35,307 nucleotides of DNA. Source: Halanaerobiales bacterium (GTDB lineage Bacteria; Bacillota_F; Halanaerobiia; DY22613). The stretch spans positions 1-35,307 of the forward strand of contig JAGMES010000034.1 of assembly GCA_023128035.1 (NCBI GenBank). Reading direction: 5' to 3'. The translations under genes were made by a program, and so were the position numbers. The notes under the pieces were generated by a model. It saw only the letters and a program-made list of their open reading frames with translations. It made no database searches and was not told where the DNA came from. Shown here one piece after another: positions 1 through 35,307 of this stretch (the stretch's first letter is position 1; each line of letters starts with the position of its first letter).

Positions 1-44
1 AATTACTACCTTCATCCTCTCTAATACCAAAGTAATTATTATTA

Positions 45-56
45 GAGTCTGTTTCA
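45..56 (+). repeat. IS left terminal inverted repeat
   Basis: GAGTCTGTTTCA, the exact reverse complement of 1706-1717. The match extends one more base (A at 44, T at 1718) if those bases are not part of the target. Confidence 0.85.
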
Positions 57-187
57 AAAAAGATGTTGTTGCATAAATATATAAAAGTATGTATAAAAAA
101 TTATTTTCAAAATAAATTACACCTCTATTCATATTATGGTAAAATAAAGGTAGCAAACCAAAATACCAAATGAAAGAGGTGTAAGCT

Positions 188-1510
188 TTGAATACTCAAT
201 TAGATTTGTTCTCACCCCTATATTATAGCACATTAGGTTATGATTTGGAACTAATAAGTTATAATACTTTTATTGAAGATGAATTTGTACGAAAAATATT
301 TCCTGAGCCAATTAGTGGCACCCGTGGTAGAAAATCTTATGATCCAGTTGTGTTATTTCGAATGCTTTTTTTGTACTTTACTCGTCCTGAATTTACTTCA
401 TTTCGTCAAATGTGTCGTGAGCTAAGAAAGCCAAAACACCAGGATTATCGAAATTTCTTGGGAATCTATAGTTTCAATATACCCAGTCACTCTACCTTGA
501 GCAAATTCCGTAAACAGCTCGGAATTGATGATAATTTACTAAATGAATTAAATAAAGAAGTGGTACATCAGGCAAAAAATATGGATGGTTTCTTAAATCT
601 GATGATAGGTAGTTTAGATTCACGTCCTATATTTGCTAATGTAGGAGGCTTTAAAAAAGAATGCGTTTGTAATAATCCAGATAACTGTACATGTAAACTT
701 CGTTTTTCTGATACTGACACTGCTATCGGAAGACAACGTATCAAAGTAAATCAAAATCGGTATTTCATAGGCTATAGGAAAACAACTGTTATTTGTCCAA
801 GTTCCCAAGGCCCTATGCCTTTAGTCTCTAATGTTGTAAATGCTAAAGTATCCGATCACGATATGCTTATTCCTGCTTTAGAACGTTTAAAAGAAATGGA
901 TATCTCTATTCCATATGTGATAGGCGATATGGGATATATTAAGGGCGACAACAAGATTAAAGCATTAAAAGACTATTCAATTGCAGTTACCACACAAGTA
1001 AAAAATAACATGCTTACTCCAGAAACATGCAATGAGCATGGTCAGGTATTGTGTCCAGAAGGGCATGTTGCTCAGTACCTTGGCTTTAATATGGATACGC
1101 TACAAGTCATATATGGTGGCAACTTAGATCATTGTTCCTCTTGTATTAGAAATCAGACCTGTTCAAGAGAAATCATGCTGTCGTTTGAGGAATCGCCACA
1201 ATTCTTTGGCCCTGTTCCACAAAACTCTATATTACAGAAGGGAATGCTTAAATTTCGCAAACAGTCTGAATTAAACTTTGCTCTTGAATCTAACATGTTA
1301 GATAAAGTGTTTCGTCATAATAAAATCCCAGTTAGAGGTCAGAAGAATGTTGAGACTTATTTAAGATTGGCAGATTTGTTTCGTTTGATCCTTGGAATGG
1401 TTCATCATGCCATAGAACACTTTATTTCAAAAGATCAGAAAAAACAGATACGTAATCTAGCAAATAAAGCGATACTTGATTGGAATTTTAGCACAAGTCA
1501 GGTTGCTTAA
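188..1510 (+). CDS. IS1182-family DDE transposase
   Basis: This 440-residue transposase would catalyse cut-and-paste movement of the surrounding element. The N-terminal part (about 20-130) is a DUF772-type DNA-binding region. The DDE catalytic triad is visible as D144 in GSLDSRPI, D247 in VIGDMGY and E367 in FALESNMLDK. Between the second and third residues lies a cysteine-rich insertion (CSSCIRNQTC), and another cysteine group (CVCNNPDNCTC) follows D144. The start is TTG at 188, with GAGGTG six bases upstream. The length is normal for the family and there is no frameshift, so the protein should be active. It lies alone inside its element and is transcribed opposite to the interrupted YcaO gene. 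Confidence 0.93.
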   Translation: MNTQLDLFSPLYYSTLGYDLELISYNTFIEDEFVRKIFPEPISGTRGRKSYDPVVLFRMLFLYFTRPEFTSFRQMCRELRKPKHQDYRNFLGIYSFNIPSHSTLSKFRKQLGIDDNLLNELNKEVVHQAKNMDGFLNLMIGSLDSRPIFANVGGFKKECVCNNPDNCTCKLRFSDTDTAIGRQRIKVNQNRYFIGYRKTTVICPSSQGPMPLVSNVVNAKVSDHDMLIPALERLKEMDISIPYVIGDMGYIKGDNKIKALKDYSIAVTTQVKNNMLTPETCNEHGQVLCPEGHVAQYLGFNMDTLQVIYGGNLDHCSSCIRNQTCSREIMLSFEESPQFFGPVPQNSILQKGMLKFRKQSELNFALESNMLDKVFRHNKIPVRGQKNVETYLRLADLFRLILGMVHHAIEHFISKDQKKQIRNLANKAILDWNFSTSQVA

Positions 1511-1705
1511 TAAATCAAAAAAAAAGTAAGCTACATTTTTTAAAGATATATTTTTACAAAAGGGATTAGTGTACTTATATACAGGAAAATATAACCATTT
1601 AGTTGAACTAAAATTCATACTAATCAGTTGTGTCTGTTTTATTTTTTGGCATTTTGATACTTCAAGCTAATAATTATACAGTTGTAAGGCTAAAATGCCC
1701 AATTA

Positions 1706-1717
1706 TGAAACAGACTC
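1706..1717 (+). repeat. IS right terminal inverted repeat
   Basis: TGAAACAGACTC, pairing exactly with 45-56. It marks the right end of the insertion sequence. Confidence 0.85.
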
Positions 1718-1718
1718 T

Positions 1719-2831
1719 TATATATAAAGTTTTGCTTATATTTTTGAATATTTTTAATAAATTTTTTAGATTTTCTGAGCTAGACAAGCATTGCTCGTGA
1801 AATGGCTGCATAACAATATTTGAATATTCATTATTCGTAAACATGGGCTCCAGAACCATCAATTACTGATTTTATGTATTCATTATGAGGACCTTTATTG
1901 CTCCAACAATTCTCCCCCCTTATATTATCATTATTAATAGGAATCATACTTTTTCTAAAAGTTAAATCAAAATTTTTACCTTGAAAAACTTCAGTTATAC
2001 AACGTTGTAGACAGATATCAAAATTGAGGTCGGATCCAATTGCAAATTTATACCGTGTTTTATTTTTATTAAAAATGATTATACCTAAAACAGGTATTTT
2101 TCCACCCAAAGTACAATCCTTCACTTCAACAGTGTAGCCTTTATTCTCTATTTCCAATAATAATTTGTATGCATAAGTATTACTATATAAATTTCGAGAT
2201 ACAGAAGGGAATTGACCAATATATGAAAAATCACAATGAATTTTTTTTAGTGCATATCGTTCTAACAATTCACAAATTCCTTGTGAAATAGCCTCTTCCT
2301 TACTGTTTCCAGCACATGTACCATTAGACCCACAAAGATATCTAATGGTATTTTCTGGTAGACTAACAATGCTACCATCCTCTATAGAATAATAGTTTTT
2401 TATTTCACATAATTCCGGAATACTACTTAAAATTTCCTTTAACTTTTCGTCTACTCTCATATCAAAACATTGTTGAAAGTAACTTTTATATATCTCGATA
2501 ATGGCATCTAACTCTAAAGAATTATCCATATTCACATTCTTTTTAAATTTGTAATAGTAACCATGGATTAACATATTTGATTGTAATCGTTCCATTAATT
2601 CTGCTAAAGCACTAGCTATAGAATACTCTAACGTTATACCCTTTCCGTTTGACTCAATATTTTTTAATCCTTCTATTTCAACTCTGGTTGAATACTAATA
2701 GCCATTATGACCACGTTTTTCAACAAAATTAATATTTATTTTATTATTATAAAGTATTTTTTTAATAGTATTTATCGTTTCTTGTGGTGGCAAATCTTTA
2801 TTTGCCCAAGGTTTTTTTCATTTACAGCCAT
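1719..2831 (-). pseudogene. YcaO-family ATP-dependent cyclodehydratase/thioamide-type protein, decayed and cut by the IS
   Basis: Intact YcaO proteins use ATP to activate peptide backbone amides, making azolines or thioamides in RiPPs, or act on ribosomal protein S12. The original start is probably ATG at 2831, preceded by AGGGG. The reading frame is broken three times: a one-base loss in the seven-A run at 2812-2818, an in-frame TAG at 2695-2697, and a frameshift between 1833 and 1862. The IS then cuts it at about 1719. Joining the frames gives recognisable YcaO sequence: STRVEIEGLKNIESNGKG, ASALAELMER, then GSNGTCAGNSKEEAISQG and ICELLERYALKK. These carry the glutamate-rich ATP/Mg motifs of the fold. 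The longest open piece is 1831-2694. The C-terminal region is missing. Single-base errors in the assembly could explain the frameshifts, but not the IS cut. Confidence 0.8.
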
Positions 2832-2848
2832 TATTGATCCCCTAAACT

Positions 2849-3025
2849 TCAACATAATTTAATTTTTAATTTGGTCATAATGCCTCCGACTTTAGGTAAA
2901 ACCAATTTTCCTTGTGCATGGTATGCTTTGGTAAAAAGTTCTGCAGACTTATATTCTGTAATATGAAGTACATTTTGGTGCTGATCCTAGCTAAGTTTCA
3001 GTAAGCCAGGAAAATAATTACTTAT
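2849..3025 (-). pseudogene. 3' remnant of an unidentified gene upstream of ycaO
   Basis: Fifty-nine codons on the minus strand are open apart from one TAG at 2987-2989. They end in TGA at 2849-2851, 17 bases before the presumed ycaO ATG, the usual spacing of operon neighbours. The readable tail includes HITEYKSAELFTKAYHAQGK followed by LVLPKVGG. The composition is protein-like, but I do not recognise the family. It has no start or ribosome site, so it is most likely the decayed end of a biosynthetic gene of the same cluster. Confidence 0.35.
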
Positions 3026-3054
3026 TTAAAATATTTACAAGATAATTTTCTATA

Positions 3055-4056
3055 TTAAATTGCCACGGTCAGGCAATATTCAAAAATTGTACTTTTCAAA
3101 GGAAATTTCGTAATAGCACTTACTGATTTAAGAATATTGTCAGTTTCAACAACTGGTGCATTGACAAATTGAGAACTAAGACATTCGAGTTTCCAACCAG
3201 AAAGTTCAAATAACTTTTCATAGTTTAGACGAAGCCACATTGATTCCAAACCACGTCTTACTAATTCCTGTACATTTACAGTATCTTCTTCTTTGCAAAA
3301 AGACGATATAGAATAGAATTTGCCACAACAAATTCTCTTTAATTCTTTTAATACATTTTGAGAATAAAATATATTTTGAAGTCCCAATAAGGTAGTCATC
3401 ATGCTGAAAGAATGATCTTTAAAAGGAGATTTTTTAACATCAAATGCCACAAAACTTACATCTTTATTCATATCAAGTTCATTCATCATATCAAAATTTT
3501 GCTTAAGTACTGCTGGATTGATATCGCTCATAACCAATTGCCCAGAGAATTCATTTAGTAATTTAAAGGCTAAGTACCCTTTACCTGAAGCAATATCAAG
3601 GATCACTCCATCATAATCTTTTATAGAATTAATACATTTTTTTATTAGAATGTCAATTGTTTCAAAACAATCATTTAACATTGATTTTGAAATAGAAAAT
3701 TGTATTAATTTGGTTACTTCATCGTATTTTCCACAATTACGCATCAAATTAGCTCGAATTAATAAATCTGAGGCAGATAATTCATTGATAGGAGTATTTA
3801 ATAATTTTTGCATTTTTTCTAAATTTTTATCATAATGTCTTTTTATATATTCTTCTTTGCGTTTCCATATTTTCATATTCTGTAATTTTGGTTCTAAAAA
3901 TAAAGCAATTGAATCGTAAATTGGATATTCACATAAACATTTTGTGCATCTTGCTAGACCTGAAATGATATCTTGTGCATTAATCCTTTCTATTTTCCAA
4001 GACAGCTTATTATGACAAAGGGGACATTCCAATAAATCAATTAGATTTTCTTTCAT
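3055..4056 (-). CDS. SAM-dependent methyltransferase with N-terminal Trm112-like zinc ribbon
   Basis: This 333-residue class I methyltransferase has a zinc ribbon at its N terminus: CPLCH near residue 11, then CTKC after about 30 residues, followed by YPI, the Trm112-like pattern. The Rossmann core is in the second half, with the SAM-binding glycine loop GVILDIASGKGYL, the acidic end of strand 2 (VMSDINP), and VAFDVKKSPF before a post-I/II segment. The middle, about 60-150, is helical and unrecognised. The start is ATG at 4056 because AAAGGAG lies just upstream; an earlier in-frame ATG at 4095 has no ribosome site. A good promoter and a 9-bp inverted repeat precede it. The substrate is unknown. 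Its place between a YcaO gene and a BtrH-like gene suggests tailoring of a peptide or other natural product (inference). Confidence 0.8.
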   Translation of the reverse strand: MKENLIDLLECPLCHNKLSWKIERINAQDIISGLARCTKCLCEYPIYDSIALFLEPKLQNMKIWKRKEEYIKRHYDKNLEKMQKLLNTPINELSASDLLIRANLMRNCGKYDEVTKLIQFSISKSMLNDCFETIDILIKKCINSIKDYDGVILDIASGKGYLAFKLLNEFSGQLVMSDINPAVLKQNFDMMNELDMNKDVSFVAFDVKKSPFKDHSFSMMTTLLGLQNIFYSQNVLKELKRICCGKFYSISSFCKEEDTVNVQELVRRGLESMWLRLNYEKLFELSGWKLECLSSQFVNAPVVETDNILKSVSAITKFPLKSTIFEYCLTVAI

Positions 4057-4093
4057 TTTGATACACTCTCCTTTCATATCATCTTGAATCGTC

Positions 4094-4122
4094 AAGTGAT
4101 AATTAAAACCAATTTATCACTT
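4094..4122 (-). promoter_or_regulatory. Inverted repeat at the methyltransferase transcription start, possible operator
   Basis: AAGTGATAA at 4094-4102 and TTATCACTT at 4114-4122 form a perfect 9-bp inverted repeat with an 11-bp spacer. It begins about where transcription from the 4129-4158 promoter should start. It could be a repressor site or a hairpin at the 5' end of the message. Confidence 0.4.
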
Positions 4123-4128
4123 AGAGAC

Positions 4129-4158
4129 ATAACACAGTAACTTTAACTATTATGTCAA
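4129..4158 (-). promoter_or_regulatory. Sigma-A-type promoter for the methyltransferase gene
   Basis: On the minus strand a perfect -35 TTGACA (4153-4158) is followed by an 18-bp spacer and a -10 TGTTAT (4129-4134). The start of transcription would be near 4122, about 65 bases upstream of the gene. Confidence 0.5.
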
Positions 4159-4266
4159 TCTATTTTTAGTTAACCCACTCTAAAAAGTGTACTAAGATTA
4201 AAGTGTTACTATTGATAACAAATATTAACTATTTATTAATTATTTATAGTTTTTAGAGAATTGGCT

Positions 4267-5220
4267 TCAAATATTTGATAATTTGCAAGCTAATGATTCT
4301 TCACAATCAGCTAAATCCCTTATTCTATCAGCAATTTTACTTTGTAATAGCTTAATATCTGACTTTATATAACCTTTGAAGATTAGTTTACTTATAATAT
4401 ACCATTTTTCTGCTACTAGAAAAAACTCGTCAGCAATTAACAATAAGTCTATGCAATTAGTATTTTTTGCAATATATTCTACTACATTTGAAAATTTATA
4501 TCTTCCATTACTAATTTGTAGTATTCTATGTATTAGTGGTATTTTCCATAAATTTCGAGTATCTTCATACCCACTAAACTCAATTTCTAAATCCATCTCT
4601 CTTTCAAACACTTTAGCAAAATTCCTCATATCATTAAACGAATCAGTAATTGCAAGATTATATAAAATTTCGTCTGTCAATTCTCTCCAATTAGATAGTA
4701 TCAACTCCCTTTTACTAATTTCATATGTATAAAAGGAATCTAAACTTTTGATCAAGTTACTAATTGGCAAAATTACTTCTCTATCTTTTAAATCAAAATG
4801 ATTTTCAAGACAAATAATATTGTTGTGTTTATGACCTAAAGCAAGACAATAATGTAATTGGTGCTGCTTTTGATAATCATCACACCAAGGTAACCAAAAA
4901 ACATCAATTAACAGAAGTACCGGGTGACCATTATTTAACTCATTTGTTATATATCCTACTACATCTAGACATTTTACAGTATCATGTTTAGTCAACTTTA
5001 TTCCATGGTAATAATCAAGATAAAATAGATTACATTTTTCATAAAATACTATTCTTTTCCCTATATTATTAGTTAGTTTATTTTTGTTTATAAAATTAAA
5101 ATTCCATAAATCTTTAAAAATCATAAAGTAATTACGATTTAACCAACTAGTTAAACAAGCAATAGAATTTTCATCATATGTATATTTATTGTTATGAAAA
5201 GGTTTAATATTTATTTTCAT
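4267..5220 (-). CDS. BtrH-like papain-fold protein
   Basis: This 317-residue protein has the layout of the BtrH N-terminal domain (cysteine-peptidase-like fold). In butirosin synthesis BtrH moves an acyl side chain from a carrier protein. Near residues 18-30 is DENSIACLTSWLNR, the usual place of the nucleophilic cysteine (SIACLTS). A hydrophobic strand HPVLLLIDVFWLPW follows, then HQLHYCLALGHKHNNIICLEN with the likely catalytic histidine, and EVILPISNL. The last third is helical, as in the family. The start is ATG at 5220, seven bases after AGGAG; an ATG at 5235 overlaps that ribosome site and is less likely. It lies upstream of the methyltransferase, 210 bp away. Family assignment is from motif pattern, and the substrate is unknown. 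Confidence 0.6.
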   Translation of the reverse strand: MKINIKPFHNNKYTYDENSIACLTSWLNRNYFMIFKDLWNFNFINKNKLTNNIGKRIVFYEKCNLFYLDYYHGIKLTKHDTVKCLDVVGYITNELNNGHPVLLLIDVFWLPWCDDYQKQHQLHYCLALGHKHNNIICLENHFDLKDREVILPISNLIKSLDSFYTYEISKRELILSNWRELTDEILYNLAITDSFNDMRNFAKVFEREMDLEIEFSGYEDTRNLWKIPLIHRILQISNGRYKFSNVVEYIAKNTNCIDLLLIADEFFLVAEKWYIISKLIFKGYIKSDIKLLQSKIADRIRDLADCEESLACKLSNI

Positions 5221-5235
5221 GTCTATTCTCCTCAT

Positions 5236-5811
5236 TGGAATGGCCTTTCTTGAAAAAAATTAAACCTTTTACCATTTTGCTATTTCACACAGATCCTGTC
5301 CATAATTGTTAACATAGTAAAACTATTCGATTATGTGTTACCGTAAATCGAAGCATTTTGTCCTAATTGTACGCAAGTCATATAGAAGATATTACAAAAC
5401 TAAGTATTTTTTATATTTAAAGTCGTAATACACCATGAAACTCTCTACATCTCACTTTGCCACCCACCTTCTCGTATCTGATATAAACATTGTTACATAC
5501 AGAAATACCTAAGCAAGTTTGCGCCCCAGCAATTAACAACTTTGTTATCCCGTTTTAATCGCAGTAATATCGCACTTCTCTAACTATTTCGTCAAATAAT
5601 GGCTAATAATGCACATTAATTGTACCATTATTCCGAGTATAAATCAATCAGGTTTTTTTGTATATCGTCTAGGTAAGTCCTATGGTATTAATTAACATTA
5701 TTAGAAACGTTAAATCATAAAATAAGGCATAAAAATAAAAAAACTTTTTTATTATACCATGTATCGTCTCAATATTTATACCTCAACTCAATAAGTATAT
5801 CGCAAAACAAA
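5236..5811. other. Gene-poor stretch with a possible decayed reading frame
   Basis: No convincing gene is present in these 576 bp. On the minus strand 5417-5554 is open for 45 codons and reads like protein, with LLIAGAQTCLGISVCNN and then YIRYEKVGGKVRCREFHG. The same frame continues upstream through stops at 5555-5557 and in the codons near 5598, giving PLFDEIVREVRYYCD. This looks like the eroded end of an unidentified gene. No ribosome site of good quality precedes it. The rest is AT-rich intergenic DNA on the border between the accessory island and the glycogen operon. Confidence 0.3.
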
Positions 5812-5859
5812 CAATTCATCTCCCTCCTACGCAAAAGCTTAGAGGAGAAAGATGAATTG
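5812..5859 (-). terminator. Terminator of the GT4/GH15/HPr operon
   Basis: A perfect 10-bp stem, CAATTCATCT at 5812-5821 with AGATGAATTG at 5850-5859, is extended inside by CTCC/GGAG. On the minus strand it follows the HPr-like gene and runs into a T-rich stretch (TTGTTTGTTTTG). Confidence 0.7.
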
Positions 5860-5880
5860 GCTAATTGATAAAAAGTCTAT

Positions 5881-6159
5881 TTAAGAGACTGGATATGAAT
5901 CACCCTGACCTGTCTTTAAGAAATGCACCAAATCTGCAAGAGCTTTTTCTTCATCCTCACCTTTAATCTTGATAGTAAGCTGATCTCCGGGTGGTACCGC
6001 AAGAGTCAATAAACTCATTATACTTTTTCCATTGACCTCTTTATCTTCATAATGAATCATAATTCGTGAAGTATATTTACTAGCAATCTGAACAAATCGA
6101 GTAGCATTTTCAGCGTTCAATCCATTTTGATCCTGAATGATCACTTTTTCTTTTACCAC
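5881..6159 (-). CDS. Crh-like HPr-family regulatory protein (no PTS histidine)
   Basis: This 92-residue protein has the HPr fold and length. HPr normally carries PTS phosphate on His15 in a GLHARPA motif. Here the motif is GLNAENATRF, so residue 15 is Asn and Arg17 is Glu: phosphotransfer through this site is not possible. The regulatory serine is kept exactly at position 46 in NGKSIMSL. Bacillus Crh has the same arrangement, with Gln15 and Ser46, and acts as a CcpA co-repressor when HPrK phosphorylates Ser46. By analogy this is a regulator and not a sugar-transport carrier. The start is GTG at 6159 with GGGGG upstream. It is the last gene of the glycogen operon, 20 bp after GH15. An hprK pseudogene lies at 23849-24604. 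The role is inferred from the residues. Confidence 0.88.
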   Translation of the reverse strand: MVKEKVIIQDQNGLNAENATRFVQIASKYTSRIMIHYEDKEVNGKSIMSLLTLAVPPGDQLTIKIKGEDEEKALADLVHFLKTGQGDSYPVS

Positions 6160-6179
6160 AGATCATCCCCCATTCCTCT

Positions 6180-8168
6180 CTAAGAGTGAATATGAACTAA
6201 ACACTTATTGTTAATTTCTGCAAACTTTCTTAGATAGTTATTTACAACCATAACCAATGTAGCATGAGACCAGGTTAATGGAGAAACCGAAAGAGGTTCC
6301 CCTGTATATGGGTTAATCTGTTCAGAAAGAACGCCACTTTCACTTTGATAGTCGACCACCCATTGCAAAATTTCCAGAGGTCTTTTTAAGTCTTCTTCGC
6401 TCTGTGCTATTTCAATATACCAATCAGCTAGCCACAGAGTACATATAAACCAGGGGTTTCCCGGTACATTGCCAATATCATTACTTTTCCTAAAATAATA
6501 ATCATTAGTATAACGAGCAATTCCGCCGACCTCAGTTTTACACCATAGGCCTTCTTCAATTGCTTTCATCGTTTGAACCACTCTACGATCATTGGCAGGA
6601 AGGACACCAAACCTGAAAACACCATATAATGAGCTCTCCAGTGTTAAATCCCTCTCAATCGTATCGCCATTAAGATAAATTCCCCTGATAAAACGGCCAA
6701 GCTTTTCATCATAAAGATGGGTCAACATTGCTTCCTTTATCTCTTCAGCTGTAGAGGCATATCTCTCATAACGCTTTTGATCTCCTAAAAGTTGTGCGAA
6801 ATTCGCTGCTGCCACCAACCCTCCATAAACTGAGGCTGTTGTGAAGGTAAAGATTCCGCATCTTTCTTCCCAGAGATCATAACTCATCGATGGTAATTTT
6901 AAATCTGGATGACGATAATCTACCAGAAAATCAGCAGCTTTTCTGATCAATGGTCGATATAGAGATTCAACGAACTCTAGGTCATTAAACCATTCATAAA
7001 AATGCCATAGGGCAAAGAGAATCAAGGCTGTCTCATCCTCTTGAATTGGTAATTGAATTTCTCCATTGTTAAGATAAGGATGCCAGCTTGAACCTACAGA
7101 CCCATCTGGATTATATTTATGCCAAACATAGCCACCTTCAGCAAGAATTTTTTCACAGAAGCGAAAAAAGCGAGAAGTTATTTCTGGATATCCTGCCAAA
7201 TCTAAACTATAAGCTACCAATGCTCCATCTCGAGGCCACATATAGCTATAATGGTCACGATTATATTGCAAAATATCTGAATCATTAGCAGCAATAATCG
7301 CTCCTCCGTTGTCGATCTGTGATCTGACCAGTGACAGGCTCAACTTATAAAGTTTAATAATTTGATTGGATAAGTTGCAGAAATCTTTTTGTACTTTGTT
7401 GGCCCAGGCTTTCCAATAGCATTCAGTCCGATGCAAAATCTGATCTGGCCCACGGCTTAAAACATAAGAATTTAGCTCTCTAACTTCTTCAAATCCCTTA
7501 TCTACCACAATCCAGTAATATAGAACCTTTTCTTCATTAGCTTTAAGGTCCATTTTAAAACTAACAGTGCTATCCACTGATCCTTGTGCAATCGCATTTC
7601 CTTCTAACCAACCATCTTCTGCGTCACGCCAGGTTCCCTCAGCACCGCCAAAGCGTTTCGTGCCACATGCATATTGAAAAAATCCATCTCCAGTTTCAGT
7701 AAAACCATTGATTAAAAAACAAACATCTCGTTTATAATGAATCATTACATCTAAGCTAGGATCATAGAGAGCAGTATCACCAATATTGGTTTCATTGATA
7801 CTAAAATCATGAGTAAAAAAAATACGAACCTCCTGCTGAGTATCTCGCAAATTTTTGACTTTAACTTTTTTCAAATAAACATTTTCTCTGTAATGAACTG
7901 AATCATTTATACTAAGCTCTACTCCCAACTCTTGGTTGCGAGTCAAAACATCGGTCACCAAAGCCTCTTCTCTATACCCAAGCTTACTCTCCCAACCAAA
8001 TTCATCAAGCCAACTAAAACGCCCACCTACCCATACTCCGAGGCTATTTTTGTGACCACTGATATGATTCAATTCTCCAACATAAGGAAAATACAAGTCT
8101 CTCATATTTAAACCTTTATCAAAATTTATCAGTAGATTTCCATTTCCTACTACTAATGGTCGTGGCAT
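6180..8168 (-). CDS. GH15 glucoamylase-type glucan hydrolase, cytosolic
   Basis: This 662-residue enzyme would release glucose from non-reducing ends of alpha-glucans. The N-terminal beta-sandwich (about 1-260) starts PRPLVVGNGNLLINFDKG, typical of prokaryotic GH15. The (alpha/alpha)6 catalytic domain follows, with YMWPRDGALVAYSLDLAGY near 310. The general acid is probably E379 in QEDETALILFALW, and the base E616 in SEQINPYTGEPLSVSPLTWSHA. There is no signal peptide, so the substrate is internal glycogen or maltodextrin. The ATG start follows TTAGGGTG, 11 bp after the upstream stop. It lies between the nucleotidyltransferase and the HPr-like gene in one leftward operon. Some GH15 relatives act on trehalose or other glucosides, so exact specificity is open. 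Confidence 0.9.
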   Translation of the reverse strand: MPRPLVVGNGNLLINFDKGLNMRDLYFPYVGELNHISGHKNSLGVWVGGRFSWLDEFGWESKLGYREEALVTDVLTRNQELGVELSINDSVHYRENVYLKKVKVKNLRDTQQEVRIFFTHDFSINETNIGDTALYDPSLDVMIHYKRDVCFLINGFTETGDGFFQYACGTKRFGGAEGTWRDAEDGWLEGNAIAQGSVDSTVSFKMDLKANEEKVLYYWIVVDKGFEEVRELNSYVLSRGPDQILHRTECYWKAWANKVQKDFCNLSNQIIKLYKLSLSLVRSQIDNGGAIIAANDSDILQYNRDHYSYMWPRDGALVAYSLDLAGYPEITSRFFRFCEKILAEGGYVWHKYNPDGSVGSSWHPYLNNGEIQLPIQEDETALILFALWHFYEWFNDLEFVESLYRPLIRKAADFLVDYRHPDLKLPSMSYDLWEERCGIFTFTTASVYGGLVAAANFAQLLGDQKRYERYASTAEEIKEAMLTHLYDEKLGRFIRGIYLNGDTIERDLTLESSLYGVFRFGVLPANDRRVVQTMKAIEEGLWCKTEVGGIARYTNDYYFRKSNDIGNVPGNPWFICTLWLADWYIEIAQSEEDLKRPLEILQWVVDYQSESGVLSEQINPYTGEPLSVSPLTWSHATLVMVVNNYLRKFAEINNKCLVHIHS

Positions 8169-8179
8169 AAGTTTTCACC

Positions 8180-10642
8180 CTAACTCATCAAATAATCTTC
8201 GATTTTCGATGCATACTCATGAGAAATTTCACTGGCAATTCCTGGATCATCTGCTTCAGTATATACATGAAAGACTGGTTCATCAATATCAGGATAGACC
8301 AAAGTCCAACCATGATCATGATAAACCTTGACACCTTCTACTAACTCAACTTTTTCATTTTTTGTAGATTCGATTAACCGCCTCATTACACGGCCTTTCT
8401 CTTCCCAGGGACAATTCACATCCTCCAAATTAGTATAAAATTCAGGAATAGTCTGAATTATACCTTCTAATGTCATCTCCTGGTCAGCCATAAAATCAAG
8501 AACCAATCCCAGAGAGACAGCAGCATCACTGTAAGGGTAGAAAAATGGTTTGCCATTTACTACTGTTTCTTCATAAAACCCTCTCATCACAGTTGGTCTA
8601 TCACTTCTAGTACGAATAACTTCACCACCATATTCATTGACCAAATTATCTATATAAGCAGGTGCATTAACTGGCACAACAAGTTTACGCAAACCCTGAT
8701 TAAGAAGGATCATAGCAATTAAAATTTGAAACTCTTCATCAGTCACAACTCGTCCAGTTTCAGTAATTAAAGTCAGATTCTCTCCATTATGATCAAGAAT
8801 TGCTCCTAGATTGGAGTTTAGATCCTGGATCATGTTACCCATCCGATTACTAGTAGCTAACCTTTCGGCATAACTCAATGGTCGCATTCCTCGTCCATAA
8901 TTATAAGTTGAATCCACATCACAGCCTAATCTCTCTAATAATACAGGAATAATCGGGGCCAGACTTTCTAATTCATAATCCATTACCAAATGATAGCGTT
9001 GTCGCCGAATTTGATCACGATTCAATAGTGAAAGAAGTCCCTGCAAATAGCTCTCCACCATCTGCGGTGCATAATAATATTCTCCAATCAATTCCTGATC
9101 AGCTCGTTTAAAATCTTCATTGAAGAATTTCTTTTCAATCTCTCGTTCCATTGTACGATCAATATTAATTCCATTTCCATCAATAAACTCAATAATTACC
9201 TCTTCAGGATTATCATAACAACATCTGATATGTAATCCACCTTCTGCATCTATTGCAGCGATACTATATCTAGCTACTGGAGATGGAATTTCTCCTAAAT
9301 CCACAACTTTCTGACCAGAAGATAAGAGTCCGGATACAGCAGCTTTTTGTAACATTCTAGAGATTGAAAAATTATCTGAACTTATCGCAATTTCAACGGA
9401 TTTATTAAAAGTTGACCCATATGAGGCAGCAAGTTTAGCCACAAATTCTGGTGTCATCTCAATATTTGAAAGGCCATGCACTCCGTAGGTATTAAAGATT
9501 CGCTTGCGCCATTTTTCTTCCCAAACCAAACTTCTATTAAGATTTGTATAGTCTTCAACTTTCTTTCTGGGCCAAATCTTAACTTCAGCCTGAATCGTTA
9601 CATTCCGCCCCACTGTACTATCTTTACCCAACGAGGCACCCTCAAAGATTCGAATATTATCCTTTGTTTTTACCCCATCACACAAAATTCCAGCTCTCAC
9701 TTCTGCATTTTTACCTAGATACACACCAGACCAAAGAATGCTTCGCTTAAGCGATGAACCTGATTCAATAATAGTATGATCTCCGACTACTGCCGCTTCC
9801 AAATAAGTATTTGGTTTTAGCACCACATCTTCTCCAATATAAACAGGAGAGTTCAAATAAACATCCCCAGGAATCTCAGTATTTTCTCCCACCCAAATTC
9901 CTTCATCTATCTGTCGGCCACAAACATATACATCAGCTTTGCCATTTAAGATATCAAATTGTGTCCTTATATATTGTTCAACATCTCCAATATCTGACCA
10001 ATACCTATCAGTTGGATATCCATAAAGAACTTCCCCATTTTGCATCAATAAAGGAAAAAGATCTTTACTAAAATCAAATTTAACTCCACGCTCAAAATAG
10101 TTAAAAATTGTTGGCTCCATAATATAAATCCCAGTATTCACTAGATCACTAAAAACTTCTCCCCAGGATGGTTTCTCTAGAAAACGATTAATTTCACCAT
10201 TTTCATCAATCATCACAACCCCATATTCCAAAGGTACTGGTTGCTGGCTTAAAACAAGTGTCACTAATCCACCCTTAGAATTATGATATCTAATAGCATC
10301 AGTTAAATTAATATCTGTCAAAGCATCACCACTGACGACAATAAATGATTCATCTAGAAACTCTGTAGCATTTCTCACACTTCCAGCAGTTCCCAAAGGT
10401 TCTTCTTCCAAAAAATATTGAAGTTTCACTCCCCATCTACTGCCATCTCCAAAATAATCCCTAATCATCTCTGGAAGATAGTAAGTTGTAACACCAATCT
10501 CTGTTATTCCATGATCCTTTAATAGTTCAATACTATACTCCATTACTGGTTTATTCAGTATTGGCACCATCGGTTTTGGAAGATTACATGTTAATGGGCG
10601 TAATCTTGCTCCCTGCCCACCTGCCATAATAATTGCTTTCAT
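8180..10642 (-). CDS. NDP-sugar pyrophosphorylase fused to a degenerate phosphomannomutase domain
   Basis: This 820-residue fusion has a sugar-1-phosphate nucleotidyltransferase domain (about 1-235) with the intact signature [18 protein letters not shown], the [12 protein letters not shown] segment and [13 protein letters not shown] left-handed beta-helix follows (about 250-365), then a phosphomannomutase/phosphoglucomutase-like part (about 380-820). That last part looks dead: the phospho-serine loop, usually TASHNP, reads RCCYDNPEE, and the metal loop DGDGDR reads DHNGEN. Such fusions are annotated as mannose-1-phosphate guanylyltransferases. In this operon, directly downstream of a GT4 synthase and upstream of GH15, it may instead supply a nucleotide-glucose donor (inference). 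The ATG start has GGAGG upstream and the gap to the GT4 gene is 19 bp. Confidence 0.88.
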
Positions 10643-10661
10643 TCAACCAGTTCCTCCTTTT

Positions 10662-11942
10662 TTACGTAAGTTTTCTATTTCCTACAGATTGAAATGCATA
10701 TTTTACTCTATCTTCTGTGACCAACTTAAAATTACCATCGAGAATAGTTTCCTCATCACCCCAATTACTATCCAGATACTCTTGATAAACTTTTTTATAA
10801 AACTTCGCAGTTTTATCTGCAATTCCAGGCCAATTGTATTTCTCTTTCGCCAATTTGAAACCATTCAATTTGAGCTTATCACTCAACTTAGGATCTTTAA
10901 GAACACGCAAAATTCCCAGGGCCAGCTCATGAGAAGATCCCTGATGTACTTTGATTCCATTAACACCATCTTCAACAATCTCTCCTAATCCTCCAACATT
11001 CGTAACTAATACTGGAACCTTAGCAGCCATCGCTTCAAGGACCACAATACCAAATGGTTCATACATACTAGGAAATACTGCTAGATCACAAGTCTGATAA
11101 AGATTGTTTCGAATCTCATCATCAATAAACCCAGTAAAATATATTCTGTCATAAATACCTAATTTAGAAGCTAAATACTTAAGCTCTCCCTGTTTTGGGC
11201 CTTTTCCAGCAATCACAAATTTGGTCTTAGGATATTCTAATAATATTTCCGGTATAGCCTCGATCAAAACTTGAACACCTTTTTCCTGAACCAATCTTCC
11301 CACAAAGAAGATCATTTTTTCATCTAAATGAGCATATTTATCCCGAAAACCTTTCGATACGTTTAAAGTAAAGTCCTCTATTCTGACACCATTTTCAATA
11401 ATATCAATTTTATCTTCAGGTACCTGAAACAAATATTTTAGCTCCTGTTTCATATAATTGCTACAACAAATGATCCGCCAGGCTTCATAACATGAAAGCC
11501 ATTCTAAATCATTAATATACCGCTGCAATTCATTATGAATTCCATGGTTTCGACCATGTTCTGTAGCATGAACTGTCATCACCACTGGAATTTTTTGTTG
11601 ATGTTTCAATGTACGAGCAGCCATGATAACTAACCAATCATGGCCATGAATTAAATCAAAATTTCGCCCTTTGGCAAATAATCTACCAGCAACTTGTGCC
11701 ATTTCAAAATTAACTTGAAGAATGTAAGAAGCATAATCAGGAGCATTAATAAATAGAGGGTTAATTCTAATAATTTCCACTCCATTTAGTATCTCTCTTT
11801 CATCCGCTCCAGATGTCATCTGAGTAATCACTGTAACTTGATGACCTGCTTCAACTAATGCTTCACTTAATGAATGTACATGACGTGCGAGTCCACCTAC
11901 TTGCAAAGGTGGATACTCCGGTGAAAAAGTTAAAATCTGCAA
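10662..11942 (-). CDS. GT4-family glycogen synthase-like glycosyltransferase
   Basis: This 426-residue retaining GT-B enzyme would extend an alpha-1,4-glucan from a nucleotide-sugar donor. The N-terminal domain opens QILTFSPEYPPLQVGGLARHV, with the glycine-rich acceptor loop GGLARHVHSL, and includes LIHGHDWL and HATEHGR. The C-terminal domain carries the donor site: FVGRLVQEKGVQVLIEA, IAGKGP, and the EX7E motif in MYEPFGIVVLEAM. The start codon is TTG at 11942, preceded by GGAGGAG. It heads the leftward operon with the nucleotidyltransferase, GH15 and HPr-like genes. The divergent neighbour is a branching enzyme, which supports a role in glycogen. Other GT4 roles such as sucrose or trehalose synthesis cannot be excluded from sequence alone. 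Confidence 0.87.
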   Translation of the reverse strand: MQILTFSPEYPPLQVGGLARHVHSLSEALVEAGHQVTVITQMTSGADEREILNGVEIIRINPLFINAPDYASYILQVNFEMAQVAGRLFAKGRNFDLIHGHDWLVIMAARTLKHQQKIPVVMTVHATEHGRNHGIHNELQRYINDLEWLSCYEAWRIICCSNYMKQELKYLFQVPEDKIDIIENGVRIEDFTLNVSKGFRDKYAHLDEKMIFFVGRLVQEKGVQVLIEAIPEILLEYPKTKFVIAGKGPKQGELKYLASKLGIYDRIYFTGFIDDEIRNNLYQTCDLAVFPSMYEPFGIVVLEAMAAKVPVLVTNVGGLGEIVEDGVNGIKVHQGSSHELALGILRVLKDPKLSDKLKLNGFKLAKEKYNWPGIADKTAKFYKKVYQEYLDSNWGDEETILDGNFKLVTEDRVKYAFQSVGNRKLT

Positions 11943-11981
11943 AGAATCTCCTCCTTACACATAATCTACTTCGTAGCTTTA

Positions 11982-12000
11982 TAACCAACGAAGTTGGTTA
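11982..12000. promoter_or_regulatory. Perfect 8-bp palindrome in the divergent promoter region
   Basis: TAACCAAC GAA GTTGGTTA forms an 8-bp inverted repeat with a 3-bp centre, 40 bp upstream of the GT4 start codon. It is compatible with a dimeric repressor site or a small hairpin in the leader. It does not match the CcpA cre consensus. Confidence 0.45.
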
Positions 12001-12107
12001 AATAACATTTCGGAAGGAAATTGATTCCCACAAAATTATAGTCACTGTTGAAAATTTACCTCACCTATGGAATCTGAGCAATTTATGCCTTCCGAAAATG
12101 TTATTAA
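11998..12107. repeat. Long imperfect inverted repeat spanning the divergent promoter region
   Basis: The arm at 11998-12017 (ending AACATTTCGGAAGG) is the reverse complement of 12088-12107 (starting CCTTCCGAAAATGTT) except for one extra T and one further base. The arms are separated by 70 bp. A minus-strand TATAAT (12035-12040) lies between them, but no good -35 accompanies it. The repeats could be operator pairs for looping, or a stem in a long leader. The 295-bp gap contains no gene. Confidence 0.5.
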
Positions 12108-12180
12108 ACATTCTCTAGCCTTTTAATATCTCCAGTATTGGAGGTTTTATTCAATTATCAGATGTATAAATTTCTTGCTC

Positions 12181-12210
12181 TTGTTTCATATTAAATAGAG
12201 GTATTATGAT
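12181..12210 (+). promoter_or_regulatory. Candidate promoter of the branching-enzyme operon
   Basis: TTGTTT (12181-12186), an 18-bp spacer and TATGAT (12205-12210) lie just upstream of AGGAG at 12224 and the TTG start at 12238. The hexamers match the consensus moderately, so the assignment is tentative. Confidence 0.35.
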
Positions 12211-12237
12211 AGTAAACAAAGATAGGAGTGAATAGAT

Positions 12238-13836
12238 TTGACTGTAGGTTATTTAAACTTAGTTTTACATGCCCATTTACCATTTGTACGTCATCCAGAT
12301 GATGCGGACCCATTAGAAGAGGATTGGCTTTATGAAGCTATAACTGAAACCTATCTTCCATTGCTAAATATAATGGAGCGATTAGAATCTGAACAGGTAC
12401 CCTTTCCAATATCTATCGTTCTTAGTCCAACATTACTCAATATGTTAGATGATGATTTATTACAAACACGCTACCTAAGACGCCTGGAGCGATTAATTGA
12501 ACTTGCCGAAAAAGAGGTGGAAAGAACAAAAAAAGAAGCACCTGAATTTCTAAACGTTGCAAAGATGTATCTTGATCTTTTCAAAAAATCCTTATATCTA
12601 TATTGTGATAAATATAACAAAAATATTATTCAGGGTTTTAAAGGATTGCAGGATAGAGGTCAAATTGAAATAATAACCTGTGCAGCAACTCATGGGTATT
12701 TGCCATTAATGGTCCAGAAAGAAGCAATTCAAGCTCAAATTCGGCAAGGAATAAAAACCTATGAGCGTTTCTTTGGTAAAAAACCTTCAGGAATTTGGTT
12801 GCCAGAATGTGGTTATAACTCTCAAATAGATCAAATTCTTGCTACTGAAGAAATTAAGTATACTTTTATTGACACACACTGCTTGCTTCATGCTTCCCCG
12901 CGTCCAAAATATGGAGTACATGCTCCAATCTATTCTCCTTCAGGAGTCGCTTATTTTGGACGTGATATAGAAACTTCAAGGCAGGTTTGGAGTGCTAAAG
13001 AAGGATATCCTGGAGATTTTGACTACCGTGAATTTTATCGTGATATTGGTTATGATCTCGATTATAACTATATTCGCCCATATCTTCATTCAACGGGAAT
13101 TCGTAAAATGACAGGCATCAAATATTATCGAATAACAGGTAAAACAAATTATAAAGAAATATATAATCCAGTTTGGGGCAGAGACAAAGCAGCAATTCAT
13201 GCAGATAACTTTATCTCTAATCGCCAAAAACAACTAAAATATCTAAGCATGGTTATGGGTACTAATACTTATAGAAAACCACCCATCATCAACGCACCAT
13301 ATGATGCAGAACTTTTTGGCCATTGGTGGTATGAGGGACCACAATTTTTAGAGTTTTTATTCAAAAAAATTCACTTTGATCAAAATGAAGTGAAACTAAC
13401 TACACCTTCTAGATATTTAGAGCAATTTCCCAAATTACAAATTGCCCAACCATCTGAAGGAAGTTGGGGTCATGAAGGATTTCATGAAGTTTGGTTAAAT
13501 GGAACCAATGATTGGATTTATCCTTACTTGCATAAAGCAACAGAAGAAATGATTCAACTTTCTAAACAGCAAAATCCATCTTATCTGAAACAGAGAGCTT
13601 TAAACCAAGCTGCTCGTGAATTATTATTAGCACAAAGCAGTGATTGGGCATTTATTATGAAAACTGGAACAATGGTAGACTATGCTATTAGACGAACTAA
13701 AACTCATTTAAATCATTTTGCTGATATCAACAAGATGATTAGAAAGGATCATATTGATGAAGTGGTATTATCAAAATATGAAAAGGAAAATAATCTTTTT
13801 CCCGAAATGGATTATCACATTTATCAGTGTATGTAG
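12238..13836 (+). CDS. GH57 (DUF1957-type) 1,4-alpha-glucan branching enzyme
   Basis: This 532-residue enzyme would move alpha-1,4 chains to 6-positions, making glycogen branch points. It begins GYLNLVLHAHLPFVRHP, the first conserved GH57 region. The nucleophile is E190 in GIWLPECGYNS and the acid/base D356 in NAPYDAELFGHWWYEGP, positions close to those known in the Thermococcus enzyme. The C-terminal helical region with LLLAQSSDWAFIMKTGTM is characteristic of the branching subgroup. The start is TTG at 12238, ten bases after AGGAG. No signal peptide is present, so it acts in the cytosol. The next gene is a DUF4912 protein 40 bp downstream, a common partner of this branching enzyme. It faces away from the glycogen synthase operon. 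Confidence 0.93.
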   Translation: MTVGYLNLVLHAHLPFVRHPDDADPLEEDWLYEAITETYLPLLNIMERLESEQVPFPISIVLSPTLLNMLDDDLLQTRYLRRLERLIELAEKEVERTKKEAPEFLNVAKMYLDLFKKSLYLYCDKYNKNIIQGFKGLQDRGQIEIITCAATHGYLPLMVQKEAIQAQIRQGIKTYERFFGKKPSGIWLPECGYNSQIDQILATEEIKYTFIDTHCLLHASPRPKYGVHAPIYSPSGVAYFGRDIETSRQVWSAKEGYPGDFDYREFYRDIGYDLDYNYIRPYLHSTGIRKMTGIKYYRITGKTNYKEIYNPVWGRDKAAIHADNFISNRQKQLKYLSMVMGTNTYRKPPIINAPYDAELFGHWWYEGPQFLEFLFKKIHFDQNEVKLTTPSRYLEQFPKLQIAQPSEGSWGHEGFHEVWLNGTNDWIYPYLHKATEEMIQLSKQQNPSYLKQRALNQAARELLLAQSSDWAFIMKTGTMVDYAIRRTKTHLNHFADINKMIRKDHIDEVVLSKYEKENNLFPEMDYHIYQCM

Positions 13837-13876
13837 AAAAATTCGCAAGCTAACATTATCCAGGAGGTGACCTGTT

Positions 13877-14602
13877 GTGATTCAATGGCTTCTTTTACTA
13901 GCCATCGGAATTTTTGTAGTTTTCAATTTTCTACGTCATCGAAATACTAATTCAGAAGAAATTATTCTTCCACCGGGTCACAGGTTAGCAAATAATAAAA
14001 ACAAAGATGACGAATTTGCAGAGGATTTCATCAAAACCAAGAAAGAGATTGGGCAAATGAAAGCTAATGGTGATGAGCAAACAATATTATCTCGGGAAAA
14101 GTATGATCAGGAATCTGGATTAGAACTGGAACCTGTAACATCAGACCATATAATTCAAATCGGTTTTCCAACTAAACGGATTTCTGGACATGAAATGCAA
14201 ATCGATCTAGAATTAACTCCTACTCTTGTAGCATTAACAAAAGATCCCTATTGGATTTATGTTTATTGGGTTCTTCCCCCTGATTCACCCATAGGGAAAT
14301 GGGAGTTAAAAATTCATAATCTTTCCCAACAGACTGAGAAATATGAAAGAATTAATCCACAATCGGGGAACTGGTATTTACCCATTAATCAACCTGATCA
14401 AAAGTTTATCTTTACTCTTGGGATAAGAGATATAGATGGAAAATTTAATCCAATTATTGTATCAAATGAAATTCATACTCCACCTAATCGTCCATCCGAT
14501 AAAGTGGATGCCAAATGGGGAACGATAAAAGAATTTTATGGTCAGAGAAAATTTATGAAAGCTGAAGGTTCTCCGGAGTTTATCTCAAAGAGAAAAGGGT
14601 AG
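13877..14602 (+). CDS. DUF4912 membrane-anchored protein
   Basis: This 241-residue protein has one N-terminal membrane helix (about 3-19, WLLLLAIGIFVVFNF), a charged linker to about residue 95, and a DUF4912 domain in the second half. The domain includes LTPTLVALTKDPYWIYVYW and FTLGIRDIDG. Its fold is a beta-sandwich of unknown function that often neighbours GH57 branching enzymes in Firmicutes and cyanobacteria. The start is GTG at 13877 with a very strong GGAGGTGA nine bases upstream; no other start has such a site. It is co-transcribed with the branching enzyme, and a bidirectional terminator follows. It might tether glycogen enzymes or granules to the membrane, but no function is established. 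Confidence 0.85.
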   Translation: MIQWLLLLAIGIFVVFNFLRHRNTNSEEIILPPGHRLANNKNKDDEFAEDFIKTKKEIGQMKANGDEQTILSREKYDQESGLELEPVTSDHIIQIGFPTKRISGHEMQIDLELTPTLVALTKDPYWIYVYWVLPPDSPIGKWELKIHNLSQQTEKYERINPQSGNWYLPINQPDQKFIFTLGIRDIDGKFNPIIVSNEIHTPPNRPSDKVDAKWGTIKEFYGQRKFMKAEGSPEFISKRKG

Positions 14603-14620
14603 AGAAATATAGAAAAATGA

Positions 14621-14664
14621 ATATAAGAAAGCCTTTCCAAAAATTAGGAAAGGCTTTCTTATAT
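14621..14664. terminator. Bidirectional terminator between convergent genes
   Basis: A perfect 18-bp stem (14621-14638 with 14647-14664, core AAGCCTTTCC/GGAAAGGCTT) and an 8-base loop lie between the DUF4912 gene and the patatin gene. The patatin stop codon at 14659-14661 lies inside the stem. T-rich sequence follows on both strands. Confidence 0.9.
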
Positions 14665-15438
14665 TACATTTTCTTTTTGATCAAAAGTTTCGAGTGCACA
14701 TTTTGTTGCAACATAACCTGCTTCTACTAAATCATCCACTCTATGGATATCAAGACCTGTAAAATTTCGCAAATCAGGTGCAATTAGAATATCACTATCC
14801 ATAATATTGTGATCAAACTGGATTTGAAAAATATTTATCGCACGAATAAGTACATCAAAAAGATTGGTTGGTTCAGTAGTGGGTAACTTGTTAGAAATAA
14901 GATCCACAGCAATTACACGTTCTGCTCCTAACTCTTTTGCAGTAATAATCGGTACATTCTCTTTAAGACCACCATCACTAAGTAAATATTTTCCTAATCT
15001 AACTGGTTCAAAAACTCCAGGAAGCGCACAACTCGCAGCTACAGCAGGTAATATTTTTCCTTGATTTAAAACTATTCGTTTACCAGTAAGAATATCGGTT
15101 GCAACCACTGCAAGAGGTACCTCTAAATCTTCAAAAGAACAATCTCCAATCAATTCTTTAATTTTATTTTGAAAAACATTGGATGAAAGAAAACCTTGCC
15201 GTGGTAACCGTAAGGCTGTAAAATGTCGCCAACCAACTGAACGTGCAAATTCCATTAATTCATCGATAGGAATCCCTTTCGCCAGAGCAGCTGCCACAAT
15301 AGAACCTACACTTGTACCTGTATAGTGAGAAATCTTAATCTGACGCTCTTGAAGATGCTGTAAAACTCCTATATGAGCAATACCTAATGCCGCACCTCCC
15401 CCTAAAGCCAATCCATATGTCTGTTGGTCAATATGCAC
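14659..15438 (-). CDS. Patatin-like phospholipase (RssA/YchK-type)
   Basis: This 259-residue serine acyl hydrolase has the patatin Ser-Asp dyad. The oxyanion loop is LALGGGAALGIAHIGVL, the nucleophile S43 is in GTSVG and the aspartate D155 in SDGG. The family hydrolyses phospholipid acyl chains, although bacterial RssA-type members have poorly known substrates. The likely start is GTG at 15438, six bases after GGAGGTG; an upstream ATG at 15480 lacks a comparable ribosome site. There is no signal peptide. It is the last gene of a run with a methyltransferase (63 bp upstream) and an ECF S component. The stop codon sits within the shared terminator stem. Confidence 0.9.
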   Translation of the reverse strand: MHIDQQTYGLALGGGAALGIAHIGVLQHLQERQIKISHYTGTSVGSIVAAALAKGIPIDELMEFARSVGWRHFTALRLPRQGFLSSNVFQNKIKELIGDCSFEDLEVPLAVVATDILTGKRIVLNQGKILPAVAASCALPGVFEPVRLGKYLLSDGGLKENVPIITAKELGAERVIAVDLISNKLPTTEPTNLFDVLIRAINIFQIQFDHNIMDSDILIAPDLRNFTGLDIHRVDDLVEAGYVATKCALETFDQKENVI

Positions 15439-15501
15439 AGTTGTCACCTCCACAAGAAGCATGTATGTATCAGTTATCATTAAGTATATTCAACAACCTT
15501 T

Positions 15502-16113
15502 TTAAGTATCCTTCTTCCACGGTAAAATAATTGATAATTTTAAAAGATACATTTGATTATCATCTACAATTCCTTTTATTATATATCCCATATTACTGGC
15601 TAGTTCAGCGACCTGATCAGCAGGCGGCAATCTATCTTCTTTCACTTCTTCTCCTGCTTTTTTATGTAAGTTATTAATTGCTTCTCTTGATTGAGAGTGA
15701 AAAATTACAAGCATTCCATCTTTTTTTAATAACTCACGAAATCTAGCGAGAATTTTTCCTTTATCATAAAAATGTGGAAAAACCGAATAACAAACAATCA
15801 GATCAAATTTTTCATCATAGAATGGATATGTGTACACATCTCCCACCACAAATTTTACATTTTCATAATGCTCATGTTTTCTTTGAGAAACCTGAATCAT
15901 TTTTTCAGCAAAATCAATGGCATTAATCTGTGCTACATCACCAAACTTCTCATGTAAAAATGGGATCATTATTCCTGTTCCAGACCCTACATCTAAAATG
16001 GTTGGAGAATCTAAATCTGGCAACTCACTTATTACTTTTTTGATTTTAGTACAATCATGATTTACAATCTTATCCCATTCCTCAGCTTTGTTATTAAAGA
16101 ATTCTCTAGACAT
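15502..16113 (-). CDS. Class I SAM-dependent methyltransferase
   Basis: This 203-residue protein is a single-domain methyltransferase. Motif I is TILDVGSGTGIMIPFL (about 37-52), followed by INAIDFAEKMI, KFVVGDVYTYPF and FDLIVCYSVFPHF. The opening REFFNNKAEEWDK resembles UbiE/COQ5-like methyltransferases found in anaerobes. The ATG start has GAGGAG upstream, and the gene overlaps the stop of the ECF S-component gene by 8 bp, so the two are translationally coupled. That coupling suggests it works on, or with, the transported vitamin or cofactor. The substrate cannot be read from sequence. Confidence 0.85.
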   Translation of the reverse strand: MSREFFNNKAEEWDKIVNHDCTKIKKVISELPDLDSPTILDVGSGTGIMIPFLHEKFGDVAQINAIDFAEKMIQVSQRKHEHYENVKFVVGDVYTYPFYDEKFDLIVCYSVFPHFYDKGKILARFRELLKKDGMLVIFHSQSREAINNLHKKAGEEVKEDRLPPADQVAELASNMGYIIKGIVDDNQMYLLKLSIILPWKKDT

Positions 16114-16645
16114 ATTTTTTCATCTCCTCTTTCGAGTAATTAAAAATTCGAGCACTAATTAATGGAATTAATATTAGTTGAATAATAATACCAGGAAACC
16201 CTGTTATTATTGCACCTGAAATAAAGAGTACGGGATTAGCTGGAAGTCTGGTCATATTAAAGAAAGAAACCATTACCCATACCACTAGTCCAACGCCAAT
16301 TCGTCCAATCACCATACTTAAAATCAATCCAATATAAATATGCAACTTTTTTGTGTGACAGATATAACCAATTATCAAACCATAGAGTGCTAATTCAACA
16401 AACATAATCGGCAACATCGGAAGCATTGGTGGCATACCTGTTAAAAAACTACTCAAGAAAGGTGTAACAGCACCAACTATCATCCCAAACCAAGGCCCTA
16501 AAATTATTCCAGCAAGGAATACTGGTATGTGCATTGGTAAAAATATCGAGCCTCCTGCTCCCACCATATGAAATGCCATAGGTAAGATAACACCCACTGC
16601 TACTAAGAGTGACATATACACCATCTGTTTTGTCTTTCCAATCAT
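16106..16645 (-). CDS. ECF transporter substrate-binding (S) component, specificity unknown
   Basis: This 179-residue integral membrane protein has about six hydrophobic segments and the features of ECF S components. It has an early small-residue helix, then FLPMHIPVFLAGIILGPWFG, PFLSSFLTGMPPMLPMLPIMF and ELALYGLIIGY. It would bind a vitamin, cofactor or metal and dock on a shared EcfA/A'/T module, which is not in this window. The start is ATG at 16645 because GGAGGAG lies seven bases upstream; an in-frame ATG at 16696 lies inside the leader terminator. A structured leader with a terminator precedes it, consistent with control by its ligand. The overlapping methyltransferase gene is downstream. 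Confidence 0.82.
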   Translation of the reverse strand: MIGKTKQMVYMSLLVAVGVILPMAFHMVGAGGSIFLPMHIPVFLAGIILGPWFGMIVGAVTPFLSSFLTGMPPMLPMLPIMFVELALYGLIIGYICHTKKLHIYIGLILSMVIGRIGVGLVVWVMVSFFNMTRLPANPVLFISGAIITGFPGIIIQLILIPLISARIFNYSKEEMKKYV

Positions 16646-16664
16646 TCTAACTCCTCCTTCACAT

Positions 16665-16717
16665 AAAAAAACCATGAAAAGTAAAGCTATTTTCAAATAG
16701 CTTAAACCTTCATGGTT
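16665..16717 (-). terminator. Leader terminator (attenuator) before the ECF S-component gene
   Basis: On the minus strand AACCATGAA (16709-16717) pairs with TTCATGGTT (16670-16678) around an inner 9-bp hairpin, AAGCTATTT/AAATAGCTT (16684-16703). The U run at 16665-16671 follows at once. It lies 20 bases before the ribosome site of the S-component gene, so it should stop transcription before that gene unless antiterminated. The upstream HD gene ends more than 130 bp away, so this is a leader element and not that gene's terminator. Confidence 0.65.
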
Positions 16718-16750
16718 ATTCTATATCTTAATTTATAGTACTCAGATTAA

Positions 16751-16806
16751 TGATAAAACCAGAGATTCGCCTCTGTATGTAATCACTTCTTGTGATTATA
16801 TTATCA
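16751..16806 (-). promoter_or_regulatory. Three-way-junction leader RNA, candidate riboswitch aptamer
   Basis: On the minus strand a compact 56-base fold is possible. P1 pairs TGATAA with TTATCA (16801-16806 with 16751-16756). P2 is TAATCAC/GTGATTA with a 5-base loop (16780-16798). P3 is CAGAG/CTCTG with the loop GCGAAT (16760-16775). It lies upstream of an intrinsic terminator in the ECF S-component leader. It does not match a riboswitch class I know. Confidence 0.4.
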
Positions 16807-16854
16807 AACTTATTTCATCATAATTATGTTACAATAACAAGACTTCTATATTTC

Positions 16855-18114
16855 TCATCCAACCTCTTCTTCAAATCTTTCATAATCTTCAGTATCTGTA
16901 GCCTGAGCCTCTCGACGTATCTTATCAATATGATCATAATTTTCAAGTAGGACTGTTACTATTAGATTATCCAAAGCTGAAGATTTCACCATGTTATGCA
17001 AAACATCAATCACTTTATTCTTTGACATCCCTTTTCTGTAAGGGCGATCTTCAGTAATCGCTGTAAATACATCTGCAACTGCCATAATTCTTGAACCTAA
17101 AGGCAAATCTTCCCCATGATGATGAAAAGGATATCCTGAACCATCCAACTTCTCATGATGGAAAGAAGCCCAAGTGTTAATCTCTTCTAACCCATTAATT
17201 GCTTCTAATATGTTATAGGTATGATATGTATGTCCTTTTATCAAATTGAACTCATCATCAGTTAATTTACCAGGTTTATCTAAAATTTCTGAATCTATAG
17301 CTAATTTGCCTAAATCATGAAGATATCCTGCAACTTTCAGCATTGTACCTTCCCTTTTTGACATTCCTATGATTAAAGCCAAACCTTCAGCAGTTGCTGC
17401 TACGCCACTAGAATGAGTCACAGTAAATCTACTTCGAAAGTCGATAATCTTACTAAATAATTTAGCTAAATTTTGAAGTCCTTCTAGGTTTAATTCAACT
17501 GTATAAAATTTAGTCTTCCTCTTAAGAATTCGACCAAGTGTGGGAGAAACCATATTTAACCAGAAACATTCTTTCTTAGCTAAACGATTAAATATCTCAA
17601 CTAATTCCGGAGCAAATAAGTTCCCCGAATACTGGTTAATTTTTTCTGAAATATCGCGCTTTTGGTTTAAAATATTCTTTTTTCTATCACTTAAAACATC
17701 AATCCGATCAGCAAGATGTAAAATATGTCCTCCCAGAGGAATATAATCATCAATAGAACTCTTTTCGTTATTCCATTTTGCATGATGATGAAGCACAAGA
17801 GGTGCAATTTCCGAAAACGGTCCATAATTTTTGAGTAAAAAATAACCTTTTTTTGCATGAGTATAAGGATCCTGTAGATCAAAATCTAAACTTGTAAGTC
17901 TTTCTTGTATTGAAAAAACGCCAATATCATGTAAAATACCTGCGATGATCAAATCGATTTCTTCATTTTTTGACATGCCCAATTCTGCTGCGATACTTGA
18001 AGCAATATATGCCACTCTTTTGTGATGATTAGTTACATTCGGACTTATAAGATCTAAAGCATTAGATAAGCTAATGATAATGTCAATTAAAGAAACGTGC
18101 AATTCTTTTATCAT
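16855..18114 (-). CDS. Tandem HD / HD-GYP domain phosphohydrolase
   Basis: This 419-residue protein has two HD-type metal-dependent phosphohydrolase domains. The first (about 28-190) shows HHKRVAYIAS, ILHDIGVFS and VLHHHAKW. The second (about 230-400) is a classical HD-GYP domain with GYLHDLGKLAI, KGHTYHTYNIL, and FHHEKLDGSGYP, then IMAVADVFTAITEDRPYRKGMS. HD-GYP enzymes degrade cyclic di-GMP or related dinucleotides. There is no sensor, receiver or membrane domain, so input may come through the first HD domain. The ATG start follows AGGAGG. The TPR-protein gene upstream ends in its own terminator, so this gene is probably transcribed alone. The dinucleotide substrate is not proven. Confidence 0.88.
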   Translation of the reverse strand: MIKELHVSLIDIIISLSNALDLISPNVTNHHKRVAYIASSIAAELGMSKNEEIDLIIAGILHDIGVFSIQERLTSLDFDLQDPYTHAKKGYFLLKNYGPFSEIAPLVLHHHAKWNNEKSSIDDYIPLGGHILHLADRIDVLSDRKKNILNQKRDISEKINQYSGNLFAPELVEIFNRLAKKECFWLNMVSPTLGRILKRKTKFYTVELNLEGLQNLAKLFSKIIDFRSRFTVTHSSGVAATAEGLALIIGMSKREGTMLKVAGYLHDLGKLAIDSEILDKPGKLTDDEFNLIKGHTYHTYNILEAINGLEEINTWASFHHEKLDGSGYPFHHHGEDLPLGSRIMAVADVFTAITEDRPYRKGMSKNKVIDVLHNMVKSSALDNLIVTVLLENYDHIDKIRREAQATDTEDYERFEEEVG

Positions 18115-18219
18115 CTTTCGTTCCTCCTATGTAAATATTCTTAAAATGTTTTGATATGCCCATTATAATTTCTATGTAGAAATCCAAATCTCCTGCTTAT
18201 CTTCACATTATTATTACGT

Positions 18220-18250
18220 AAAAAAAGACCCGAAATTTAATTCGGATCTT
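18220..18250 (-). terminator. Terminator of the TPR-protein gene
   Basis: AAGACCCGAA (18225-18234) pairs with TTCGGATCTT (18241-18250) with one mismatch and a six-base loop. A seven-base U run follows on the minus strand (18220-18226). The stop codon of the TPR gene is in the loop. Confidence 0.8.
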
Positions 18251-19403
18251 TCAATAACTCTTCTAACAATTGTTTTGCTTCCTCATTATCAGAATCCAAA
18301 TGTAATGTTTCCCTAAGCTCATAAATAGCAGATTCTTTCTGATTCAACATTATAAAAGCCTTTGCTAAATGTAGATGAGCTTTAGGATAGTTAGGATTCT
18401 TTTCAAGAGCAAGATTATATAAAGACTTAGCACGATATTGATTATTCTGTGTTAGGTAAATATCACCTAAAGAGATCAATGCCTCTACATATTGAGAATT
18501 ATACTCGATTGCAAGTTCATAATATTTTATTGCCTCTGTATAATTTTCATCTATCTCTGCAATCTTTCCTAGATAATAATATGTCTGATAAAGGTATGGA
18601 TTTTCCTCAATCGTCTTTAAGAATTGATCTTTAGCTAACTCATATTGTTCCATGTGGTAGTATGCCATAGAGAGTTTTAGTAAACTAGAAACACGGTTTG
18701 GAATCATCTCCAAGGTCTTTTTATAATACTCTGCAGCTTCTGCATAATCACCTATAGCAAACTTCAGATCAGCTAACCCTTGATAAATCGATAGGTTCTC
18801 TGCATCATTCTCCAAAGCAGTCTCCAAAGCTTTTACTGCTTCATTATATTTACCTAGCTCTTTATAAGCAATTGATAAACTCACATAACCATTCACATTT
18901 CTAGGTTCTTGCATTAAGGCTAACTTATATTCAGTAATTGCTTTGTCATATTGACCATTTCCCTGATACGCAGCAGCCATGTCTAAATGAAATTCAGCAG
19001 TACGGATGCCCATATCATAAGCTTTATTAAATTCTTCTAAAGCTTCACTCCACAAAGCAGAATCAAACTGAGAATCTTTATTTAAATATAGCTGGCCCAC
19101 CCTCCAATGAAGATAGCCTACATCATAACCTGCATTGATCATAGCTTTTAAAGAATTCTTCGTTTCCAGCAAATTATATAAACTTGCATACGAAACTGTT
19201 CTATAAAAGTATGCATCATAGACAAAGAGATCGTTGCTATCAATTTCCTGATCGAAGTAATTAATAGCTGTCTCATATTCACTAGATAAATATGACTGTA
19301 TTCCCAAGTGGAAATCACTTTCCTGGCAAACTGCTGTCATCGAATAAGTAATTATCCCGACAAAAACTAAAATAACAAATAAAAACAAACGTGCTTTTTT
19401 CAT
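18237..19403 (-). CDS. Secreted or membrane-anchored TPR repeat protein
   Basis: This 388-residue protein starts MKKARLFLFVILVFVGIITYSMTAVCQ, a signal peptide that might be cleaved near the cysteine; the VCQ context is not a standard lipobox. The rest is about eight to nine tetratricopeptide repeats in series, for example YDKAITEYKLALMQEPRNVN, YNEAVKALETALENDAENLS and YTEAIKYYELAIEYNSQYV. TPR arrays bind partner proteins, and none can be named here. The start is ATG at 19403 behind GAGGAGGTG; an upstream in-frame ATG near 19463 lacks a ribosome site and would bury the signal peptide. It lies 77 bp after the GH133 gene and has its own terminator. Confidence 0.85.
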   Translation of the reverse strand: MKKARLFLFVILVFVGIITYSMTAVCQESDFHLGIQSYLSSEYETAINYFDQEIDSNDLFVYDAYFYRTVSYASLYNLLETKNSLKAMINAGYDVGYLHWRVGQLYLNKDSQFDSALWSEALEEFNKAYDMGIRTAEFHLDMAAAYQGNGQYDKAITEYKLALMQEPRNVNGYVSLSIAYKELGKYNEAVKALETALENDAENLSIYQGLADLKFAIGDYAEAAEYYKKTLEMIPNRVSSLLKLSMAYYHMEQYELAKDQFLKTIEENPYLYQTYYYLGKIAEIDENYTEAIKYYELAIEYNSQYVEALISLGDIYLTQNNQYRAKSLYNLALEKNPNYPKAHLHLAKAFIMLNQKESAIYELRETLHLDSDNEEAKQLLEELLKDPN

Positions 19404-19480
19404 AAAGCACCTCCTCAAGTTTATGAATCTTTCTAATTCCTCATATTTATCTTTCGCCATCATACTTTAACTTCCTGCCT

Positions 19481-21439
19481 TCATTTTTCAATTAGGTCTT
19501 TTATCCTTAAAAGTTCAGCGATACTCCATGCCTGAGCAAAACATCCCCGATGATGATATGGACTCTCACCATCAAAAATTTCACTAATCTGTCCTATCGC
19601 TCCATCACATTCTAAGTGGGTAAGTAATGGTTCTATTAAACGGTGAATCTTCTTTCTAATAGTAGGAGTATTACCTTCTACATAGAGTACTGCTCCAAGA
19701 TAAGGCCCCATTAACCAGCTCCAAACAGTACCTTGATGATATGCTCCATCCCTTTGATACTGATCTCCACCATAGTAACCTTTATAAGCTGGATCAATAT
19801 GTGATAAACTACGTAATCCAAATGGAGTCAACAAATGTTTTTTCACTACCCTTAGAATCTGGCTTCCTTTCTCCCGATCAATAAGGGGGAAAGGTAAACT
19901 TAAAGCGAACACCTGATTTGGTCTTATAGCTGGATCCTTATAATCATCTAAAATAAGATCATATAAATATCCTTCTTTAGCCAGCACATCTTCTCGCCAA
20001 AACTCTTTTCGAAAGTTTACGAGAATCTTTTCAGCCAACTTTTCATACTCACAAGCAATCTCTTCATTCCCTGTAACTCTAGAAAATTCCGTAATAATCT
20101 TCACAGCATTATACCAAAGAGCATTGATTTCCACCGCTTTTCCCTCTCGAGGAGTAACCACCCAATCTCCTACTTTGGCATCCATCCAGGTTAATTGTAC
20201 CCCATCCTGACCTTGAGTTAACAATCCATCTTCATCCATTTTGATTCCCCAAATGGTACCTTCTGTATGGTAACGAATCATCTCTTTTAAAAGCGAAAAA
20301 TATTTATTTACAAATTCTAAATCCTGAGTTTTACGATAATATTCATAAAAAGCTACAAAGAACCAAAGAGTAGCATCCACTGTATTGTATTCTGGTTCTT
20401 CCCCAACATCTGGAAAACGGTTAGGAATAAGACCATTACTTGAATATTTAGCAAAGGTCTCTAAAATCTCTTTAGCTTCTTGGAATCTACCTGTTACTAA
20501 TGCTAGCCCAGGCAAAGCAATCATACTATCCCGACCCCAATCTGTAAACCATGGATAACCTGCTATTACCGTAGCTGTATCACTAGAATCTCGATGAACT
20601 AAAAATTGATCGGCAGCTACCACCAATTTACGACTCACTTCATCCTTTGCTCCAGCCTGTAACCATAATTCTTCTATCCGAACAACTTGTTCTTGATAAA
20701 CATCAGGAATTTTAGAATACTTATCTTCAGTGGAAAAAATTACCTCTAAACGCTCCCCAGGTTTTAAAGTAGCTTTTAAAAATCCAGGCACAAAATGATC
20801 TTCCACTGCTTTTAAACCACGATATGCTTCAATCGGATAATACATTCCATAATGCCAATATCGTTCTTCTGTCCACTTTGCTTTTGAAGTCATATAAACC
20901 GGAGTAGCCCCTGAAAAAGCCGTGAACTGATACTGGTAGCCATTTTTTTCTACAATCCAAGGCCAGTCATTTGCTTTAATATTGCCATGATAATCACGAT
21001 AATTCAATAGAGGAGTTAATTTAAGTTCTATAGAATCTGCTCCATCAAGATAGTGATACTCAACTATAGTTGTATTTTCACCATAGATCATATATATCTT
21101 TTTTTCAATAACTATTCCATCTAGATGATAAGTAAATATAGGATGAAAAAGATATGTAAAAGCAGTCAGATGCTTATATCCTATAGTAATCACATTATTC
21201 TGATATAAATGAGTAGTCAAATCAATTTCCTTATCAGCAAATTGTACTTTTTCATCCAGATGACTAACGAGCAACGTCCTTTCAAGTGGAGGACGAAGGG
21301 CAGCTACTAAAATACCGTGATAACTTCTCATATTAGCTCCTACAAGTGATGAACCCGCAAATCCACCTATCCCATTCGTTACAATCCATTCACGATAGGC
21401 TAACTCATCTTTCATAATAGATCCTGTTAAACGTATCAT
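19481..21439 (-). CDS. Amylo-alpha-1,6-glucosidase, glycogen debranching enzyme (GH133 type)
   Basis: This 652-residue enzyme would hydrolyse alpha-1,6 branch stubs of glycogen. The N-terminal domain (about 1-215) has the signature REWIVTNGIGGFAGSSLVGANMRSYHGILVAA. The C-terminal (alpha/alpha)6 domain has IAGYPWFTDWGRDSMIALPGLALVTGR, GQDGVQLTWMDAKVGDWVVTPREGKAVEINALWYNA and RDGAYHQGTVWSWLMGPYLGA, all typical of archaeal/bacterial GDE_C. The start is ATG at 21439, preceded by GAAGAGGTG; a start at 21478 is possible in frame but lacks a ribosome site. No signal peptide is present, so it acts on cytosolic glycogen. It complements the GH57 branching enzyme and GH15 in this window. A hairpin separates it from the CBM gene. 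Confidence 0.92.
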   Translation of the reverse strand: MIRLTGSIMKDELAYREWIVTNGIGGFAGSSLVGANMRSYHGILVAALRPPLERTLLVSHLDEKVQFADKEIDLTTHLYQNNVITIGYKHLTAFTYLFHPIFTYHLDGIVIEKKIYMIYGENTTIVEYHYLDGADSIELKLTPLLNYRDYHGNIKANDWPWIVEKNGYQYQFTAFSGATPVYMTSKAKWTEERYWHYGMYYPIEAYRGLKAVEDHFVPGFLKATLKPGERLEVIFSTEDKYSKIPDVYQEQVVRIEELWLQAGAKDEVSRKLVVAADQFLVHRDSSDTATVIAGYPWFTDWGRDSMIALPGLALVTGRFQEAKEILETFAKYSSNGLIPNRFPDVGEEPEYNTVDATLWFFVAFYEYYRKTQDLEFVNKYFSLLKEMIRYHTEGTIWGIKMDEDGLLTQGQDGVQLTWMDAKVGDWVVTPREGKAVEINALWYNAVKIITEFSRVTGNEEIACEYEKLAEKILVNFRKEFWREDVLAKEGYLYDLILDDYKDPAIRPNQVFALSLPFPLIDREKGSQILRVVKKHLLTPFGLRSLSHIDPAYKGYYGGDQYQRDGAYHQGTVWSWLMGPYLGAVLYVEGNTPTIRKKIHRLIEPLLTHLECDGAIGQISEIFDGESPYHHRGCFAQAWSIAELLRIKDLIEK

Positions 21440-21467
21440 TATGTACTTCACCTCTTCAATTATAAAT

Positions 21468-21493
21468 GGGCCTATCAATATTCCGATAGACCC
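21468..21493 (-). terminator. Hairpin between CBM protein and debranching enzyme
   Basis: GGGCCTATC (21468-21476) pairs with GATAGACCC (21485-21493) with one mismatch and an 8-base loop. On the minus strand only a weak T-rich stretch (ATTTATAATT) follows, so it may be a weak terminator or a transcript-stabilising hairpin after the CBM gene. Confidence 0.45.
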
Positions 21494-21516
21494 TTCAATA
21501 TTATCAGAAAGATATA

Positions 21517-21855
21517 TTAATAAAGTTTACCATTATGAATTTCAAAAGACCAATTCCGTCCACTGTTATTATCCCAATTTCCTGCATTATCATGGAAACA
21601 AAAGTTTAAACGTGAATCTTTATCAACTGCAATTTTAGTCGCAAAACAATTACCCAACCGATTCATTTTTACATCAGTTATATTTTCCCAACCATCATTG
21701 AGCCCAAAACCAGTGTGACAATATAAATCTTGTGCACCTGATTTTGCCAAAAGACCTTCATATTGAATATCAACACGTTGTCCTGCAATAATTGGGGTTG
21801 GTGTAACCTTAATTCCTTGATCTAAATCTGCTTGCATCTGACCAGTTGTATGCAT
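21517..21855 (-). CDS. Stand-alone starch/glycogen-binding module (CBM25/CBM53-like)
   Basis: This 112-residue protein is a single carbohydrate-binding module. The strand pattern VDIQYEGLLAKSGAQDLYCHTGFG and then GWENITDVKM, LNFCFHDNAGNWDNNSGRNWSF matches CBM25/53 starch-binding modules, whose WDNN-G-NW segment carries aromatic binding residues. The first 20 residues have no signal peptide, so the protein should be cytosolic. It has no catalytic domain. The ATG start follows AAGGAGGAG. It sits between the two glucodextranase C-terminal-like genes and the debranching enzyme, suggesting that it binds glycogen, perhaps as a granule or targeting protein (inference). Confidence 0.8.
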   Translation of the reverse strand: MHTTGQMQADLDQGIKVTPTPIIAGQRVDIQYEGLLAKSGAQDLYCHTGFGLNDGWENITDVKMNRLGNCFATKIAVDKDSRLNFCFHDNAGNWDNNSGRNWSFEIHNGKLY

Positions 21856-21917
21856 TAATTCTCCTCCTTCAAAGAGTTATTATAGTAATAATATTTGAAG
21901 AAGCAGCAAAGATTATA

Positions 21918-22859
21918 CTACTGGCTAATAGGATCTTTTTTACTTTTCATCTTCACTATCAAAAACAATAATCCAACCACTATTAGAACAGCTAACCAGA
22001 TGTAACTATTTTTTTCAACAGGAACAACAACTTCCTTCTCAACCGCGATATTGATATAAGAGACTGTTGCAAAATCTTTACTATCTGGGGAAACCTTCAA
22101 AACATCTTCTTGAATCATTCCCTCAGGAACCAGAATATCCAGTACTCTGGAGTCTAACTCAGGATTCGTACTCCCTCCAAATATCCAGTCTCCACTATCT
22201 TCGGTAATCTCTCTGAAATAATCTGGAGCAAAAGGCTCAAAGGCTCCTACTAATAAAAATAATTTTGCAGATTTTAAATCCCCTAGCACTTTTTTTGCCA
22301 ATTGAATCTTGATTACATTTTCCTCAATATTTACCTGTACTTGTTCTAAATCAAAAGGATTTTTTGTGTCATTCCAAAAAATCTTTTTTTCTTCAATTTC
22401 AGCGCGATCAGATGGTCGAAATGCTCTAACCCACCATCCAGTAATATTTAACATCACATCCCATGGTGCATCTTCATCTAATTTTAATCTCGCCCCAGGT
22501 CTAAAAAGTTCTACACTACCACCAGGTAAATTATCAATATAAATTTGAATCAAAGGATGGCTAAAACCAAACTTTGAATTCCATGGATCATCTACTTTGC
22601 CAAAATCAAATTCTAGAAGATAATCAGATCCAATATCTGTAATAGCAAATCTAGTCAGATCAAACAACCCCTTAAATGGTTGAAAATGCTGATGTTTTGG
22701 ATATGTATAATACCCAGGTCCCCAATCATCACCTACTGGATCTTTCATTTCAAAAATTAATCCTGGTAGCTGAACTTCACCTTCTGCAAGAAGATTAAAA
22801 CTTAAAAAGATGACTAAAATACCTATAATAGTTATAAATTTTAAAATTCCTATTCTCAA
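21918..22859 (-). CDS. Membrane-anchored glucodextranase C-terminal-domain-like protein A
   Basis: This 313-residue protein has an N-terminal signal (FITIIGILVIFLSFNLLAEG), one beta-sandwich domain (about 30-245) and a C-terminal membrane helix (about 282-302) with a basic tail, so the domain faces outside. The domain matches the glucodextranase C-terminal sugar-binding type: DPVGDDWGPGYYTYPKHQHF, GLFDLTRF, FGFSHPLIQIYIDNLPGG and the SGDWIFGG segment. No hydrolase domain is attached. The start is TTG at 22859, seven bases after GAGGGGG. It is a paralogue of the adjacent upstream gene. The role is probably binding of external alpha-glucans or surface attachment, but this is not established. 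Confidence 0.8.
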   Translation of the reverse strand: MRIGILKFITIIGILVIFLSFNLLAEGEVQLPGLIFEMKDPVGDDWGPGYYTYPKHQHFQPFKGLFDLTRFAITDIGSDYLLEFDFGKVDDPWNSKFGFSHPLIQIYIDNLPGGSVELFRPGARLKLDEDAPWDVMLNITGWWVRAFRPSDRAEIEEKKIFWNDTKNPFDLEQVQVNIEENVIKIQLAKKVLGDLKSAKLFLLVGAFEPFAPDYFREITEDSGDWIFGGSTNPELDSRVLDILVPEGMIQEDVLKVSPDSKDFATVSYINIAVEKEVVVPVEKNSYIWLAVLIVVGLLFLIVKMKSKKDPISQ

Positions 22860-22904
22860 CCTGATTCCCCCTCTTCGTCGGGCCTTGATCTATATTTTCT
22901 ACAT

Positions 22905-23828
22905 TTACGAAGAAAATTCCTCTTTTTCACGTATTCGCCAACCAAACCAGATCAAAATCACAATTAACAGTGAAATCAAATAAATAAATACTTTGCGAAC
23001 TGGATTAGGTCTCTTAACAGGTTCTACAACAGCCAAAATCCGATTTGCGGGGTCATAAGAACCTAAAATTTTTTTTTGGCTTTTATGAGAAGGAGTGAGA
23101 ATATCGATTACGTTTGGGGAATATTTGGATTCATCACCACCACCAAAATACCATTCACTTATATTTTCCTTTACCACTCTATAATTATCAGAGCCAAAAC
23201 CATCCTGCCCACCAACCAAAAGATAAAATGAAGCATCAGATATATCCTCTAAACTACTCTCCGCTAACAAAGGTATCTTAATTTCAATTGTCTTCTCATC
23301 TTCCAAAACTTGAACTGTTCCTCCAGAATACTGTTTAGCATATGCTTCTTCATCACCCGTCTCTTCACAATCAAAATAATCAATTCTCCATCCTGTTACT
23401 TTGATTAGTGTATCCCAGGGTGCTTTAGGACTAAAGACAATCCTTGCTCCCGGAACAAGAGGTCGTCTTTCACCACCTGGACGATGATCAATATAAATTT
23501 GAATTAACTGATGGCTAAACCCGAAAGGCGCATGCCACGGATTTGTAATCAAGCCAAAAGAAATCTGAAAACGAATTTCTTCCTTTCTCGCTTCCACCTT
23601 AAAACTTTCAATATCAAACAATCCCTGATAAGGGGAAAATTGAGGATGGGTAGGGTATAGATATGTACCTGGCCCATAATCATCTCCCAAAGGATCAGGC
23701 ATATCTAATATCATAACCCAGTTCTCGTTTTCTATATTTTTTGGTAATTCACCTTCATTCTGTCCCCTCACTGCCCATACACCAATAAGTAAAAAAATCA
23801 AAAGAACAAGTGAAAGTTTCCGAAACAT
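22905..23828 (-). CDS. Membrane-anchored glucodextranase C-terminal-domain-like protein B
   Basis: This 307-residue protein has the same plan as its downstream neighbour: signal peptide (LSLVLLIFLLIGVWAVRG), one glucodextranase C-terminal-like sandwich and a C-terminal membrane helix (about 278-297) with a basic end. Shared landmarks are DPLGDDYGPGTYLYPTHPQF, GLFDIESF, FGFSHQLIQIYIDHRPGG, APWDTLIKVTGWRIDYF and SEWYFGGG. It begins with ATG at 23828, just downstream of the hprK pseudogene, and reads as part of the ROK-hprK-glucodextranase-like gene string. It probably arose by tandem duplication and may form a surface pair with protein A. Confidence 0.8.
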   Translation of the reverse strand: MFRKLSLVLLIFLLIGVWAVRGQNEGELPKNIENENWVMILDMPDPLGDDYGPGTYLYPTHPQFSPYQGLFDIESFKVEARKEEIRFQISFGLITNPWHAPFGFSHQLIQIYIDHRPGGERRPLVPGARIVFSPKAPWDTLIKVTGWRIDYFDCEETGDEEAYAKQYSGGTVQVLEDEKTIEIKIPLLAESSLEDISDASFYLLVGGQDGFGSDNYRVVKENISEWYFGGGDESKYSPNVIDILTPSHKSQKKILGSYDPANRILAVVEPVKRPNPVRKVFIYLISLLIVILIWFGWRIREKEEFSS

Positions 23829-23848
23829 TATTTATCACCTTCCACCTC

Positions 23849-24604
23849 TTAGTGTTCAGAACTTTCGAAACTTTTTTCTTTTTTACGAGCAATTTCAGCA
23901 TCTAGACGTCTGGTAAATTCGTAAGCTGCATTAAAACCCATATATTTTAAACGATGTGTCATGGCACCTACTTCAATAATGGTCGCCAAATTTCGCCCAT
24001 TACGCACTGGGACGATAACTTTTGGAATTTCTAAATCAAAAATAGTATCAGTCAATGAAGTCAATCCCAGTCGATCATAAACATCCTGAGTAGAGTACTT
24101 CCAATTTTATTGCACCAACGCCAAAAAGTGTTTTCACATCAATTATTCCTAGGCCTCTCAATTCCATATAATGTTGATTTAACTTTAAAGCATTCCCTAT
24201 AAGCATATTTGCTCCTATCTTGCGTATTTCCACAAGATCATCTGCTACTAACCTATGTCCCCGTTTAACCAATTCTAAAGCTGACTTAAAAAACGAGTTG
24301 TCGAAACATTTACTCTCAAAAGTGGAATTTTAGATTCATTTGCTATAAGAATCATTTCATCTGGTGGTAGGAAATTTCTGGTGATAATCACCCCAGGTAA
24401 AGGATAATCATAAAATTTTCTCAATCTCTCTCTTCTTGTGGTATCAGTCAATCCATTAAGAAAAGTAATTTTTGTTTTTCCTAAAACCTGGATTCTTTCA
24501 GGCGTAAAGTATTCCCAATATCCAGCCAACTCAATTCCCGGAAGCTTAATATCTGTCACTGTTAGAAGATTCTTTAATCCTGATTTTCCAGCTAAGAGTT
24601 CTAG
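23849..24604 (-). pseudogene. hprK: HPr kinase/phosphorylase, inactivated by several deletions
   Basis: HPrK phosphorylates HPr and Crh on Ser46 using a P-loop. Here three recognisable pieces lie in different frames. Piece one (from 24604) has NLELLAGKSGLKNLL and then GIELAGYWEYFTPERIQVLGKT, up to STTRFLS. Piece two resumes at [20 protein letters not shown] and runs to [19 protein letters not shown]. Piece three is [21 protein letters not shown] and VPVRNGRNLATIIEV, with an intact C terminus. About 40 residues between pieces one and two are absent, and they include the whole Walker A P-loop (GxxGxGKS). About 10 residues and the frame are lost between pieces two and three. The first ~13 codons with the start are also gone, as the frame opens right at the ROK stop. 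The gene cannot make an active kinase. Confidence 0.9.
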
Positions 24605-24605
24605 A

Positions 24606-25577
24606 TTAAAATGATTCCTGATGATTTTTTAGGGCTACAGCAATTGCTCCTTTTACTCCTACATCTGAACCAAGAGATGCAAAAACAATCTCACACTTTT
24701 CCGATGCTGCCTTTAATGCTCGTTCTTTGACAGTCTTAATGATGGTATCATAAAATAAATGCCCAGCTTTTGTAACACCACCACCTAAAACCACTCTTTG
24801 AGGATTAAAAATATTGAGCATATTAGCAACCCCGATACCAATATATATAGCAACCTTTTCAACAATCTCTAAAGCTATTTTATCCCCAGCATCTGCAGCC
24901 TTAGTTACAACAGAGCCATCTACTTCATCAAGAGTATTTACCAGATCAGTCATCATAGTATCTACACCACTTGCTACTGCATCCCGTCCATAACGTCCAA
25001 GAGCTGTACCAGAAGCTAAAACTTCAAGACACCCTTTATTTCCACAACCACAAACAGGTCCATCTACATCAATGGTATGATGTCCAATCTCTCCACCACT
25101 ATCATTACTACCATGAAGAATTTGACCATCAATGATCACACCGCCGCCAATTCCTGTACTAATCGTCATGTAAATCATATGATCTGTTCCTTTTCCTGCT
25201 CCAAATGCATGCTCAGCTATTGCTGCAGCATTGGCATCATTTTCAAGTGAAACAGGTATACTAAGAGCATCCTCCATCATTCTAACAATAGGTACATTAT
25301 CCCATTTCAAATTCGGAGAAAAAAGCACTACACCTTCACGTATATTTAAAGGACCTGGAGAACCAACTCCAACTTGTAACACTTCTTCTTTTTTAGCCCC
25401 GATCTTTTCAATAACTTCTTCTACAGTTGCGACTATTCGATCTATTACTTTCTCAGCGGCTTCACCCGCACCTGTATCTACTCTAACTCTCTCTAGTACC
25501 TCACCTTCCAAATTAGCAATCGCAGTTAAAATTTTTGTGCCACCTAGATCGACTCCAACTACAAATTTCTTGTTCAT
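24606..25577 (-). CDS. ROK-family glucokinase
   Basis: This 323-residue protein would phosphorylate glucose with ATP. The N-terminal phosphate loop is VGVDLGGTKILTA. Sugar-binding residues are in SLENDANAAAIAEH and GGEIGHHTI (the ExGH motif), followed by the zinc motif CGCGNKGCLEVLASG. ATP contacts are in STGIGGGVIIDG and VVLGGGVTKA. There is no N-terminal helix-turn-helix, so it is an enzyme and not a NagC-type repressor. The ATG start follows AAGGAGG. It fits the window by recapturing glucose released by GH15 and the debranching enzyme. The stop codon coincides with the broken 5' end of hprK. Confidence 0.9.
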   Translation of the reverse strand: MNKKFVVGVDLGGTKILTAIANLEGEVLERVRVDTGAGEAAEKVIDRIVATVEEVIEKIGAKKEEVLQVGVGSPGPLNIREGVVLFSPNLKWDNVPIVRMMEDALSIPVSLENDANAAAIAEHAFGAGKGTDHMIYMTISTGIGGGVIIDGQILHGSNDSGGEIGHHTIDVDGPVCGCGNKGCLEVLASGTALGRYGRDAVASGVDTMMTDLVNTLDEVDGSVVTKAADAGDKIALEIVEKVAIYIGIGVANMLNIFNPQRVVLGGGVTKAGHLFYDTIIKTVKERALKAASEKCEIVFASLGSDVGVKGAIAVALKNHQESF

Positions 25578-25625
25578 AGAATGCCCTCCTTATATAAATA
25601 TATTATAGTCATATAAAAACATACC

Positions 25626-26321
25626 TTAATTCAGTTCATCACGCATAAAAAAATCTTCTCTGATATTATATTTAACTAAAAGATTGTATGTAGCGTTATT
25701 TGCTAATATACCTAAAAATCCAATAAAACTAACAGCCAAAATAATACCAGCAGTAGCCAATCCGATTACAAACAAAAAAGCAAACATAACAAAGATTCCT
25801 AAACTATAAAAAAGGTTGTCCAAAGTTAAAATAAAACTCCGCTTTAGAATTTTAAAAATCCCATCTTCCATTTCTACTAACAAACTCCAAAAATAAAACT
25901 GACTCATCATAAAAAAGATACCTAAGTAGATCCAAATTCCGCTCAGATAAAAGAGAAACTTATTCCCTATATTCATAAAAAACATAAAATCAACAATAAG
26001 AAGCAATAGAATAACCAAACTAATCCAATAAGCTAAAAGCCCTTTTTTAAAATTTTTTGCAAAACTTCTGAAAAAGTCTTTAATCCCTATTTCTTCAGAT
26101 TTGATAAGCTTATTTGTAAGATCAAAAGCAGCTATTGTCAAAGGTCCAACAAAAATCAGATTCATAATTACTCCAATAGGCATCTTAAAAACAATTCCAC
26201 CAATCCCTACATACATTAACGGAATAACTAGAAAAAACCAGATGAAACTCACCATACCCAGCAAAAATAAGTGATTATAAAAGTCCTTACCACTCTTCTT
26301 TATAATTTTCCAAACTGACAT
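25626..26321 (-). CDS. YesL-like (DUF624-type) integral membrane protein
   Basis: This 231-residue protein has about five to six hydrophobic segments (near 20-45, 48-68, 95-118, 122-150, 168-195 and 197-212). The order resembles YesL/DUF624 membrane proteins, which often sit beside sugar-uptake genes: an amphipathic start WKIIKKSGKDFYNHLFLLGMVSFIWFF, a GPLTIAAFDLTNKLI segment, then FFRSFAKNFKKGLLAYW. No catalytic motif is visible and its function is unknown. The ATG start follows AGGAGGG. It stands alone between the ROK gene and the bshA pseudogene, each on the same strand. Confidence 0.65.
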   Translation of the reverse strand: MSVWKIIKKSGKDFYNHLFLLGMVSFIWFFLVIPLMYVGIGGIVFKMPIGVIMNLIFVGPLTIAAFDLTNKLIKSEEIGIKDFFRSFAKNFKKGLLAYWISLVILLLLIVDFMFFMNIGNKFLFYLSGIWIYLGIFFMMSQFYFWSLLVEMEDGIFKILKRSFILTLDNLFYSLGIFVMFAFLFVIGLATAGIILAVSFIGFLGILANNATYNLLVKYNIREDFFMRDELN

Positions 26322-26382
26322 AATTCACCCTCCTTCAACTTCTGCCATTATTATATCATTCGATTAGATATTTTACAATCAA

Positions 26383-26411
26383 ACAAAAACCCAGATATCC
26401 CGGGCTTTTGT
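26383..26411 (-). terminator. Terminator after the bshA pseudogene
   Basis: ACAAAAACCC (26383-26392) pairs with GGGCTTTTGT (26402-26411) with one mismatch. On the minus strand it follows the bshA stop and has T-rich sequence inside and after the stem. Confidence 0.6.
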
Positions 26412-26417
26412 TTTTTT

Positions 26418-27001
26418 TCATAAGCTTTGATAAAAATTTTCATATTGAGAAATAATCTTCTCTGCATCAAACCTTTTTTCCACCACTTTCCGTCCTCTCT
26501 CTGCAAACTCCTGATGAATAGATGGATTTTGCAATAAATAAATCCCTTTCTCGGCCATCTTCACATAATCATCTGGCTCCTCAATACTATATTTAGTTAA
26601 TTCCTTAAACGATGGGTCATTTCCCACCAAAGTTATATTTGTCCCATGTAATGTAGTGATTATCTTTAACTCTGGCTTCTTAGCTATATTACGTGCCATG
26701 ATTGTACAAACGAATGAGGAATAGCATAATGAGCATGGATTACATCTAAATTTTCATAACGGATCAATTCAGCAATCTTATTTGCAAGTGCTAATGAATA
26801 AGGTAGATATTTAAATAAAGGATATGTAGGTGTATCCACTTCATGATAATAAATGTTATCATGAAATTTATCTAAACGAAAAGGTATATCGTAACTAATA
26901 AAATGAACCTTATGCCCTCGACTAGCCAATTGTTTACCAAGCTCGGTTGCTACCGCGCCACTTCCTCCATGTGATGGGTAACAGACAATTCCGATTCGCA
27001 T
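26418..27001 (-). pseudogene. bshA: Bacillithiol glycosyltransferase BshA, frameshifted and missing its centre
   Basis: Intact BshA (about 375 residues) joins N-acetylglucosamine to L-malate, the first step of bacillithiol synthesis. Here the first 100 residues are excellent ([47 protein letters not shown]). A frameshift near 26690 then moves the frame to [20 protein letters not shown] and NITLVGNDPSFKELTKYSIE. Immediately after, the sequence jumps to EPDDYVKMAEKGIYLLQNP and the normal C terminus ISQYENFYQSL. About 175 residues, the end of the N domain and nearly all the nucleotide-sugar-binding domain including the EX7E region, are absent. Neither fragment can be active. The terminator and the flanking genes are intact. 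Confidence 0.9.
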
Positions 27002-27016
27002 TTTAGTACCTCCTAC

Positions 27017-27553
27017 CTATAATTGAAAAACATCTCGGGCTGCTATTGGATTTTTAAAAATTAATCCTTCACCATATTCTACGCTAATCATTGCTCCAAA
27101 ATACTGATCTCTGTTACAAATCTTTTTCAAAAATGTTGGTTGACTAATATAAGTAGGAAAACCATTCTTAGAATAAAATTGACTTTGATAAGCTTGAATC
27201 GCTTTTTCTTTCTTTTTATAAACCTTAGAAACATCAACTACAATCTGAGGTGAACCCTGCTGATGTTGAAAATAATAATACCATCTAGATGGCCTAAAGG
27301 CAGGTAAATCATCTTCAACTAAATACCGCTTTAAGCCACTTTTAAATAGTGCGATCTCTATCAATTGGCTTGCAGCTATATGATCTGGATGACGATCTTC
27401 CCAATAGGGTAATAAAACTATATCTGGTTGATATTTCCGCATTACTCGAACTACCTTTTTTTGCTGTTCTGGATCATGAGGATTAATCTCACCATCAGGA
27501 TGAGGGCCAAAAGCAAGTAAATCCACTTTCTTCAGGCCCTGTTTGTTATGCAT
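27017..27553 (-). pseudogene. bshB: Bacillithiol deacetylase BshB1, with an in-frame internal deletion
   Basis: Intact BshB1 (about 235 residues) removes the acetyl group from GlcNAc-malate with zinc bound by an AHPDD motif. This copy has 178 residues. It begins KKVDLLAFGPHPDG and then continues at once with EINPHDPEQQKKVVRVMRKY. The 55-60 residues that should follow HPD are missing, including the second aspartate and the DVEIG and TRGE segments. The rest is well kept: PYWEDRHPDHIAAS with the third zinc ligand region, then AIQAYQSQF. The junction falls at CCTGATG, a sequence that would encode part of both HPDD and the downstream LPDG, so deletion between short repeats is likely. The frame is open, but the active site is broken. 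Confidence 0.8.
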
Positions 27554-27559
27554 CTACTG

Positions 27560-28366
27560 CTACCCCATTTGCAAAATAAACTGGTCAATCACCTGAGCTA
27601 CTCCCTCTTCATCACATGAACTTGTAACATAATCAGCGGCTTTTCGTAGATCAGGATGAGCATTTTGTACCGCCACTCCTAAACCAGCCCATTTAACCAT
27701 TGTCAGATCATTTAATCCATCTCCGATTGCAATTACTTCTCTCGAACTAATTCCCATCTTTTTTGTCAATTCTGCTAAAGCTGCTCCTTTAGAAATGCCT
27801 GAAGCTGTAATTTCAATAAAATATGATTTTGAACCAGTGATAGACAAATCTTCTCCAAATTCTTCTTGTAATTCTTCCTTAAGCTGATTAATCTCTTGGA
27901 GATTCCGATGTATCACCAATAATTTAGTAGGAGGTGCCTGTAAAAAATTAGCTATTGGACCTACCTCAATTGAATCAACTTTAGTTCTTTCCATATAATA
28001 CAATACTTCAGGTGTTCTAGCTCGTACATATAACTTATCATCAATATAAGCATTTAGCTGACTCCCCGCATTTTCAACCCTGCTAGCAATTCTTTTAGCA
28101 AACTTGAGAGGAATTGGATAGTGTACTAATGAATCTCTATCTCCAAATCGTTGTACCAACGCTCCATTATATACAATTGCAGGCTCCTTTAAATCCAATT
28201 CCTGAATATATGGAACAATAGCCTGAAACATTCGTCCTGTTGCTATTACAACCTTCACTCCTGCCTCCCTTGCAAGTTGAATCCGCTCTTTCGTCCTGGA
28301 TCCAATCTTTAAATCATCCCCCAAAAGTGTATCATCCATATCAATCGCTATCAAACGATAACTCAT
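27560..28366 (-). CDS. Cof-type HAD-superfamily (IIB) sugar-phosphate phosphatase
   Basis: This 268-residue phosphatase has HAD motif I, MSYRLIAIDMDDTLLGDD, with the nucleophilic aspartate and acid/base aspartate. Motif II is VVIATGR, motif III lies in SKGAALAEL and motif IV is IAIGDGLNDLTMVKWAG. The large C2-type cap domain in the middle marks the Cof/YwpJ/YidA group, which dephosphorylates sugar or cofactor phosphates such as FMN. The start is ATG at 28366 with GGGGTAAGGTG just upstream; an in-frame ATG at 28411 has no ribosome site. It is 6 bp upstream of the bshB remnant and probably headed the former bshB-bshA operon. Confidence 0.88.
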   Translation of the reverse strand: MSYRLIAIDMDDTLLGDDLKIGSRTKERIQLAREAGVKVVIATGRMFQAIVPYIQELDLKEPAIVYNGALVQRFGDRDSLVHYPIPLKFAKRIASRVENAGSQLNAYIDDKLYVRARTPEVLYYMERTKVDSIEVGPIANFLQAPPTKLLVIHRNLQEINQLKEELQEEFGEDLSITGSKSYFIEITASGISKGAALAELTKKMGISSREVIAIGDGLNDLTMVKWAGLGVAVQNAHPDLRKAADYVTSSCDEEGVAQVIDQFILQMG

Positions 28367-28441
28367 TTTCACCTTACCCCTTTCCTTGATAAATGCTAGT
28401 TTACTATTCAACTTTCATAAGTAAGTTTAATGAATATGAAA

Positions 28442-28465
28442 TAAGACTCTCATTAGAGAGCCTTA
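28442..28465 (-). terminator. Terminator of the first antiporter gene
   Basis: TAAGACTCTC (28442-28451) pairs with GAGAGCCTTA (28456-28465) with one mismatch around an ATTA loop. T-rich sequence follows on the minus strand. It lies 65 bp after the antiporter stop. Confidence 0.65.
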
Positions 28466-28529
28466 CTTTTACCTTAATAATTTATTATAACTCAAAACAA
28501 ACAACTATTCAAATTATCTAAATAAATGG

Positions 28530-29750
28530 TTAACTCGATTTTGAAAACCTGTTTGTAGATGATCTTTTCCGTTTATCTAATTGTACCTCACCAGCTAATT
28601 CTAATGCTTTCTTTGAAAAAATTGGGCCAATAATTTCAGTGATTAAAACAGATGCCAAAACAATATTTAAAATCATCCCACTACCTTCAGGATAAATACT
28701 CTGGGCCAGCATAGTTAAACCTATTGCGACCCCTGCCTGAGGCATTAAAGTCCAGCCCAGATATTTAGTAATCTTAGGATTCGCATGTCCTAATTTTCCT
28801 CCTACATATGACCCTACAACTTTGCCAATCATCCTCGCCACAAAATAAGCCGTACCTGCAAGGCCAACTTTACTTAACATCTCAATCTCTAAACTTGCAC
28901 CTGCCAGCGCAAAAAATGCTGCAAAAAGAGGGACTTCTAATCCCGATATTTGATGAAATATTTTTCTTCGTCGTGGGGAAATATTTACGATTATCGCTCC
29001 GACCATCATATTTGCAAGAATAGCTGATAAATGAAAATGTTCTGCAATACCTGAAATAAAGAATACACTTCCTAAAGTAATCGTCAATAAAGCCTGATTA
29101 TTAGAAATTCGACGTGCAATAAAAACTAAAATAAGTCCTACCCCAAGACCTAAAAGAAGCGAGAAAAAAATTTCTTCAAGAGGAGCCATAATCATGTGTA
29201 CGATAGATGTTTCCCCTGATCCACTGTTTATCACTTTAGCAACAGTAGCCAATAAACCAAAAACAACTACACCCAAAGCATCATCTAAAGCTACTACTGC
29301 CAGTAAACACTCTGTTACAGGTCCTTTTGATTTCGATTCTTTAATTACGGCAACTGTTGCTGCTGGAGCCGTCGCTGTAGCAATCCCTCCCAATAATAAC
29401 GCCATTGGTAATGGTTGCCCAACCAGAATTAAAGCTACAATCACCAAAAAAGCCGCTCCTAATAATTGCAAAGTTCCAACCCACAGGATTGTATTTCCCA
29501 ATTTACGTAATGTTTTAAGTTGTAATTCTCCTCCAATAACCAAGGCTATTATTCCAAGAGTAATAGAATTTAATGGCTGCAATTCTTCAATCATTGTCTC
29601 AGGTATAAACTTCAAAAAAGCTGGACCTACTATAAGTCCAGCTAAAATATAACCTGTGACAGCTGGCAATTTAATTTTTTGTATAAGTATAGCTCCACTA
29701 AATCCTGCTAACAATAAGATTCCCAATGATAGTACTAAATTAGCTTCCAA
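28530..29750 (-). CDS. CPA2-family cation:proton antiporter (NapA/KefB-type), copy 1
   Basis: This 406-residue membrane protein has 12-13 hydrophobic segments. Family landmarks are LPAVTGYILAGLIVGP in helix 2-3, the unwound-helix segment GIATATAPAATVAVIKESKSKGP, and the ion-binding aspartate pair in VALDDALGVVVFGL. Two neighbouring aspartates indicate an electrogenic sodium/proton antiporter like NapA or NhaA, not a single-charge exchanger. There is no C-terminal RCK domain. The start is TTG at 29750 with AGGAGGGG upstream. It is closely similar to the adjacent gene at 29906, clearly a tandem duplicate. Likely role is sodium or pH homeostasis, which fits a salt-adapted anaerobe (inference). 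Confidence 0.9.
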   Translation of the reverse strand: MEANLVLSLGILLLAGFSGAILIQKIKLPAVTGYILAGLIVGPAFLKFIPETMIEELQPLNSITLGIIALVIGGELQLKTLRKLGNTILWVGTLQLLGAAFLVIVALILVGQPLPMALLLGGIATATAPAATVAVIKESKSKGPVTECLLAVVALDDALGVVVFGLLATVAKVINSGSGETSIVHMIMAPLEEIFFSLLLGLGVGLILVFIARRISNNQALLTITLGSVFFISGIAEHFHLSAILANMMVGAIIVNISPRRRKIFHQISGLEVPLFAAFFALAGASLEIEMLSKVGLAGTAYFVARMIGKVVGSYVGGKLGHANPKITKYLGWTLMPQAGVAIGLTMLAQSIYPEGSGMILNIVLASVLITEIIGPIFSKKALELAGEVQLDKRKRSSTNRFSKSS

Positions 29751-29855
29751 AAAATTCCCCTCCTAAAAAATCTACTCATCTTTAATTATTAATCTTTTTA
29801 TTATTCTAAATGTTCTATATATTTTAATTATTCCCTCTTTTTTGCTGATAAAAAA

Positions 29856-29887
29856 TGACCCAACGGCTTTGAAGCCGTTTTGGGTCA
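29856..29887 (-). terminator. Terminator of the second antiporter gene
   Basis: TGACCC plus AACGGCTT (29856-29869) pairs with AAGCCGTT and GGGTCA (29872-29887), with a two-base bulge. On the minus strand it is followed by six T residues. A related but eroded hairpin lies at 31296-31328. Confidence 0.85.
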
Positions 29888-29905
29888 AATAATTTATTAT
29901 ACACC

Positions 29906-31111
29906 TTAGGCACGATGCTTTTTTAGAGAAGATTTATTAATAACTTTGATTTCTCCAGCTAACTCCAACATCTTACGTGAAAAAATTGGGCCAATTAATT
30001 CTGAAAGCACAACTGAAGTTAAGATAATATTTAAAATCAAACTTCCAGCTTCAGGATAAATTTCTTGTGCAATCATTGTTAAACCAACCACAACCCCAGC
30101 CTGAGGCATTAAACCCCAGCCCAAGTATTTTCTTACCTCTGGAGTTGCTCTTCCAAGAGTTCCTCCTAAAAATGTTCCAGAAACTTTACCGACCATACGA
30201 GCAACAACATAAACTGCACCTACCAGACCAACTTTTCCTAACATATCAATCTCTAGGCTTGCTCCAGCTAGAGCAAAGAAAGCTATAATGATAGGGATCT
30301 CAATACCTTCAATAAGATTGAATATCTTTCTTCTACGTGGACTTAAATTAACAATTACTGCACCTACCAACATATTTGCAAGAATAGGTGATAAATAAAG
30401 ATAAGTTGCTAAACCACTTGTGAATAAAACACTTCCCAAAACCAGAGTTAATAATGTCATATTATTTTTAATTCTCCGAGCCAGAAAAGTAATAATAATA
30501 CCAACAAATAATCCTAATATAACAGAAAAAATGATTTCTTCAAGGGGTGCCAACGCCATTTTTACAAAAGAAATTTGTTCACTTCCGCTAACCAATACCT
30601 TAACAAACGCAGCAATCAATCCAAAAACAATCACCCCTAAAGCATCATCCAAAGCCACAATCGCCAAAAGACTTTCTGTTACTGGCCCTCTAGCTTTTGC
30701 TTCTTTAATAACTGCTACAGTCGCTGCTGGAGCGGTAGCAGTAGCAAGACCTCCCAATAATAATGCAATTGGAAGAGGCTGATGGATTACGAGCATTGCC
30801 AAAAGTACCACTACTGTTGCTCCAAGTATTTCCATTACCCCAATCCACATAATACTTTTACCTAATTTTCGCAGGGTCTTGATCTCCAACTCACCACCGA
30901 TAACCAGAGCGATGATCCCCAAGGCAAGAGGTTTGATTGGATCTAAAGCGTGAATCATCTCCCAAGGTATCAGTTTTAATATCGAAGGGCCAACAAGCAA
31001 TCCTGCCAAAATATAGCCTGTTACTGCAGGTAATTTTAATCGATTGATCAAAATTCCGCCACCTAATCCTGCCAACAATAAGATACCTAATGACAAGATT
31101 ATATTTTCCAT
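29906..31111 (-). CDS. CPA2-family cation:proton antiporter (NapA/KefB-type), copy 2
   Basis: This 401-residue protein has the same structure as copy 1. Shared landmarks include LPAVTGYILAGLLVGPSILK, GLATATAPAATVAVIKEAKARGP and the aspartate pair in VALDDALGVIVFGL, then LSPRRRKIF and the closing ELIGPIFSRKMLELAGE. No cytosolic regulatory domain follows. The start is ATG at 31111 with AGGAGG upstream. A strong terminator separates it from copy 1, so the two can be regulated apart. The pair may differ in ion preference or pH range, which cannot be judged from sequence. Confidence 0.9.
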   Translation of the reverse strand: MENIILSLGILLLAGLGGGILINRLKLPAVTGYILAGLLVGPSILKLIPWEMIHALDPIKPLALGIIALVIGGELEIKTLRKLGKSIMWIGVMEILGATVVVLLAMLVIHQPLPIALLLGGLATATAPAATVAVIKEAKARGPVTESLLAIVALDDALGVIVFGLIAAFVKVLVSGSEQISFVKMALAPLEEIIFSVILGLFVGIIITFLARRIKNNMTLLTLVLGSVLFTSGLATYLYLSPILANMLVGAVIVNLSPRRRKIFNLIEGIEIPIIIAFFALAGASLEIDMLGKVGLVGAVYVVARMVGKVSGTFLGGTLGRATPEVRKYLGWGLMPQAGVVVGLTMIAQEIYPEAGSLILNIILTSVVLSELIGPIFSRKMLELAGEIKVINKSSLKKHRA

Positions 31112-31295
31112 CAGATTCGCCTCCTATTAAAGTTTAAAATAAATAATATAAATTATTATTTATTGGTCAGACCTTCACAAGATCCACCAGAATCATGAAA
31201 TTAAAATCCCTTAAATGTACATCCATACCTCCCTCCCCAATCTATAATTATTCTGGACTTTTTATCAATTCCCTCTTTTTTTTAAAAAAAATAAA

Positions 31296-31328
31296 TGAAC
31301 CGTCGACATTTTTTGCCGTTTCGGGTCA
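31296..31328 (-). terminator. Probable terminator after copZ
   Basis: TGAACC (31296-31301) can pair with GGGTCA (31323-31328) with one mismatch, with weaker inner pairing. On the minus strand a long T run follows. The sequence resembles an eroded copy of the hairpin at 29856-29887. Confidence 0.5.
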
Positions 31329-31356
31329 AAATTTGTTTCTCCATCACCCAGGCGCA

Positions 31357-31584
31357 CTATTCAGGCTGATACCCGGCTTCACGAACAACTTCTTTCATTT
31401 TTTCAATATCTAATTTCGAAGGATCAAAATTAACCGTCACGTTAGCCTCGTCTAAATTCACCTCAGCCTCAGAAACACCATCTAAACCTTTCAACGTCTT
31501 TTCAACAGCCATCTTACAATGACCACAAGACATGCCTTTTACGCTAAAAGTTACATGTTCAGATTGCTTACCACAACATCCCAT
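31357..31584 (-). CDS. copZ: CopZ-like copper chaperone (HMA domain)
   Basis: This 75-residue protein is one heavy-metal-associated domain that carries Cu(I) to the CopA ATPase. The metal site is GMSCGHC (C20 and C23), and the ferredoxin-like fold continues with KTLKGLDGVSEAEVNLDEANVTVNF and GYQPE at the end. A further cysteine pair near the start (MGCCGK) is unusual for CopZ and might add a second thiol site. The start is set at ATG 31584; two tandem GTG codons upstream (31594-31599) are alternative starts, as AAAGGTGG overlaps them. It is the last gene of the copper run, 53 bp after the RseC-like gene. Confidence 0.85.
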   Translation of the reverse strand: MGCCGKQSEHVTFSVKGMSCGHCKMAVEKTLKGLDGVSEAEVNLDEANVTVNFDPSKLDIEKMKEVVREAGYQPE

Positions 31585-31637
31585 AGCATTATACACCACC
31601 TTTTATTTTTTAAAATACCCTATTTTAACTTAACACA

Positions 31638-32060
31638 TCAATTATTTGTTATAACTTTTATAATTTCAGGATGAAATCCACTTTTTAATCCTAGCTTACG
31701 ATCATAAAATTTTACCCCTACAAAAGTTAGTCCCATAAAAATCAACCCTGTTATAATGGCAAATCCTTCTCCCTGCCAAATTTTTAACAATGAATTGAAC
31801 CAACTTCCAAGCCCATAACCAACAATTAAAGTTACTAAAGGTAACATATAAACCATCATTACGGCTGTCAACAGATGGCGTGTCTCCATCTTTAAAACTA
31901 CCACATCCCCTACCTGAGCTTGTATTGGATTGTGCACCTCAAAACGTGTATTCTCTCCATGTGAACATTGGCCACATTTTCCACACGCACTATGACGACA
32001 TAATTCTATTTCAGCCATTTTTTCATCCACAATCCGAATTACTTGTCCCGTTTCTTCCAT
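31638..32060 (-). CDS. RseC/SoxR-reducing-type membrane protein with cysteine motif
   Basis: This 140-residue protein belongs to the RseC/MucC family. The N-terminal soluble part (about 1-65) has a cysteine cluster, CRHSACGKCGQC, followed by a beta-rich segment (ARFEVHNPIQAQVGDVVVLKM type). Two membrane helices follow (about 65-87 and 95-115). Family members are linked to electron-transfer complexes and SoxR reduction. Here it sits between copA and copZ, suggesting a redox role in copper handling (inference). The ATG start has a very strong GGAGGAGG upstream. The four cysteines could bind an iron-sulfur cluster or copper. Confidence 0.82.
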   Translation of the reverse strand: MEETGQVIRIVDEKMAEIELCRHSACGKCGQCSHGENTRFEVHNPIQAQVGDVVVLKMETRHLLTAVMMVYMLPLVTLIVGYGLGSWFNSLLKIWQGEGFAIITGLIFMGLTFVGVKFYDRKLGLKSGFHPEIIKVITNN

Positions 32061-32150
32061 AGCCTTAACCTCCTCCAGGTCAAATACTTATGCAGCCTAG
32101 CAGGCATCTTTCGCTCCCTGTTTTACTTCACGTTTTCATTATACCAGTTC

Positions 32151-34640
32151 TTATAATTTTTTTCTATACCGATTCAATAATAAAGAACTAGTAACTACTG
32201 ATACAGAAGAAAAAGCCATAGCAAGACCAGCCCACTGTGGAGGTAAAAGTTGACCTGTAATCGGATAAAGCACTCCAGCAGCAACTGGAATCCCAAGAAT
32301 ATTATAAAACAAAGCCCAGAAAAGATTTAATTTAATCCGACTTAATGTTTTTCTTCCCAATCTAATCGCCCGTTCAACATCTTTTAGATCATTTTTTACT
32401 AAAATAACATCCCCAGTCTCTTTGGCTACATCTGTTCCCGAACCGATGGCAACTCCAATATCAGCTTGGGCCAACGCAGGCGCATCATTAATCCCGTCCC
32501 CAACCATTCCTACCTTAAGTCCCCGGGCTTGATACTCTTTAACCACATTAATTTTATCTTCTGGTAAAACCTCTGCCATCACTTCATCAATTCCTACTTC
32601 TTTTGCAACTACCTCTGCAACCTTCCGATTATCTCCTGTGATCATAAAAGTCTTCAACCCCAGTTCATGCAAGGCCTGGATCGCCTCTTTAGAACTTTCT
32701 TTGACCACATCAGCAAGGCCAATCACACCAATAACTCTTCCATCCAAAGCAATATACATGATAGTTCTCTTAGCTAGTCCTTCAAACTCCTTTTCAATAG
32801 GAGCTACATCCACCTTAGCATAATTCATTAGCTTAATATTACCTAAATAAAGAGTTTTGCCATCATACTCACAGATAATTCCATACCCACTTTTTTCTTC
32901 ATAATTGGTTACCGCTTCGATTTCTATCTCCATTTCCTTTGCCTTTTCAACCACTGCCTGAGCCAAAGGATGAGTCGAAGGCTTCTCACCACTTGCTGCA
33001 ATCTTTAATAATTTTTCTTCTGAAATTCCCTTAACAGAAATCACATCTGTCACTTCAGGACTTCCTTTCGTGATCGTGCCAGTCTTATCAAACCCGATAA
33101 CATCTATTCCAGCAATATATTCTAGCACAGCTGCTGATTTAAAGAGAATACCGCGTTGTAAGCCAATTCCACTTCCCACCATGACAGCGGTAGGTGTTGC
33201 CAATCCCAAAGCACATGGGCAGGCTATGACTAACACAGCAATCATTGCTGTAAAAGCAAAAACAAAAGGCATCCCAATAACAAACTTCCAGATAATAAAA
33301 CTGATTAAAGATATTATTATTACTGTAGGTACAAAATAATTGGAAACCAGATCTGCAAATCGCTGAATCGGTGGTTTTTCTCCTTGTGCTTCTTCTACCA
33401 TTTTAATAATATTTGAAAGAATAGTATCCTTCCCAACTTTAGTGATTTTAACTTTAATCACACCAGACTTATTAATCGTTGCGCCAATCACCGAATCCCC
33501 AACTTCTTTTTCTACAGGAACCGATTCACCTGTCACCATAGATTCATCAATACTAGCATGACCTTCTACAATCTCTCCATCTAAAGGAATCTTTTCACCT
33601 GGTTTAACCAAAACAAGATCATTCACTTCTATTTCTGAAGCAGCTATCATTCTTTCTTCACCATCAATAATAATTCTCGCTTTATCTGCCTGAAGTTCAA
33701 GAAGTTTTTTCATAGCTTGACTCGCTCGTCCTTTTGCTCTTGCTTCTAAAAACTTTCCAAAGCGAATAAATGCAATTAATTCCATAACAGTTCCAAAAAA
33801 ACTATGTCCTTCAAAAAACATATCTGGAAAAGTAGTTAAAACACTATATGAATAAGCTGCCGTCAATCCCAAAGAAACCAAAACATCCATATTCGCTGAC
33901 TTATTACGCAAAGAATGATAAGCCCCTCTATAAAAAGTCCACCCCGCTGTAAAAAGAGTCAGTGTTGTAATAACAAACAGCATTAACTCTGTACCTCTGC
34001 TAAGAGCCATAGGCCCACCTGGTGCAAAATGTTCTAGATACACCACAGGGATAGCTACTATAGCAGAAAAAATCAACCAGGCTAACTCTTTGCGCGCTAT
34101 CGCAACACTTTCATCTCTTACTTCATTCTTTGAATCTTCTACTATAGCCCTATATCCAAGACTAGATACTTTATCTAGAATTTCTTTTTCACTGATTCCT
34201 AAATCCATCTCTACTGTCAACTTCTCTGAAGCAAAATTTACTACAGCTTTTGTTACACCTTCCATCTCAGAAACATTCTTCTCTATAGAACCAGAACAGT
34301 TAGCACAGGTCATCCCTTGAATTTTAAATACCTTTTTCTGAACTTCTCCAATCATAGAAGGTTTTTTTTCATCAACCACATCTAGTCGTTCAATTTGAGT
34401 TACACCTGTTGCCAAATCATCCTCTGGTACTTGATAATCCAAGCTCCTTACTTTTTCTTTAATCTCATCCAAACTAACTTGACTTGCATCAAATGCTACC
34501 TTAGCCAACTCATCTTTAAGTATAACATCCACCTTCTCCACACCAAGCAAAGAAGCTATCCCTTCCCGAACACGTCGAACACAATGTTCGCACGTCATAC
34601 CCTTAACTGTAAACCGTTCAAGCCGCAAAGGCTTATCCAT
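32151..34640 (-). CDS. copA: Copper-exporting P1B-type ATPase CopA
   Basis: This 829-residue ATPase pumps Cu(I) out of the cytosol. Two HMA domains come first (GMTCEHC at about 14-20 and GMTCANC at about 108-114), followed by eight membrane helices. The copper site in helix 6 is IACPCALG. Cytosolic domains carry SMVTGES (actuator TGES), DKTGTITKG (phosphorylated aspartate), THPLAQAV (the P1B HP motif) and [21 protein letters not shown]. The last helices contain the family YN and MxxSS elements (LFYNILG and MAFSSVSVV). The ATG start follows GGAGGAG. A promoter and a CsoR-type operator precede it at 34702-34761. It starts the copA, RseC-like, copZ series. Confidence 0.95.
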
Positions 34641-34701
34641 CTTTATCTCCTCCGATCTATTACCTCATTTATATGTTTTCTAAAAATTCTTCTACTATCC
34701 C

Positions 34702-34736
34702 AAATCCAAGTACCCCCGAGAGGTATGTTTGGATTT
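34702..34736 (-). promoter_or_regulatory. CsoR-type copper operator at the copA promoter
   Basis: A nested inverted repeat: AAATCCAA (34702-34709) with TTGGATTT (34729-34736), and inside it TACC (34711-34714) with GGTA (34722-34725) around a GC-rich centre. The TACCCCC...GGTA core resembles known CsoR sites. It overlaps the -10 of the copA promoter, so a bound repressor would block transcription. Confidence 0.65.
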
Positions 34737-34761
34737 TACCACAATCTCATAACCTTTTCAA
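34733..34761 (-). promoter_or_regulatory. copA promoter
   Basis: On the minus strand -35 TTGAAA (34756-34761), a 17-bp spacer and -10 TAAAAT (34733-34738). The start of transcription falls inside the CsoR-type operator, about 85 bases upstream of copA. Confidence 0.7.
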
Positions 34762-34831
34762 GTATAAAATTTTAAAAACTTTATAAGTGAATAACTGATA
34801 ATATAGAGAACGCTTTATATATACAGACTCA

Positions 34832-34931
34832 GGGTAAAATAAAACGAATAAAAGGATGGCAAAAATAAGTTGCATTAGGGATATTTCCCAGCAAAGTTTT
34901 TTGCCATCCTTTTATTCGCTTTATTTTACCC
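34832..34931. repeat. 100-bp near-perfect palindrome between copA and csoR
   Basis: Two 34-base arms (34832-34865 and 34898-34931) are reverse complements with a single mismatch. They start GGGTAAAATAAAACGAATAA and contain GGATGGC in the middle. The 32-base loop contains GGGATATTTCCC and a TTGC/GCAA pair. It lies 46 bp after the csoR stop on the minus strand. It may be a MITE-like element that also works as csoR's terminator; no clear target duplication was seen. Confidence 0.75.
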
Positions 34932-34977
34932 GTCTTTATTTAATCCAGCGCTATTTAAGCGTCGATATTTGAATATA

Positions 34978-35256
34978 TCACTTAGTAAACCTAAAAACCA
35001 CATCTAATAATTCATCCAGCGCCTGAGGATTATTTCCTTCTTCAGAACACATTGCCTTTTTAACACACCCGTTTGCATGGTTTTCCAAAACATTAAATCC
35101 CGCTTTATAGAGTGCTGCCCGTACTGCTGCAATCTGAATCAAAACATCAACACAATATTGTTCTTCTTCTACCATCCTTTGAATTCCCCGAACTTGTCCT
35201 TCAATTCGTCTCAAACGTTTCAATAAATCATCTTTATATTTTTCATTGTCTGACAT
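34978..35256 (-). CDS. csoR: CsoR-family copper-sensing repressor
   Basis: This 92-residue all-helical repressor has no DNA-binding fold outside the DUF156/CsoR type. The Cu(I) ligand set is complete: C35 in EQYCVDVL, then H60 and C64 in NHANGC. The N terminus has the expected RLRRIEGQVRGIQRMV helix with its basic DNA-binding residues. The Cys-His-Cys pattern fits copper sensors better than nickel (RcnR), formaldehyde (FrmR) or persulfide (CstR) relatives. The ATG start at 35256 lies seven bases after GGGGG; TTG at 35259 is less likely. It lies upstream of copA, and the operator for it is at 34702-34736. Its own promoter is beyond or near the window edge. Confidence 0.92.
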   Translation of the reverse strand: MSDNEKYKDDLLKRLRRIEGQVRGIQRMVEEEQYCVDVLIQIAAVRAALYKAGFNVLENHANGCVKKAMCSEEGNNPQALDELLDVVFRFTK

Positions 35257-35307
35257 CAATAATCCCCCTTTTACAAAACTTCTATAAATGATTCGACCAC
35301 AAAAAGT

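Follow-up and report, generated by a model that had tools for sequence, protein, structure and literature searches.

An HPr-like protein without the carrier histidine in a glycogen operon of Halanaerobiales, most likely a PTS-free, serine-only energy reporter

Why would a glycogen operon end in a gene for an HPr-like protein that lacks the phosphocarrier histidine? The question arises from a contig of a Halanaerobiales bacterium (JAGMES010000034.1, 35,307 nucleotides; this whole stretch of DNA is called the window below), in which an initial annotation had placed a Crh-like HPr with Asn15 and Ser46 at 5881..6159. The coordinates stand, but the gene lies on the minus strand: read from 6159 to 5881, that strand carries a 92-codon open reading frame for the HPr-like protein, and plus-strand translation of the same positions meets four stops. 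The minus-strand translation confirms Asn at residue 15 (GLNAENATRF) and Ser at residue 46 (NGKSIMSL). It also shows Glu and Asn at residues 17 and 18, which the annotation had not mentioned, compared with Arg and Pro in ordinary HPr, and the protein does not carry the PTS phosphocarrier signature of His15, Arg17 and Pro18.

The protein nonetheless belongs to the HPr fold. The Pfam PTS-HPr model (PF00381) matches it with 90.2 bits (cut-off 23), TIGR01003 matches it with 80.6 bits, over its cut-off, and the predicted fold is that of HPr (mean pLDDT 91), the top PDB fold match being an HPr (E 3.6e-10). Its best PDB sequence matches are Crh chains. It passes none of the eight curated equivalog models listed, including NF010354/PRK13782, the model that we take to stand for Crh, which gives 75.3 bits where 123 are required. 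The counterpart in Anoxybacter fermentans (BBF96_01875) is annotated as hypothetical at NCBI and as HPr domain-containing in UniRef. Our literature search covered titles and abstract openings, with few subscription journals, and among the matches listed there was no account of the protein, its residues or its operon.

The operon of GT4, nucleotidyltransferase and GH15 genes that had been proposed around the HPr gene is present (Table 1). Gaps of 19, 11 and 20 bases separate the GT4, nucleotidyltransferase/mutase, GH15 and HPr genes, HPr being fourth and last. RNA folding of 5795-5885 gave -27.9 kcal/mol (z -4.75), corresponding to a likely terminator hairpin with a U-rich stretch after it; the position of these elements directly behind the stop codon suggests that HPr is probably the last gene on the transcript. 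The hairpin is absent from the list of a simple terminator scan that allowed only loops of 3-8. Promoter-like sites in the window were about as frequent as chance predicts, 25 against an expected 27.5. The phosphomannomutase-like domain encoded within 8180-10642 has an unusual loop at the position of the serine loop, as do its counterparts in L047 and L001. Active mutases carry a serine loop, so this domain may be dead and regulatory. Elsewhere in the window, YcaO, methyltransferase and BtrH_N-like genes at 1831-5235, with an adjoining transposase at 188-1510, possibly form a peptide-modification cluster.

Table 1. Features of the HPr operon and the surrounding glycogen cluster, in positions of the window
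Feature	Position	Strand	Remarks
Likely intrinsic terminator directly 3' of the HPr gene	5812..5859	minus	17-nt arms, 88% complementary, then UUUGUUUUG
HPr-like protein, 92 aa	5881..6159	minus	GTG start; N15/E17/N18, S46; PF00381 and predicted fold
GH15 oligosaccharide amylase / glucoamylase-like, 662 aa	6180..8168	minus	TIGR01577 340 bits, under cut-off 820.7
Nucleotidyltransferase with left-handed beta-helix and phosphomannomutase-like domain, 820 aa	8180..10642	minus	
GT4 glycogen-synthase-like glycosyltransferase, 426 aa	10662..11942	minus	First operon gene; glgA_Coryne 158 bits, under cut-off
GH57 1,4-alpha-glucan branching enzyme	12238..13836	plus	Divergent from operon
DUF4912 protein	13877..14602	plus	After GH57; conserved in relatives' clusters
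TPR protein	18237..19463	minus	Conserved cluster member
GDE amylo-alpha-1,6-glucosidase (glycogen debranching)	19481..21478	minus	GDE_C 441 bits
Starch-binding module protein (CBM53)	21517..21855	minus	
Glucodextran_C domain protein 1	21918..22859	minus	
Glucodextran_C domain protein 2	22905..23828	minus	
HprK gene, broken in assembly	23849..24628	minus	PF02603 117.7 bits; PF07475 81.7 and 57.2 bits
ROK-family sugar kinase (probable glucokinase)	24606..25577	minus	Overlaps HprK region; ROK 265 bits

The residue pattern of the window protein is shared by a family. Ten of its 11 protein-database matches lack His15 but have Ser46, and the eleventh (P0011) has both residues. With a profile built from the ten His15-less matches, 929 proteins scored over threshold, and in the best 120 of 929, 16 proteins stood at 138-169 bits with the next best at 104. 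In this clade of 16, position 15 is Asn (12) or Asp (4) and never His; Arg17 and Pro18 are likewise absent from every member, position 17 being Glu (7), Gly (3), Gln (2), Asp (2) or others and position 18 Met (7), Val (3), Ile, Leu or others. In ordinary HPr, by comparison, all 77 sampled His15 rows have Arg at position 17 (171/172 of all aligned His15 rows), and 71/77 of those sampled have Pro at position 18. K45, S46, I47, M48, S49 and L51 are identical in all 16 members, and the clade has also fixed Q24, S27, Y37 and P57 (16/16), positions that vary in ordinary HPr. This pattern suggests that constraint on the phosphocarrier centre has been relaxed, whereas the Ser46 face and a new surface remain conserved. 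The Crh-like logic originally proposed, His15 gone and Ser46 kept, is thus borne out in 16 of 16 members. A chance origin of the Asn15/Ser46 pattern was considered and is rejected, since 10/11 matches and 16/16 clade members share the loss of His15 and the presence of Ser46.

A phylogeny of 107 of 220 HPr rows, a short alignment in which most forks stay open, places the 16 members on one side of a branch with SH-aLRT support of 98, or 99 when columns 15-18 are omitted. The window protein therefore does not fall among ordinary HPr, the placement that the initial annotation had named as contrary to its claim, and a recent His-to-Asn change in an ordinary HPr is rejected. The tree neither joins the clade to Crh nor separates it from Crh: AU tests, on few columns, gave p 0.64 for the clade with Crh and p 0.79 for the clade with Crh and the Glu15/Gln15 rows, and both constrained trees scored above the free quick search. 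Further HPrs without His15 fall outside the clade in the quick tree, namely 22 Glu15 rows, Crh with Gln15 and the Arg15/Gln15 forms of genomes G035-G038. The Glu15 rows (e.g. P0029, P0034, P0074), whose named sources include Defluviitaleaceae and Epulopiscium, have Arg17 in 22/22 and Pro18 in 17/22, and are perhaps a wider Crh-like family. An extra HPr paralogue, L063 (G052:C4:23560-23799), has Pro15, Gln17, Leu18 and Asp at position 46, the last a possible built-in phosphoserine mimic.

The operon recurs in relatives. A profile scan of genome contigs from 84,980 species returned 15 loci, of which only L001, in a Halothermothrix MAG (G001), shows the clade residues, residue 15 of L014 being unaligned. 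A second clade locus lies in A. fermentans (G008), of the same class; it is not among the scan's 15 loci and was found by a search of 59 class genomes. Among 398 phylum genomes, clade-like scores occur in these two only (145.7 bits in G001 and 149.9 in G008; next 102.2). All three clade loci read (window, G008, G001) have the order GT4 - nucleotidyltransferase/phosphomannomutase - GH15 - HPr, which answers in the affirmative, for these Asn15/Asp15 proteins, the earlier question of whether relatives keep the operon. The divergent GH57 - DUF4912 pair is repeated in both relatives. Identity between the window and the relatives is 65-80% for HPr, GH57, GT4, the nucleotidyltransferase/phosphomannomutase and GH15, and about 46-50% for DUF4912. 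An ECF-type S component lies inside the cluster in the window alone among the three loci. GH15 matches occur in 6/59 class genomes: G001, G008, G049, G050 and G051, the last three at 54-58% identity, and G016 with a weak partial match (22 bits). The stretches around GH15 in G049, G050 and G051 (L107-L109) contain GalU-like nucleotidyltransferases and no match over more than 35% of the length to the window HPr, GT4 or nucleotidyltransferase/mutase, L109 being truncated upstream of GH15 by the end of its contig. These GH15 orthologues without an HPr nearby indicate that GH15 needs no adjoining HPr.

The strongest evidence, absent from the initial annotation, is an HPr kinase/phosphorylase gene (HprK) in the same cluster. 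HprK phosphorylates Ser46 at high levels of ATP and glycolytic intermediates, and dephosphorylates it when phosphate is abundant. Both relatives have an intact, full-length HprK with its P-loop about 16 kb from HPr, at the opposite end of the glycogen/glucokinase cluster; the cluster runs ROK-HprK-...-GT4-nucleotidyltransferase/phosphomannomutase-GH15-HPr in G001, and in G008 it was pieced together from two overlapping stretches. In all three loci HprK stands by the ROK kinase, followed by the two Glucodextran_C genes, the starch-binding module and the debranching enzyme. The window copy overlaps the end of the ROK gene, in the same place as the intact genes, and is in three pieces, with no single open frame and the P-loop stretch missing, although its remaining residues look constrained. 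Nearby, at 26418-27553, genes tentatively named as a BshA-like glycosyltransferase and a BshB1-like PIG-L protein are in two pieces and apparently shortened, respectively. The broken HprK and these incomplete neighbours point to assembly faults or decay in this stretch; an assembly fault is a possible cause of the HprK break, as is real gene loss. The closest HprKs, P0122-P0132 (n = 11; in the best 120 of 7865), are all whole with a P-loop and include those of the two relatives. Four of the five clade members on contigs longer than 50 kb (G001, G008, P0002 and P0006) pair with an HprK whose contig is identical in length to theirs and probably the same one; for the fifth, P0007 (54 kb contig), such a partner is missing among the best 120 of 7865.

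Is this kinase-substrate pair still attached to a PTS? Across the 59 class genomes, HPr was found in 48, HprK in 39 and enzyme I in 45; the genome-level results on PTS, HprK and CcpA for the clade come from its two relatives, G001 and G008. Each has one HPr and one HprK, and the second, normal His15 copy that could have undermined the original proposal was looked for and found in neither. Neither enzyme I (PF05524) nor EIIC (PF02378) was found in the two genomes. EIIA (PF00359), the other EII family looked for, is also absent from both, and from G049 and G051, which have enzyme I and EIIC, hence this absence says little. The A. fermentans genome is essentially one contig of 3.56 Mb, which makes its lack of enzyme I the firmest. 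In the 14 class genomes without enzyme I, HPr and HprK are kept together in three (G001, G008, G037) and are both absent in 11. His15 is missing from HPr in all three HPr-bearing genomes without enzyme I, compared with 3/44 genomes with it (G035, G036 and G038, where it is the only HPr; G029, whose HPr match lies inside a longer frame, is outside the 44). The association gives Fisher p 0.0012, uncorrected for kinship, and the six His15-less genomes represent two lineages. G001 and G037 are multi-contig assemblies with completeness not stated, and the presence of enzyme I in the close kin of G037 (G035, G036, G038) suggests that its absence there may be an assembly gap.

This second lineage, G035-G038 (L057-L060), has a sole HPr with Arg15 or Gln15, Lys17 and Ser18, and Ser46 kept. 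The gene adjoins D-amino-acid aminotransferase-like and butyrate kinase-like genes in L057 and L060. Enzyme I occurs in three of the four genomes and EIIC in none of the three tested; in G035 (L114), HprK again has relatives of the ROK, DUF624 and Glucodextran_C genes as its neighbours. A few other species, such as Bartonella and Ureaplasma, are described as keeping HPr without enzyme I in portions of one paper (PMC2405797). They resemble the present case in having HPr without ptsI; the word glycogen is missing from the main text of that paper.

How far does the likeness to Crh extend? Bacillus Crh also has the HPr fold, no His15 and a Ser46 site for HprK. However, it keeps Arg17 and Pro18 (Q-R-P), which no member of the window clade does, and it works via CcpA, according to PMC3526391 and PMC9631020, in a cell with an ordinary HPr, whereas neither another HPr nor enzyme I nor a protein reaching the CcpA cut-off was found in the two relatives. 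Their 17 LacI-family matches comprise 14 full-length proteins, one partial and two second head domains, and all score below the CcpA cut-off of 442 bits, the best reaching 296. Two of these LacI-family proteins, L155 (G008) and L166 (G001), of about 400 residues, apparently have two DNA-binding head domains. Arg304 of CcpA is given as a contact of Ser46-P in an excerpt from PMC4591507, and its equivalent is present in 2/14 full-length LacI proteins. At this position L158 (G008) has Gln and L165 (G001) has Arg, these two being probable counterparts judged by an aligned segment and their distance from HPr. Cre-like sites in the window number 3 against 3.2 expected, with one mismatch allowed. On sequence grounds the window protein may function like Crh, but with Arg17 lost, no conserved CcpA partner found and a sole HPr in the two relatives, identity with Crh is not supported.

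Our comparison establishes clade-wide loss of the carrier site, conservation of the Ser46 patch, synteny of operon and HprK, and two relatives in which enzyme I and EIIC were not found. Without enzyme I and His15, the protein cannot carry phosphate from PEP, and the kept Ser46 patch with a linked HprK suggests an energy signal by serine phosphorylation. Sequence comparison thus makes it most likely that the window HPr reports energy state through serine alone, independently of a PTS. We estimate a probability of about one in two that it is a former PTS phosphocarrier turned serine-only regulator that informs the glycogen machinery, most likely by binding directly to one of the enzymes encoded alongside it. 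A fuller model is tentative, and we hold it with somewhat less than even confidence: a PTS-free phosphoswitch, in which the sole HPr gave up its carrier site together with its CcpA-type surface and became part of the glycogen operon, where it would now control glucoamylase or glycogen synthase directly via HprK-driven phosphorylation of Ser46. Once enzyme I was lost, residue 15 would no longer carry phosphate; HprK at the other cluster end would phosphorylate Ser46 at high ATP and glycolytic intermediates and remove the phosphate at high phosphate; and the state of Ser46 would tell the glycogen machinery to store or release glucose, the signal passing most likely by protein contact with the GH15 glucoamylase or the GT4 synthase. 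Here we infer the phosphorylation of Ser46, the direction of its effect and its target.

If left unregulated, a synthase, a glucoamylase and a sugar kinase encoded by a single cluster would consume ATP in a cycle, and such regulation would avert a futile cycle of synthase, glucoamylase and glucokinase. There is a precedent in E. coli, where binding of HPr to glycogen phosphorylase is said in a review (PMC11046441) to prevent futile cycling through the pathway; PDB entries 9s8k and 9s8b are entered as structures of that complex. The risk of an ATP-burning cycle and this precedent make an operon enzyme the leading target, and direct control of glycogen enzymes would be the leading reading of our analysis. 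The E. coli case is alike in that an HPr-fold protein acts directly on a glycogen enzyme, as far as the entries for the complex describe it. It differs in that the E. coli complex uses an ordinary PTS HPr, whereas the window HPr lacks the carrier site and its gene accompanies those of GH15 and GT4 rather than a phosphorylase gene. The operon evidence covers three loci, and the window HprK is broken in the assembly.

The target may also lie outside the operon, since methylglyoxal synthase (MgsA, over cut-off) and alpha-glucan phosphorylases are encoded elsewhere in both G001 and G008. On this basis the protein could be a general Ser46-P regulator of the Crh kind, acting on MgsA or alpha-glucan phosphorylase and placed in the operon for co-expression. 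Crh acts on MgsA in Bacillus, and absence of MgsA from the relatives would have weakened this explanation. HPr(Ser-P), Crh and MgsA share one pathway legend and section heading in PMC9631020. Moreover, PMC8760340 describes for Thermoanaerobacterales an ordinary HPr, whose sequence carries His15, close to starch genes, GH15 among them, so nearness need not mean binding. We nevertheless regard a general regulator as unlikely: Arg17, kept in Crh and nearly all His15 rows, is lost in 16/16 clade members, which argues for a changed contact surface, and the operon with its HprK cluster is kept in 3/3 loci read. Less probable again is inducer exclusion, in which the protein phosphorylated at Ser46 would close a maltodextrin ABC transporter. 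CcpA-independent inducer exclusion is described for maltose uptake in Lactobacillus and Lactococcus in parts of PMC2860498. With EIIC not found in G001 and G008, sugars must enter by other transporters, and a MalE-type-like binding-protein gene stands beside a LacI gene on the HPr contig of G001 (L126). The likeness to Lactobacillus casei and Lactococcus lactis lies in CcpA-independent action of Ser46-P, as those same parts describe it (PMC2860498); those systems act on maltose ABC transporters, however, and the cluster genes common to the three loci include no ABC transporter gene.

We consider it very doubtful that the protein serves as a corepressor for a LacI regulator of the CcpA type and so is functionally a genuine Crh. 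The two LacI proteins with an Arg304 equivalent and the tree tests that do not reject a grouping with Crh speak for it, but no LacI protein exceeds the CcpA cut-off, the probable counterparts L158 and L165 differ at position 304, Arg17 is lost throughout the clade and cre-like sites are no more frequent than expected. Most improbable of all is a functionless HPr remnant decaying after PTS loss, suggested by the variable active-centre residues of the clade and the broken window HprK: the Ser46 patch and further surface residues are fixed in 16/16 members, the HprKs P0122-P0132 are whole with their P-loop, though only four are tied to clade members, and genomes without enzyme I either keep HPr and HprK together (3) or lack both (11). 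Direct control of an operon enzyme through Ser46 remains the reading that we favour.

HPr/HprK signalling is usually tied to the sugar PTS and CcpA. In the Halothermothrix MAG and A. fermentans, the kinase and its substrate persist in one glycogen cluster, and enzyme I, EIIC and a recognisable CcpA were not found, which makes these organisms a minimal system for asking what HprK signalling does alone. The finding also opens the question of whether contact between HPr and a glycogen enzyme, as in E. coli, may be a wider form of bacterial glycogen control.
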